DNA of 51,194 nucleotides. Origin: Leptolyngbya sp. BC1307. GTDB lineage: Bacteria > Cyanobacteriota > Cyanobacteriia > Phormidesmidales > Phormidesmidaceae. The notes below the pieces were generated by a model that was not told where the DNA came from, searched no databases, and worked only from the letters and a program-made list of their open reading frames with translations. The stretch covers positions 1 through 51,194 of the forward strand of contig NZ_NRTA01000031.1 in the NCBI RefSeq assembly GCF_002286735.1, in the 5' to 3' direction. This document shows, piece after piece, positions 1 to 51,194 of this stretch; position 1 is the stretch's first letter; the number at the start of each line of letters is the position of its first letter. The translations under genes were made by a program, and so were the position numbers.

Positions 1-62
1 TTGACCTGGCAGCAGGTGAAGCTGCACCGGTTGCAATGACTGCACCTGCCATCAACGCGTAG
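1..62 (+). CDS. C-terminal end of an unidentified gene (partial)
   Basis: A frame open from the window edge ends at a TAG at 60-62 and encodes an Ala-rich tail ending in TAPAINA. A strong terminator follows about 40 bases later, as expected for the end of a plus-strand gene convergent with queA. Only about 19 residues are visible, so no family can be assigned. The tail does not look like the conserved end of a dihydrolipoamide acyltransferase, which was considered because I recall such a gene beside queA in some cyanobacteria. It may also be chance open sequence. Confidence 0.3.
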   Translation, partial: DLAAGEAAPVAMTAPAINA

Positions 63-103
63 TCGTCACCTGATAACTACTCCTTGATTGGATAGCGCAA
101 ACG

Positions 104-148
104 AAAGCCCCCCGCACGCTGCTTCTGGCAGGCCGTGCGGGGGGCTTT
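104..148. terminator. Strong bidirectional intrinsic terminator
   Basis: A perfect 15-bp inverted repeat (104-118 with 134-148) has a core of six C facing six G and a 15-base loop. It is flanked by A residues on one side and T residues on the other. It lies between the end of the upstream plus-strand frame and the 3' end of queA, so it can stop transcription from both sides. Confidence 0.92.
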
Positions 149-160
149 TTAGTGGTTATT

Positions 161-1291
161 TTAGGGCTGATCTTTAGGCACTGCTTCAGGCAGGACAATC
201 ATGGCATCGCCGAAGGAGTAAAAGCGGTATTGCCGGGCGATCGCCTCTTCATAAAGCTGCATCAGCCGCTCTCTGCCAATGAGCGCACTCACCATCATCA
301 GCAGACTAGAGCCCGGCAGATGAAAATTAGTAATCAGCCCGTCAATCACCTGCCATCGGTAGCCCGGATAGATAAACAGATCGGTTTTACCGCTGTAAGG
401 CTGTAGCTGACCGCAGGCGGCTACGGTTCCTTCTAGGGCTCGCGTGGAGGTGGTGCCTACCGCAATGACTCTACCGCCGCTAGCCTTAGTCTGCTGAATT
501 TTCTCAACCGTAGCGGCACCTACCTCGATGCGTTCCTGGTGCATCGTGTGGGTTTCAATATCGGTCACTTCTACCGGTCGAAAAGTTCCGATGCCCACGT
601 GCAAGGTCACTTCAGCGGTTTGGATACCTTTGTCAGCAAGCCCTGCTAACAACTGCTCTGTGAAGTGCAGGCCAGCAGTCGGGGCGGCGATTGCCCCGCG
701 CCGCTGCGCAAAAACCGTCTGGTACTGCTCGGGTAAAGATTCAGTTTGGGTAATGTAAGGAGGCAGTGGCACCTGCCCGAGCTGCTCAATAAGCTCGTCA
801 ACTGGCTGGCCATTATGAGTGGTTAGCTTGAGGATGCGTCCATTAGTTGCCGGGTCGTGCGCTTCTACGAGCGCCGTCATGACCGTGCCTGCCCCGTTCC
901 CAAACTCAATCTTGCTCCCCGGCTGAAGCCGTCGCCCTGGCTTGACCAGTGCCAGCCAGCGATCAGTAGCCACCGGCTCTATCAATAAAACCTCAGCTGC
1001 TCCGCCGCTATGTTTGGTACCGCACAGCCTGGCAGGAATAACTCGCGTATTGTTAAGAATTAATAGGTCACCTGGCAGCAGTAGATCAGAGAGATCTCTG
1101 AAATGTCGGTGCTGGCAGGTCTCCTGGCTCTCTACAACTAGCAGCTTGGCACTATCGCGAGGGGTCACCGGGTTTTGAGCAATCAATGCCTCCGGCAAAT
1201 CATAGCTATAAGCAGCGAGTTGGCGATCGCGGGTAGACAGTTGACTATTAGGGCTCAAACGCTGAAAATTTTGATGGTTTAGCTGATTCAT
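161..1291 (-). CDS. queA: S-adenosylmethionine:tRNA ribosyltransferase-isomerase QueA
   Basis: QueA transfers and isomerises the ribosyl part of S-adenosylmethionine onto preQ1 at the tRNA wobble position, giving epoxyqueuosine. The protein has 376 residues, slightly above the usual 340-360. Typical family stretches are present: YDLPEALIAQNP near residue 30, LLILNNTRVIPARL near 95, APTAGLHFTEQLL near 205, HVGIGTFRPV near 230 and NFHLPGSSLLMMVSA near 330. The first 25 or so residues precede the conserved start of the family, so the true start may lie a little downstream. The gene is convergent with the upstream gene and stops just after the shared terminator. Identity is clear from the motifs. 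Confidence 0.96.
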   Translation of the reverse strand: MNQLNHQNFQRLSPNSQLSTRDRQLAAYSYDLPEALIAQNPVTPRDSAKLLVVESQETCQHRHFRDLSDLLLPGDLLILNNTRVIPARLCGTKHSGGAAEVLLIEPVATDRWLALVKPGRRLQPGSKIEFGNGAGTVMTALVEAHDPATNGRILKLTTHNGQPVDELIEQLGQVPLPPYITQTESLPEQYQTVFAQRRGAIAAPTAGLHFTEQLLAGLADKGIQTAEVTLHVGIGTFRPVEVTDIETHTMHQERIEVGAATVEKIQQTKASGGRVIAVGTTSTRALEGTVAACGQLQPYSGKTDLFIYPGYRWQVIDGLITNFHLPGSSLLMMVSALIGRERLMQLYEEAIARQYRFYSFGDAMIVLPEAVPKDQP

Positions 1292-1493
1292 TGGACACTG
1301 AAGGCACGGCTTCGGGGAAACACTGCGCCATAATAGAACTACGTATTTTATAAACTAAGCCATTGACCTAGGGCTGTAAGCAGCAGCTCTGGTCGGCCCC
1401 TTTCTATCTATCGATCATTTTTTCGCTGGCTGCTCAGCAGTCTCGTTCACTTCAGAAAAACATTAAGACTGTAGCACCCACACCACCTAGACG

Positions 1494-1883
1494 ATGGAAT
1501 ACATTTACTATCTGTCAAATGCGAGCCTAACGTTACGTGTGGTTGAACGTCTGCTGTGCGTCACGCAGCTTCCCCTAGAATTTATAACGGTCATCCACCA
1601 AATCAACGGCTGGATAGTCAAGGTGAAGCTGCACGACAGTGTTACGCCGCAGGCCCAACAGAATTTTTCCGCCTTTCTCAATGAAATCGGCACTCCCTAC
1701 GAACCGGGCATTCAGGTGCGGATGGCGCTATGGGGCTTAGAGATGGGGCAATCGGCGGTAGATGTGATGCGCCGCTATCAGGTTGCGGTCGTTTCTCACG
1801 GTAAGCCAGATCGCCGGGAGATTGAAGAGTTCCGTCAGCAGTTTGTAATGGGACTGGGCTACTGCCCGGAGACGCTGGCCTAG
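1494..1883 (+). CDS. Conserved-looking protein of unknown function
   Basis: The frame encodes 129 residues with an ATG start. The protein is soluble-looking, has no signal peptide or membrane segment, and mixes beta-rich and helical stretches. The middle contains EIGTPYEPGIQVRMALWGLE, and the C-terminal half (RREIEEFRQQFVMGLGYCPE) looks like an amphipathic helix. Composition and codon use fit a real gene. It stands alone on the plus strand between minus-strand queA and yraN. I do not recognise the family; it resembles small cyanobacterial orphans, and no function is offered. Confidence 0.75.
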   Translation: MEYIYYLSNASLTLRVVERLLCVTQLPLEFITVIHQINGWIVKVKLHDSVTPQAQQNFSAFLNEIGTPYEPGIQVRMALWGLEMGQSAVDVMRRYQVAVVSHGKPDRREIEEFRQQFVMGLGYCPETLA

Positions 1884-1905
1884 CAGCTATCAGAGCGCAT
1901 TGGCT

Positions 1906-2349
1906 TCAGAAAGCATTGGGTAAGTAGGTCTGCAGGGTTAAATACTTTTGCAACCCAGGAATCTGCAGATGCAGTCCTTGCGCAGGCGGGGCTGACTGAC
2001 AGCGCACGAGCGCAATGTCAAAACGGCAGGGTAGTTCAGACAGGTGAGGATGCCGCAATAAAAAGTAGCGAGCGGTCGTTTGCAGTTTGCGCTGTTTGCT
2101 ACGGGTGAGGGCCAGCAGTCCGTCAGCGTCCCAGTTGCCCTGGCTGCGAGTTTTGACCTCGATAAAAGCAATCATCTCGCTGCTGAGCGCGCCCTGTCCG
2201 CTATGGCCTTTAGCGATTAAGTCAATTTCACCAAAGCGGCTGTGCCACTGCTGCTGAATGACCTGCCATCGGCGCTGAGTCAGCCACTGATAGACGAGCT
2301 GCTCACCATACTGACCGAGATCTTGAGCATCGGATGTGGCCATTGGCAA
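1906..2349 (-). CDS. yraN: YraN/UPF0102 family endonuclease-like protein
   Basis: The 147-residue protein has the YraN core: GEQLVYQWLTQRRWQVIQQQ near residue 14, the acidic FGEIDLIA near 40, then the nuclease-fold IAFIEVKTRSQG near 60. The E-D-ExK arrangement is that of restriction-endonuclease-like Holliday-junction-resolvase folds. The next segment (SKQRKLQTTARYFL) and the closing CRFDIALV stretch are also typical. Family members are usually about 120 residues; no biochemical role is settled. The gene lies 62 bases downstream of dnaG on the same strand, so co-transcription with the primase is plausible. Confidence 0.92.
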   Translation of the reverse strand: MPMATSDAQDLGQYGEQLVYQWLTQRRWQVIQQQWHSRFGEIDLIAKGHSGQGALSSEMIAFIEVKTRSQGNWDADGLLALTRSKQRKLQTTARYFLLRHPHLSELPCRFDIALVRCQSAPPAQGLHLQIPGLQKYLTLQTYLPNAF

Positions 2350-2411
2350 AGGTATCGCAGAGACCGAGGGTTCGTACTATTGATATAGATTTCCCTGCTG
2401 ATGGCGATAAC

Positions 2412-4334
2412 CTACGAATGCTGTACCCAGGGAATGCTGGCAAGATCGGCAAAGTCTACGCTGCGTTCTGCTTCGAGTTCGGCGATGCGGCGCTTTTCGG
2501 TCACAATTTGCTTTTGATACTGGCTGTGTTTTTCGGGGGAGGCGGAGAAGTCACTGTCAGCCCACAGATTGAGCAATAGGCGGTAGCGTTTCTCGCACAT
2601 GTTTTTTTCCAGGCAGGCGATCGCCGCTCGAATTACCAGCGGCGCTCTGAGCACGTCCAGCCGAGTTTTTTCTTCGAGGTAGAGCAAATGATGGACCTGA
2701 GAGAGCGAACCGGTAGATTCAGCCGAGAAATTGCGCAGGGTTTCGAGCAGGCTGGGCGTTGAGGGGTCGGCGACGGCTAGCTCCGTGACCATACGCCAAA
2801 GGGCCCGGTGATGAGAAAAGCTAAACTGCAAATCGCGCATTTCCAGGCCATCGACAATCGTTTGGCGGTGCTCGGCGCTATGGATGTAGATGCGCAGCAG
2901 GGCCGCTTCGGCCTCTTCTAAAAAGCTGCGGCTGAGTATCTGTACGTCATGCGCGGCTTTCGTCCCGTCTGGGGTACGGCGCTTGCGGCGTACCTGGGCC
3001 AAAAAGTTTTCTGCCAGCAGCGGCACGATTCGGCTATCGCCCTGGCTAAAAATCTCGGCGCAGTGACGAATGTAGTGGGTACGGGTGTCGGCATTGGCAA
3101 TATCGCTCAGTAAGCCGACGACGGCCTGAGCCGCCTGCTGAAACTGGTCAGCCTGTTTGAGATCTAAGTTGCACAGCAGATTGCTGATCTGCCAGTCTAG
3201 CCAGAGCGGGGCACTGTCAGCTAGCGCGGTGTATTCTGCTGAGGTGTGCGCCCGCAAGTAGTCGTCTGGATCTTTACCGTCAGGAATATTGAGAATGCGC
3301 AGCTGCACATCGCCCCGGTAGGCCATTTCTGCTACTTCGCCGATGGCTCGCTCAGCGGCTTTAATCCCTGCCGCATCCGCATCAAAGTTGAAGATAATCT
3401 GCTTGGATTCGGTATAGCGCAGAAGCTGTTTTACCTGGCCCACATTCAGCGCCGTGCCCAAGGAAGCGACCGCATAGGTGATCCCGGCGGCATGAAGGGC
3501 AATCACATCAAAGTAGCCCTCGACGACAATAGCGCGATCTTGCTGGGCGATCGCCGCCTTAGCCTTATCCAGGCCAAACAGAGTTTTTCCTTTATCAAAC
3601 AGTTCGGTCTCAGGCGAGTTGAGATATTTAGGCTTAGCCTCAGCCGTCAGTCCCCGGCCACCAAAGCCAATCAGCCGGTTTTGAGCGTCGTGAATCGGCA
3701 CCATCAGGCGATCGCGAAACCGGTCGTAATAGCCGCTTCCCCCCTGACGCGGCACAATCAGCCCGGCCTGCTCCACTAGCTTGACCGGATAGCGCTTTTG
3801 CTCAACTAAGTAGCCGTAGAGCGTTTGCCAGCCTTCAGGCGCATAGCCAAGCTGAAAGTGCTTGATCGTCTGCTCGCTGAGCTGCCGTTCCTGCCGCAAG
3901 TAGGTGACCGCCTGCTGCCCACCCGGCTGAAATAGGGCGTGCTCATAAAACTTTGCGGCCACCGCTACAATCTCGTAGAGCTGTTCGCGCAGGGTGAGCT
4001 TACGCTGCAACTCCTGCTGCTGAGCAGGCTCCATAGTCGTGACAGGCACCTGATAGCGACGGGCCAGATCAAGAACCACATCGGCAAATGAGCGCTTGCC
4101 TAGCTCCATTAAAAATTTAAAGGCATTGCCCCCGGCCCCACAGCTAAAGCAGTAATAAAACTGCTTAGCCGGGCTGACGCTAAAGCTAGGCGACTTATCA
4201 TCGTGAAAGGGACAGAGACCAACAAAGTCTTTGCCCTGCTTTTTGAGCACCACCTGCTCAGAGATGATATCGACGATATCTGCCCGCTGCCGGACGGCGT
4301 CAATCGTATCAGGGTGAAGCCGGGGGCTGCTCAT
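2412..4334 (-). CDS. dnaG: DNA primase DnaG
   Basis: DnaG synthesises RNA primers at the replication fork. The 640-residue protein starts with the CHC2 zinc-binding domain, with ligands at Cys41, His44, Cys62 and Cys65 (CPFHDDKSPSF and YYCFSCGAGG). The catalytic core follows, with FGGRGL near residue 225 and the Toprim motif VVEGYFDVIALHAAG near 270, then FNFDADAAGIKAAERA near 315 with the metal-binding DxD. The C-terminal part (about 430-640) is less conserved and would contain the helicase-interaction region. Length is normal. ccmP lies upstream by 39 bases and yraN downstream by 62 bases, all on the minus strand. Confidence 0.98.
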   Translation of the reverse strand: MSSPRLHPDTIDAVRQRADIVDIISEQVVLKKQGKDFVGLCPFHDDKSPSFSVSPAKQFYYCFSCGAGGNAFKFLMELGKRSFADVVLDLARRYQVPVTTMEPAQQQELQRKLTLREQLYEIVAVAAKFYEHALFQPGGQQAVTYLRQERQLSEQTIKHFQLGYAPEGWQTLYGYLVEQKRYPVKLVEQAGLIVPRQGGSGYYDRFRDRLMVPIHDAQNRLIGFGGRGLTAEAKPKYLNSPETELFDKGKTLFGLDKAKAAIAQQDRAIVVEGYFDVIALHAAGITYAVASLGTALNVGQVKQLLRYTESKQIIFNFDADAAGIKAAERAIGEVAEMAYRGDVQLRILNIPDGKDPDDYLRAHTSAEYTALADSAPLWLDWQISNLLCNLDLKQADQFQQAAQAVVGLLSDIANADTRTHYIRHCAEIFSQGDSRIVPLLAENFLAQVRRKRRTPDGTKAAHDVQILSRSFLEEAEAALLRIYIHSAEHRQTIVDGLEMRDLQFSFSHHRALWRMVTELAVADPSTPSLLETLRNFSAESTGSLSQVHHLLYLEEKTRLDVLRAPLVIRAAIACLEKNMCEKRYRLLLNLWADSDFSASPEKHSQYQKQIVTEKRRIAELEAERSVDFADLASIPWVQHS

Positions 4335-4373
4335 CAGGATGTCTCTACCGCTCGTCGGGATTGCTTGTTGGGA

Positions 4374-5012
4374 TTACTCGTCGGGATCGTCATCTGTATC
4401 CATGCGACCAGGCAGATTACCCAGTGACGTTTCTACAGCGCGGGCAGCGGCTAAAATATCTTGCTCAGCGCCCCCGAGGTAGAGCCTGCCGAAGCTACCG
4501 ATCGCAGAAATTTGCAAAATGTTGATGAAGGCGGCTTTTTCGGCTTCGTTAGCTGCGAAGGAAGCATAGGCAGCAGGCTGACACTCCATGACATAGAGCG
4601 TTTCGCCGGCTAAAATCATCTGGCCTCGACGGGTGCGGTTAATCAGCTGCACATGATGCGGATCTAGATTGCGAATCACCTGATTGGACATCAGTTCAGG
4701 CTTAAGAGAGTCGCCTATGCTCAGACCAAGGTAGGCCAAAATCGCTCGCCCAGCCGCCTTGACTTCGCCCTGACTGCCGTGAATCTCTAAGACGCCATAC
4801 AGACGCTCTACGACCTGTACTCCCGGACGCACCACGGCTGATTTGAGCGCTACGTCGGTAATCCGGTTGATTTCAATGCCGGGTGATACCTCAATCCACA
4901 GAGAGGCATCGCCCGGGAGTGGCAAAAAGCCAATCGATACGGTGCCAATATAGGCCGCGTGCTGCGGCTGAAGATTGTCGAGATAAACGTAGCTGCGAAG
5001 TTCTACACCCAA
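4374..5012 (-). CDS. ccmP: Carboxysome shell protein CcmP (tandem BMC-domain)
   Basis: The 212-residue protein matches what I recall of cyanobacterial CcmP, which has two fused BMC domains and forms double-layered pseudohexamers with a large gated pore in the beta-carboxysome shell. The first repeat contains [19 protein letters not shown] and [19 protein letters not shown], then [11 protein letters not shown]. The second contains [16 protein letters not shown] and [20 protein letters not shown], the usual BMC ending. A short acidic tail follows. It sits directly upstream of dnaG rather than with the main ccm genes, as satellite shell-protein genes often do. A 395-bp gap precedes it. Confidence 0.93.
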
Positions 5013-5407
5013 GGGTTCTGCCGAAAAAAGTTAATATGCTGGACACTGACGAGACTTAATATGCGCTTTTAGAGATCTCTGTATGCAATTACCGCAAGTA
5101 ACGGGGCGCATCTCAGAAAAACCACGCAAAGACTATTACCCCATATAAAGCCACTATCAACCTGCTGCCCAAATTCGCCAGAGGTTCAAGAGGAACGGGT
5201 AAAGCAGCTTTTTTTCGATGCTCAGGAAGTGCTTGTAAAATGGCTATGCATGTTGATGGGTATAGGATGCAGTCGGCGATAACCTTTTCTTTCTCGGCAT
5301 CAGCTGACACCTGAAAAGTTGACTACTTATACGCTCGCCAGGCCAGACCCGATTTGGGACAATGAAACAACGCCACTGAGTTTCTATCTACATCATCGTT
5401 AATCACC
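5013..5407. other. Gap between ccmP and the small plus-strand gene
   Basis: This 395-bp stretch must hold the ccmP promoter (minus) and the promoter of the short gene at 5408 (plus). The nonamer TTAATATGC occurs twice near the ccmP end (about 5030 and 5057). On the plus strand a frame ending near 5282 reads plausibly (SPEVQEERVKQLFFDAQEVL) but has no good start codon, so it could be a gene remnant. A GTG-started minus-strand frame at 5113-5310 lacks a ribosome site and is not accepted. No RNA gene was recognised. Confidence 0.5.
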
Positions 5408-5581
5408 ATGCATTCATCCAAGTTCTCTGAGTCACCTGAGCTATCAACCCACGCCTCAGACGAGAACCCAACCCCTTCTGCTCCATCAGATCAGACGGAT
5501 TGCTCTGACAAAGACGTGATGTGTTTGGTGTATCCAGACGGCAAGCTCACCACTGTTGAATTTGAGCCAGAACCAGACTAG
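5408..5581 (+). CDS. Small acidic protein of unknown function (57 aa)
   Basis: An ATG at 5408 opens a 57-codon frame closed by TAG at 5579-5581. The N-terminal half is low-complexity and rich in Ser, Pro, Asp and Glu. The C-terminal half (DVMCLVYPDGKLTTVEFEPE) looks like a small ordered beta hairpin, which argues for real coding sequence. The protein is strongly acidic with no membrane segment. No clear Shine-Dalgarno sequence precedes it. It lies 53 bases upstream of comF on the same strand and may be co-transcribed. The family is not recognised. Confidence 0.55.
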   Translation: MHSSKFSESPELSTHASDENPTPSAPSDQTDCSDKDVMCLVYPDGKLTTVEFEPEPD

Positions 5582-5634
5582 AAGATATTGCCACTTTATC
5601 GGCGACTTCTCAAATGTTCTTTTAGGAAAGCACC

Positions 5635-6474
5635 TTGACTCATTGTAAAGCTAATTGGGTGAGCCGTTTCGGTGCCGAGCAGTCAGGTCGGGTGGGGCTG
5701 AGAAACCTGCTAGGCGTATTTTTGGCTCAGGGCTGCCCGGTGTGCGATCGCCCCACATCCCAGACCCTTTGCACCGACTGTCAGCGGCAGATCCAGGCAG
5801 GCCCGTCTGTACCGCTGCCTTTACCTCTAAGGGTGGCCGCCGCCCAAACAGAATTTCATGCTGAATTTCAGCTGCCGGTTGGGGCTCTCGGCACCTACAG
5901 CGGCACCCTCAAGCGGGCAATTTTAGCGCTGAAGTATGGCGATCGCCCTGACGTAGCCACCCCCTTAGGTGCAGCGCTAGGTCAGCAGTGGGTAAGCCAG
6001 CGCCAATCGGGCATCGCTACAGTGAGTGCCGCGACCCGGCTCTATGCGCTGCCTATTCCGCTCCATGCTGAGCGCCAAAAGTCACGCGGCTACAATCAGG
6101 CTCAGCTGATCGCACAAGCGTTTTGTCAGGTGAGCGGGCTACCGCTGCTGGCAGATGGCCTGATCCGTACCCAGGCAACCTTGCCGCAGCATCAGCTCAG
6201 CCTAACCGCCCGGCAGCAAAACCTGACTCAGGTTTTTCAGGTGGGGCGATCGCTGCGTCAGATCTTGCGTCAGCGCTCAGCCGCCGCTGTGCTGATTGAT
6301 GACATCTACACCACAGGCACGACCGCGCAGAGTGCGGCTGTTACCCTGGCGCAGGCGGGCGTAACCGTCGTCGCGATGATGAGCGTCGCGAGAGCTACTC
6401 TGTCGTCGCCTGCGTCGGCATCGTCGCTGGGTGATGCAGGGCGGCAAAAGCCAGCTGTGGATCTAGCCCGGTGA
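5635..6474 (+). CDS. comF: ComF family amidophosphoribosyltransferase-like protein
   Basis: ComF proteins combine an N-terminal zinc finger with a type I phosphoribosyltransferase fold; in naturally transformable bacteria they help single-stranded DNA uptake in the cytoplasm. The zinc cysteines are CPVCDRP near residue 35 and CTDCQRQ near 46. LKYGDRPDVATPLG (near 100), RQKSRGYNQAQLIA (near 145) and the PRPP loop VLIDDIYTTGTTAQSAA (near 220) are diagnostic. The start is TTG, with no ATG ahead of the zinc finger. The family normally ends soon after the segment equivalent to VVAMMSVARA; here about 27 further residues overlap the convergent gene at 6395-6796, so this tail is probably variable and non-essential. 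Confidence 0.93.
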   Translation: MTHCKANWVSRFGAEQSGRVGLRNLLGVFLAQGCPVCDRPTSQTLCTDCQRQIQAGPSVPLPLPLRVAAAQTEFHAEFQLPVGALGTYSGTLKRAILALKYGDRPDVATPLGAALGQQWVSQRQSGIATVSAATRLYALPIPLHAERQKSRGYNQAQLIAQAFCQVSGLPLLADGLIRTQATLPQHQLSLTARQQNLTQVFQVGRSLRQILRQRSAAAVLIDDIYTTGTTAQSAAVTLAQAGVTVVAMMSVARATLSSPASASSLGDAGRQKPAVDLAR

Positions 6475-6796
6475 TCTGCTCAAACTGAGCGGGCGTGAGG
6501 AGAGCGGGCAGCGGCTCTAGCTGCCACTGCTTGATCCAGTCATGAGCTGCCGCTAGGAAGGGCACGCCCTTTTCCATCGGGATGGTCAGCCAGTTTTTAA
6601 CCAGGGTTTCGACTAAAGCTAGCTCAATTAGGCCGTGAGGATACTGATCTAAAAGCTCACTGAGATAGGCGTCAAATGCATCAGCCTCGTCACCGGCCAG
6701 GGCATAGCTGTCAATAATGTGCTTGACGCGCTGCCGACTAAGCTGCTGCTGGGTGATCTGCTGCTGTATGTCCATAGATTTATTGGCCTGACACAC
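6395..6796 (-). CDS. Conserved-looking cytosolic protein of unknown function
   Basis: The frame encodes 133 residues, or 126 if translation starts at the second methionine (MDIQQQ). It is mostly helical and acidic, with segments such as DEADAFDAYLSELLDQYPHG and ALVETLVKNWLTIPMEKGVP that look like conserved protein rather than chance sequence. No signal peptide or membrane helix is seen. Its last 80 bases overlap the end of comF on the opposite strand. I do not recognise the family; it resembles small cyanobacteria-specific proteins of unknown role. Confidence 0.75.
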   Translation of the reverse strand: MCQANKSMDIQQQITQQQLSRQRVKHIIDSYALAGDEADAFDAYLSELLDQYPHGLIELALVETLVKNWLTIPMEKGVPFLAAAHDWIKQWQLEPLPALLTPAQFEQITGLDPQLAFAALHHPATMPTQATTE

Positions 6797-6932
6797 CTGA
6801 TGGCGTGATGATCTGCCTACATAAAAATGATCTTATACTTTTGAGGCGTATTCGCTAGGTTTGCTTTATGTAGCGCAAACTCAAGCACATAGCGCCAGGA
6901 CGTTTGAAAACTTAAGAATAAGCCGGGATAAA

Positions 6933-6949
6933 GTTAACGATTCGTTAAC
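6933..6949. promoter_or_regulatory. Perfect 17-bp palindrome upstream of codA (candidate operator)
   Basis: GTTAACGATTCGTTAAC is an exact inverted repeat (two 8-base arms around one T), ending 48 bases before the codA start. Its position and symmetry fit a dimeric repressor or activator site. No matching regulator is adjacent, so its binder is unknown. A looser dyad (GTTTGC, ten bases, GCAAAC) lies about 50 bases further upstream. Confidence 0.5.
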
Positions 6950-6997
6950 CCCAGAGATTTAGGCCCCTAGATTACCTAAGCCTGCGCCCCTTCGTTT

Positions 6998-8254
6998 ATG
7001 AATGCTTCTTTGCTGTTACGGCGCTGTCAACTGATTGCTCAGGAAGCGTCAGGCCAGACGGTGGATATAGCGATCGCCGCCGGTCAAATTATGGCGATCG
7101 CCCCGACCCTAGAAATATCTGCTCCTATCGAACTGGATATCGGCGGGCAGCTGGTGAGCGCCCCTTTTGTCGAGTCGCATATTCACCTCGATTCAGCGCT
7201 AACAGCAGGGCAGCCCCGGTGGAATCTGAGCGGCACGCTGTTTGAAGGGATTGAGATTTGGCGCGATCGCAAAGCCGACCTGACGATTGAAGATGTCAAA
7301 ACGCGGGCGATCCAGGCGCTGAAGCAGCAAGCTAGTCTGGGCGTGCTGTTTGTCCGCAGTCATGCCGATGTCAGCGAACCCAGCCTGAGCGCACTCAAAG
7401 GGCTGTTGGCTGTCCGTGAAGCCGTCAAAGACTGGATGACCCTACAGGTCGTTGCCTTCCCGCAAGACGGGCTCTATGGCAGTGAAACGAACGCAGCGCT
7501 GATGGAAGAATCGCTAAAGCTTGGCGCTGACGCAGTCGGTGGCATTCCCCACTACGAACTCACCCGCGAAGACGGTGTGCGGTCGGTGCACAAAATTTTT
7601 GAGCTGGCTCAAAAGTATGATCGGCTGATTGACATTCACTGCGATGAGATTGACGATCCGCAGTCGCGCTTTTTAGAAGTGGTCGCAGCCTGCGCTATTC
7701 GCAGCGGGCTCGGGCCAAGAGTCACCGCTAGCCACACCACAGCTTTTGGCTCTTATAACGACGCCTACGCGCTAAAGCTGATGGGGATTTTGCAGCGAGC
7801 CCAGCTAAACTTTATTGCCAATCCGCTGATTAATATCACCTTGCAAGGGCGTACCGACACCTATCCGAAACGGCGAGGCGTGACCCGGGTAAAAGAGCTG
7901 TGGCAGAGCGGCCTGAATGTGAGCTTGGGCCATGACTGCATTCAAGATCCGTGGTATAGCCTGGGTACGGGAAATCTACTGGCGGTGGCGGAGATGGCGG
8001 TTCACGTCTGCCAGATGACCGGCCAGGATGAAATCGACGCCTGCTTCGATATGGTCACCAGCCACGGCGCACGCACGCTCAATCTGCAGGCAGACTATGG
8101 CATTGCCGAGGGCCAACCAGCGAACCTGATAGTGTTAGATGCGCGGAGCCGCTACGAGGCAATTTTGAACCGGGCGACAGTGAAGTACGTGATTTCGCGC
8201 GGACAAGTGTTAGTCGAGACAGCGCCACCAGCCGTTACCTGGCATGGCGAATGA
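6998..8254 (+). CDS. codA: Cytosine deaminase
   Basis: This amidohydrolase converts cytosine to uracil and ammonia in pyrimidine salvage. The 418-residue protein carries the metal ligands His61 and His63 in ESHIHLDSALTAGQP, followed by WNLSGTLFEGIEIWRDRK, nearly the E. coli CodA pattern. Further ligands are the His and Glu of IDIHCDEIDD near residue 210, HTTAFGSY near 248 and the Asp of LGHDCIQDPWYSLGTGN near 310. Length equals the family norm. No cytosine permease (codB) is adjacent, so the substrate may come from turnover or another transporter. A perfect palindrome sits between the preceding divergent gene and its start. Other amidohydrolases of this branch act on isoguanine or triazines, but the motif match favours cytosine. 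Confidence 0.92.
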   Translation: MNASLLLRRCQLIAQEASGQTVDIAIAAGQIMAIAPTLEISAPIELDIGGQLVSAPFVESHIHLDSALTAGQPRWNLSGTLFEGIEIWRDRKADLTIEDVKTRAIQALKQQASLGVLFVRSHADVSEPSLSALKGLLAVREAVKDWMTLQVVAFPQDGLYGSETNAALMEESLKLGADAVGGIPHYELTREDGVRSVHKIFELAQKYDRLIDIHCDEIDDPQSRFLEVVAACAIRSGLGPRVTASHTTAFGSYNDAYALKLMGILQRAQLNFIANPLINITLQGRTDTYPKRRGVTRVKELWQSGLNVSLGHDCIQDPWYSLGTGNLLAVAEMAVHVCQMTGQDEIDACFDMVTSHGARTLNLQADYGIAEGQPANLIVLDARSRYEAILNRATVKYVISRGQVLVETAPPAVTWHGE

Positions 8255-8368
8255 GCCTGCTAATAGTCACAGCAGAGTCAGCAGCAGGCGCTACCAGCAG
8301 CAGCAACACCCAGATAAACAGAGACTCAGCGTAGTGGTCTATCATGAAAAAATGTTTTGACATGCCCC

Positions 8369-11300
8369 ATGCCTTCACCCAAAAAGAAATCCAGCCAGGA
8401 CAAGACCACCCCAGACTCTGCTGCTAAGGCTAGCAAAACCAAAACAGCGAAAGCTAAATCCGCTCAACCGAAAGCGGCTCAGACTAAGGCTGCACAGACC
8501 AAGGCTGCACAGACCAAGGCCACCCGGACCAAAGCTGCTGCTGCTAAAACAACGAGCAGAAAGTCGGCAAAGGCCAGACCTGCGGCTCATCTTAACGGTG
8601 ACCAGCCTGATGCTATTGATCTTTCAGACACTCAAGATCTGATTCGCATCAGCGGGGCCCGGCAGCACAATCTTAAAAATATCAGCCTCGATCTGCCTCG
8701 CAATAAGCTGATTGTGTTCACCGGGGTCTCGGGCTCGGGTAAGTCTTCGCTGGCGTTTGACACGATTTTTGCGGAGGGTCAGCGGCGCTATGTAGAGTCG
8801 CTTAGCGCCTATGCTCGTCAGTTTTTGGGTCAGGTAGATAAGCCCGATGTAGATGCTATCGAAGGGCTCAGTCCGGCGATTTCTATCGATCAAAAGTCTA
8901 CCTCTCATAACCCGCGCTCTACCGTGGGGACGGTGACGGAGATCTACGACTATCTGCGTTTGCTCTATGGCCGGGCCGGACAGCCGCATTGCCCGCAGTG
9001 CGATCGCTCTATCGCGCCTCAAAGCATTGATCAAATGGTCGATCAGGTGATGGAATTACCTGATCGCACCCGATTTCAGATTTTAGCGCCAGTCGTGCGG
9101 GGCAAAAAGGGCACTCATCAAAAGCTGATTTCGGCTTTGGCAGCAGAGGGATTTGTCCGAGTACGGGTGAATGGAGAAGCCCGTGAACTGAGCGACAACA
9201 TTGAGCTGGATAAAAACAAAATCCACGACATTGAAGTGGTCGTGGATCGGCTGGTGAAGAAGGACGACTTGCAAGAGCGGCTGGTTGATTCATTGACGAC
9301 GGCCCTGAAGCGCTCCGAAGGCATTGCGATTATTGACGTCCTGCCCGAGCGGCAGGCTGAAAAAACGACGCCTGAGCGGCAGTCTAAAGAGTCTAAGCAG
9401 GCAGATGGCGAACAGGGTGAGGATCAGCCCGCCCCGCCTGAGGACATTATCTTTTCGGAGAACTTTGCCTGCCCAGAACATGGGGCGGTGATGGACGAGC
9501 TGTCGCCTCGCTTGTTTTCGTTTAACTCGCCCTATGGGGCCTGTCCTAACTGTCACGGCTTGGGCAGTTTGCAGCGGTTCTCGGCTGACCTAGTGGTGCC
9601 AGATCCGAGTTCGCCTGTGTATGCGGCGATCGCCCCCTGGTCAGAAAAAGATAACACCTACTACTTTTCACTGCTCTACAGCGTCGGGCAGGCTTTTGGC
9701 TTTGAGCTACAGTCCAGCTGGGCCAGCCTCACCAGCGAACAGCAGCATACGATTCTGCACGGCTCTAAAGAGAAGATCTATATTGAGACCGACTCTCGCT
9801 ACGGTACTAATAAGGGCTACCATCGCCGCTATGAAGGCGTGCTGCCGATGCTCCAGCGGCAGTATCAGGAGGCGACTTCTGACGCTTACAAACAAAAGCT
9901 AGAAAAGTACTTGATTGACCAGCCCTGTGAGATTTGTCAGGGGGCCAGGCTGAAGCCTGAATCTTTGGCCGTGCGGATTGGCCCTTACAACATTAAAGAC
10001 TTTACCAGCGTATCGATTCGAGAATGCCGCGATCGCGTCTATGAGCTAGTCGGCGAAAACGGCGAAGCCCCTCAGCTCACTAACCGCCAGATTGCCATTG
10101 GCGAACTCGTCCTCAAAGAAATCAAAGCCCGTCTTACCTTCTTACTTGATGTTGGCCTTGACTATCTGACTCTAGACCGTACGGCCCGCACCCTCTCCGG
10201 CGGTGAAGCGCAGCGCATTCGTTTGGCCACCCAGATTGGCGCGGGACTGAGCGGCGTGCTGTACGTGCTTGATGAACCCAGTATCGGTCTGCATCAGCGA
10301 GACAATGACCGGCTGCTGAAAACTCTAGACCGGCTGCGCGACCTGGGCAATACGCTGGTCGTGGTCGAGCACGATGAAGACACCATGCGAGCGGCAGACT
10401 ACATTGTTGACATTGGCCCTGGCGCAGGGATTCATGGTGGTCAGATCGTCGCCCAAGGCCAGCTAGAAGATATTCTTAATGCCGAAGACTCGCTGACAGG
10501 CGCATACCTATCAGGGCGCAAAAAGATCGAGACGCCTGCCGAGCGCAGACCGGGTAACAATCGCAGCATTCAAATTCGCAATGCCTACCGCAACAACTTA
10601 CAAAATATTGACGTAGATATTCCGCTGGGCAAATTTGTCTGTATTACTGGCGTGTCCGGCTCCGGTAAATCTACCTTAATCAACGATTTACTGTACCCAG
10701 CCATTCGCCACTTCTTTGGCAGCAAGATTCCTGAGCCTAAGGCAATGGACCCGATCAAAGGGCTTAAAGCGCTAGATAAAGCGATTGTGATTGACCAGTC
10801 ACCGATAGGCCGCACGCCTCGTTCTAACCCGGCCACCTATACCGGCATCTTCGATGTTGTCCGCGATCTTTATACCGAAACTATCGAGGCAAAGGCCCGG
10901 GGCTATAAACGCGGTCAGTTTTCCTTCAATGTCAAGGGCGGACGCTGCGAGGCCTGCGGCGGGCAGGGGGTGAACGTGATTGAGATGAACTTTTTGCCAG
11001 ATGTCTATGTGGAATGTGAGGTGTGCAAAGGCGCACGCTACAACCGCGAGACTTTGCAGGTGAAGTATAAGGGAAAGAACATTTCCGATGTGCTCCATAC
11101 GACTGCTGAAGAGGGCTTAGAGTTTTTTGAAAACATTCCCAAAGCTGCGAGCCGTCTGCAAACGATGGTGGATGTAGGATTGGGCTATGTGCGCTTAGGG
11201 CAAACTGCGCCGACCCTCTCTGGTGGCGAAGCGCAGCGGATGAAGCTGGCCAGTGAACTGGCTCGCCGATCTACGGGTAAAACGCTTTACCTGATTGACG

Positions 11301-11578
11301 AACCGACGACCGGCCTCTCTTTTTACGATGTGCACAAGCTGTTGGATGTTGTGCAGCGTCTGGTAGATAAGGGCAATTCGGTGATTATGATTGAGCATAA
11401 TCTGGATATGATTCGCTGTTCTGACTGGGTGATTGACTTGGGGCCGGAGGGCGGCGATCGCGGCGGCCAAGTTATCGCTCAGGGCACCCCTGAAGCTGTT
11501 GCCGCAGTCGAAGGTTCTTATACGGGTCAATATCTCAAGGATGTACTCGCCCAACATCCGCCAATGCCCAGTAAGTAG
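8369..11578 (+). CDS. uvrA: Excinuclease ABC subunit A with Lys/Ala-rich N-terminal tail
   Basis: UvrA is the damage-recognition ATPase of nucleotide excision repair. Two ABC modules are evident: Walker [10 protein letters not shown] and GVSGSGKST, and signature LSGGEAQR twice, followed by [11 protein letters not shown] and DEPTTGLS. Zinc-binding pairs include [12 protein letters not shown] with CEICQGARL, and CEACGGQG with CEVCKGARY. The start is put at ATG 8369, giving 1069 residues; a TTG at 8357 is also in frame. About 90 residues precede the usual UvrA start ([12 protein letters not shown]). They are very rich in Lys, Ala, Ser and Thr and contain KAAQT repeats. A Glu/Gln/Lys-rich insert lies near residues 330-350. 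Confidence 0.97.
8471..8530 (+). repeat. 15-bp tandem repeat inside uvrA coding KAAQT
   Basis: Four in-frame 15-bp units encode [15 protein letters not shown] and KATRT. The second and third units (8486-8500 and 8501-8515) are identical at the DNA level and the others diverged, which points to slippage or unequal crossover. The array lengthens the basic N-terminal tail of UvrA. Confidence 0.85.
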
Positions 11579-11634
11579 ACCCGTCAGACAGAGAAGAAAG
11601 ATGAGATGATCTGTCCATTCACCGGTTTGCGCCT

Positions 11635-12306
11635 ATGAGACGAGTTATTCGGCTGTTTCCGCAGCGCCGCCAGGCCATTAACAGTGAGCAACTTCCTGAA
11701 AGCTATGCGCGATCGCCCGAAGGCCAAGCTATTATCCGTCTGCGCCTGAGTTCGCCCGCTGCTCTACTGATGCCCTTTGAGAGCTTCCCGATTAACTTCG
11801 GCAAAGAAGACCCTGAAAAGGACGCTCCGGTGCTCAATCTCAACCAAGACTTCGTTGACTATCTCTTTGCCCGCATTGCTGAACTCGGTGATGAATCCTT
11901 ACTGCTGCGCATTACCCTACCTGCCGAAACCACCGATGAGACCGCCGATGAACCCGCCTCAAAATTTTCCGCTCAGGCCCTACATGCCGCTGTTCAGCGC
12001 TACTTTGCCTATTTAGAGAGCGTCTGCCGCCAGAGCTTAAAGAAGCTTGCTTGGGACGCGGCGCTGTTAGGTCTATTAGGATCAGCCGCTCTGGGGCTGT
12101 CGGCTTTTCTAGAAGTTCGTAACGCTGCTGTTGAGACAGGTATTGGACTGCTGCTGCTGAGCCAGGGGGTGACGGTCTTTGGCTGGCTCACCTTTTGGGA
12201 AGCGCTCGCCAATGCCCTTTGGAACTGGCGACCGCTTTACCGGCAGCTACGGATGTGCCAACGCTTGCAGCTCGCGCAGTTGGAACTGGCGGCTGACGTA
12301 TCCTAA
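11635..12306 (+). CDS. Putative membrane protein of unknown function
   Basis: The 223-residue protein has an N-terminal soluble part (about 1-140) that is basic at its very start and acidic from about 55 to 110. Two hydrophobic segments follow near residues 145-165 (LLGLLGSAALGLSAFL) and 170-195 (TGIGLLLLSQGVTVFGWLTF), then a short basic and helical C-terminus. This would place both ends on the same, probably cytoplasmic, side. It follows uvrA by 56 bases and could be read through from it. The family is not recognised. Confidence 0.7.
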   Translation: MRRVIRLFPQRRQAINSEQLPESYARSPEGQAIIRLRLSSPAALLMPFESFPINFGKEDPEKDAPVLNLNQDFVDYLFARIAELGDESLLLRITLPAETTDETADEPASKFSAQALHAAVQRYFAYLESVCRQSLKKLAWDAALLGLLGSAALGLSAFLEVRNAAVETGIGLLLLSQGVTVFGWLTFWEALANALWNWRPLYRQLRMCQRLQLAQLELAADVS

Positions 12307-12427
12307 AGCTGGTCTAACATTTGCGATGCTTTGAAATATTTTCAGAGTGGCCGCAACCCCTCATCTTTAAACTAGAAGCTCTAAACTAAGAGAGTTTTCC
12401 ATCTGCTGCTACGCTTGCCTCATCTTT

Positions 12428-13297
12428 ATGATTTCTCTCGACAATACGGCTTCTCAAAATTCTGACTCGCAAACGCTAATTCCTGCTGTTGGCATCAACT
12501 GGTCTAATAAAGCAGCGATCGCTGCCCGCGCCCGCATCGTCGGCGAGCGGATCGTCCTCAAAGGGCTCGAAAAGGTTGAACCGCTGGCAACTAATCCTTT
12601 AATTATTCGAGCCGGTATGACAGGGTGCGCTGTCCTGCTGCGCTACGGCATTATCGTCACCTTCGATCTGAGCGCTGAGGAAGAAAGCGAACTGGTTGAA
12701 ATGCTGCGGCCCCATATTCGCGAACCGTTACCGTCGAACGTTTCAGAAGAACTGGCGATCGCCTTTCGCTCCCAAGCCGAAGAACGTCCCAAAGAACGCT
12801 TAGAAGGCAATACCCTCTGGCTCCAAGAATGCAGCGCCGAACGCCTGCAAATTGTCGCCGAAGCCCTGGGTAAAAGCGTTGCTCTAGACTATTACGAAAC
12901 CGAAGTGTCAAGCCTCTTTGAGCGGATCAAGCCCTTCACGACTGCCATTCAAGGCAAGAACCTGCGTCCGCCCAAAGAGAAAGAATTGCTCAGCTACATT
13001 GGCGGTATGCTGCTGATTCAGCAAAAAATGTTGGGCATCGTTGAAGTTGGCGAAAAACCTGACCCTGTTTGGGATTATCCCGAACTAGACCGTCTCTATC
13101 TGCGTCTGGAAAACGAATATGAACTCCGAGAGCGGCTAGTCGCCCTGGAGCAAAAGCTAGCGCTAGTGTCCAGAACGGTCGAAACCTCTTTGGGGGTTTT
13201 GCAGCGTGACAGCAGTCATCGGGTGGAATGGTACATCGTCATTTTGATTGTGGTCGAAATCGTCTTGTCAATTTACGATATGTGGTTCCGGCAGTGA
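12428..13297 (+). CDS. RMD1/Sif2-type DUF155 family protein
   Basis: The 289-residue protein matches DUF155, the family of yeast Rmd1 and human RMND1. The N-terminal half contains MTGCAVLLRYGIIVTFDLSA, typical of the family. The middle has WLQECSAERLQIVAEALGKS and ALDYYETEVSSLFERIKPF, where the YYE segment is characteristic. A helical region with LENEYELRERLVALEQKL follows, and a single C-terminal membrane helix (about 268-286, ending IYDMWFRQ). This predicts a tail-anchored cytoplasmic protein. In mitochondria the family supports translation; the bacterial role is unknown. A 121-bp gap separates it from the preceding membrane protein on the same strand. Confidence 0.85.
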   Translation: MISLDNTASQNSDSQTLIPAVGINWSNKAAIAARARIVGERIVLKGLEKVEPLATNPLIIRAGMTGCAVLLRYGIIVTFDLSAEEESELVEMLRPHIREPLPSNVSEELAIAFRSQAEERPKERLEGNTLWLQECSAERLQIVAEALGKSVALDYYETEVSSLFERIKPFTTAIQGKNLRPPKEKELLSYIGGMLLIQQKMLGIVEVGEKPDPVWDYPELDRLYLRLENEYELRERLVALEQKLALVSRTVETSLGVLQRDSSHRVEWYIVILIVVEIVLSIYDMWFRQ

Positions 13298-13325
13298 TCG
13301 GGTGATGTCTTCATCTGCCTGAAAA

Positions 13326-14720
13326 CTACTGCACAGGCACAAAGTCGTAGCCGCTGCCGGAGCGGTTGCCGGGTACGACTTCTACGAGCTGAGAGGTTTG
13401 ATTGCGATCGCCCGACGGAAAAAAGCTCACTGTGTCAGTCGCGCCCTCAGCGCTAAAGCCGGAACTCGCTAGCGCTGCCGCGACACCCGCCCGAGTGGGG
13501 TCTGATTGAATCCCTGCTGCCAGCGTCTTGGTCGCATCGTAAGCCATCACCGTGCGCCAGTTGACATCGCCGCCCCAAAGCTGCCGCGACTCGCTAACAA
13601 ACGGACTCTGCGAATGGCTGAGAATGTGCCAGGGCACCGCTATGGTGAGCCCCAAGGCATCTTCACGCCCGACATCAAGCACTTTCGGATCGTACAGGTC
13701 GTCACTGCCAACAACAGGCAGTTCTCGCTGATTGACAGACATGATTTGGATAGAGGTAGCAGCAGTGTCTGCGGTGAGGGCAAGCATGATCACGTCGGCC
13801 CCGGACTCTTTTGCCATTTGTACCGCTTTGCCTGCGCTAAAGCCTGCCTCGCTGATGTCAAAGTTAGCGACTACTTCACCGCCGTTACTGAGCAGCTCAG
13901 TGGTAAATTCTGACTCGATCGATTGGCTGTAGGTGCTGTCACTGGTATAGAAAACAGCGGCTTGCTTTTTGTTTAAGGTATTGAGCACGTAGCGGGCTAG
14001 GGTGGCAGCGGCTAAGCGATCGCTCGGCACCGTGCGAAAAATATAGTCGCCCGCATCGGCAATCTTGACAGCAGTGCTAGTAGGAGAAATCATGGCCAGC
14101 TGACCTGTCTCGTAGACCTTTGCCGCCGCTAGGGTAGTGTCGCTTGAGTAGTGACCGATGACCCCGAGCACATCTTTGTTTTTGACCAGCTGATCAGCTA
14201 CTGCCGCCGCTGTGTCAGGCTGGCCGCTATCGTTGGCTAATATCACTTTTAGCGGTGTGCCGTTAATTCCGCCCGCCTGGTTAATGTCTGCTTGGGCCTG
14301 GGCTACCCCGCGCAAAATTTCTAGCGCCGGATTGACTAGTTTGCTCGCAGGCACCGGCACCGCAATCGTATAGGCTGAGCCGTTGCCAATTTTGGCATTG
14401 TTGAGATAGATCAGCGCTTCTGGATCGTTGCGCTGGGCTTGCAGGGCGGCTGTCAGTTCGGTTTGGGCCGTGGCATAGTCACCCGCCGCCAAAGTCTCAA
14501 GACCTTTTTGCTTAGATGCAGAAACTGCCCCTGGTAAGATGGACTGGTTCGGCTGATTACCTGCCTCAGACGTGTTCTGACTGGATGCGGCTGAGCCAGT
14601 CGAAGGCGAACCTTCTGAACTAAAAAAATTATTCTTGAGCCACCAAGCGCCGCCGCCTAAGAGCGCTACAGTAATCAGCAAAGATGCGACAAGGGCTGGC
14701 AGCTCGTTTCGTTTGCCCAT
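13326..14720 (-). CDS. Membrane-anchored type I periplasmic-binding (Leu/Ile/Val-type) protein with TPR-like region
   Basis: Residues 9-29 form one hydrophobic helix without a lipobox, so the 464-residue protein is probably anchored with its bulk outside. A Ser/Asn/Gly-rich linker follows, then a TPR-like helical pair (about 72-108, KGLETLAAGDYATAQTELTA and NDPEALIYLNNAKIG). The rest is a branched-chain-amino-acid-type receptor domain: LEILRGVAQAQADINQAGGI, VIGHYSSDTTLAAAKVYE, AMISPTSTAVKI and FRTVPSDRLAAATLA. No permease or ATPase gene is nearby. It lies 55 bases downstream of a membrane Ser/Thr kinase gene on the same strand. A role as ligand sensor for the kinase, rather than in transport, is inferred. 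Confidence 0.88.
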   Translation of the reverse strand: MGKRNELPALVASLLITVALLGGGAWWLKNNFFSSEGSPSTGSAASSQNTSEAGNQPNQSILPGAVSASKQKGLETLAAGDYATAQTELTAALQAQRNDPEALIYLNNAKIGNGSAYTIAVPVPASKLVNPALEILRGVAQAQADINQAGGINGTPLKVILANDSGQPDTAAAVADQLVKNKDVLGVIGHYSSDTTLAAAKVYETGQLAMISPTSTAVKIADAGDYIFRTVPSDRLAAATLARYVLNTLNKKQAAVFYTSDSTYSQSIESEFTTELLSNGGEVVANFDISEAGFSAGKAVQMAKESGADVIMLALTADTAATSIQIMSVNQRELPVVGSDDLYDPKVLDVGREDALGLTIAVPWHILSHSQSPFVSESRQLWGGDVNWRTVMAYDATKTLAAGIQSDPTRAGVAAALASSGFSAEGATDTVSFFPSGDRNQTSQLVEVVPGNRSGSGYDFVPVQ

Positions 14721-14775
14721 ATGACTCTATCAAACCCCATTATTATAAGGATGCTCAAAAAAAGCCTATCTTAAG

Positions 14776-16188
14776 TCACATGATACGGGAAACCAAGCGG
14801 AAAATAAGTCTGAAGATAACGGCGATCGCCACCCCTAACCCGCCTGCCATCACCGTCACTACCAAAATCATGCTCAAGCCGCCCACCAACAAATTATGAA
14901 GGGGCGGAAAAAAGATAACCGCCGCCAACGTTAGTCCGGCAATAATCACCAGATCCGTTCCTTCTATCACCCGGCGTGCTTGGAGCAGCACCAGACCAGC
15001 CAGCATCGCTAGCCAAACGCCGCCGCCCCAAAAAGTTGTGCCCAGAAGACTAATAGCGGCGATCGCCAGCAGTCCCCCTTCTGCCCCTGCAAAGGCCGCA
15101 TTGCCTAAAAAACGAGGCAGCGACAGCGGTTGAATGGGTTGAGGGGCCGGCTGCACAGGTGGTCGCGCAGGCGGCGCAGAGGAAGCAACCGGGGTGGGTG
15201 GCGTTACGAGCGGTGACGGGACTGACGGGGGCTGGCTGCTACCTGCAGACAGGGCGGCTAAAACGGCTTTGGCGGAAGGATAGCGATCGCTCGGCTTGGC
15301 CCGCAACATTCGATCAAGTACCTGGGCAAACCCTGGCGAAACTCGGGCCTCAGATCGCCAGTTCCAGCTATTAGAAGAGCTATCGCGCAGCTCGCTAGAG
15401 TCTTTGTCAGTCAGCAGCACCACACAGGTCGCTGCCAGCGCATAGAGATCAGAAGTGGCATCGACCGTGCCATTCATAATTTGCTCCGGTGGCGCGTAGT
15501 CCGGTGAGCAGATGGTCGTCGGGCCACGCTGTACCCCAGTGGGTGTCGTCACCTCTTTGACAGCGCCAAAATCGAGCAGCGACAGCCGACCGTTTTGGCT
15601 GTGAATAATATTAGATGGCTTTACATCTCGGTGAATAGCGCCGTTGCTGTGGACAAAGTCCAGCACATCGAGCATGGCCCGCAGCACCTTATCGACCTCA
15701 GCCTCTGTGAGCTTGCCCTGGCGATGGCGAACCTTTTCGAGATCTTCACCGTCTACATACTCTTGCACCAGGTAGAACAGCTCTTCTAGCTGGTTGGTGA
15801 GCGGATTGGTAATCGGCAGCGGGAAATAGGCGTAAAGGTTAGGGATCTGCGGGTGCTGTAAGCCCAGCCGCTCTAGCACTTCGGCCTCTCTGGCAAACAG
15901 TCGCTGCGCGGTGGCCATCTGCTGAGGCGTTAGCGTCACCGGCGGCTGAAACAGCTTAACCACGCAGCGGCGCTGCGTCGGCGAGTCGAAATCGCGAGCC
16001 AAAAAAGCCGTCCCAAACCCGCCCTGCCCAAGCACGCTCACCGGCAGGTAGCGCCCACCCAAAATCAGCTCCATTCGACAAGCGCTGCAGAACTTTTGTT
16101 TCAGCGGTCGAGAGATTTTGGGATTGTCAAGATCGCTGAAGTGATTGCTCGGGGAGGGACAGTTGGGTCGGGTGCAGTGCAGTTGCAT
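14776..16188 (-). CDS. Membrane-bound eukaryotic-type Ser/Thr protein kinase
   Basis: The 470-residue protein begins with a probable zinc ribbon (Cys5, Cys10, Cys34, Cys37), then LGGRYLPVSVLGQGGFGTAF, the glycine-rich loop. Lys78 (VVKLF), the catalytic loop HRDVKPSN with Asp188, and DFGAVK at 206-211 are intact, so the kinase should be active. The domain ends near residue 310. A Pro/Ser/Val linker (about 313-350) leads to three or four hydrophobic helices at about 360-465 with only short loops outside, so the kinase has no sensor domain of its own. The gene is followed after 55 bases by the binding-protein gene, probably in one operon. Similar kinases are common in cyanobacteria. Confidence 0.95.
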   Translation of the reverse strand: MQLHCTRPNCPSPSNHFSDLDNPKISRPLKQKFCSACRMELILGGRYLPVSVLGQGGFGTAFLARDFDSPTQRRCVVKLFQPPVTLTPQQMATAQRLFAREAEVLERLGLQHPQIPNLYAYFPLPITNPLTNQLEELFYLVQEYVDGEDLEKVRHRQGKLTEAEVDKVLRAMLDVLDFVHSNGAIHRDVKPSNIIHSQNGRLSLLDFGAVKEVTTPTGVQRGPTTICSPDYAPPEQIMNGTVDATSDLYALAATCVVLLTDKDSSELRDSSSNSWNWRSEARVSPGFAQVLDRMLRAKPSDRYPSAKAVLAALSAGSSQPPSVPSPLVTPPTPVASSAPPARPPVQPAPQPIQPLSLPRFLGNAAFAGAEGGLLAIAAISLLGTTFWGGGVWLAMLAGLVLLQARRVIEGTDLVIIAGLTLAAVIFFPPLHNLLVGGLSMILVVTVMAGGLGVAIAVIFRLIFRLVSRIM

Positions 16189-16485
16189 GAGTGATTTTAC
16201 AATAGGCCAGCCGCTCAGGACTGGGGTTCTGCATCAACTGCTGCTTCGGCCTAGTCAGGCATAGCAGAGGCAAGATGAGTGGCGATATGCTTCAGACAAT
16301 GGCGATCGCGCCTACGCTTAAAGATGGCTTTTGTAAACTTTAACCCGCAGATCGTTAACTCGTGAAAAATCCTCCTAGCGCTAGCAGCGAGCCCCACTTA
16401 CACTCTTTGTCTGCACCGAAAGCGAAAGCACAAAGGCGCTCCGCCTCAGCGGCTATTCTCAGTAGCCATATTCAGTAGCCCATAC
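16189..16485. other. Gap between rbcR 3' end and the kinase gene
   Basis: This stretch of nearly 300 bp should hold the kinase promoter. It includes a HIP1-like GGCGATCGCGCC near 16301 and AGATCGTTAACTCG near 16350, related to the GTTAAC palindrome upstream of codA. Near 16454-16497 three degenerate copies of a CAGTAGCC-containing unit overlap the end of rbcR. No gene or RNA was recognised. Confidence 0.5.
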
Positions 16486-16497
16486 TCAGTGGCTATC
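16454..16497. repeat. Degenerate triple repeat at the rbcR 3' end
   Basis: Three consecutive units read ATTCTCAGTAGCCAT, ATTCAGTAGCCCAT and ACTCAGTGGCTAT. The last overlaps the rbcR stop codon. Copies differ by small indels and substitutions. This is a short tandem array with no obvious function. Confidence 0.55.
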
Positions 16498-17517
16498 GGC
16501 ATCAACCACCGCATTAACCTTTGCCGGTACTTTAGCAGAAGCATTTTTACTAGCCGCCGCCCGACCATCGGCATTCGCTTTAGTAAAGGCCAGCTCGCGG
16601 TTGGTGAACTGAGGCAAAATCTCCTTGGTAAATGCTTCTGCGGCCTTAGAGCGATAGCGATTGGGGTTAAAGATCACCGACAGCGTTCGCTTTACTTCAA
16701 CTGACTCAATGCGAGCCCGGTGAATGACGCCCATCTGCAGCTCTTTCTCTATCGAAGAGGTTGAGGCAAAGGCGACGCCCAGGCCCGACTGCACCGCATT
16801 TTTGATCGCTTCAATCGAATTTAGCTCCATCTCTACTCGCAGTCGCCGGGTTTCAATGCCGCCCCGGGTCAGCACCTGATCGATCACCTTGCGAATGGTG
16901 GACTGAGAGTCGAGCGTAATAAACTTCAGCTTGTAGAGGTCGCTGCGGGCGATCATTTCACTTGAGGCCAGCGGGTGAAAGACTGGCATGATCAGCGCTA
17001 GCTCGTCTTCGGCGTAGGGGGCGACTTCTAGAGAATCTTGCAGCTCTGGGGGAATCTCGCCGCCGATAATGGCCAGGTCTATTTGACCGTTGGCGACGCT
17101 CCAAGCCGTCCGCCGAGTGGAGTGTACGTGCAACTGCACAGCGACTTCGGGGTAGCGCTGGCGAAACTGACCGATCATTCGCGGCAGCATGTAAGTGCCC
17201 GTGGTTTGGCTGGCCCCAATAATGAGAGTACCGCCCTGCAGGTTTTGCAGATCTTCAATCGCCCGACAGGTCTCCTGGCAAAGGCTGAGGATGCGATCGC
17301 CATATTTCAGCAGTAGATGCCCAGCTTCGGTCAGCTGCGCCCGGCGACCGCCCCGGTCAAACAAGGGCACATCTAGCTGGCGCTCCAGATTTTGCACTTG
17401 CAGACTTACCGCTGGCTGCGACACATACAGACTGTCAGCAGCACGCTTAAAGCTACCCTCAGCAGCAATAGCCTTCAAAATGCGGAGCTGATCGAGGGTA
17501 AAGGGAAGGTCAGACAT
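16486..17517 (-). CDS. rbcR: LysR-type transcriptional regulator RbcR (Ycf30)
   Basis: The N-terminus from [18 protein letters not shown] through [20 protein letters not shown] and [18 protein letters not shown] is the strongly conserved DNA-binding part of RbcR/Ycf30, which controls Rubisco operon transcription and carbon-metabolism genes in cyanobacteria and plastids. The effector domain follows ([20 protein letters not shown] near residue 97). The start is set at MSDLPF, giving 343 residues; an ATG six codons upstream is also in frame. The last 40 residues (Ala, Lys, Asn and Val-rich) exceed the conserved domain and look disordered. CmpR and NdhR are paralogues; the exact N-terminal match favours RbcR. 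A dyad lies about 55 bases upstream. Confidence 0.93.
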
Positions 17518-17570
17518 GATGGCATCACCTGGCACAGCAGGAATCCGGTGGGGGTGAGAACGCAGCCCTG

Positions 17571-17586
17571 AGTAAGCAAACTTACT
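17571..17586. promoter_or_regulatory. Inverted repeat upstream of rbcR (candidate regulator site)
   Basis: AGTAAG-CAAA-CTTACT is a perfect dyad, 54-69 bases upstream of the rbcR start. It also fits the NtcA consensus GTA-N8-TAC, but no -10 hexamer is seen at the spacing an NtcA-activated promoter needs. A LysR-type autoregulatory site is equally possible. Confidence 0.45.
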
Positions 17587-17777
17587 TATCGGGCCTTTAC
17601 CATGCGCCCTGAGGTCACAGCAGTATTGCCATGACTCTCTGAATTTACCAGGATATTGAAGCGATTGCCGAAGATTGCTGAGTTCGGATGATCTCAGGGG
17701 ATCATTTTGTAATGACAGCCACAGCCGCTGGAGGAGGATCTGTTAATGTGGTGCAAAATTAAAGGGGGGCACTCTAT

Positions 17778-17845
17778 AGTTTGCTTGACCTATCGCTAAT
17801 CTGTAGTGACCGAGGCAGTTAGCGATCGCAACGGCAGGTCAAACT
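17778..17845. promoter_or_regulatory. Long imperfect dyad between rbcR and hrcA
   Basis: The left arm is AGTT, bulge TGCT, then TGACCTATCGCTAA (786-799). The right arm is TTAGCGAT (819-826), a 9-base insertion, then AGGTCA and AACT (836-845). Together they give stems of 4, 6 and 8 bp around a 19-base loop. AGTTAGCGA recurs directly at 17872-17880, so TTAGCGA appears three times in about 90 bases, once inverted. It could be a multi-site operator or a folded leader. It ends 125 bases before the hrcA ATG. The rest of the 453-bp gap shows a weak promoter-like TTGCCA / TTAGAT pair at 17866-17895 and no other gene. Confidence 0.45.
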
Positions 17846-17970
17846 TAGATCCGACATTGGCCGAGTTGCCAAGTTAGCGACGTACAGTTTTAGATAGGGC
17901 TGAACGCCTAATATCGCCCAAAGGCTAGCCAGTTTCGTTAAAGTGCAAGTATTCCATAGGCAAAGCGTCC

Positions 17971-19134
17971 ATGCAGCTCACCCCCAGACAGCAGAATGTT
18001 CTCCGGGCGACAGTGCGCCACTATGTCAGCACAGCGGAGCCAGTCGGCTCAAAATCTCTGGCCAAAGGCTACAACCTGCGGGTGAGTTCGGCCACCATTC
18101 GCAGCGTCATGAGCGTCTTAGAAGACTCTGGCTTACTCTATCAGCCGCATACGTCAGCTGGGCGGATTCCGTCGGACTCCGGCTACCGGGCCTATGTGAA
18201 TGAGCTGATGACCCCGTCTGAGCCGCTGACCCGGCGCATGGAGACCACGCTCAATCAGCGCATTGGCTGGCAGGGACAGGCAATAGAGGCGCTGCTGCAA
18301 GAATCAGCGCAGATTTTGGCGAGTCTCAGTGGCTATATTGCTCTGGTGACCATGCCTCAGCTAGATGAACCTAAGATCAAGCATTTGCAGCTCGTGCGGG
18401 TCAGCGATCGCCAACTGCTGCTGCTAGTCGTCTTTGACGTTTACAGCAATCACTCGATTTTGCTGCCGCTACCCCGCCAGAGCGATCGGCCCCTCAATGA
18501 AGTGGGCAGCGCCGATAGCGATTCCATCAGTCTGGAAGAAATCGACCGAGAACTTCAGGTGCTCTCAAATTTTCTCACTGAGCAACTGCGGGGAGGTGTA
18601 CTGAACGACGTTGTTTTAGACTGGTCTGATCTCGATCTGGCGTTTCAGCGATATATCAGTGGATTGCAGCAGGGCATGGTCGATCTGGCGCGGCGATCGC
18701 GCGTCAACCCCGCCACCCAAATTCTCGTCAGCGGCCTGGCCGAAGTCCTTGATCAGCCAGAATTTGCCGAGCGCAGCCAGGTCCGCAGCCTCGTTCAGCT
18801 TTTAGAAGACGGTCGCGACCAGCTGTGGCCGCTCATCTCTACCGCCCGACTGGCTGGGGAGACTGATGCTCTAGTAGGCGCAGAAATCTCCAATAATCGG
18901 CGGCTACGTATCTGGATTGGTACCGAAAACCCAGTAGCGCCCATGCAAACTTGCGCCCTAGTGACCTCGCTATATGGCAGTGCGCCTGGCCCCGTCGGTA
19001 GCTTAGGCGTATTAGGGCCAACGCGGATGCTTTATGAGAATGCGGTCGCCGCCGTAGAAGCTGCGGCCAACCATCTGACTGAAGCGGTCTCCAGCACTCT
19101 GCAGCTAGGAGAGCAGCTGACGCCGGAAGGCTAA
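17971..19134 (+). CDS. hrcA: Heat-inducible transcription repressor HrcA
   Basis: HrcA represses groESL and other chaperone genes by binding CIRCE elements. The N-terminal winged helix is clear: LTPRQQNVLRATVRHYVSTA, EPVGSKSLAKGYNLRVSSAT and the conserved HTSAGRIPSDSGYRAYVNEL near residue 60. The central region contains the IAL VTMP type segment seen in HrcA (SLSGYIALVTMPQL). Near the end is GSLGVLGPTRMLYENAVAAVE, the conserved C-terminal motif. The length of 387 is slightly above the usual 340-360. No CIRCE dyad (TTAGCACTC and its complement) was found upstream, so autoregulation through CIRCE is not supported. An unusual dyad lies in its leader. Confidence 0.96.
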   Translation: MQLTPRQQNVLRATVRHYVSTAEPVGSKSLAKGYNLRVSSATIRSVMSVLEDSGLLYQPHTSAGRIPSDSGYRAYVNELMTPSEPLTRRMETTLNQRIGWQGQAIEALLQESAQILASLSGYIALVTMPQLDEPKIKHLQLVRVSDRQLLLLVVFDVYSNHSILLPLPRQSDRPLNEVGSADSDSISLEEIDRELQVLSNFLTEQLRGGVLNDVVLDWSDLDLAFQRYISGLQQGMVDLARRSRVNPATQILVSGLAEVLDQPEFAERSQVRSLVQLLEDGRDQLWPLISTARLAGETDALVGAEISNNRRLRIWIGTENPVAPMQTCALVTSLYGSAPGPVGSLGVLGPTRMLYENAVAAVEAAANHLTEAVSSTLQLGEQLTPEG

Positions 19135-19150
19135 GGAATTAGAAGCAATA

Positions 19151-19198
19151 CTGCTAGCAGATGGGGCTGCTAGCAGATGGGGCCGCTAGCAGATGGGG
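19151..19198. repeat. Three tandem copies of a 16-bp unit
   Basis: CTGCTAGCAGATGGGG occurs at 19151-19166 and 19167-19182, and with one change (second base T to C) at 19183-19198. Each complete unit starts with the palindrome CTGCTAGCAG. The array fills the space between the convergent 3' ends of hrcA and the rhomboid gene. Confidence 0.9.
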
Positions 19199-19203
19199 CG
19201 AGT

Positions 19204-19818
19204 CTAAAAATCTTTGGGCTGTGGCTGACGACGAGGCTTGGCCAATAGGCGCGCCGCAAGTATGCCGCCTAAAAAGCCAAACAGATGACCTTCCCATGAA
19301 ATGTTGGGCTGGTTGGGCAACAGGCCCCAGATGATGCCGCCATAGAGAAAAGTCACTAAAACTGAAAAGGCGATCGCCACCGCGCTGCGCTCAAAATAGC
19401 CTCGCAGCAGCAAAAAGCCAAAGTAGCCAAAGATAACGCCGCTAGCCCCAATATGGTATGAACCTGGCGCGCCAATCAGCCAGGTGCCCAAACCACTGCA
19501 TAGCGCTGCAATCGCGCTGACAACTAGCCAGTCGCCGGTCTCGCGCAGCATAATCAGCCAGCCCAGACTTACCAGCGGCACGGTATTGGCCAGTAGGTGG
19601 GCAAAGTTGCCATGCAGAAAAGGAGCCCACAAAATGCCCCACAGACCGGAGAGCGATCGCGGTCGAATGCCCAACCGGTATAGGTTGCCGCGAAACACCA
19701 CCTGATCGACAATTTCAATCGCCCATAGCAAAGCGACTAGCCCGAGCAGCGTCGTTATTTGTAGCTTAAATTCGCCCGTCATAGAGCGCTTAGATTCTAC
19801 AGAGCGATTGGGTTCCAT
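19204..19818 (-). CDS. Rhomboid family intramembrane serine protease
   Basis: The 204-residue protein has about six hydrophobic segments. The catalytic serine lies in HIGASGVIFGYFGF (GxSG, near residue 128) and the catalytic histidine in WEGHLFGFLGG near residue 180. HGNFAHLLANTVPL near residue 70 is the conserved loop-2 segment. The substrate is unknown. The first 18 or so residues are hydrophilic; an alternative start at the second Met (MTGEF) would shorten it by 12 residues. The gene converges with hrcA across a 16-bp tandem repeat and follows hemH on the same strand by 116 bases. Confidence 0.93.
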   Translation of the reverse strand: MEPNRSVESKRSMTGEFKLQITTLLGLVALLWAIEIVDQVVFRGNLYRLGIRPRSLSGLWGILWAPFLHGNFAHLLANTVPLVSLGWLIMLRETGDWLVVSAIAALCSGLGTWLIGAPGSYHIGASGVIFGYFGFLLLRGYFERSAVAIAFSVLVTFLYGGIIWGLLPNQPNISWEGHLFGFLGGILAARLLAKPRRQPQPKDF

Positions 19819-19934
19819 CAGAACTCTCCTTTCAATGAGCTAGCTCAGCAAAGCCGCGATCACAATTGTTTAAAGCAGTCTTCGTACAGACACACCCATT
19901 CGGTCTACGATTCCAGGCAACCCTACAGAAAGCG

Positions 19935-21098
19935 CTACAGCAATCCGATCAGATGTAGCGGGCCATGACCGGTCACAATTTCTGCCAGCAATGCTAAAAA
20001 GCCCAGCATCGCCAAGCGACCGTTCCACACTTCTGCCACTGGCGTCATTCCCCAAGCAGACTTGTCTTGAGGATAGATCTTGACTTTCTTTTGAGGCTTT
20101 TCCAGGTCGGAAAAATGGACGGGTTTAGCGATCGCTGCCTCTTCTACCATCTCTGCGAGATCGGTAATAAAGCCACTGTACGTATTGAGCGCTGGCACCC
20201 GGTAAAAATGCTCAATGCCCGCTTCTTCAGCCACTTCTCGATATTCAATATCGATTTCTTGTAGCGTCTCAATATGTTCAGAAACAAAGCTGATAGGTAC
20301 GACCATCAGCTCATCAACGCCCGCTTCTGCCAGTGATTTGATGGCATCTTCGGTGTAGGGCTGCAGCCACTCAATTGGCCCTACCCGGCTCTGATAGGCC
20401 AGCGTATAGTCATTAGGCCGTCCCAAAGCCTGCATAATCAGGTCAGTGCAGTGCTCAATCTCCCTTTGGTAGGGGTCGCCAAACTCTTCGACATAGCTGA
20501 CGGGCACCCCGTGAGCGCTAAAGAAAATATGAGCGCTATCCGGGTTAGGAAGTTTATCTAGTTCAGTACGAATCAGATCAGCCATGGCATTGACATAGCC
20601 AGGCCGGGCATACCACGAAGGGATTAGGGTGTACTCAATCGAGGCCAGCTTCGGATCGTCTTGCCAGAGCTGCTCTAGCAGGCGAAAGCTCGATCCGCTG
20701 GTGCTGATAGAATACTGCGGGTATAGCGGCAGCACCACCAGCTTGTCGATACTGTCGCGCTTAATTTGGGCGATCGCCTCTTCGGTAAACGGATGCCAGT
20801 AGCGCATACCGATATAGACTTCAGCGTCGTGACCCTTCTCCTCTAAAGCAACCTTGAGAGCCTCGCCTTGCTCTTCAGTAATGCGGCGCAGCGGGGAGCC
20901 ACCGCCGATTTGCTGATAGTTTTCCCGCGAAGTGGCGGCCCGGCGACTAGAGATAAACCAGGCTAAGGGTTTTTGCAGCCAGGGAAACGGAATACGAATA
21001 ATCTCAGGGTCTGAAAACAGATTAAACAGGAAGGGACGAACGTCCCCCGGCTTTTCTGGCCCGCCCAAATTCAGCAGTAAAACTCCCACACGGCTCAT
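19935..21098 (-). CDS. hemH: Ferrochelatase with C-terminal chlorophyll-binding helix
   Basis: HemH inserts ferrous iron into protoporphyrin IX, the last step of haem synthesis. The 387-residue protein starts with [26 protein letters not shown] and has the catalytic histidine in [20 protein letters not shown] near residue 190 and [17 protein letters not shown] near 275. Beyond the catalytic domain, a linker with [11 protein letters not shown] leads to [17 protein letters not shown], a chlorophyll a/b-binding (LHC-type) motif with the E/N-x-x-R signature. This fused helix is known in cyanobacterial and plastid ferrochelatases and links haem to chlorophyll metabolism at the thylakoid. A 95-128 bp gap separates it from the divergent recombinase. 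Confidence 0.97.
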
Positions 21099-21226
21099 AA
21101 TGAATCGCGTACCTTTATGTTTAACGTTTTAATCATCTTTGCTTATCGTAACAACTAACGCTAAGCCTGAATCATTTCCTTTAGTGGAAATAATTGAAGT
21201 ATCGCGTTGGTTCCCACTTTTGGCAT

Positions 21227-22378
21227 ATGACAATTCATCCTTTCGATGTCCAAATCAGCACGGCTAACCAGCGGTTAAAAGCCGCTCAGATGGGTTTAAA
21301 GATTGACAGACGCGGCGAAAAGCTGAGCCTGCGTGGAACCTTTCCGCCTCGTCCGGGTAGTCCTAAGCTGCGCGCCTATCAGCAGCGGATTCCTTTGGGT
21401 TTGCCTGCTACTAAGGCCGGACTCAAGCAGATTGAAAAAGCCGCCAAGGTGATTGCTGCCCAGCTGATCGAAAATACCTTTGACTGGCAGGACTATTTGG
21501 GGCCAGTTGCTGGTCTTAGGCGAGCCGGGGCCGATTTGTCAGCGCAGATCGCAGCCTTCGAGACTTATTTCTTTGATCTGCGCCAGGGTACCAGTCAGCC
21601 CGCTTCGGTGCGAACCACCTGGGAAAAAGCCTACGTGCCGTATTTGAGGAAATTGCAGGCGATCGCCACCCAGCACCCCAGCTTCTCCCTGCCCGAAGCC
21701 ATCTACGCCACCGTGCAAAGCACAAGTGCCAACTCTCGCAGCCGCCAGGTCTGCTGCACGGCCCTAGACGCGCTTGCCACCTTTCTCAATACGCCCCTAC
21801 CCACACCGCTCAAGTCCTTTTGGGGCAATTACGGCAACAGCAAGACTCAAGTTCGCCATCTGCCCACCGACGAAGAAATCCTCAGCGCCTACGAACGCAT
21901 TCCCAACCCCACCTGGAAATTTGTCTACGGCATCATGGCCACCTACGGCCTGCGCAACCACGAGGTATTTTTCTGCGACTATACCCTACTGGCTAGCGGC
22001 GATGAGGAAGCCGCTATCGAAGTCTTAGCGCACACTAAAACCGGCCAGCACGACGTTTGGCCTTTTTATCCAGAGTGGATAGACGCCTTTAACCTGCGCC
22101 AGGTTACCCTTCCCAAAATCAACACCGACTTGAATATCACCACTTTGCAGCGAGTGGGTCAAACCGTTTCCAAGCAGTTTGAGCGCTACGACGTGCCTTT
22201 CAATCCTTACGATCTCCGTCATGCCTGGGCTGTCCGCACCGTCCACATGGGTCTGCCTGACACCGTCTCTGCCCGCATGATGGGCCACTCAGTCGCCATC
22301 CACAACCGCACTTACCATCGCTGGATCACTCGCCGCGACCAGAGCGCCGCTGTAAAAGCGGCCTTGAGGAATAACTAA
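21227..22378 (+). CDS. Orphan tyrosine recombinase/integrase family protein
   Basis: The C-terminal half has the tyrosine recombinase pattern: Arg in TYGLRNHEVF, DLRHAWAVRTVHMGLP with the H-x-x-[HRW]-like box, MMGHS, and the presumed nucleophile Tyr363 in RTYHRW. The N-terminal half (about 1-180) contains an Arg/Lys-rich region and helical core-binding-like segments. ATG 21227 gives 383 residues; a TTG at 21194 is also in frame. No tRNA, attachment repeats or phage genes are adjacent, and the gene contains a GCGATCGCC element, so it looks long resident. It lies between hemH and fabG. Its natural DNA site is unknown. Confidence 0.85.
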   Translation: MTIHPFDVQISTANQRLKAAQMGLKIDRRGEKLSLRGTFPPRPGSPKLRAYQQRIPLGLPATKAGLKQIEKAAKVIAAQLIENTFDWQDYLGPVAGLRRAGADLSAQIAAFETYFFDLRQGTSQPASVRTTWEKAYVPYLRKLQAIATQHPSFSLPEAIYATVQSTSANSRSRQVCCTALDALATFLNTPLPTPLKSFWGNYGNSKTQVRHLPTDEEILSAYERIPNPTWKFVYGIMATYGLRNHEVFFCDYTLLASGDEEAAIEVLAHTKTGQHDVWPFYPEWIDAFNLRQVTLPKINTDLNITTLQRVGQTVSKQFERYDVPFNPYDLRHAWAVRTVHMGLPDTVSARMMGHSVAIHNRTYHRWITRRDQSAAVKAALRNN

Positions 22379-22422
22379 GCGCTAGACGACGTAGCCTTCA
22401 TTTAGTCTGATGTTTTCCCGTG

Positions 22423-23199
<777 letters not shown>

Positions 23200-23371
23200 T
23201 CACTGTAATATTTCGCGAGGTGCGGAGCAATCTATCGCTACAGCTCAAAAGAAACCTTAGAAAAGCTCCTAAATCCCTAAAGAACTCTAAATTATTGGCG
23301 CGTAACCTACACACAATCCAGATCAGCCCATTAGCATAAGGAAGTTATTTCCCTCTCCAACTCGCACGCCC

Positions 23372-23695
23372 ATGGCAGTCAAACAGCAGTTCAATAGCTT
23401 CGATGAGATGATCAGTGGTTCCGATCAGCCGCTGCTGGTCGATTTTTATGCCGATTGGTGCGGCCCCTGCCAGATGATGGCAAAAATTTTGGTTCAGGTG
23501 GGCGCTGAGATGAAGGGCGAAGTCAAAGTCGTCAAAATCGACACTGAGAAGTACCCTGCGATCGCTTCCCAACACCAGATTCATGCGCTGCCGACGCTCG
23601 TTCTCTTTAAGCAGGGGCAGCCAGTTGACCGGATTGAAGGCGTTCTCACAGCTGATCAGCTTGTGGCGCGGGTTCGAGGGGTGCTGGGCGAGTAG
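23372..23695 (+). CDS. trxA: Thioredoxin (m-type)
   Basis: The 107-residue protein is a single thioredoxin domain with active site Cys30 and Cys33 in DWCGPCQMM. The cis-proline segment is HALPTLVLFKQGQ near residue 73. It has no signal peptide and acts as a cytosolic disulfide reductase, fed in cyanobacteria by ferredoxin-thioredoxin reductase or NADPH-thioredoxin reductase. The sequence VDFYADWCGPCQMM and the full-length match the m/x/y group; the exact type cannot be fixed by eye. The folK start follows 16 bases after its stop, suggesting co-transcription. Confidence 0.95.
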   Translation: MAVKQQFNSFDEMISGSDQPLLVDFYADWCGPCQMMAKILVQVGAEMKGEVKVVKIDTEKYPAIASQHQIHALPTLVLFKQGQPVDRIEGVLTADQLVARVRGVLGE

Positions 23696-23711
23696 GCTCA
23701 GGCAAGGATGC

Positions 23712-24263
23712 ATGACCGCACTGTCAGATAGCAGCGAACTTAGGCGGGTAGGCCGTCCGGTGCGGGCGGCGATCGCCCTCGGCGGCAATTTGGGCAATTC
23801 TCAGCAAATCTTGCCAGCGGCGGTGCAGGCGATTGACCAGGAATTGGGGATCACGGTGGTCGCGCGATCGCCCCTCTACAAAACCGCGCCGGTTGGCCCG
23901 CCCCAGCCTGACTATCTCAATGCTTGTGTGCTGGTAGAGACCGTGTTGACAGCGCGATCGCTTTTGTCCCGGTTGCTCGCGATTGAAACCCAGTTTGGTC
24001 GCATTCGTCAGGAAAGGTGGGGAGCGCGATCGCTCGATTTAGATTTGCTGCTGTTTGGCGACCAGATTATTGACCTACCTGGTCTCACAGTGCCCCACCC
24101 CCGGCTGCACGAACGGCCCTTCGTGCTGGTACCGCTGGCAGATATTGCGTCCGCTTGGCCTCACCCCATTTTTGGTAAAACCATTGCGCAGCTACTGGAG
24201 CAGTTACCTATCGCTGGGGTAAAGTCGTCTGTAGAAGCGATCGCTAGCCCTCAATCTCCTTAA
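23712..24263 (+). CDS. folK: 2-amino-4-hydroxy-6-hydroxymethyldihydropteridine pyrophosphokinase (HPPK)
   Basis: FolK transfers pyrophosphate from ATP to 6-hydroxymethyl-dihydropterin in folate synthesis. The start at ATG 23712 gives 183 residues; longer frames run back inside the thioredoxin gene and are not used. Diagnostic segments: AIALGGNLGNSQQ near residue 20, SPLYKTAPVGPPQPDYLNAC near 55, IETQFGRIRQERWGARSLDL with the two metal-binding Asp residues in DLDLLLFG near 110, and PHPRLHERPFVLVPLADIA near 130. It sits between the thioredoxin and NUDIX genes in a close run of three plus-strand genes. Confidence 0.95.
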   Translation: MTALSDSSELRRVGRPVRAAIALGGNLGNSQQILPAAVQAIDQELGITVVARSPLYKTAPVGPPQPDYLNACVLVETVLTARSLLSRLLAIETQFGRIRQERWGARSLDLDLLLFGDQIIDLPGLTVPHPRLHERPFVLVPLADIASAWPHPIFGKTIAQLLEQLPIAGVKSSVEAIASPQSP

Positions 24264-24268
24264 CGCTT

Positions 24269-24814
24269 ATGGCAGCCGGACAAGAACCGCCGCAGTTAAT
24301 CAAACACCGCCTATTCTACGAAGGGCGCAAATTTAACTTTGAGGTGTCGCGCTTCCGGCTGCCCAATAGGTCCGTTGGCGACTATGAATGTATTCGCCAT
24401 CCCGGCGGATCAATGGCCGTACCGGTGACTGCTGAGGGGCAGTTTGTGCTGGTGCGTCAATATCGGTTTGCCATGCAGGGCCGCCTGCTGGAGTTCCCAG
24501 CAGGCACAGTCGAAAAGGGAGAAAATCCACTGGGCACGATTCAGCGCGAAATCCAGGAAGAGACGGGCTACCGGGCACATACCTGGAAAACACTGGGCAA
24601 GTTCCCAAATGCACCGGGCTATTCTGACGAAATTATCTACGCTTATCTGGCCACCGATTTAGAGAAACTGACCGAGGCGCTGGCATTAGATGAGGACGAA
24701 GACCTCGAAGTGTTGCTCATGAGCGCTGATGAATTAGAAAAGGCGATTTTGACGGGCGTCGCGATTGATGCAAAATCCATCGCAGCGTTTTATATGGCCA
24801 AAGCCTACCTGTAA
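24269..24814 (+). CDS. NUDIX hydrolase (ADP-ribose pyrophosphatase-like)
   Basis: The 181-residue protein has the Nudix box at residues 79-101: GTVEKGENPLGTIQREIQEE followed by TGY, with all metal-binding glutamates present. The upstream VLVRQYRFAMQGRLLEFPAG and downstream FPNAPGYSDEIIYAYLA match the ADP-ribose/ADP-sugar pyrophosphatase branch, which hydrolyses ADP-ribose to AMP and ribose 5-phosphate. The substrate is not proven by sequence. It starts 5 bases after the folK stop, so it is probably translated from the same message. Confidence 0.92.
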   Translation: MAAGQEPPQLIKHRLFYEGRKFNFEVSRFRLPNRSVGDYECIRHPGGSMAVPVTAEGQFVLVRQYRFAMQGRLLEFPAGTVEKGENPLGTIQREIQEETGYRAHTWKTLGKFPNAPGYSDEIIYAYLATDLEKLTEALALDEDEDLEVLLMSADELEKAILTGVAIDAKSIAAFYMAKAYL

Positions 24815-24907
24815 GGCGATAATGCCTATGACCGATGGTCGCCCTTACTAAGCTCGCTATACTATGGCCCGTGATCTTCTAGAAACTGTTTTTGGGAATG
24901 GGGGACT

Positions 24908-26371
24908 ATGGCTGCTGAGCTAGTGCTGTTTTGGCATCGTCGGGATTTGCGAATTCGAGACAATTTGGGCTTGGCGGCGGCACGCGATCGCACCCCCAAA
25001 ATTATCGGCGTCTTCTGCCTCGATCCCGGCATTTTAGATGGCGACGACATTGCCCCAGCCCGCGTTACTTACCTGATCGGATCCCTGGCTGAACTGCAAG
25101 AGAGCTACAAGTCTGCCGGTAGCGAACTGCTGATTCTGAAAGGTAAGCCAGAAGAAGCCATCCCCCCATTAGCCAGTGCCCTGGGAGCCGTTGCCGTTTA
25201 CTGGAACCGCGATGTAGAACCCTATTCGCGTCAGCGCGACACCACCGTTGCCAAAGCGCTAAAAGACAACGGCATCGAGATGCATACAAAGTTCTGGGAT
25301 CAGCTTCTGCACGACCCAGACAGCATCAAAACCGGCAGTGGCGATCCCTACAAGGTGTACACACCCTTTTGGCGGAACTGGATTAAGCACGATAAACCCA
25401 ACCCGATCAAGGCACTCTCTAATGTGACCGGACTGAGCCCTCAAGAAAAAGCCACGGCTAATGATGCCGGAAATATTGAGCTGCCAACGGCTAAAGATTT
25501 GGGCTATGAGTGGGATCATGAGCTTTTGCTGGCACCAGGGGAAGCAGCGGCGCTAGCTCAGTTGGAGAAATTTTGTGATGACCAGCGGGCGTTGACGGAG
25601 TCTCTCCAAGGGAGAATCGCCGAATACGACGAACAGCGCAATTTCCCCGCCATCCCCGGCACCTCAACCCTCAGCGCCGCGCTCAAATTTGGCACCATCG
25701 GTATTCGCACCGTCTGGCAAGCTGCCGATGAAGCTTACAGCCGTGCCCGCAGCGACGAAACCCACGAAAATATTCGCACCTGGCAACAAGAACTCGCCTG
25801 GCGCGAATTCTATCAGGGTGTCATGTACTTTTTCCCAAGACTCGCCGAAGGCCCGTACCGAGATCCGCTTAAAGACTTTCCCTGGGACAATGACCAAGAT
25901 CATTTTCAAGCCTGGTGCGAAGGTAGAACCGGTTATCCCATCGTCGATGCTGCCATGCGCCAGCTCAACAGCCTCGGCTGGATGCACAACCGCTGCCGGA
26001 TGATCGTCGCTAGCTTCCTCACCAAAGATCTGATCATCGACTGGCGCTGGGGCGAAAAATACTTCATGCAAAAGCTGTATGACGGCGATCTTTCTGCTAA
26101 TAACGGCGGCTGGCAGTGGAGCGCCTCTAGCGGTATGGATCCCAAGCCACTCCGAATCTTTAATCCTGCGAGTCAGGCCAAAAAGTACGATCCAGACGCT
26201 GAATACATCCGCGAATGGATCCCCGAAATTCGCCACCTCGACACTGGCGTGTTAATCACTGGCGACATTCCCGAGGCGGAACTAGAAGGCACTGACTACC
26301 CAATGCCGATTGTGAACCACAAGCGACAGCAGGCTGAATTTAAGGAGCGCTACAAAGCACAAAAGAGTTAG
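24908..26371 (+). CDS. phr: Deoxyribodipyrimidine photolyase (class I CPD photolyase)
   Basis: The enzyme uses blue light to split cyclobutane pyrimidine dimers, with FADH- as catalyst and an antenna cofactor. The 487-residue protein begins VLFWHRRDLRIRDNLGLAAA (antenna-domain start). The FAD-binding half includes GTSTLSAALKFGTIGIRTVW, WQQELAWREFYQGVMYFFP, GYPIVDAAMRQLNSLGWMHN and NRCRMIVASFLTKDL. WRWGEKYFMQKLYDGDLSAN and NGGWQWSASSGMDPKPLRIF are the most conserved photolyase stretches, and the Trp residues of the electron chain are present. It resembles the cyanobacterial 8-HDF type. A GGGAATGGGGGACT purine run precedes the ATG. Convergent with the next gene, leaving nine bases. Confidence 0.96.
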   Translation: MAAELVLFWHRRDLRIRDNLGLAAARDRTPKIIGVFCLDPGILDGDDIAPARVTYLIGSLAELQESYKSAGSELLILKGKPEEAIPPLASALGAVAVYWNRDVEPYSRQRDTTVAKALKDNGIEMHTKFWDQLLHDPDSIKTGSGDPYKVYTPFWRNWIKHDKPNPIKALSNVTGLSPQEKATANDAGNIELPTAKDLGYEWDHELLLAPGEAAALAQLEKFCDDQRALTESLQGRIAEYDEQRNFPAIPGTSTLSAALKFGTIGIRTVWQAADEAYSRARSDETHENIRTWQQELAWREFYQGVMYFFPRLAEGPYRDPLKDFPWDNDQDHFQAWCEGRTGYPIVDAAMRQLNSLGWMHNRCRMIVASFLTKDLIIDWRWGEKYFMQKLYDGDLSANNGGWQWSASSGMDPKPLRIFNPASQAKKYDPDAEYIREWIPEIRHLDTGVLITGDIPEAELEGTDYPMPIVNHKRQQAEFKERYKAQKS

Positions 26372-26380
26372 CTCTTTGCC

Positions 26381-27814
26381 TCACGCGCCAAAGCCCGACT
26401 TTTTCTTGGCTTTTTTCTTAGCGGTGCTTTTACTCACGGTTTGCAGTGCCGATTGAAAAAGGTTGTGCAAATGTAGGGGGACGCTAGCGGATTCGGGAAT
26501 CTGAGGGGTGAGCAGCTTGCCGTAGCGGGCGATCGCTCCATCTAGATCTTGCTCAATATCAAAGTCAGGGTTGCCCAATATTCGGCGCAGTGATGCCTCT
26601 AGCGGCTTGCCATGTTCTTTTGCGAGGTGATACCAGACCGGCGCGATCGCCTGCTCATTTTCCAAATGCTTGATGACTAAGCGATCTAGCTTGGCCGTTT
26701 CTTCAGCTTCTGCTTGTTCGCCTGCCGCACCTGATCGGGCCAGCAATTCTTTCAGGCGGCTATAGTCTGTCAAAAACGTCTGGCCCCACCGAGGATGAGC
26801 AAACACGGTTACAGATTCTGCATGGCGCAGCTCATCGGGCAGGTCTACTTTGGGCATGACCATTTTGAGCGATCGCCCACTTTCCAGCAGACGCTTGGCC
26901 ACCTTGCTCTCCTCGCCCAGCGCCGTCATAGCCTCTTCTATTTCTTCTGCCGATAGCCCAGAGTCTTCCGCCAGCGTTTGCAGTGACTTTGAGCTATCCA
27001 GCCCAGCTTGCGCAAACTGGCTTTCGGTAGCCTGTTCTTGATAGACCTTTAGCTTTTGGTTCAGCTCGCGCCCAGGCATCGTCAGCTTCTCTGCCCCAAA
27101 AAAGGCCACAAAGTCTTCGTGCTGCTGCTTCACCGAGTCCCAAGCTGCTTCTTTCAGCTCAGGGGCGTCGCCATAGAGATATTGCGGAAACCACTGCTTA
27201 AAGTTGCCAATCGCTACGGCCAGCTTAGGTTCACCTAGCTTTCCTAACAGCGTCAGCGGTCCTGAAAAAGTCCATGCTCTATCGGTAACTGGCAGCAGTC
27301 TAGCAATGACAATTTCCCCTGGGCTCAGCCTGGAGAGTACCGTCGGAGCCTGGAATTGATTTGGCGTAACGCTGTAGAGTTTTTCTGTTAGCCAGTTCAT
27401 CAGCACATAGCGTTCCGGCTTGGCGCTACATACGGCAAATAGTCCGCTAAAGCCTTTTTTCCATTGCTTCAACCAGTTCTGGGATGCGGCTGACAGCTCG
27501 CGATCTGACTGAATAAACAGATCGATGACGGACTGATCGGCTACTTGCCCTTCAGTCAAAAACATATCAACCGCCAGATCTGTGCGGCTAATGCCTGACA
27601 AACTCGGCTTGGCCCACCGGCTCAGCTGCTGAGCACTGAAGGCTTCTAGGGCGATCGCTACCTCATCTTCAGCCTCTAACACAAAGTCAAACAGCTTCTG
27701 CTTTAAAGCCATCTGCTGCTGAACTTGCTGATCTAAATCTGCACCGCTCAAAGGCTCTTTATTTACTTTGCTGGTTTTGACTGTGACGGATTTATTCGCC
27801 TGTTTATCCACCAT
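26381..27814 (-). CDS. Large cyanobacterial-type protein of unknown function (477 aa)
   Basis: The protein is soluble, without signal peptide or membrane helix. It starts with a basic, polar 25-residue stretch, then long helical segments (QQMALKQKLFDFVLEAEDEV). Short conserved-looking stretches are FAVCSAKPERYVLMNWLTEK near residue 130 and RWGQTFLTDYSRLKELL near 345. The centre contains a polar region with an SAEEIEEAMTALGEESK helix. The end is a Lys-rich tail (KSTAKKKAKKKSGFGA) that could bind nucleic acid or membranes. It is almost end to end with phr on the opposite strand. I do not recognise a domain; length and composition argue for a genuine gene. Confidence 0.8.
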   Translation of the reverse strand: MVDKQANKSVTVKTSKVNKEPLSGADLDQQVQQQMALKQKLFDFVLEAEDEVAIALEAFSAQQLSRWAKPSLSGISRTDLAVDMFLTEGQVADQSVIDLFIQSDRELSAASQNWLKQWKKGFSGLFAVCSAKPERYVLMNWLTEKLYSVTPNQFQAPTVLSRLSPGEIVIARLLPVTDRAWTFSGPLTLLGKLGEPKLAVAIGNFKQWFPQYLYGDAPELKEAAWDSVKQQHEDFVAFFGAEKLTMPGRELNQKLKVYQEQATESQFAQAGLDSSKSLQTLAEDSGLSAEEIEEAMTALGEESKVAKRLLESGRSLKMVMPKVDLPDELRHAESVTVFAHPRWGQTFLTDYSRLKELLARSGAAGEQAEAEETAKLDRLVIKHLENEQAIAPVWYHLAKEHGKPLEASLRRILGNPDFDIEQDLDGAIARYGKLLTPQIPESASVPLHLHNLFQSALQTVSKSTAKKKAKKKSGFGA

Positions 27815-28118
27815 CGGCTCGAATCGTTCTCCTAAAAGATAAGCAGGCTCGTCTTCAGCTTCTGCGCTAAGTCGCCGCGCGGCTTAATTTAATCGGTGAC
27901 AGTAACGTCTATCAATGATTAAGATTGCCCTCATCTTAACAGCACAATAGGTCAACCAGGCATGCGCCCAATTGACCTACCGTGCATCAGTCTTGCATTA
28001 GCTTCAGCGACTGCTCATCGATCCTTTGCTGCAGCTGCTGCAGTGACCTCTCAATGCGTCGCTGCGTCCTACAAATGCCCCACAGAGGGGAGGAGAGCTG
28101 GCCCCTGAGGAGCCGCTT
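27815..28118. other. Gap downstream of the GlsB/YeaQ gene
   Basis: A hairpin with arms TAGGTCAA (27948-27955) and TTGACCTA (27972-27979) could end glsB-type transcription, but it has no clean T-run. On the minus strand a frame ending near 27994 reads like a short coiled coil (RSLQQLQQRIDEQSLKLMQD), yet it contains no ATG, GTG or TTG. The promoter of the 477-aa gene must lie near 27830-27950. No RNA gene seen. Confidence 0.5.
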
Positions 28119-28388
28119 CTATGCCGCGCGCTTGGTAGCTGCGTAGTAGATGAACAGCGTGAGGATGGCACCCAATACTGCAACGATAACGCCACCGATA
28201 CTGAGACTGGCACCACCAAAGGCAATCGAGCCTGTCGCAATCAGTGAGTAAATGGCACCACCAATGAATGCACCGACGATGCCTAGCAACATAGTGCCGA
28301 GGATGCCGCCACCCTGATGGCCAGGATAGATAGCCCGGGCGATCGCCCCAGCAATTAAACCCAAAACAATCCAAGCGATAATATTCAT
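28119..28388 (-). CDS. GlsB/YeaQ/YmgE family small membrane protein
   Basis: The 89-residue protein is almost entirely hydrophobic, with three predicted membrane segments: IIAWIVLGLIAGAIARAI, a glycine-rich GGGILGTMLLGIVGAFIGG, and VIVAVLGAILTLFIYYA. The PG-HQGGGILGTMLLGIVGAF pattern is diagnostic of the transglycosylase-associated-protein/GlsB family, which is stress-induced in many bacteria and has no proven enzyme activity. An AGAGAAAG purine run lies upstream of the ATG. It is divergent from psaI and convergent with nothing; its transcript runs into the 304-bp gap. Confidence 0.93.
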   Translation of the reverse strand: MNIIAWIVLGLIAGAIARAIYPGHQGGGILGTMLLGIVGAFIGGAIYSLIATGSIAFGGASLSIGGVIVAVLGAILTLFIYYAATKRAA

Positions 28389-28652
28389 TATGACTTTCTC
28401 TCCAAAATTTCTGATTTAGCTAAAGGAAATGAGCATTCCCCTTCGGTTGTCATCAATTTAGCGGAATGTGCTAGCATAGCGCGACTCTCTCAAGACTGAG
28501 ATGTCCTATGCCTTACGTCAGATAGCTGACTATCTCTCAAGAAGGTTAACCCTGATTCGTTAATTTCAGCTAAGGAAGACGTACTTTGCTGCCAATTCAA
28601 AGTAGGGTTGTAATGCTGATGAACAATTTGTATTTAAAAAAGGACCCGCGAC
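28389..28652. other. Divergent promoter region between the GlsB-type gene and psaI
   Basis: This 264-bp stretch serves both directions. At 28545-28564 GTTAAC and GATTCGTTAAT occur 3 bases apart, a broken form of the exact palindrome found upstream of codA. A purine-rich AAAAAAGGA lies 9 bases before the psaI ATG. No small frame or RNA was recognised. Confidence 0.45.
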
Positions 28653-28823
28653 ATGACAGCTTCTTTTTTACCCACTATCCTGGTTCCCCTAGTTGGTTTA
28701 GTCTTTCCTGCAGTTACTATGGCTGCTCTGTTTCTCTATATTGAGCGCGGCCAGGCCAAGACTGGGGGCGACACTACCCCTTGGGGTCAACTATCCGAAG
28801 ACAGCCAGAAGGAAGTTGTCTAG
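28653..28823 (+). CDS. psaI: Photosystem I subunit VIII PsaI with long C-terminal extension
   Basis: The 56-codon frame begins ATG at 28653, preceded by AAGGA at 9 bases. Residues 4-31 ([20 protein letters not shown] and ALFLYIE) closely follow the single membrane helix of PsaI, which packs with PsaL at the trimer core of photosystem I. Family members are usually 36-40 residues and end just after the IE pair. Here about 25 polar residues follow ([20 protein letters not shown] and six more), a clear extension. psaL is not next to it. A terminator follows 46 bases after the stop, shared with the convergent psbJ. Confidence 0.85.
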
Positions 28824-28869
28824 CCGGTACGGCTGCTTGCAATAGGTCATACACCACTAAAATTAATCA

Positions 28870-28904
28870 AAAAAGCGACCTTGCCGAACAGCAGGTCGCT
28901 TTTT
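28870..28904. terminator. Bidirectional terminator between psaI and psbJ
   Basis: AAAAAGCGACCT (28870-28881) and AGGTCGCTTTTT (28893-28904) form a perfect 12-bp stem with an 11-base loop. A-run and T-run tracts on both sides let it act for psaI and for the psbE operon end. Confidence 0.9.
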
Positions 28905-28938
28905 GTGTGTAGCTATACTATGAGCTAAGGGAGGTGCA

Positions 28939-29058
28939 CTAAAGCGCCGAGCCAGTCCCTATGTAAGAGCCATAGAAAAAGATGCCAACGACAACTAGCA
29001 CGCCTGTGCCAGCTACTGTCGCCACAATCCAAAGGGGAATTTTACCGTTCTGAAACAT
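28939..29058 (-). CDS. psbJ: Photosystem II reaction centre protein J
   Basis: The frame encodes 39 residues: [10 protein letters not shown], then a hydrophobic helix [20 protein letters not shown], then [10 protein letters not shown]. This is the standard PsbJ sequence, including the closing GSY-GxGSSL-like motif. PsbJ is a single-helix subunit near cytochrome b559 that affects plastoquinone exchange and assembly. An AGGAGAGAGT-type purine run precedes the ATG. It is last in psbE-psbF-psbL-psbJ, but 161 bp separate it from psbL, more than in many cyanobacteria. Confidence 0.97.
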
Positions 29059-29219
29059 GAGACTCTCTCCTACTCACAACATGGAGGGTATTAACCAACC
29101 ACGCTGCCCATAGCCAACTGGAACGAACGCTGGTTAAACCCTGCTGATTTATCTGTCAATTTGTCTGTATCGGGCTGGCAAGACAGCAGTCTTCAATCGC
29201 AATCACTATAGCTAAGGTC

Positions 29220-29342
29220 TTAGTTAAAGAAGTAGCTAGAGAACAGCAGTCCAGTTACAAAGACCAAGAGCAAACCTAAGAACAAAGACGTTCGGTTTAG
29301 CTCAACAGGTTGCTTATTAGGGTTAGTGGGTCTATCAGCCAT
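29220..29342 (-). CDS. psbL: Photosystem II reaction centre protein L
   Basis: The 40-residue frame reads [20 protein letters not shown], then [20 protein letters not shown], matching PsbL in full including the conserved C-terminal SSYFFN. PsbL is a single-helix subunit at the monomer interface, needed for electron flow from QA and dimer stability. It starts nine bases after the psbF stop, which holds an AGGAGGATCC Shine-Dalgarno sequence, and is in the conserved psbEFLJ order. Confidence 0.98.
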
Positions 29343-29351
29343 AGGATCCTC

Positions 29352-29486
29352 CTAGCGTTGAATAAATTGCATAGCGGCGATCGCGCCTAAAAAGAAAACT
29401 GAAGGCACAGCCAGAGCATGTACAGACAGCCAGCGTACGGTGAAAATCGGGTAGGAAATCGGTTCGTTAGGGTTTCCACTGGTCAT
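29352..29486 (-). CDS. psbF: Cytochrome b559 beta subunit
   Basis: The 44-residue frame reads [20 protein letters not shown], then [20 protein letters not shown] and FIQR. The haem-ligand histidine is in [11 protein letters not shown]. PsbF pairs with PsbE to bind the cytochrome b559 haem in photosystem II. It lies 73 bases downstream of psbE. A GGAGAATT sequence before the ATG serves as ribosome site. A HIP1 octamer (GCGATCGC) falls inside its coding sequence. Confidence 0.98.
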
Positions 29487-29559
29487 GGCAATTCTCCAGA
29501 AATAGTCGTCGTTAATATCGTCTTAGTCGGGGTGCGATCGCGAGCGATCGCCAGGGCCG

Positions 29560-29802
29560 CTAGTCGTTATAGCGTAGCGTCCGGTCAGGATCGTAGCGAT
29601 CATCTACGATGGGTAACTCCATCTGATTGTTCGGATAGTACTCATTCGGGCGAGGCGTGCCAAATGCGTCGTACGCGAGCCCCGTTGAGACAAACAGCCA
29701 GCCTGCAATAAACAAAGCCGGAATCGTGATGCTGTGAATAATCCAATAGCGAACGCTCGTTACAATGTCGCCAAAAGGTCTTTCACCGGTATCGCCAGCC
29801 AT
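29560..29802 (-). CDS. psbE: Cytochrome b559 alpha subunit
   Basis: The 80-residue protein starts [20 protein letters not shown] and has the haem-ligand histidine in [20 protein letters not shown]. The lumenal tail includes [16 protein letters not shown] and ends RTLRYND. PsbE with PsbF forms cytochrome b559 of the photosystem II core. A TAGGAGATTTTGAAGT leader with an AGGAG ribosome site precedes it, and GATAAT about 40 bases upstream is a possible -10. It heads psbE-psbF-psbL-psbJ, downstream of rubA and ycf48. Confidence 0.98.
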
Positions 29803-29988
29803 ACTTCAAAATCTCCTAAACTAAAGCAGTCAGTCCTTATTATCCATCATACGGAACTCTCAGGTCTCCTCACAAGCAATTCCTAAAAGTTTGGTACTCG
29901 CAGCGCGATCGCCCCTTACAACAGATCTCTACAGCCGCGCTAGCGCAATCAATCAGACCTGCGAGCATTCCTCCCATACCACCGTTGG

Positions 29989-31023
29989 CTATACCGTAGG
30001 TTCTTTCTCATAGCGTAGCAAATAGCCTCGCTGCCCTAACACGTAGCCCCGATCCCCCTCCAAAAACTTAATGCGATAAAAGTTAGTGGGTACGTTTTCA
30101 ACAGCCTTGTCTTTGAACCAGGTCTCACCCCCGTCTGGGCTCATGAGCAAATTGCCACTGCCGCCTGTCACCCACAGCTCCTTAGAGGTGCGGTAGGCAA
30201 CATCCAGCAGTCCCCAGCTAGAGGCAAACTCAGGGTTAATCGGCTCAGTCCACTCTTCGTAATCAGTCTGCTCAGTCCCAAACTGCATTTGGCCGCCCCT
30301 AGCAATTAGCCATAGCAAGCCGTCCTTACTGAAGCCCATATTCTGCAAGCGCTTAGAATTTTCCCGGTTGTGGGATTGCCAAGCCGCTTGCCCAGGCAAC
30401 CAGGTCGAATAAAAGTTTCCCCGAGACGACACTGCCACGTATCGCCCCTCAGGGCTGCGAGTCATATTTCGCACCACCCCGACAGCTGATTCTACTAAAC
30501 CCTTCCAATGCTCTCCACCATCGTCAGTGCGGTAGATCGCGCCGATATCGGTTGCTAGTTCAGCCGATTGACTATCGATAGCTGTCACTAGCAGTGGCTG
30601 TCCAGGCAGCTGCGGATCAAGCGGAATATTGGACCAGGACATGCCGCCATCGGTGGTATGTAGCATGACGCTCGGTTGCCCAACCAACCAACCCTCATCG
30701 CCATTAAAGTCAATAGAAGTGAAGGTATACCGCTGCTCGCCTAGCTCTAGAATACGCGGTTCCCAAGTTTGGCCCGCATCGGTAGACTCCAGCAGCGTTG
30801 TCCGGCTACCCACGAGCCAGCCATGTTCACCGCCCTTGGCAAAGGCCACATCCGAAATCGAAGCTTCGGTCGGCAAGGCAATCACCTCCCATGGGTTGGT
30901 TCCCATGTCCGATAGGAACACGTTGCCGCAGCTAGTGGTCAGCACAGCCACTAAGAGCAGCCCCACGACCCTTACTCCGGCTCTATTCACAGCCCTCTTC
31001 AAACCCTCTAAACCCGTCTGCAT
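29989..31023 (-). CDS. ycf48: Photosystem II assembly factor Ycf48 (HCF136)
   Basis: Ycf48 is a lumenal seven-bladed propeller that binds the early D1 and reaction-centre complex during photosystem II assembly and repair. Starting at MQTGLEGLK, the protein has 344 residues with a lipoprotein signal peptide and lipobox LTTSC, so Cys32 should be lipidated. Propeller repeats are visible as recurring GWLVG segments followed by TTDGGMSW, TDDGGEHW or SPDGGETW. NPWEVIALP starts the mature domain. An ATG seven codons upstream is also in frame. The gene lies between rubA (91-112 bp upstream) and psbE, the order known in other cyanobacteria. Confidence 0.96.
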   Translation of the reverse strand: MQTGLEGLKRAVNRAGVRVVGLLLVAVLTTSCGNVFLSDMGTNPWEVIALPTEASISDVAFAKGGEHGWLVGSRTTLLESTDAGQTWEPRILELGEQRYTFTSIDFNGDEGWLVGQPSVMLHTTDGGMSWSNIPLDPQLPGQPLLVTAIDSQSAELATDIGAIYRTDDGGEHWKGLVESAVGVVRNMTRSPEGRYVAVSSRGNFYSTWLPGQAAWQSHNRENSKRLQNMGFSKDGLLWLIARGGQMQFGTEQTDYEEWTEPINPEFASSWGLLDVAYRTSKELWVTGGSGNLLMSPDGGETWFKDKAVENVPTNFYRIKFLEGDRGYVLGQRGYLLRYEKEPTV

Positions 31024-31135
31024 GACAACTCCAGCAAAAATCACTCACTCAAAAACTTGCGTATATGACGACTCTCAGAAAAAGCCAACAAGCGTTCGTC
31101 AGCACTACGAACTCTCCCTCATCGACCAAGTAATC

Positions 31136-31594
31136 CTATCGAAGACCGTACAGACTCAAGAAAAACAGCACAGCAATACCCAGCGCACCAAAGATCAAAA
31201 GGTTCTTTTGGCCAGGCGTGAGGGTATTGACCCCAAACCCATACTTCAGGTTTTCCTTAAAGCCTGACGCTGTACCCGCTGGCCCAACATTGCTAAATTG
31301 CCGGGTGCTAGCACCGCACACCGGGCAGCGCCAGCCTGAAGGCAGTTCTTCAAAAGCCACGCCCGGTGGTGTATCGGTTCGACTATCGCCTTTAGCGGGC
31401 TCGTAGGTATAGCCACAGGCGCGACATTCGTAGCGATCGATCTCCAGAGGCGTGAGTGGCCTATCTTCGCTGTCCGGTTCGCCTTCAGAGCTGCCAGCAG
31501 CATCGGTAGCACCTTCAGATTTAACCAAAGGGATCGTTTCTTCAATCGGCGACGACTGTTCCGGCTCAATATTAGGCTGTGGCTCGGTACTCAT
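31136..31594 (-). CDS. rubA: Membrane-anchored rubredoxin RubA
   Basis: RubA is a thylakoid rubredoxin needed for photosystem assembly. From ATG 31594 the protein has 152 residues: an acidic, disordered N-terminal 50, the rubredoxin domain with iron ligands Cys57, Cys60, Cys90 and Cys93 (YECRACGYTYEP and GWRCPVCGAS), a linker, then one C-terminal membrane helix (LLIFGALGIAVLFFLSLYGL). The acidic N-terminal extension is longer than the roughly 115-residue family norm. A frame-open ATG 34 codons upstream lies in non-conserved sequence and is rejected. It heads the rubA-ycf48-psbEFLJ gene order. Confidence 0.96.
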   Translation of the reverse strand: MSTEPQPNIEPEQSSPIEETIPLVKSEGATDAAGSSEGEPDSEDRPLTPLEIDRYECRACGYTYEPAKGDSRTDTPPGVAFEELPSGWRCPVCGASTRQFSNVGPAGTASGFKENLKYGFGVNTLTPGQKNLLIFGALGIAVLFFLSLYGLR

Positions 31595-32006
31595 TGCTTT
31601 AATTGGAATCCATCGTCTTTCAAATCGCGTGAGGCGCAGCCTCCACAGTTGCCAATGTATTTGCAACCTATTGCAACCTATACAGTCTGATCGCAATCTG
31701 ACCGACGGTTGCTATTTTCAGTCACCTCTGTCGAACCCGCTAGCTGGGGAAGGCGGCCAAAACCAAAGGAAAAAGCGCTATCCAAAGCTAACTGGAAAGT
31801 ATGAGAATCTCTGTAAACTATTATTGCATACGGTGGGTTTTCTGCTGTAGGCAACGCTCCTTAGAGGTAATCAAGTTAGACGTACTCAAGTCAGTCAGGT
31901 GTCAGGTGTCTTTGCAGGGACTAGCGCCGCCAAAATTACGGGGTTCCGCCTATGGCTGAGGCCGCTACAATGTAAACTGTTGCGAAACATGTTGAAGGCA
32001 TAGCCT
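31595..32006. other. Divergent promoter region between rubA and ndhC
   Basis: This 412-bp gap drives photosynthesis genes both ways. Near ndhC, TACAAT at 31966-31971 is a good -10 hexamer, and GAAGG at 31994-31998 is the ndhC ribosome site. Near rubA, TTGCAACCTA is tandemly repeated (about 31660-31680), and TCAGGTG repeats near 31897-31910. No riboswitch, tRNA or small gene was recognised. Confidence 0.5.
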
Positions 32007-32369
32007 GTGTTTGTTTTAAGTGGATACGAGTATTTTCTCGGCTTTTTGCTGATCAGTAGCCTAGTCCCAGTCGTCGCCTTAGGCGCATCTAAGCTGCTGC
32101 GGCCCGCTAGTGCCGGCCCAGCCGGACGCACAACCTACGAATCTGGCTGCGAGCCAATTGGTGGCGCTTGGATTCAGTTCAACATTCGCTACTACATGTT
32201 TGCACTGGTCTTCGTTATCTTCGATGTAGAGACCGTGTTCTTATACCCTTGGGCGGTCGCCTTTCACACCCTGGGAGTCTTAGCCTTTGTAGAGGCATTG
32301 ATTTTTATCGCCATTTTGGTGGTCGGTTTAGTTTACGCATGGCGCAAGGGAGCTTTGGAATGGTCGTAG
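32007..32369 (+). CDS. ndhC: NAD(P)H-quinone oxidoreductase subunit 3
   Basis: NdhC is a membrane subunit of the photosynthetic NDH-1 complex, which moves electrons from ferredoxin to plastoquinone and pumps protons. The 120-residue protein has three membrane helices. The loop between helices 1 and 2 holds [20 protein letters not shown], the conserved quinone-site loop with its cysteine, then [16 protein letters not shown]. The start is GTG, supported by GAAGG eight bases upstream; no ATG is usable because a stop lies between. Its end overlaps one possible ndhK start. Confidence 0.97.
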
Positions 32370-32377
32370 GATCGAGT

Positions 32378-33130
32378 ATGCAGTCAGGAGTCAAACAGAA
32401 CGGAGCGAATGCCAGAGGGCCTTTAATCGACCCTGGTGAGCGGATTATGAATCCGGCAGTTAATACCGGAGTCACCCAAGATCTCTCAGAGAATGTCATC
32501 TTGACGACAGTTGATGACCTTTACAATTGGACTCGTCTGTCGAGTTTATTCCCACTGCTGTACGGCACGGCCTGCTGCTTTATTGAGTTCGCGGCGCTAA
32601 TTGGCTCTCGCTTTGACTTTGACCGATTTGGCCTGCTGCCTCGGGCTAGCCCCCGTCAGGCCGACTTGATCATCGTGGCGGGCACGGTGACTATGAAGAT
32701 GGCGCCAGCCCTGGTTCGCCTTTACGAACAAATGCCAAAGCCTGCTTACGTAATGGCAATGGGTGCCTGCACAATTACAGGCGGCATGTTCAGCGTTGAT
32801 TCACCGACTGCCATTCGCGGCGTCGATAAAATTATTCCGGTGGATGTCTATATTCCGGGATGCCCACCTCGACCTGAAGCAATTTTTGATGCCATTATCA
32901 AGCTGCGTAAGAAAATTGCCAACGAGTCTATGCAGGAGCGAGGGCAGTTAGTTGAGACGCATCGCTTTTATACCCGTTCTCACAACATGAAGACAGTTGC
33001 GCCCATATTGACCGGCCAATATCTGGCTTCTGAGAAACGATACGCCCCGCCGAAAGAGCTAGCTGAGGCAATGGGGGCACCTGTGGCACTTACCGAGTCC
33101 GAGGCAAAAGTAGCAGAGGAGCAAGCATAA
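32378..33130 (+). CDS. ndhK: NAD(P)H-quinone oxidoreductase subunit K
   Basis: NdhK carries the N2 iron-sulfur cluster of NDH-1. From ATG 32378 the protein has 250 residues. Cluster ligands are Cys66 and Cys67 ([10 protein letters not shown]), Cys131 ([13 protein letters not shown]) and Cys162 ([12 protein letters not shown]). ATGs at 32360 (overlapping the ndhC end) and 32447 (MNPAVNT) are alternative starts; a GTAGGATC run before 32378 favours the one chosen. The N-terminal 25 residues are not conserved. The last 40 residues extend past the fold. It lies in ndhC-ndhK-ndhJ, the usual cyanobacterial and plastid order. Confidence 0.96.
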
Positions 33131-33135
33131 AGTAG

Positions 33136-33657
33136 ATGGCTGATAAAGAAGATAGCAAGGTATCTAAATCGGCGATTGTCGAAGCGGGTGAGGTTTCTAT
33201 TTGGCTAAGTGAGCAAGGGTTCGCCCATGAGGTAATGGAGCGCGATCATTCGGGTATAGAAGTTCTGAAGATCGATCCTCAGTTTCTGTTGCCTTTTTCG
33301 ACAGCGCTGTATGCCTATGGCTTTAACTACTTGCGCTGTCAGTGTGCTTATGATTCTGGGCCAGGTAAAGAGTTAGTGAGTGTCTACGACCTCACCAAAC
33401 TCAATGACGATGCTGATGCGCCCGAAGAGGTGCGGATTAAGTGCTTTCTGCCTCGCGACAATCCCAAAGTGCCTTCGGTATATTGGATTTGGAAGGCCGC
33501 TGATTGGCAGGAGCGCGAGTGCTACGATTTGTTTGGCATTACCTACGAAGGACATCCGAATCTGAAGCGGCTGCTGATGCCAGAAGACTGGGAAGGCTAT
33601 CCACTACGTAAAGACTACATTTCACCCGATTTCTACGAGTTGCAGGACGCTTACTAA
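33136..33657 (+). CDS. ndhJ: NAD(P)H-quinone oxidoreductase subunit J
   Basis: NdhJ is the peripheral-arm subunit corresponding to 30-kDa NuoC. The 173-residue protein includes [20 protein letters not shown] and [20 protein letters not shown], the family signature, then [18 protein letters not shown] near the end. It begins five bases after the ndhK stop, so translation is probably coupled. A terminator lies 22 bases after its stop. Confidence 0.97.
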
Positions 33658-33678
33658 GCCAATTTGCATGACTTTGAG

Positions 33679-33703
33679 AGCCCTCTACGGTATGTGGAGG
33701 GCT
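33679..33703 (+). terminator. Intrinsic terminator of the ndhCKJ operon
   Basis: AGCCCTCTA and TGGAGGGCT pair as a 9-bp stem (one G-U) with a 7-base loop, followed by TTTT. It begins 22 bases after the ndhJ stop. Nothing comparable was seen for the convergent glycosyltransferase gene. Confidence 0.85.
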
Positions 33704-33805
33704 TTTGGTTTTGGCAAATTTGATGCTGATACTGGCTTGCTTTAGGCATGAGGGAATGGCTGTATCTCCTCAAGAAGTGTTCACAAAATGGCGAGCCAGT
33801 GACAT

Positions 33806-35035
33806 TCAAACTCGCGTCGCATTTAGCAAGATCTGCTCGTATCGGCTACCGGCGATCGCCCAAGTAAATTCTTCCTCAATCATCTCCCGCCCGTTTTCCG
33901 CTAGCTTCTGGCGCAGTTCAGCCGAATCAAACAGCCGCCCAATTGCCGCCGCATATTCAGCCGCTGTGTTTGCTCGCAAAGCCCGCAGCGGGATGCCCTT
34001 ACCCTCTATAGTCAGACCTTCTAAACCGCGATCGCTCGCCACCACCGGAATCCCCGCCGCCATCGCTTCCAGGGTTTTATTTTTAATGCCATAGCCCGTT
34101 CGCATCGGAATCACGCAGACGGTCGAATTATGCAGATAGGGCGTCATCTCAGGGACCTTACCTGTCACCTCTACGTGAGGGATTTCCTGCAAAGCCTTTA
34201 CCGCTGGCGTTGGTCTAGCCCCTACTAGCGATAGCGTTGCCTGAGGATAAGCCTGTTGCACCAGCGGAAAGATATCTCTAGCCAAAAAGGTGACTGCATC
34301 TATATTAGGCAGATTATCCATTGCGCCAATAAAAACCAGAGCGTGTCCCCCCGGATCTTGAGAGCGCGGCGTAAACATGTCTAAATCAACGCCGTTAGGA
34401 ATGACAGAAATGCTTTCTTTGCCACTCAAAGCGGTCATTTGCTGTTTGTCTTCAGCGGTAGTAACGACCAGATCGGAAAACTTTTGGCAGTAGCGCTGTT
34501 CATAGCGTTTGAGCAGTGGAAGGTTAAGGCGATCGCGCCAGGGTTTCTCAGCCGTACCGCCCGCCAGCTGATGGGCGCAAGTACCATACACAGAGCTGTG
34601 GATATTCACCACCGACTTAGGGATGTATCGCCCAATATCATCCGGCACATAGACTTCATTGACGCTGTGCTCGCAGGTAATTGCATCAAAGTCACCGCTA
34701 GCAATCTGCCGATCTACCCAGGACTGCATTTCGTCCGACCGGGTGGTGATCACATTCGGCGGCGTACCTCCCAGCGCAAAATTTGCCAGCCGCTCTACCT
34801 TTCCGAAAGCGCCCGTCTGCTCGCTACCAGCCGGGCGAGAGAACACAGCTAAACAATCTACCCAGCCCTCTAAGGCCGCAATCTCATCATCCGTTACATC
34901 TTCTGAGCGATGCGTTGCCAGCGTAATCCGGTGATTTTGCTGCTTGAGGTATTTGAGTAGATTAAACGTTCTCACTGAAGTCCCCCCTCTTGTCGGGGGG
35001 TAAGGAAACGTTGCCGAAAGCATCAAAATATTCAT
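33806..35035 (-). CDS. Glycosyltransferase (GT4/GT-B fold)
   Basis: The 409-residue protein begins MNILMLSATFPYPPTRGGTS, the N-terminal Rossmann half of a GT-B enzyme. The C-terminal half has HALVFIGAMDNLPNIDAVTF, ATLSLVGARPTPAV and the nucleotide-sugar-site stretch VCVIPMRTGYGIKNKTLEAM followed by AAGIPVVAS. It likely adds a sugar to a lipid-linked or polysaccharide acceptor in the cytoplasm. It resembles sugar transferases of exopolysaccharide systems. Start MNILM is one base after the stop codon of the upstream GT2 gene, so the two are one translational unit. Donor and acceptor are unknown. Confidence 0.92.
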   Translation of the reverse strand: MNILMLSATFPYPPTRGGTSVRTFNLLKYLKQQNHRITLATHRSEDVTDDEIAALEGWVDCLAVFSRPAGSEQTGAFGKVERLANFALGGTPPNVITTRSDEMQSWVDRQIASGDFDAITCEHSVNEVYVPDDIGRYIPKSVVNIHSSVYGTCAHQLAGGTAEKPWRDRLNLPLLKRYEQRYCQKFSDLVVTTAEDKQQMTALSGKESISVIPNGVDLDMFTPRSQDPGGHALVFIGAMDNLPNIDAVTFLARDIFPLVQQAYPQATLSLVGARPTPAVKALQEIPHVEVTGKVPEMTPYLHNSTVCVIPMRTGYGIKNKTLEAMAAGIPVVASDRGLEGLTIEGKGIPLRALRANTAAEYAAAIGRLFDSAELRQKLAENGREMIEEEFTWAIAGSRYEQILLNATRV

Positions 35036-35036
35036 T

Positions 35037-36035
35037 TTAGCTGGCAGGTTGTTCAACGGCATGATGCAAAGCCAGTAGATAAGCCTTGTCCCGAGCATTC
35101 TCGGGTAGCCGGGCTTCCTTTTGGCCGCGATCGCGAGCCCGGGCGCAGTAGATATCCAAAGGCGTCGTCAGCATCCCTACAGCCGGTTCGCCTGCGATAG
35201 ACTTCACAGCCGCCTGAGGCAACTCTTTAACCGCCCATCGCAGCAGGCTGCGGTTGCGCTCTTTTTTAGGCAGCGGCCAGGCTAACTTCACCCCGTGCAA
35301 GTCGTGCAGGTATCGGTTCGATTTGCCGTAGCGATACCACTGAGCGTACAAATCCTTCAGCGTTTGCCGGTGGCGATGTTGAACCACCGCATCGGTAGCG
35401 TAATGAATTTTCCAGTGGTCTTCTCGCTGCACTCGCCAGCAGATATCGGCATCGCCGCCCGTCGTCATATAGGGGCGAAACAAACCAACCTTCTCTAGCG
35501 CTTTCAGGCGAATGCCGAGGTTGGCGGTTTGGCCATACGGACAAAACTGATGGGCTAGCGTATCTTTCTGACTCATGGTGCGTTTGCGCTCGGCGTAGCG
35601 CTCTAGCCAGGTAGTCCCTGGAAAGGCTGTGATTTCGCCTGCCACTAACCCAACGCTGTCGTCTTGAAAAGGTCGTATCAGGCCCGTTAACCAGTCGGGC
35701 TGTGGGTAGCAGTCAGCATCGGTAAAGGCTAAAAGTTCGCCAGTCGCTTGCCGAATGCCAATGTTGCGAGCAGCATAGGCACTCTGAATCTCCCGTTCGC
35801 TCAGGGCTTTAAAGGTGAGTCCTTTAGCGGCGAATTGCTCAGCAGCAGCGGCTAGAATCTGGGAGGTGCGATCGCTACTGGCGTTATCTACCAGCAGGTA
35901 CTCCACCTGCCCTGCCGGATAGGTCTGCGCCATCAAACAGTTAAGCAGGCCCGGCAAATCTTGCTCGCCATTGTAAATGGGCACAATGACAGAAACCCGA
36001 GGAAAATCGGAAGTAGGCTCAGAGAGCGCCATCAT
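35037..36035 (-). CDS. Glycosyltransferase family 2
   Basis: The GT-A fold begins at FPRVSVIVPIYNGEQDLPGL. LLVDNASSDRTSQIL, AYAARNIGIRQATGELLAFT and the metal-binding DADC motif follow near residue 110. GGDADICWRVQREDHW is the conserved acceptor-side acid region. The C-terminal 60 residues include VLTTPLDIYCARARDRGQK, with one possible membrane-proximal segment. The start is uncertain: ATG codons at 36062, 36035 and 36032 are in frame; the middle one is used because AGG lies at a usable distance. Length about 332. It precedes the GT4 gene with a one-base gap. Confidence 0.88.
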   Translation of the reverse strand: MMALSEPTSDFPRVSVIVPIYNGEQDLPGLLNCLMAQTYPAGQVEYLLVDNASSDRTSQILAAAAEQFAAKGLTFKALSEREIQSAYAARNIGIRQATGELLAFTDADCYPQPDWLTGLIRPFQDDSVGLVAGEITAFPGTTWLERYAERKRTMSQKDTLAHQFCPYGQTANLGIRLKALEKVGLFRPYMTTGGDADICWRVQREDHWKIHYATDAVVQHRHRQTLKDLYAQWYRYGKSNRYLHDLHGVKLAWPLPKKERNRSLLRWAVKELPQAAVKSIAGEPAVGMLTTPLDIYCARARDRGQKEARLPENARDKAYLLALHHAVEQPAS

Positions 36036-36259
36036 GAAAAGTGCCTGCTGTGTCAAATCCATTCATCTAGTACTCGCTGATCATGTCAGCTTTTTCGATA
36101 TTCACTGGCGATCAAATGGCGATCTTCAAGATATTCTTACAAGATTTAGCTTGCCCACGAAGAATATTTACACGCAGTTAATCTGAACTCGCAGATCAGC
36201 AATTACGCTGACTAATAGAATCAGCAGCTTTCATAGCTATCCTTCCAAAACACAGTACT

Positions 36260-37291
36260 GTGACCAACGATCCTTCTCCTAACCGCGATGCGGCGGCTCG
36301 GCCTAAAGTCAGCGTTTGCATTCCTACTTACAACCGCGCTGGAATTTTGCCCTATGCGGTGGAAAGCGTGCTGGGCCAAACCTACCCCAACTTTGAGCTG
36401 TTAATCTGCGACGATGCCTCTCCCGACCATACCCCTCAAGTGGTTAGCCAATGGTCAGATCCGCGCATTCGCTACATTCGTCACCCTGAAAATATCAAAC
36501 GCAGCCGCAATATGCGCTCCGGCTACGAAGCCGCTCAAGGCGAATACTTCATCAAGTTTGACGATGATGATGCCCTGACACCTACCTTTTTAGAAAAAGC
36601 AGTCACCATTTTAGATGATCAGCCTGCAGTAGATTTCGTCTGCTCCGACCATTGGGTTATCAACGCTCGCAACCAGCGAGACGAGGCAGCGACGGCGGCT
36701 AATTCAACCAAGTGGGGAAAAGATCGGCTGGGCGATGGCATTATCGACGATGTGCTCACAGAAACTTTTGTGCATCAGAGTCTTCAGGTAGGTTCCTCAC
36801 TCTTTCGCAAAAGCAGCTTAGAATCGGTAGATTTTATGCGGTTTGAGGCCGACGGCTGCGAAGACTTTGACCTGCTGGTGAGATGTGCGATCGCCAACCA
36901 GACGGCCTATTTCATTCCCGAGCGCCTGATGGAGTACCGTTTTCACGGCGGTCAAACCAGCCTTAAGCAAGACATTCATTTTCTCACTGCTAAGTCTTTT
37001 TGTCTGGCGAGCTATCGCTTTCCGCACCGGCCTGAGCTAGAGCAGGTCAGACTCAATAAGCTCAATGGCCTCAAGCAGGTGCTGGCCATGCGCCTGATCG
37101 AAAAAGGCGAAACCCAAAAAGGCAGAAACCTGATCGCCGAACTCAAGGCGATCGGCACTCTTTCGAATCGCGCTCAGGTCGGTCAGGTTCTATCCTACCT
37201 ACCCGGCTGGGCTAGACAGTTAGCTTTCCAGGGCTTTCGCCAAGTGCGTCCCAAAGACTACAGCGAGAAAGTACGCAATGCTGCGGGATAA
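36260..37291 (+). CDS. Glycosyltransferase family 2
   Basis: The 343-residue protein has a GT-A domain: KVSVCIPTYNRAGILPYAVE, LLICDDASPDHTPQVV, RNMRSGYEAAQGEYFIKFDD and the metal-binding DDDD run near residue 100. GCEDFDLLVRCAI near 205 is the acceptor-side region. The start is GTG, since no ATG precedes the domain; no ribosome site is visible, and the palindrome CACAGTACTGTG covers the start codon. Acceptor and donor are unknown. It is divergent from the other two glycosyltransferase genes, with a gap of about 200 bp, and may serve the same surface glycan. Confidence 0.9.
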   Translation: MTNDPSPNRDAAARPKVSVCIPTYNRAGILPYAVESVLGQTYPNFELLICDDASPDHTPQVVSQWSDPRIRYIRHPENIKRSRNMRSGYEAAQGEYFIKFDDDDALTPTFLEKAVTILDDQPAVDFVCSDHWVINARNQRDEAATAANSTKWGKDRLGDGIIDDVLTETFVHQSLQVGSSLFRKSSLESVDFMRFEADGCEDFDLLVRCAIANQTAYFIPERLMEYRFHGGQTSLKQDIHFLTAKSFCLASYRFPHRPELEQVRLNKLNGLKQVLAMRLIEKGETQKGRNLIAELKAIGTLSNRAQVGQVLSYLPGWARQLAFQGFRQVRPKDYSEKVRNAAG

Positions 37292-37342
37292 GCTATTCTC
37301 CAATAGTAAGGCTTGTCCCCGCCTCAGCTCTGACCGAACGCT

Positions 37343-38251
37343 ATGCGAAAAATACAGGCTCTCTGCTGCGGACTGCTGGTATTGTCAGGTCTAATCTGGC
37401 TCAGACCTAGAAAACCTGAGAAAACCTTCTCAGCCGCCGCCAAATCGGAGCAAATATCAGAACCGCCAGCAGCTCCTGTCTCGGAGCAAAGCATCACCTA
37501 CCAAACCTACGATTTGGGCTCAGCCACCGTGTATGTGGTGAGTGTGCCTGTTGGAATCCCTATCTCTGTAGCTGTAGCAGACGAACTGACAACGGTCGCA
37601 GCCTTCGCTCGCCGCGAAAATGCCCTCGCCGTCCTTAACGGCGGATTTTTCGATCCTCAGAACGGCAAAACCACTTCTTACCTGACCGCCCAGGGCCAAC
37701 CAACTGGCAACCCTGCGAACAACGAGCGACTGACGGGCAATCCTACACTAGCGCCCTATCTCAATCAGATCTTTAATCGCTCAGAGTTTCGGGCCTACCG
37801 CTGCGAGTCATCCGCTAGCTTGCGCTACGACATTACCCAACATGACGCTCCCTTGCCCGATAGCTGCCAATTAGAAAGTGCTTTGGGCGCAGGCCCCCAG
37901 CTGCTGCCCGAAAATACCGCCGCCACTGAAGCCTTTACCGACTACGACAAGGGCGAACTCATCCGCGATGCAATCGGGAGTGTACAGCCCAATGCCCGGA
38001 GCGCGATCGCCCTGCAGCCAGATGGAACCGTGCGCTTACTCATGGTTGCCCAGCGACCCAATGCCCCCGGCATGACCCTCGCTGATTTGGCTGAATTTGC
38101 CACCTCTCTAGGCGCAACTCAGCTGCTCAATCTGGATGGCGGCAGCTCATCTTCGCTTTACTACAACGGGCAAACCTACTTAGGCCGCCTGGATACCGAC
38201 GGTAATCTGGTCGAACGCCCGGTGAAATCCGTCATCTTAGTTGGGCAGTAA
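37343..38251 (+). CDS. Exported phosphodiester glycosidase-like (NAGPA/DUF2233) protein
   Basis: The 302-residue protein starts with a signal peptide or anchor (KIQALCCGLLVLSGLIWL; a cysteine pair but no clear lipobox). A disordered Ala/Pro/Ser segment follows. The NAGPA domain shows AVLNGGFFDPQNGKTTSYLT near residue 97, ALGAGPQLLPE near 180 and LLNLDGGSSSSLYYNGQTYL near 260, where the DGG-SSS motif is the family hallmark. Family members hydrolyse sugar phosphodiesters, for example uncovering mannose 6-phosphate. Placed 51 bases after a glycosyltransferase gene, it may trim a surface glycan. The substrate is unknown. Confidence 0.88.
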   Translation: MRKIQALCCGLLVLSGLIWLRPRKPEKTFSAAAKSEQISEPPAAPVSEQSITYQTYDLGSATVYVVSVPVGIPISVAVADELTTVAAFARRENALAVLNGGFFDPQNGKTTSYLTAQGQPTGNPANNERLTGNPTLAPYLNQIFNRSEFRAYRCESSASLRYDITQHDAPLPDSCQLESALGAGPQLLPENTAATEAFTDYDKGELIRDAIGSVQPNARSAIALQPDGTVRLLMVAQRPNAPGMTLADLAEFATSLGATQLLNLDGGSSSSLYYNGQTYLGRLDTDGNLVERPVKSVILVGQ

Positions 38252-38306
38252 ACCTTTTTCATAGTGCGATCCAATGGTTTTGGCCCAGATACAGAGGTCG
38301 AAAACG

Positions 38307-39014
38307 CTACTTGCTATAGGTAATCTGAACAACCTTCGCATGACCTGCCACTACCAACGTGCCAACGTAGCCCTCTGGTAAAGCAAGCGTGTGTAAGCAC
38401 CACCCGTCCGAGCAGCTGTGGGGCACATGGAGAAGCCGAGGCGGAGTCAGCTGTACCTCTACCGTCCGCATCGACTGAGTCAGACCTAGTCCGATCGCTT
38501 TAAGATAGGCTTCTTTACAGGTCCAAGTCTGTAGAAAGGCGCGAGGTTGGTCGTCAGCAGACTGGGCCTTTACCTGCTCTTTCTCCTGATCGGATAGGCA
38601 ACGGTCCATCAGGCTTTCTAGCCGCTTGAGTGGCCTGATGCTTTCTATATCTATACCTACTTTGCGCCGGTACCCCAGAGCGCACAGGGCTAGTTCACCC
38701 GAGTGAGTGAGATTAAAGTGAAAATCACCCCCCGGTTGGAGTAGAGAACTCCTCTGAGTATCAGGCAGTGCCTCAATAAATGGCTTGCCATACTCGCTAT
38801 AGCAAAAGCTGATCCGATCCGGCGATTGATGCAGCTGACGGGCCAGTATATGCCGGAGGGCACCTCGCGACACAATAAAACGACGTCTGTCGTCAGCAAA
38901 ACGAAAACGGTTTGCTCTGGACTTTTCATCCTGGGAAAGGCACGTAAGATAGCCCTCCAATATGTCTTGAGGTGCGCTTAGCTGAATTTGCCAAATCTGA
39001 ACAGTATCACTCAT
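38307..39014 (-). CDS. 4'-phosphopantetheinyl transferase (Sfp/HetI type)
   Basis: The enzyme transfers phosphopantetheine from CoA to the serine of carrier proteins. From MSDTVQIW the protein has 235 residues. Motifs in order: SRGALRHILARQL near residue 55, FNLTHSGELALCAL near 105, VGIDIESIRPLKRLESLM with the metal-binding D-x-E near 125, and TWTCKEAYLKAIGLGL near 170. The two-domain length and KEA-YLK segment identify the Sfp/HetI group, which charges ACP, PKS and NRPS carriers. It is divergent from a gene cluster with an acyl carrier protein, which is its likely target, besides the fatty-acid ACP. Confidence 0.94.
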   Translation of the reverse strand: MSDTVQIWQIQLSAPQDILEGYLTCLSQDEKSRANRFRFADDRRRFIVSRGALRHILARQLHQSPDRISFCYSEYGKPFIEALPDTQRSSLLQPGGDFHFNLTHSGELALCALGYRRKVGIDIESIRPLKRLESLMDRCLSDQEKEQVKAQSADDQPRAFLQTWTCKEAYLKAIGLGLTQSMRTVEVQLTPPRLLHVPHSCSDGWCLHTLALPEGYVGTLVVAGHAKVVQITYSK

Positions 39015-39418
39015 ATACTGGCCGAAGTTACAGCCCTCTTGCACGTGGGAAATCTGAGAAAGCTGTGCTTTGCCAGTTTTATTGGCCTGCCAGTAGAGCG
39101 CTGCCTTGATTCATGCCTGCAATGTAAAAGCTGCAAAAGCTTGTTTTTTTTGTAAAGAGGATAGATAGCGGTGTTTGGCCTTAGAGAGGCTATGTCAGTA
39201 TGCCTCTAAGCAGCCGGCATCAGGCTTACATTTTAATATCTTCTGTTTCGGTAGCCATCTACTATCCCAATAAATCAAGGCAAAGCAGCCACCATCCTAA
39301 TTTCAATACAGATAGTTGCTAGCTTATCCGATTCGGAGATGTCTTCCATTTCGTAACGTTACCGCTATAGCGCTTGCGCACAGATCGCTACCCGATTGCT
39401 ACTTCTTTGGCATCAGCA
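39015..39418. other. Divergent regulatory region between the PPTase and FAAL genes
   Basis: The stretch of about 400 bp contains two structures. At about 39128-39150 a short AAGCT/AGCTT hairpin is followed by G and eight T, a terminator-like signal reading toward FAAL. At 39180-39210 CTTAGAG pairs with CTCTAAG around an AGGC/GCCT-containing interior. These could form an attenuator in the FAAL leader, but no start point is known. A TTG codon at 39374 opens the FAAL frame 15 codons earlier than ATG. No small gene was seen. Confidence 0.4.
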
Positions 39419-41287
39419 ATGGTTTATTCTCCACCTAAAAATACTCAGGGCAAAAATACTCAGAGCCTCAGCGATCAGGGCGTTGCTCAATTTTCCACTC
39501 TTGTTGAGCTGCTTCAGCACAGGGCTAAAGAACAGCCCAGTGACCTTGCCTATCAGTTCTTAGTGGATGGCAAAAAAGAAGGGACTGCCTACACCTACGC
39601 CGAATTGGATGAGTGGGCAAGGGCGATCGCCGCACTTCTCCAGCAGCAGCAAGCCAAAGGCGAACGTGCCCTTTTGCTCTATCCTCAGGGCGTAGAAGTC
39701 GTCGCGGCTTTTTGCGGTAGCCTCTATGCCGGCGTGATCGCCATCCCCGTACCGCCACCCGATGCGGGTCGAATGAAGCGCACCCTACCACGCCTGCGCG
39801 AAATTATCAAAGATGCCCAGGCCACCATTGTTCTCAGTAACGCCCGCATCATTGAAATTATTCAAGAGTCCGACATCGATTTCCCCGAGTTTGAAACGAT
39901 GCGCTGGATTGACACCGAAACGGTGAATCTAGACCTAGCCAAACAGTGGCAGGATCCGGGCATAAACAAAGACGCACTGGCCTACTTACAGTACACCTCA
40001 GGCTCTACCTCTACGCCCAAAGGCGTGATGCTCAGCCACTACAATCTGCTGCATCACTCTGCCTACTTACAGCGGGGCTGCGGCTACCGCGCTGACGGCC
40101 CTACCGTCACCTGGATGCCCTACTTTCACGACTACGGTTTGGTAGAAGGGCTGATACAGCCACTTTACAATGGCGCGCCCTGCTACATCATGGCCCCGCT
40201 AGCCTTTGTGAAGCGTCCTCTCCGCTGGCTGCAAGCTATTCAGAAATACGGCGCTACCCACAGTCAGGCTCCTAACTTTGCCTATGACCTGTGCGTCCGT
40301 CGGACCAAGCCCGCCCAGCGCGAAGCTCTAGACCTTAGCGGTTGGCTGAGCGCCGGCAATGCGGCTGAACCGATCAACCCTCGGGTGATGCGGGACTTTT
40401 GCGAGGCGTTTGTAGACTCTGGATTTCGCTGGGAGAGCTTCTCACCTGCCTATGGCCTAGCTGAGGCTACTTTGTTGGTTTCTGCAACGCCTTTAGGCCG
40501 CGAGCCGATTATCTTGTCGCTAGAAGCCAGTGAGCTAGAGCAGGGTAAAGTCGTCGCAGCCGAACCCAATTCTTCCTATGTGCGCGAAGCCGTGAGCTGC
40601 GGGCCTTTGGTCTGCGAGACCGAGGTTGCCATCGTCAATCCTGACGAGCTGACTCGCTGCGCCACTGCTGAGGTCGGTGAAATTTGGGTGAACGACCCCG
40701 GTGTGGCCCACGGTTACTGGCAGCGTCCCGAGGCTACTCGGGAAACCTTCGAAGCTCAAATTGCTGGCGAAGGCGCAACTCGTTATCTGCGGACGGGCGA
40801 CTTAGGCTTCATAAAAGACGGTGAACTCTATATCACTGGCCGTATCAAAGATCTGATTATCATTCGCGGCACCAATCACTACCCCCAAGATATCGAATGG
40901 ACAGTGCAGCAAACCCACCAGGCAATGCGGCCAGACTATGGCGCGTGCTTCTCCATTATTGAAGAGGGAGAAGAGCAGCTCATCGTGGTGCAAGAAATTG
41001 AGCGTCAGCATCAGCAGAATCTAGAAGCAGACGAACTGATTGCCGAAATTCGCCAGGCTATATCTGAGGCTCACGAGCTGCAAGTATATGCAGTGGCCCT
41101 AGTGAAGTCGGGCAATGTGCTTAAGACTTCGAGCGGTAAAATTCAGCGCCGAAAGTGTAAAGCCAGCTTTTTATCTGGGGATCTAGAGGTGCTCGCTGAC
41201 TGGAGCGAAAACCCCAGACTGACTACCAAGGTGCGCAGCCTGCAAAACGAGGTGGAATTCTTAGCTCAGCAGTTGAACCAGAAATAA
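39419..41287 (+). CDS. Fatty acyl-AMP ligase (FAAL)
   Basis: FAALs activate fatty acids as acyl-adenylates and load them onto carrier proteins rather than CoA. From ATG 39419 the protein has about 622 residues. Motifs: LAYLQYTSGSTSTPKGVMLS (P-loop), VTWMPYFHDYGLVEGLIQPL and ATHSQAPNFAYDLC, which closely match FAALs as opposed to acyl-CoA synthetases, YRLRTGDLGF-like TRYLRTGDLGFIKDGELYIT, GRIKDLIIIRGTNHYPQDIE, and the catalytic Lys in SSGKIQRRKCK. No carrier domain is fused; the separate ACP two genes downstream is the likely acceptor. First in a plus-strand run with ACAD, ACP, MBOAT and SGNH genes. The start is uncertain. Confidence 0.93.
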   Translation: MVYSPPKNTQGKNTQSLSDQGVAQFSTLVELLQHRAKEQPSDLAYQFLVDGKKEGTAYTYAELDEWARAIAALLQQQQAKGERALLLYPQGVEVVAAFCGSLYAGVIAIPVPPPDAGRMKRTLPRLREIIKDAQATIVLSNARIIEIIQESDIDFPEFETMRWIDTETVNLDLAKQWQDPGINKDALAYLQYTSGSTSTPKGVMLSHYNLLHHSAYLQRGCGYRADGPTVTWMPYFHDYGLVEGLIQPLYNGAPCYIMAPLAFVKRPLRWLQAIQKYGATHSQAPNFAYDLCVRRTKPAQREALDLSGWLSAGNAAEPINPRVMRDFCEAFVDSGFRWESFSPAYGLAEATLLVSATPLGREPIILSLEASELEQGKVVAAEPNSSYVREAVSCGPLVCETEVAIVNPDELTRCATAEVGEIWVNDPGVAHGYWQRPEATRETFEAQIAGEGATRYLRTGDLGFIKDGELYITGRIKDLIIIRGTNHYPQDIEWTVQQTHQAMRPDYGACFSIIEEGEEQLIVVQEIERQHQQNLEADELIAEIRQAISEAHELQVYAVALVKSGNVLKTSSGKIQRRKCKASFLSGDLEVLADWSENPRLTTKVRSLQNEVEFLAQQLNQK

Positions 41288-41303
41288 CCGAAGGGAAGCA
41301 TTC

Positions 41304-43130
41304 ATGACGCTAACGCAATATCAATTAGCCGAGCAGCTAGAGCAGGCTCTAGGCAACCCTAATCAGCCCGATAGCTTAATGTCTTTTCAGCACACCGCTG
41401 AGCTAGACGAAGCCGAGCAGTTTCCCCACGACGAGATTGCCTGGCTCTATCAGTGGGGCCTGCAGAATTACTACATTCCAACCGAGTGCGGCGGCAAGTT
41501 TACCTCTTTTGAAGAGTTTGTTGCCTTTGTGCGAGTTCTAGCCCGCCGCGATCTCAATATATCCATTGCCTTTACGACTTTATTTTGGTCATTTCTGACC
41601 TGGATGGCAGGCAATGAAGCTCAAAAAGAAAAGCTCTCTCGCCTGATGCGCGAGGACCAGGTAGCCATGTGCCTGTCCTACTCTGAGCGCGGACACGGCA
41701 GTGACCTAGTCGGCGGCAGTGTGATTGCAACCAAGACAGAGGGTGGCTATGTGCTCAACGGTGAGAAATGGCCGATTAACCGGGCAACTATTTCTGGCAT
41801 TACTTTCGTCTTGGCGCGCACTGCAGTAGAGGGCGGTAATCGGGGGCTGTCTCTTTTCATGGTTGATAAGAGCGAGCTTAATCCCAGTCAGTACTACAAC
41901 CTGCCCAAAATAAAAACTCACGGCATCCGCGCTGCTGATATGAGCGGCATCGGCTTTAGCGACTGCTTTATTCCTACGAGCACGCTTATAGGTAGAGAAG
42001 GAGAGGGCTTAGAACTGGCTCTGAAGGGCTTTCAGATCACTCGGGCTCTGTGCGCTGCTTTTTCTCAAGGTGCGGCAGATACCAGCATGCGCACCACCCT
42101 CAATTTTGCAGTGAATCGTCGGCTTTACAACAAGACTGTCATCGACATGCCCCATGCGCGACGTACGCTGACTCACGCTTTCACCGACATGCTGATTTGC
42201 GACTGTGTCAACATTGGTGCGGCCCGAGGGTTTCATGTCGCGCCAGGGCAGTTCAGCGTGTGGTCAGCGGTCGATAAATACTTTGTTCCGGTAACTCTGG
42301 AGCAGGTAATGAAAGATACCTCTGTGGTGCTAGGCTCGCGCTTTTACATGCGCGACGAGCACGACGCCGGCGTGTTTCAAAAGATGCTGAGAGACAGTGC
42401 CATTATCAGCATGTTTGACGGTAGCTCAGTAGTGAATCTACACGCTCTAATTTTGCAGCGACGGCAGCTAGCCAAAGCTCGGGTTCGTCGTAAGCCCGAA
42501 AAGCTTGAGGCATTGAAGGCGCGACTGGCCCAGAGCTTTTCACTTGATCAGCCTGTGCCGACCTTTGATGCGACCAAGCTAGAGCTAATTAGCCGAGGGG
42601 CGGACGATGTTATGCAGGGGCTGGAGAACACCCTGGCACAGCTAGAAGCCCTCAAGGTTAATACCAGTGACCCTACTTTGGATCAGGCTGTACTTTCCCA
42701 GGTGCTGGAATTTGGTCAGGTCATTCTCGAAGAACTCAACGCCCAAGATGAGCTGATTACCCAGTCGGCTTTTGAGCATGGGCACGAGCAGTCGTTTGAG
42801 AGTTTTGACCTGGCCAAGCAGTATTGCCGTCTGCACGCGGCGATCGCCTGCATCCTCATGTGGATGCACAACCGCCAGCGCAACCGCGAGGCCCTTGGTG
42901 ATTTCTTTTCCAGGGGTGAGTGGCTGGTGCTGAGTCTGCACCGCCTGCTCTCGCACTTTCGGATGGCTTTAGAGCGTCCGCCGGAGGCGTATTACGAAAA
43001 CGTCGCCCAAGAACTCTTGCGGCTACACCAAGAGGACAAAATGTTCTCGATTGTACCTTTCCAACTTGCTAAATCATCTACAAAGGAGGACATTTCCCAT
43101 GCAACAGCTCCAGAACTCCAGCTCCACTGA
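41304..43130 (+). CDS. Acyl-CoA dehydrogenase family protein (long form, 608 aa)
   Basis: FAD-dependent enzymes of this family introduce an alpha-beta double bond into acyl thioesters. The N-terminal part has IPTECGGKFTSFEEFVAFVR, then AMCLSYSERGHGSDLVGGSV and GGYVLNGEKWPINRA, the usual flavin and substrate segments. Family RD-x-I--YEG is here RDSAIISMFDGSS with Asp372 where the catalytic Glu normally sits. About 200 further helical residues follow (residues 400-608), longer than short-chain forms. In this context it probably acts on acyl-ACP made by the FAAL. It starts 16 bases after the FAAL stop (GAAGGGAAGC ribosome region) and overlaps the ACP start by 32 bases. Confidence 0.9.
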   Translation: MTLTQYQLAEQLEQALGNPNQPDSLMSFQHTAELDEAEQFPHDEIAWLYQWGLQNYYIPTECGGKFTSFEEFVAFVRVLARRDLNISIAFTTLFWSFLTWMAGNEAQKEKLSRLMREDQVAMCLSYSERGHGSDLVGGSVIATKTEGGYVLNGEKWPINRATISGITFVLARTAVEGGNRGLSLFMVDKSELNPSQYYNLPKIKTHGIRAADMSGIGFSDCFIPTSTLIGREGEGLELALKGFQITRALCAAFSQGAADTSMRTTLNFAVNRRLYNKTVIDMPHARRTLTHAFTDMLICDCVNIGAARGFHVAPGQFSVWSAVDKYFVPVTLEQVMKDTSVVLGSRFYMRDEHDAGVFQKMLRDSAIISMFDGSSVVNLHALILQRRQLAKARVRRKPEKLEALKARLAQSFSLDQPVPTFDATKLELISRGADDVMQGLENTLAQLEALKVNTSDPTLDQAVLSQVLEFGQVILEELNAQDELITQSAFEHGHEQSFESFDLAKQYCRLHAAIACILMWMHNRQRNREALGDFFSRGEWLVLSLHRLLSHFRMALERPPEAYYENVAQELLRLHQEDKMFSIVPFQLAKSSTKEDISHATAPELQLH

Positions 43131-43386
43131 AGCCACTTCTTCGGTCACAGCTATCCAATCCTGGTTGGTTGAGCAGCTCGCCGACGTGCTCTCTATCGAA
43201 CCTAGCACGATTGATGTCAAGCAGCCCCTCACCCGCTACGGCTTGGATTCAATCGACGCCGTCACACTGGTGGGCGATCTCGAAGACTGGCTCGATCTTG
43301 AGCTTCCTTCTACACTGCTGTGGGACTATCCCAGCATCGAAAAAGCCTCAGCATACATGGTAGAAGAGTTCGACGTGTCCCTCTAG
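43099..43386 (+). CDS. Acyl carrier protein
   Basis: The 95-residue protein is a single phosphopantetheine-binding domain. The attachment serine is Ser51 in RYGLDSIDAVTLVGDLEDWL. The stretch LEDWLDLELPSTLLWDYPSI is typical of carrier proteins in FAAL and PKS systems rather than primary fatty acid ACP. A strong AAAGGAGG ribosome site sits 10 bases before ATG 43099, inside the dehydrogenase gene, so 32 bases overlap. An earlier start in frame (43051) would lie deep in the dehydrogenase gene and is rejected. It should receive the acyl group from the FAAL and be charged by the nearby PPTase. Confidence 0.95.
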   Translation: MQQLQNSSSTEATSSVTAIQSWLVEQLADVLSIEPSTIDVKQPLTRYGLDSIDAVTLVGDLEDWLDLELPSTLLWDYPSIEKASAYMVEEFDVSL

Positions 43387-43412
43387 AACAACTCTTTGGC
43401 TAGGGGCGATGA

Positions 43413-43441
43413 GCAGACGCAACATTCATCAAAGCGTCTGC
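43413..43441. other. Stable hairpin between the ACP and MBOAT genes
   Basis: GCAGACGC (43413-43420) and GCGTCTGC (43434-43441) form a perfect 8-bp stem with a 13-base loop, starting 27 bases after the ACP stop. No T-run follows, so it is more likely an mRNA-processing or stability element, or a partial attenuator, than a full terminator. Confidence 0.5.
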
Positions 43442-43544
43442 CAGTTATGGATATGGGGCTTTCTACCGTTTGAGTAGGGAGCCTCAGTGATGAGCAAATT
43501 AGGTCATTTGTAGGGGCTTTGCCCGTAGCGATAGAGCAAAGACA

Positions 43545-45008
43545 TTGAACTTCTCTGAATTTTCATTTTGGTGGGTGCTATTGCTGACGAGCGTGCCGTT
43601 TTTCACGGTGCGCTACTTTGGCAAAGCGTTTGACTGGTGGCATAACCGCTTTGATACCGTTGGGCTTGCGGCCCTTTCGCTGCTGCTATTTCTCAATACC
43701 AGCCGTACCAGTTTTGCAGTGTTTCTGTTTGAGATTCTGTTTAACTACTTTATGGTGAGCTTGATGCTGCGCCGGGAGGGTAAACAGGCCCGGCTGATTG
43801 CGGCTACCGTCATTATTTTTGATGTGGCGGTGCTGGCCTACTTTAAGTACCTCACCTTTTTTATAGAAGATTTCGTTGGGCTAGCGACGCCCCTGCCAGT
43901 CAATTGGCAAGCAGGTTTTCCGCTGCCCATCTTTGAAACTATTCCGCCGGGGGTGTCATTCTATACCTTCCAGATGGTGGCCTTTGTGGTCGATTCTTAC
44001 ACCGCGCGCCGCAAAAAGCCGATTAAGTTGCTGGACTACATCAACTTCGTCTCGTTCTTCCCGCAGATCGTAGCTGGGCCAATTGAGCGCCGCAGCAAGC
44101 TTCTGCCTCAGATTCAAGACTTTAAGTTTCAGTTCAGTGCTGTCAATTTTGATGTGGGGATGCGGTGGCTGTCGCTGGGCATGTTCATGAAGTTTGTGCT
44201 AGCAGATAACATCGCCCCTTATATTACTGATGGCATGTTAGAGACTGCCAACCCTTGGTTGGTATGGTTTTACGCCTTCTTGTTTACTCTGCGCATCTAC
44301 TTTGACTTTGGGGGCTACAGCTTTATGGCGGTAGGGATTGCCCGCATCGTTGGTGTCAAGCTGACGATTAACTTCCTAGCGCCCTATACTTCTCAGAGTA
44401 TCAACGAATTCTGGCGGCGCTGGCATGTGACGCTGAGCACCTGGTTTCGCGACTATGTCTTCATCCCGCTGATGGGAAAACGCAAAAAGTGGGCGGCTTT
44501 TTTCCTGTTTATTACCTTCACGCTGTCAGGGTTTTGGCATGGTGCAGCCTGGAACTTCATGATTTGGGGAGCCTACCACGGCGCGCTGCTGCTGCTACTG
44601 CGCTACGCTGGACGGCCCTTTGCGCGGGCAACTAATAAGTTTGTCCGGCGGCCTCAAGTCGTGTCTTGGGCACTGACCTTTGGGGCCGTTATTTTAGGCT
44701 GTCTCTTTTTCATGGAGACTAATATTGAGCGGCTGATGGCCAAGCTCTTGACCATTGTCACGCCCTGGGCCTACTCACCTGCCAACTTGATTCAGGCGGT
44801 CAATACGTTCAATTCGCCGGAAGGGTTAGTGCTAGGCGTGGCGCTGTTGCTGGCGATCGCCTTCCTAGCCCTTGAGCACATCGCCGTATGGCAAGAGCGG
44901 CCTGAATATGAGCTGCTGACCTCCCCCTGGATGTCTAGAGTGTTGCTGGGCCTAACGATTCTTCTGGCCGCTAATATTCCAGCCGACTTTATCTACTTTG
45001 AATTTTAG
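43545..45008 (+). CDS. MBOAT family membrane O-acyltransferase (AlgI/DltB-like)
   Basis: The 487-residue protein has about ten or more membrane helices. The MBOAT motifs are SFYTFQMVAFVVDSYTARRK near residue 145, PQIVAGPIERRSKLLPQI near 178, FWRRWHVTLSTWFRDYVFIP with His294, and the catalytic histidine His332 in SGFWHGAAWNFMIWGAYHG. This group moves acyl groups across the membrane onto exported polymers: alginate acetylation by AlgI, D-alanylation by DltB. The start is TTG with no ATG before the first helix and only a weak ribosome site. Next to a carrier protein and an SGNH protein, a DltB-like role is inferred. Confidence 0.94.
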   Translation: MNFSEFSFWWVLLLTSVPFFTVRYFGKAFDWWHNRFDTVGLAALSLLLFLNTSRTSFAVFLFEILFNYFMVSLMLRREGKQARLIAATVIIFDVAVLAYFKYLTFFIEDFVGLATPLPVNWQAGFPLPIFETIPPGVSFYTFQMVAFVVDSYTARRKKPIKLLDYINFVSFFPQIVAGPIERRSKLLPQIQDFKFQFSAVNFDVGMRWLSLGMFMKFVLADNIAPYITDGMLETANPWLVWFYAFLFTLRIYFDFGGYSFMAVGIARIVGVKLTINFLAPYTSQSINEFWRRWHVTLSTWFRDYVFIPLMGKRKKWAAFFLFITFTLSGFWHGAAWNFMIWGAYHGALLLLLRYAGRPFARATNKFVRRPQVVSWALTFGAVILGCLFFMETNIERLMAKLLTIVTPWAYSPANLIQAVNTFNSPEGLVLGVALLLAIAFLALEHIAVWQERPEYELLTSPWMSRVLLGLTILLAANIPADFIYFEF

Positions 45009-45074
45009 AAACGTCTCTGCGATCTCTGGGAAGCAGCAGAGGTCAGTCACGTGAGCTGTTTAGAATAGGATCTC

Positions 45075-46019
45075 TTGAACGAAATGACTGTGTCCGCAAA
45101 GCCTCCAAAGTTTTTAAGCTGGTTAGCAGTTGCAGGGTTGGCCTGGGGAGCCGGGTTTGTCTACAACGTATATTTAGGCGGTGAAGCGCATTGGCTGAAA
45201 GGGCTGTACCAGAATAAAGTGGCGATCGCCGCTGAAACTTCTGACCCCAAGCTGATTATTACGGGGGGCTCGGGTGCGCATTACACCGTAGATTCTGCCT
45301 TGCTCTCCCAAGAACTGGGAATGCCCGTGGTCAATCTGGGTCTAGACGGCCCTTTAGGTCTGGATGTGATTTTGGCGAGCGTTTTAGAAGCCGTTCAGCC
45401 AGGCGATGTGGTACTGCTCATTCCTGAATACCTGATTTTGGAAGGAGACGGCTTTGGACCAAAGTCTGGCCTGTTTGGGATCGCGGTTGGTAAGCCGGGA
45501 ATGGGGGGTGTCCCTGCTAAGCAGCTAGCGCTAGATACTTTACAGCTAGGCATTCCCTCTCTGCGATGGACTGTTAAATCGGTCACTAACCTGGCTGAGG
45601 AAGGGCGCTTTACTGGCTATTATGACGGTCCGCTGACAGCGCAGGGAGACCCGACTGAGACCAAGCAGCGCGAAGGGGACTGGTGGCCTCTAAAAATCAA
45701 CAGCGCTGCCTCTCCTCACGCTGTTGAGCGCATTGCCCAGTTCAAAACGGAGGTAGAAGACAGGGGGGGGCAGCTAATTGTGTCGATTCCCTGGGTCTAT
45801 GGCGATGTCAATAGCGAGCAAACCATAGAAAGCGTTAGAGACACCGCTCAAGCGCTAGGCGAGATTGCCCCGGTCCTGGTAGACGAAGAAACTCTAAACA
45901 TTCAGGACAGTCCAACGCTGTTTGCTGACACTCACTACCATTTGAAACCAGAAGGTAGAGAAGTGCGATCGCAGCAGCTAGCTCAACAGCTCAAACCCCT
46001 TCTCTTAGAGATGCAATGA
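45075..46019 (+). CDS. Membrane-anchored SGNH-type (DltD/AlgJ-like) protein
   Basis: The 314-residue protein has one N-terminal membrane helix (FLSWLAVAGLAWGAGFVYNV) and a large domain outside. The nucleophile candidate is Ser66 in IITGGSGAHYTVDSALL, followed by PVVNLGLDGPLGLDVILASV, the usual second block. Asp285 and His287 lie in LFADTHYHLKPEGREV near the end, which gives the D-x-H arrangement of SGNH acyltransferase partners of MBOAT proteins. Start TTG 45075 has AGGA six bases upstream; ATG 45084 is the alternative. Its stop overlaps the next start (ATGA). It likely hands the acyl group from the MBOAT protein to a glycan or polymer. Confidence 0.85.
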   Translation: MNEMTVSAKPPKFLSWLAVAGLAWGAGFVYNVYLGGEAHWLKGLYQNKVAIAAETSDPKLIITGGSGAHYTVDSALLSQELGMPVVNLGLDGPLGLDVILASVLEAVQPGDVVLLIPEYLILEGDGFGPKSGLFGIAVGKPGMGGVPAKQLALDTLQLGIPSLRWTVKSVTNLAEEGRFTGYYDGPLTAQGDPTETKQREGDWWPLKINSAASPHAVERIAQFKTEVEDRGGQLIVSIPWVYGDVNSEQTIESVRDTAQALGEIAPVLVDEETLNIQDSPTLFADTHYHLKPEGREVRSQQLAQQLKPLLLEMQ

Positions 46020-47296
46020 TCCATCAGCAGCCAGCCGGACGCACCTCCAATAGCAACCCACCCACTGGCTCGCAGATCTGCATTGTGGGTGGCGGTTTCG
46101 GGGGGCTTTACACGGCGCTGTACCTGCAGAAATACCGTCATCTGCGCAACAGCCAAATTACGCTGATTGAACCCAAGGGGCGGTTTTTGTTCACGCCGAT
46201 GATGTACGAACTCATCACCGACGAGCTCAAAGAGTGGGAGATAGCACCGACCTACAGCAGCCTGCTCGCGGGGACTAACGTGAGCTGGCTGCAGACCCGC
46301 GCAGAGGCCGTAGACTTGCAGCGTCAGGTGGTAACGGTGACAGGCGGTGACAGTATTGCTTACGACTATTTAGTGCTAGCAACCGGCGCTGACAGCCGAC
46401 CAGTTGATATTCCTGGTGTCGATCAGCACACGCTGACCTTTCGTTCTTTGGATGATGCCTTGAGCTTGAAAGCGCGGCTTTCTCAGCTGCTGCAGGTTCA
46501 AGCGATGGGGCCTCAAGCCAGTGCCGCTCCCGTCTATGTCACTGTGATCGGAGGTGGACCTAGCGGTGTAGAGCTAGCAGGTAAGGTGTCTGACTATCTA
46601 GGTGCCCGAGGTCAGATTACTCTGGTAGACCGGGGAGCAACCATTCTTAAGCCCTTTGAGAAAGGTCTCAGACGGCTCGCGCAGCAGGCATTAGCCCGAC
46701 GAGATATTCGTGTGCTAACTGAGACCTCAGTAGCAGCAGTGAGCGCTGATACAGTGACCATCGAGGCAGGCGGTGAACAGCAGGTGCTGCTAAGTCACCT
46801 CACGCTGTGGGCAGTAGGGACGCAGCCCAATCCCTGGCTAGGCGAGCAAGCTGTCGATCACAATGAACAGGGCCAACGGCTGACTCGGCGATCGCTCCAG
46901 CTGATAGACCATGACAATGTTTTCGTGCTGGGCGATAGCGCTGATGTCCGAGGGTCCAAGCGCAACGCTGCTCCGAATACAGCTCAAGCTGCCTATCAAG
47001 CCGCTAGCCGAGTGGCGGCGAATCTGGCGGCCATGACCAGAGGGCGATCGCCCAAGCCCTTCAACTATCTGCACTTAGGTGACATGGTTACCCTGGGCGT
47101 CGGCGATGCCGGGCTGTGGAGCTTTGGGATTACGCTGGGCGGGCGCATAGCGGCGCTCTGTCGGCGCGGGGTGTACATCTTTCGGATGCCGACTCGGCGT
47201 CACCGGGCTAAAGTAGCCCGCCGCGCCTTGGGTGAACTCGGGCGAGCTGTCTTCTTGCCCTGGCGAAAACGACGGGATCCTGGCTACGAAAGCTAA
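46016..47296 (+). CDS. NDH-2 type NAD(P)H-quinone reductase (NdbB-like)
   Basis: The 426-residue flavoprotein has two dinucleotide-binding motifs: ICIVGGGFGGLYTALYLQKY for FAD and VTVIGGGPSGVELAGKVSDY for NAD(P)H. LATGADSRPVDIPGVDQHTL and VFVLGDSADVRG are standard. The C-terminal part (YLHLGDMVTLGVGDAGLWSF and YIFRMPTRRHRAKVARRAL) resembles the membrane-associating end of cyanobacterial NdbB, which I recall as a demethylnaphthoquinone reductase in phylloquinone synthesis. It overlaps the SGNH gene by four bases, so translation is coupled. The electron acceptor here is unknown; the neighbour HTTM protein suggests a naphthoquinone. Confidence 0.9.
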   Translation: MIHQQPAGRTSNSNPPTGSQICIVGGGFGGLYTALYLQKYRHLRNSQITLIEPKGRFLFTPMMYELITDELKEWEIAPTYSSLLAGTNVSWLQTRAEAVDLQRQVVTVTGGDSIAYDYLVLATGADSRPVDIPGVDQHTLTFRSLDDALSLKARLSQLLQVQAMGPQASAAPVYVTVIGGGPSGVELAGKVSDYLGARGQITLVDRGATILKPFEKGLRRLAQQALARRDIRVLTETSVAAVSADTVTIEAGGEQQVLLSHLTLWAVGTQPNPWLGEQAVDHNEQGQRLTRRSLQLIDHDNVFVLGDSADVRGSKRNAAPNTAQAAYQAASRVAANLAAMTRGRSPKPFNYLHLGDMVTLGVGDAGLWSFGITLGGRIAALCRRGVYIFRMPTRRHRAKVARRALGELGRAVFLPWRKRRDPGYES

Positions 47297-47334
47297 GTCT
47301 TAAATCAAGCAATTCTAAACTCCAAAAAGCAGCT

Positions 47335-49224
47335 ATGACTTCTGTTCAGCCTGAAAAAAAGGGCCGCTGGTGGGCTACATTGCGCGATCTCTACAGTTTA
47401 GATATGCGATCGCTCGCTCTATTGAGAATTGGCCTGGCACTGACGCTACTCGCTGACCTGGCGACGCGCTTCGGCGATCTGACTGCTCACTATAGCGATC
47501 TGGGTGTACTGCCGCGAGCGGTGCTGACAGACGGCATCTTGAAACCTGGCTATTGGTCACTTCACCTGCTGAGCGGGCAGCCGATCTTCCAGGGAGTGCT
47601 CTTTTTACTAGCGGCAGCTAGCGCGGTAGCGATGCTGTTTGGCTATCGCAGTCGGCTAGCCACCGTTGCCTCCTGGGTGCTGCTGATTTCCGTGCATAAC
47701 CGCAATCCGCTGCTGATTTTTGCGGCAGATGATGTGTTGCGAGCGGTGATGTTTTGGGCCATGTTTTTGCCTTTAGGGGCAGCTTACTCAGTTGACCGGG
47801 CCCTGAATACAGCCACCCGGCCGATCCCAGTGCGCATTTTCTCAGGCGCAACGCTAGCGCTGATGGCTCAGCAGTGCTTTATCTATATCTTTTCAGCTGT
47901 CTTTAAGACGACCAACTCTGCTTGGTGGCCAGATGGCACAGCGGTTTACTATTCGCTTAGCTACGATCAGTACGCCACACCGCTGGGACATTTTCTGCTC
48001 AATTTGGGGCCGCTGCTCACTGTCTTTACATTCGTGACGCTGGTGTTGGAGTGTGTAGGACCGCTGCTGATTTGGTCACCGATACGCCATGACTTTTGCC
48101 GAATGGTCGCAGTAGTCCTCTTCGTCGGTCTTCATGCGGGGTTTGGCCTGACGCTAAATCTGGGTATCTTCCCTTTCTTAAGTATCGTTACCTGGCTAGC
48201 TTTTATCCCGACCTCGGTATGGGAGGCTTTGAGCAAGCGGGTCTACGGGCCACCGCGCTCGGGCCTGAGAATTTTTTACGATGCTGACTGCGGCTTTTGC
48301 AAAAAGGTGGTGCATTTGATCCGAATGCTGCTGGTGCTTCCGCACACCCCTTTAGCGACGGCCCAAAGTATTCCAGAGATCAATCAGGCGATGGAGCTGC
48401 AAAACTCCTGGGTGATTGTTGACTGGAAGGGAAGGCACCACTACAAGTTTGAAGGCATTGCCTATGTCGTCAGTTTGTCGCCAGTCTTTCGCTTTTTCGC
48501 CCCGCTGCTGCGCTGGTCGCCAGTGATGGCCGTGGGCACTCGTTTCTATGAGTGGATAGCGACGAATCGGCGAGTGGCAGGGCGCTTTACTCGACCGTTT
48601 AAATTTAAGCCGCTGCCTGTTAAAAATCCTAGCTGGCTGAGTGCGATTGCCCTCTTGCTGCTAACTCTGACTTTCATGTGGAATCTCCGCAGTATCGTCA
48701 CCCATCGGTCTTTTGTGGAAAGCTCGCAGCCAGCGGTCAGCATCGTTCGCCGGGTAACTAATAGCCGTACGGCGCAGCGTATAGACTGGCTAAGCCGCGT
48801 GACCCGACTTGATCAGTCATGGAGTATTTTTGCGCCTGGGCCGCCGCGAGACGACGGCTGGCATGTCGTAGCGGGTACGCCGCTGCCTGCGCCTAGTCAA
48901 ACGGACGAGGCGATCGCCACTACGGAGATCGATGTGCTGCGGCCCGAGCGACAGATCGCGTTTGATAAGCCATCCTTGGGCGATCGCACTCGCTTTTACA
49001 AAAACATGCAGTGGCGAACCTTCTACATCAATCTCAATCGTCAGATTGGCCAAAAGGTCTTTCCTAGCTATGGAAACTACCTCTGTCAGCAGAGCGCCCG
49101 TCAAAGACACCCGCTCAAAGACCTGCAGGTTTACTTTATCGACGAGCGTACCGCCCCCCCCGGAGAGCCTCAGCCCGTAGAGCAAAAACTGATCTGGGAG
49201 CAGTCCTGTCAGGCACAGCAATAA
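47335..49224 (+). CDS. HTTM (vitamin K-dependent carboxylase-like) protein fused to a DCC thiol-redox domain
   Basis: The 629-residue protein starts with a horizontally transferred transmembrane (HTTM) domain, residues about 20-300, opening with MRSLALLRIGLALTLLADLA and containing HNRNPLLIFAADDVLRAVMF. A DCC1-type thioredoxin-like domain follows at about 312-430, with FYDADCGFCKKVVHLIRMLL and the redox pair Cys319 and Cys322. A further membrane helix (about 440-460) leads to a C-terminal soluble part with WSIFAPGPPRDDGWHV, as in other long HTTM proteins. HTTM proteins resemble the quinol-using gamma-carboxylase, but activity in bacteria is mostly unproved. It is the last gene of the cluster, 38 bases after the quinone reductase. 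Confidence 0.9.
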   Translation: MTSVQPEKKGRWWATLRDLYSLDMRSLALLRIGLALTLLADLATRFGDLTAHYSDLGVLPRAVLTDGILKPGYWSLHLLSGQPIFQGVLFLLAAASAVAMLFGYRSRLATVASWVLLISVHNRNPLLIFAADDVLRAVMFWAMFLPLGAAYSVDRALNTATRPIPVRIFSGATLALMAQQCFIYIFSAVFKTTNSAWWPDGTAVYYSLSYDQYATPLGHFLLNLGPLLTVFTFVTLVLECVGPLLIWSPIRHDFCRMVAVVLFVGLHAGFGLTLNLGIFPFLSIVTWLAFIPTSVWEALSKRVYGPPRSGLRIFYDADCGFCKKVVHLIRMLLVLPHTPLATAQSIPEINQAMELQNSWVIVDWKGRHHYKFEGIAYVVSLSPVFRFFAPLLRWSPVMAVGTRFYEWIATNRRVAGRFTRPFKFKPLPVKNPSWLSAIALLLLTLTFMWNLRSIVTHRSFVESSQPAVSIVRRVTNSRTAQRIDWLSRVTRLDQSWSIFAPGPPRDDGWHVVAGTPLPAPSQTDEAIATTEIDVLRPERQIAFDKPSLGDRTRFYKNMQWRTFYINLNRQIGQKVFPSYGNYLCQQSARQRHPLKDLQVYFIDERTAPPGEPQPVEQKLIWEQSCQAQQ

Positions 49225-49472
49225 ATTGAGCTGTTCATACCAATCCCTTCTAGATCTTGAGACCGGCTTCTGTGCCTGGCGAATGACAAACTCGCCTACG
49301 CAATAACGCCAAAGACGCTCAACTAGATAGTCGCCATCCTCTGAAAGCTGCAAAATAGATATGGGGCATCATTTATTTTGATCATTATTGCGCTGAGCGC
49401 TTTAAGATGGGCGATCGTCCCCGTAATATAGAGTGACTCATCCCACCGTTGGGTTGCCGCTTTGGTTAAGCA
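49225..49472. other. Gap between HTTM gene and pxcA
   Basis: This 248-bp gap contains the pxcA promoter. On the minus strand 49240-49353 encodes a plausible peptide (EDGDYLVERLWRYCVGEFVI followed by RQAQKP) which faintly recalls a segment of IS4-type transposases, but the frame runs straight into the antisense of the HTTM gene. A GCGATCG run lies near 49411. No RNA gene or clear terminator was seen. Confidence 0.35.
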
Positions 49473-50771
49473 ATGACAAACTCTTCGCAGCGTTTCTGGC
49501 TGTTTGGTAGTCTTCGGCAGTGGTTTGCGAAAACGCCCACTCGGGCACTCGATCAAGCCTACGAAGCGGCCCTCAAAATTCGCCAAATCGAAACAAACCA
49601 CTTCGACGGTAATCCCATCTCCGAAAACTACGGTGACTATAGCCGCAGCTCCTACCGGCTGCTGCAAAAAGACCTGAAAAAGCATCTCAGCACACTCCAG
49701 CGGCGAATGGCTGAATTTAGAACTAGCAGTTCAGTCTTCCAAATTCCTAGCATGGGTCAACTGACTGTCCCATTACTAGACGATGTCCCGCTCGATCAAA
49801 TTAATGGACCCGCTGTTTTCTTCAGCAAGCTAAAGCTGGTCGATGAAATCCTGGAGCGTTACCAACAGCCTTCCGTTTTTGCGCTAAGCCAGCTACAGAC
49901 CCGCCCCACCAAAGGCATATCAACTCTACAAACAGACACAGCCCAACCTCAAGACAACCCTAACGAGGCCTTGAGCAGCCGTAGCAGCGTCCTGCCTCGG
50001 TCGATTTTACGAACAGTAGATCGCATCAAGCAGGACCTCGATCCCGATGCGGAAGTAGAAGTTGTGCGTAACTTTCGCAGCTCTAAAGCTCAGACTACGG
50101 TTGCAGTTACCTTTGTCTTACAGCTAGTTATCATTCCGCTGCTGGCCCAGTATCTCAGCAAAAACTTTATCATCGGTCCGATTGTGGACTATAGCCGTGA
50201 TATGGCCAAAGCCGAGGTCTTCTTAAATATGGAGATGGAGGAAGACGCCTTGCACGAGCTGCAGCAGTACGAAGAGCGATTCCGCTTTGAGGTTCTTATC
50301 GGCAAGGCTCCGGGGCTCAATGAGCAGGAAATTGAAAATCGAGTCAGGCAAAAAGCCTTTCAAATTGAAGAAGAATACCGGCAGCGCAGCGCCGATGCCA
50401 TCAAAAATGTTTTTGCCGATGTGGTTGCCGTTCTTACATTCTCGCTTTTTCTCACGAACTGTAAGCAGCAGATTGCCATTCTCAAGTCATTTATTGACGA
50501 AATTATCTACGGCCTCAGCGATAGTGCCAAGGCTTTTATTATCATTCTCTTTACCGATATCTTTGTCGGCTTCCACTCTCCCCACGGATGGGAAGTTTTG
50601 CTAGAGGGAATGGCCAATCATTTGGGATTACCCGCCAACCGCAACTTCATCTTTTTGTTCATTGCGACTTTTCCGGTGATTCTAGATACGGTCTTTAAAT
50701 ACTGGATTTTCCGGTATCTCAACCGTATTTCACCTTCGGCGGTGGCTACTTACAAGAATATGAACGAGTAG
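49473..50771 (+). CDS. pxcA: Proton extrusion protein PxcA (CotA/CemA)
   Basis: PxcA supports light-dependent proton extrusion at the cyanobacterial cell membrane; plastid CemA is its homologue. The 432-residue protein has a long hydrophilic N-terminal part (1-205) with LDQAYEAALKIRQIETNHFD and YGDYSRSSYRLLQKDLKKHL. Membrane helices follow near 210-235, 310-330, 350-365 and 395-420. The conserved motif IIILFTDIFVGFHSPHGWEV lies near residue 360. A polar insert (about 145-180) precedes LPRSILRTVDRIKQDLDPDA. Length is normal for the cyanobacterial form. Convergent with psbM. Confidence 0.96.
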   Translation: MTNSSQRFWLFGSLRQWFAKTPTRALDQAYEAALKIRQIETNHFDGNPISENYGDYSRSSYRLLQKDLKKHLSTLQRRMAEFRTSSSVFQIPSMGQLTVPLLDDVPLDQINGPAVFFSKLKLVDEILERYQQPSVFALSQLQTRPTKGISTLQTDTAQPQDNPNEALSSRSSVLPRSILRTVDRIKQDLDPDAEVEVVRNFRSSKAQTTVAVTFVLQLVIIPLLAQYLSKNFIIGPIVDYSRDMAKAEVFLNMEMEEDALHELQQYEERFRFEVLIGKAPGLNEQEIENRVRQKAFQIEEEYRQRSADAIKNVFADVVAVLTFSLFLTNCKQQIAILKSFIDEIIYGLSDSAKAFIIILFTDIFVGFHSPHGWEVLLEGMANHLGLPANRNFIFLFIATFPVILDTVFKYWIFRYLNRISPSAVATYKNMNE

Positions 50772-50781
50772 CTAGCACAAT

Positions 50782-50801
50782 TCTGTCAGAAGAATGACAG
50801 A
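50782..50801. terminator. Hairpin after pxcA
   Basis: TCTGTCA and TGACAGA form a 7-bp stem with a 6-base loop, ten bases past the pxcA stop. No T-run follows, so its role as a terminator is uncertain. Confidence 0.45.
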
Positions 50802-50896
50802 GGGCGATATGTGCTGAAACAGCGATCACCAAAAAGCCTTTGCCCTTATCAATTTTGCCCTGACTAGCTGACGCTAATTGCTTGGGGAAGGCTGAA

Positions 50897-51007
50897 TTAT
50901 GTACCCGTATTTTTGCTAGCCGTCTGAATATATAGAATCAGCAAAAATACAGTGGGTACGAAGACGAACAAGACGCTGGCGACAAACCCTAATTTGTTAG
51001 TTTCCAT
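50897..51007 (-). CDS. psbM: Photosystem II reaction centre protein M
   Basis: The 36-residue frame reads [20 protein letters not shown], then [16 protein letters not shown]. This fits PsbM throughout, including the N-terminal NxLGF-ASxLFxxVPT block and the LYIQT ending of the helix. PsbM is a single-helix subunit at the photosystem II dimer interface. An AGGAGTAG ribosome site lies upstream of the ATG. It converges with pxcA. Confidence 0.95.
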
Positions 51008-51117
51008 AAGACTGCTAAGCCTACTCCTGAGTGTTCATTGCTTTTGAGTTCTAGCATATCATTCTGAAGCCTTACGAGTAGCAGGGCCATTAAACGCCAG
51101 CAATTCTCATTATGAGG

Positions 51118-51194
51118 TTAGCTAGTGTCAGCAGGCACTTTAAGCTCAAGCCCTCCGAGCATGAAGGTCAGTAGATGATCCCAACTATCAAAGC
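51118..51194 (-). CDS. C-terminal end of an unidentified gene (partial)
   Basis: A minus-strand frame open from the window edge ends with TAA at 51118-51120. It encodes FDSWDHLLTFMLGGLELKVP and four more residues. The composition looks coding, and the 110-bp gap to the psbM start fits an intergenic spacer. Too little is visible to assign a family. Confidence 0.4.
   Translation of the reverse strand, partial: FDSWDHLLTFMLGGLELKVPADTS

Follow-up and report, generated by a model that had tools for sequence, protein, structure and literature searches.

In the parts of PMC12148441 that treat membrane-bound O-acyltransferases (MBOATs) paired with SGNH-fold proteins, two designs are described: either the MBOAT is fed by a carrier protein and served by a separate shuttle peptide (Dlt), or it is fed by acyl-CoA and carries the shuttle fused to itself (PatA, AlgI). 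For PatA, shuttle chemistry via the C-terminal Tyr has been demonstrated, and PatA-type MBOATs with such a C terminus are described in those parts as acyl-CoA users that work without a carrier (PMC12148441). A gene set of Leptolyngbya sp. BC1307 combines carrier supply with a fused shuttle, the likely cargo being a fatty acid. It lies in the window, that is, the whole stretch of DNA analyzed here (51,194 nucleotides, contig NZ_NRTA01000031.1), and consists of seven genes that probably form an acyl-activation and export module, in which a fatty acyl group would pass from acyl-ACP to Tyr484 of MBOAT1, from there to Ser66 of the SGNH protein, and finally to an external acceptor (Table 1). We infer each catalytic step of this route from the gene set, its co-inheritance, motifs in the sequences, and modeled folds.

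Table 1. Genes of the unit and its divergent neighbor, with positions in the window.
Feature	Coordinates	Strand	Remarks
FAAL, fatty acyl-AMP ligase	39374..41287	+	637 aa from TTG; possible ATG 39419
ACAD, acyl-CoA-dehydrogenase-like, ~200-residue C-terminal extension	41304..43130	+	Pfam Acyl-CoA_dh_M/_1/_N
ACP, stand-alone acyl carrier protein	43051..43386	+	PF00550 59.4 bits; probable start ATG 43099
MBOAT1, membrane-bound O-acyltransferase	43545..45008	+	PF03062 96 bits
SGNH, N-terminally anchored SGNH-fold protein	45075..46019	+	AlphaFold2 model; possible ATG 45084
NDH2, NDH-2-like FAD/NAD(P) pyridine nucleotide oxidoreductase	46016..47296	+	PF07992 156.9 bits
HTTM-DCC, GGCX-fold (modeled) membrane protein, inserted thioredoxin-like DCC domain	47335..49224	+	PF05090 28.4, PF04134 35.3 bits
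PPTase, HetI-like, divergent neighbor outside the unit	38307..39044	-	PF01648; HetI model 192.2 bits, cut-off 370

The six genes reported by the first-pass annotation, from the PPTase to the SGNH gene, were recovered with the order and strands it gave in the window annotation, the reading frames, and the domain matches, and they are part of a larger unit. An unsupervised neighbor count over 41 loci delimited seven recurring genes, at 39374-49224 in the window, with FAAL as the 5' boundary and with two members, NDH2 and HTTM-DCC, that had been missed. Family counts were ACAD 41, MBOAT 39, ACP 38, FAAL 32, SGNH 31, HTTM 29, and NDH2 27, where the 41 loci were chosen from 80 fetched, ACAD stands at 41/41 by selection, and contig ends truncate several loci; below these core families came a second SGNH-like protein (8), the PPTase (6), and then families with 5 and 4. 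Among loci with room on the contig, FAAL was upstream of ACAD in 47/61, ACP downstream of ACAD in 64/65, and NDH2 adjacent in 34/58. The probable ACP start falls inside the 3' end of ACAD, and the start of NDH2 overlaps the stop of SGNH. The PPTase, placed in the locus by the first-pass annotation, was rejected as a member, being found 5' of the unit in only 5/40 loci with room (from 69 loci with ACAD identity of at least 55%) besides the 6/41 of the neighbor count; it could activate the ACP.

Three glycosyltransferases and an NAGPA-domain protein, noted earlier as exported and glycosidase-like, do lie upstream of the unit, two of the three glycosyltransferases on the minus strand, and a glycan acceptor had been argued from them. 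Within the same set of 69 loci, however, GT2b and NAGPA were upstream in 1/39 loci with room and GT2a in 0/39 (a GT2a in locus L096, truncated where its contig stops, was left out of this figure), and the third glycosyltransferase (33806-35098) was matched in none of the 80 loci. Because these genes are not conserved neighbors, they provide no evidence for a glycan acceptor, and the argument was rejected. No polysaccharide gene recurred with the unit across the 41 loci, and the PPTase, the glycosyltransferases, and NAGPA are lineage neighbors. The putative acceptor would most likely be a glycan or glycolipid, either of the envelope or outside the cell, the conserved context giving no support for a glycan.

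Of 386 genomes from the phylum, one identical set of 18, spanning 12 genera and 6 families, carried orthologues of MBOAT, ACAD, SGNH, and HTTM, and FAAL orthologues of 60-66% identity were present in the same 18 (FAAL was searched in 20 genomes). Microcystis-like genomes have the module genes spread over four places, all retained; SGNH or NDH2 adjoins MBOAT in some genomes and HTTM in others. In a 19th genome (G385), all six detectable members were frame-broken together, and a search there for the ACP found none. Linked members were seen in Microcystis, Crocosphaera-labeled metagenome-assembled genomes, Okeania, Anabaena, Leptolyngbya, and others; the carriers include the laboratory strains Leptolyngbya sp. 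PCC 6406 (L159) and PCC 7375 (L103). The Crocosphaera watsonii WH 8501 locus (L135) had ACAD alone, and genome G229 had an ACAD at 47% identity in a different gene neighborhood, which makes the ACAD family broader than the module. Judged by these distributions, the seven genes appear to be inherited jointly across scattered cyanobacteria. The proposal that FAAL, ACAD, ACP, MBOAT, and SGNH make up a single unit is borne out by conserved synteny and by co-occurrence even where the genes are unlinked; a lack of co-occurrence in related genomes, which the first-pass annotation had named as counterevidence, was not what we found.

As expected from its family, FAAL would adenylate a free fatty acid and load it onto the ACP. 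It matched fatty-acid--AMP ligase models (PRK05850, 441.6 bits; FadD32, 432.9 bits) and scored best with an NRPS/PKS model (536.9 bits), all under their curated cut-offs, and gave 104.1 bits with the DltA model (cut-off 476). The ACP, whose phosphopantetheine Ser lies in a GLDS motif (codon at 43249), had three weak NCBIfam matches, which were of PKS type and none of which was DltC. ACAD may then oxidize or otherwise modify the acyl-ACP. Its Asp372, invariant in 12/12 sequences and in 5/5 non-cyanobacterial relatives, occupies the position of the usual catalytic Glu; two PDB ACADs align a Glu there, which we take to be their catalytic base. Since Asp replaces the usual Glu, plain alpha-beta dehydrogenation is uncertain.

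Relatives of the FAAL-ACAD-ACP trio were found in Gammaproteobacteria and Bacteroidota (ACAD identity 47-51%), and in two non-cyanobacterial loci (L162 and L167; Pfam scan) the trio lies 5' of a C-A-T-TE NRPS, so that it acts like a transferable source of acyl-ACP. The genes have the same order as in lipopeptide starters of the rotihibin and ramoplanin type, whereas MBOAT and SGNH follow the ACP where those loci have the NRPS; no NRPS lies next to the ACP in the window, and no NRPS family recurred in the 41 loci. A module of this kind might instead build and export a secondary metabolite or a small lipid bearing an acyl group, such as an acylated glycolipid or a lipid derived from a quinone, and decorate no polymer at all, MBOAT-SGNH performing the last acylation and NDH2 and HTTM-DCC making or tailoring the core. 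The trio's role as a natural-product starter elsewhere (rotihibin cluster, in the part of PMC8552735 concerned with it), a patchy spread over 18/386 genomes that resembles secondary metabolism, and the recurrence of two redox proteins in 41 loci that have no conserved polysaccharide genes would all agree with such a product. We nevertheless consider it unlikely, as no NRPS, PKS, AOS, or other core-building enzyme recurred in the 41 loci and FXYXXF MBOAT-SGNH pairs are described, in the relevant parts of PMC12148441, for polymer acylation.

In the export route that we favor, MBOAT1 would unload the acyl-ACP at the cytoplasmic face and pass the acyl group to its own Tyr484 on the far side, as PatA and the conserved motif suggest. 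The C-terminal hexapeptide of MBOAT1 is FIYFEF, the motif whose tyrosine shuttles the acyl group in PatA-type MBOATs, and an end of this type is absent from 4/4 DltB proteins compared. His294, His332, and Tyr484 were invariant in 13/13 orthologues, and FXYXXF was C-terminal in 12/12 orthologues listed in the hexapeptide comparison. Although a profile match relates MBOAT1 to solved DltB (E 1.4e-29), MBOAT1 is not DltB: it reached 189.6 bits against the DltB model TIGR04091 (cut-off 375), and in a tree it grouped separately both from DltB and from 26 further MBOATs (94/92). With its long branches and arbitrary root, the tree resolves three groups (DltB, MBOAT1, and the rest) but does not rank the other two by closeness to MBOAT1. 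Eight of the 26 are references from other bacteria, and the row L187_bg is from a Subdoligranulum plasmid and not cyanobacterial.

Like the dlt system (DltABCD plus DltX, teichoic acid D-alanylation), the module clusters an adenylating enzyme, a stand-alone carrier, an MBOAT, and an SGNH-fold protein. Unlike dlt, it has a fatty-acid ligase in place of DltA, a shuttle peptide fused to MBOAT1 in place of a separate DltX, an SGNH protein whose sequence has no detectable likeness to the one DltD compared, and the additional ACAD, NDH2, and HTTM-DCC. No DltX-like peptide ending in FXYXXF was found among the reading frames of 38000-50000, MBOAT1 and an 11-residue chance frame being the only ones with that ending. 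With DltA absent, no DltX in that interval, and DltD not detectable by sequence, identity with a dlt operon was rejected.

With PatAB, AlgI-AlgJ-AlgX, and WssHI, as characterized in the pertinent parts of PMC12148441, the module shares an MBOAT of ~485 residues with C-terminal FXYXXF and a catalytic His, and a partner SGNH protein with Ser, His, and Asp; unlike these O-acetylation systems, it has a carrier-protein supply adjoining MBOAT1, and a fatty acyl group is expected where they transfer acetyl. FIYFEF beside FAAL-ACAD-ACP thus suggests a Dlt-like carrier supply coupled to a PatA-like export relay. Because the PatA-type MBOATs in those parts of PMC12148441 are described with acyl-CoA, it is gene linkage that argues for ACP use by MBOAT1. 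The PatA-type C terminus, the acyl-CoA use ascribed to such systems (PMC12148441, same parts), and the separation of MBOAT-SGNH from ACAD-ACP seen in Microcystis-like genomes would fit a conventional O-acetylation pair of PatA/AlgI type that runs on acetyl-CoA and shares its location with a FAAL-ACAD-ACP supply to which it has no relation. We hold this to be hardly likely at all, given that the genes share the same 18/386 genomes even when unlinked and that the MBOAT1 group is distinct from the 26 other MBOATs. The recurrence of ACP and FAAL as partners would also speak against a carrier-free pathway with an acyl-CoA donor. A cluster on the Metabacillus plasmid pB218 (L179) likewise has a carrier (ACP), a ligase (AMP-binding), and an MBOAT, the latter ending in FIYGGF (hhalign E 2.1e-47 to MBOAT1), together with an unnamed protein; unlike the module, it has no ACAD, NDH2, or HTTM annotated alongside and adjoins iron-transport genes.

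The anchored SGNH protein would take the acyl group onto Ser66 and transfer it to the putative extracytoplasmic acceptor. It had no match in Pfam or NCBIfam, and a sequence search against the PDB gave one chance row (E 3.2). Its AlphaFold2 model (mean pLDDT 92.3) matched SGNH hydrolases in fold, which bears out the SGNH-type anchored protein of the first-pass annotation, and Ser66, Asp285, His287, and His289 (D285-T-H287-Y-H289) were invariant in 31/31 rows. Ser precedes DxH in the sequence, unlike in AlgJ, for which the portion of PMC4148444 that covers it describes a circular permutation. Sequence similarity to the single DltD compared was not detectable (hhalign probability 0.1%), nor was any relation to SGNH2, which lies beside MBOAT2; by structure, the model matched DltD at Foldseek E 1.1e-3 (query TM 0.39-0.43). 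Among the VIA matches listed, the closest folds were esterases and thioesterases (PAF acetylhydrolase, Z 13.5; TesA, up to Z 13.1), not DltD or PatB, whose absence from the best 50 listed carries no evidential weight. These folds, together with an ACAD that could produce an enoyl chain, would accord with a hydrolase that releases exported acyl groups as free, possibly 2-unsaturated, fatty acids serving as signals or allelochemicals. Yet SGNH transferases and esterases are of one fold, which therefore does not discriminate, ATP-driven loading followed by hydrolysis would be wasteful, and in PatAB the pairing of an MBOAT shuttle and an SGNH protein is built for transfer, according to the parts of PMC12148441 devoted to it; we regard release by hydrolysis as highly improbable.

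A plain Dlt analogy leaves two redox proteins, NDH2 and HTTM-DCC, unexplained. The model of HTTM-DCC (pLDDT 84.3) has the fold of vitamin K gamma-carboxylase (GGCX) plus a DCC thiol domain, inserted and absent from GGCX, with the motif C319-GF-C322 (CGFC). Its best 16 structural matches were all GGCX (Z 15.7-23.4, the closest over 387 residues), and the next best reached 7.5. Sequence searches against the PDB (phmmer, 28-row profile) found no GGCX similarity, so the likeness is visible by structure comparison only. Lys191, invariant in 28/28, would correspond to GGCX K217, and residue 192 (Thr in 20/28) to the catalytic K218, both placed by spacing from Ala and Trp on the same helix. In what is the weakest part of the scheme, NDH2 and HTTM-DCC probably provide a quinone- or thiol-linked redox step that acts on acyl tailoring or on the acceptor. 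A fuller version, in which a carrier-fed tyrosine relay exports tailored fatty acyls and a quinol- and thiol-dependent GGCX-fold protein works with its quinone reductase, the acyl chain or its acceptor undergoing redox modification across the membrane, is offered tentatively and seems doubtful to us at present.

The module looks unstudied. Among the titles and abstract openings listed from the open-access literature, none described the seven-gene set, and no open-access paper covered combined "fatty acyl-AMP ligase" with "MBOAT," or FAAL, MBOAT, and cyanobacteria; two papers mention cyanobacteria, MBOAT, and SGNH together. The locus offers defined genes with which to test by what route hydrophobic groups might reach the surface or matrix of cyanobacteria, and a GGCX-fold protein without an assigned role is now tied to a defined gene set. 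If the redox-coupled relay were true, it would represent a new class of cyanobacterial envelope lipidation and a prokaryotic role in lipid chemistry for the vitamin K carboxylase fold.

The unit conserved around the acyl-CoA-dehydrogenase-like gene (ACAD) is FAAL-ACAD-ACP-MBOAT-SGNH-NDH2-HTTM, seven genes on the plus strand (39374-49224), as defined by adjacency counts and unsupervised clustering. An ACAD alignment (A1) matched 154 stretches of the genome contigs, 120 with an encoded relative; the best 80 loci were kept, 69 of them with ACAD identity of at least 55%. Among these 69, counting loci with enough flank (identity and flank thresholds being our choice), ACP adjoined ACAD in 64/65 and FAAL in 47/61, and MBOAT (55/64), SGNH (36/57), NDH2 (34/58), and HTTM (33/54) lay near it. 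The PPTase was nearby in only 5/40, GT2b and the NAGPA-domain protein in 1/39 each, and GT2a in 0/39; the third glycosyltransferase had no match in any of the best 80 loci. Unsupervised clustering of reading frames of at least 90 residues, from 41 loci chosen from the best 80, returned the same seven families, each occurring in between 27 and 41 loci, against 8, 6, 5, and 4 for the families ranking next; the MBOAT copy was at least 55% identical in 39/39 MBOAT loci of this count. The first-pass annotation had described a Dlt-like locus of six genes, PPTase to SGNH; gene and domain calls confirmed their positions and strands, and the conserved FAAL-to-SGNH synteny it anticipated was borne out by adjacency (36/57 to 64/65) and by the 41-locus clustering. 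A homologue of the proton-extrusion protein PcxA lies directly downstream of the unit and, because it takes the same place in L095, L096, and L097, is probably a lineage neighbor.

MBOAT1, ACAD, HTTM, and SGNH were each searched against the same 386 genomes of the phylum. Full-length MBOAT1 orthologues occurred in 18 (62 to 69% identity besides the window's own), with a broken copy in G385; among the matches listed, those beyond these genomes reached at most 43% and were mostly of partial length, and some MBOAT at E 1e-30 was present in 170. The same 18 genomes carried ACAD (60 to 64%, with a further match at 47% in G229 and a 587-residue frame in G131), HTTM (48 to 63%), and SGNH (47 to 54%, with a second copy in G237), the latter two again broken in G385. 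HTTM matched 7 further genomes at E 1e-60 (identity at most 45%) and had second copies at 40% in G105 and G143; SGNH matched no other genome of the 386 at E 1e-20. FAAL orthologues (60 to 66%) were present in the 18, in a search covering 20 genomes. These carriers span 12 genera and 6 families, seven belonging to one genus; collapsed to genera, the MBOAT1-ACAD association had a Fisher p of about 1e-16, a guide only, as genera are not independent. The co-occurrence in related genomes on which the earlier proposal had been staked therefore holds for MBOAT1, ACAD, and SGNH.

Linkage differed among carriers. Window order was retained for all seven genes in G191, G328, G060, G306, G074, and G231, and in G131 NDH2-HTTM stood apart from the rest. 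The set occupied three places in G105 and G143 (ACAD-ACP-MBOAT-NDH2; SGNH-HTTM; FAAL) and four in the Microcystis-like G312 and G095 (FAAL; ACAD-ACP; MBOAT-SGNH-NDH2; HTTM); G111 kept FAAL-ACAD-ACP-MBOAT together, with SGNH and HTTM elsewhere. In G385, no ACP match was found, and those to FAAL, ACAD, MBOAT, SGNH, NDH2, and HTTM were each broken up among several frames. Genes scattered yet kept as a set, and decaying together, most probably serve one function. Crocosphaera watsonii WH 8501 (L135), where only ACAD was found, is less clear for this reading. At the G385 locus, where the module decays as a unit, the MBOAT gene fragments are separated by a transposase-looking frame (by eye).

Coordinates of the module, its neighbors, and related loci
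Feature	Sequence	Position	Strand
Third glycosyltransferase	window	33806-35098	
PPTase	window	38307-39044	-
FAAL (fatty acyl-AMP ligase)	window	39374-41287	+
ACAD	window	41304-43130	+
ACP	window	43051-43386	+
MBOAT1	window	43545-45008	+
SGNH	window	45075-46019	+
NDH2 (NDH-2-like flavoprotein)	window	46016-47296	+
HTTM-DCC	window	47335-49224	+
PcxA homologue	window	49473-50771	
FAAL-ACAD-ACP + NRPS	L162	12216-16801	
FAAL-ACAD-ACP + NRPS	L167	12133-16813	
FAAL-ACAD-ACP + NRPS, alike by eye	L165	11772-16504	
FAAL-ACAD-ACP + NRPS, alike by eye	L173	11787-16394	
Divergent FAAL-ACAD-ACP	L092 (G229)	7192-14110	
Decaying module	L052 and L094 (G385:C1)	about 442500-452600	
MBOAT2 + SGNH2	L105	13000-15729	
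MBOAT2 + SGNH2	L131	11690-14589	
MBOAT2 + SGNH2	L134	19026-21328	
MBOAT2 + SGNH2	L161	14666-17392	
MBOAT2 + SGNH2	L091	10631-13260	
ACP, AMP-binding enzyme, MBOAT, unnamed protein	L179 (Metabacillus plasmid pB218)	1865-6193	

Fatty-acid--AMP ligase models gave the FAAL 441.6 and 432.9 bits, compared with 104.1 for DltA and 536.9 for the top-ranked model, of NRPS/PKS type; all these scores lie below the curated cut-offs, so that its name is based on rank. ACAD has all three acyl-CoA dehydrogenase domains plus a C-terminal extension; its Asp372, aligned with a Glu of the two PDB ACADs shown, is kept in 12/12 family members and 5/5 non-cyanobacterial relatives. The ACP carries a GLDS phosphopantetheine site whose Ser codon is at 43249; its probable start, ATG 43099, falls within the ACAD gene. 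Non-cyanobacterial relatives of this trio (ACAD identity 47 to 51%) include four loci, L162, L165, L167, and L173, in which the next protein has about 1,360 residues; it is a C-A-T-TE NRPS in the two scanned with Pfam (L162 and L167). In these loci, from Gammaproteobacteria and Bacteroidota, the trio, a one-module NRPS with thioesterase (by Pfam in L162 and L167, alike by eye in L165 and L173), and a small polyketide-cyclase-like protein (scanned in L167) make up a probable N-acyl amino acid pathway. As the trio precedes an NRPS in L162 and L167, and as a FAAL, two ACADs, and an ACP serve one in the rotihibin cluster (excerpt of PMC8552735), it looks like a portable fatty acyl-ACP maker. In G229, the divergent trio has as neighbors an enzyme of PLP aminotransferase fold (PF00155) and, judged by eye, an SDR-like protein, which suggests that in this one cyanobacterium the acyl-ACP goes to another consumer.

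In MBOAT1 (96 bits against PF03062), His294 and His332 are invariant. Its C terminus reads FIYFEF, with Tyr484 invariant in 13/13. Excerpts of PMC12148441 describe PatA as acylating the Tyr of a C-terminal FXYXXF peptide, the Dlt shuttle peptide as the separate DltX, and other MBOAT-SGNH systems as working without a carrier protein. The C-terminal motif was present in 12/12 MBOAT1 proteins and 8/8 reference MBOATs from other bacteria and absent from four annotated DltB proteins; no DltX-like frame was found in the window at 38000-50000. MBOAT1 formed one group (94/92) apart from DltB (100/100) and 26 other MBOATs (93/71), in a tree whose long branches and arbitrary root limit the reading of its groups. 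Judged from this ending, the missing DltX-like frame, and the tree position, MBOAT1 is of fused-shuttle design, with carrier supply beside it. The Dlt-like working first proposed thus stands in part: carrier supply is common to the module and Dlt, whereas the fused shuttle is common to the module and PatAB, and the module fits neither definition fully. Among the tblastn matches listed (60 of 136 records), plasmid MBOATs reached 216 bits and named DltB 120. The pB218 cluster, whose MBOAT ends in FIYGGF and which iron-transport genes adjoin, is another carrier-fed fused-shuttle candidate; it shows that such combinations exist outside this module, making carrier plus fused shuttle alone less novel. 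In a subset of loci, HTTM is followed by a second MBOAT (MBOAT2, ending in FLYFQF; 13/80 loci) and a second SGNH-like protein (SGNH2; 8/41), the latter with a weak, below-cut-off DUF1574 match in L105.

The SGNH protein matched no Pfam or NCBIfam model. Its predicted structure (pLDDT 92.3, pTM 0.89), an N-terminal helix plus SGNH core, best matched PAF acetylhydrolase (Z 13.5), then TesA (maximum Z 13.1); Foldseek returned DltD (E 1.1e-3) and PatB (5.9e-3) at query TM 0.33-0.43. Ser66 and the D285-T-H287-Y-H289 stretch were invariant in 31/31. A DxH motif also occurs in AlgJ, a circularly permuted protein (excerpt of PMC4148444), whereas the module SGNH has its Ser first.

NDH2, whose start overlaps the SGNH stop, precedes HTTM-DCC. 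For the HTTM model (pLDDT 84.3), 16/16 best structural rows were GGCX (Z 15.7-23.4; next 7.5), as was the Foldseek match (best E 5.9e-7); no sequence search with HTTM found GGCX. The inserted thioredoxin-like DCC domain has a CGFC invariant in 28/28. In GGCX, deprotonation of vitamin K hydroquinone is ascribed to K218 as the base (excerpt of PMC12589487). Counted from the Ala and Trp of the same helix, the invariant Lys191 aligns with GGCX K217, and residue 192, Thr in 20/28, falls at K218, which makes a carboxylase role doubtful. HTTM-DCC might, at a guess, bind a quinone, with reduction by its NDH-2-like neighbor.

Nothing in the conserved neighborhood identifies the acceptor. Cyanobacterial extracellular polysaccharides are described in the excerpt of PMC4500136 as having small amounts of associated fatty acids, as carrying ester-linked acetyl groups, and as aiding adhesion through their hydrophobicity; a matrix or envelope glycan is therefore a plausible acceptor, the alternative being a small lipid or released fatty acid. 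No description of the seven-gene module was found in the literature searched. The seven-gene module is real and conserved, and its form of MBOAT-SGNH acyl transfer would be a new one.
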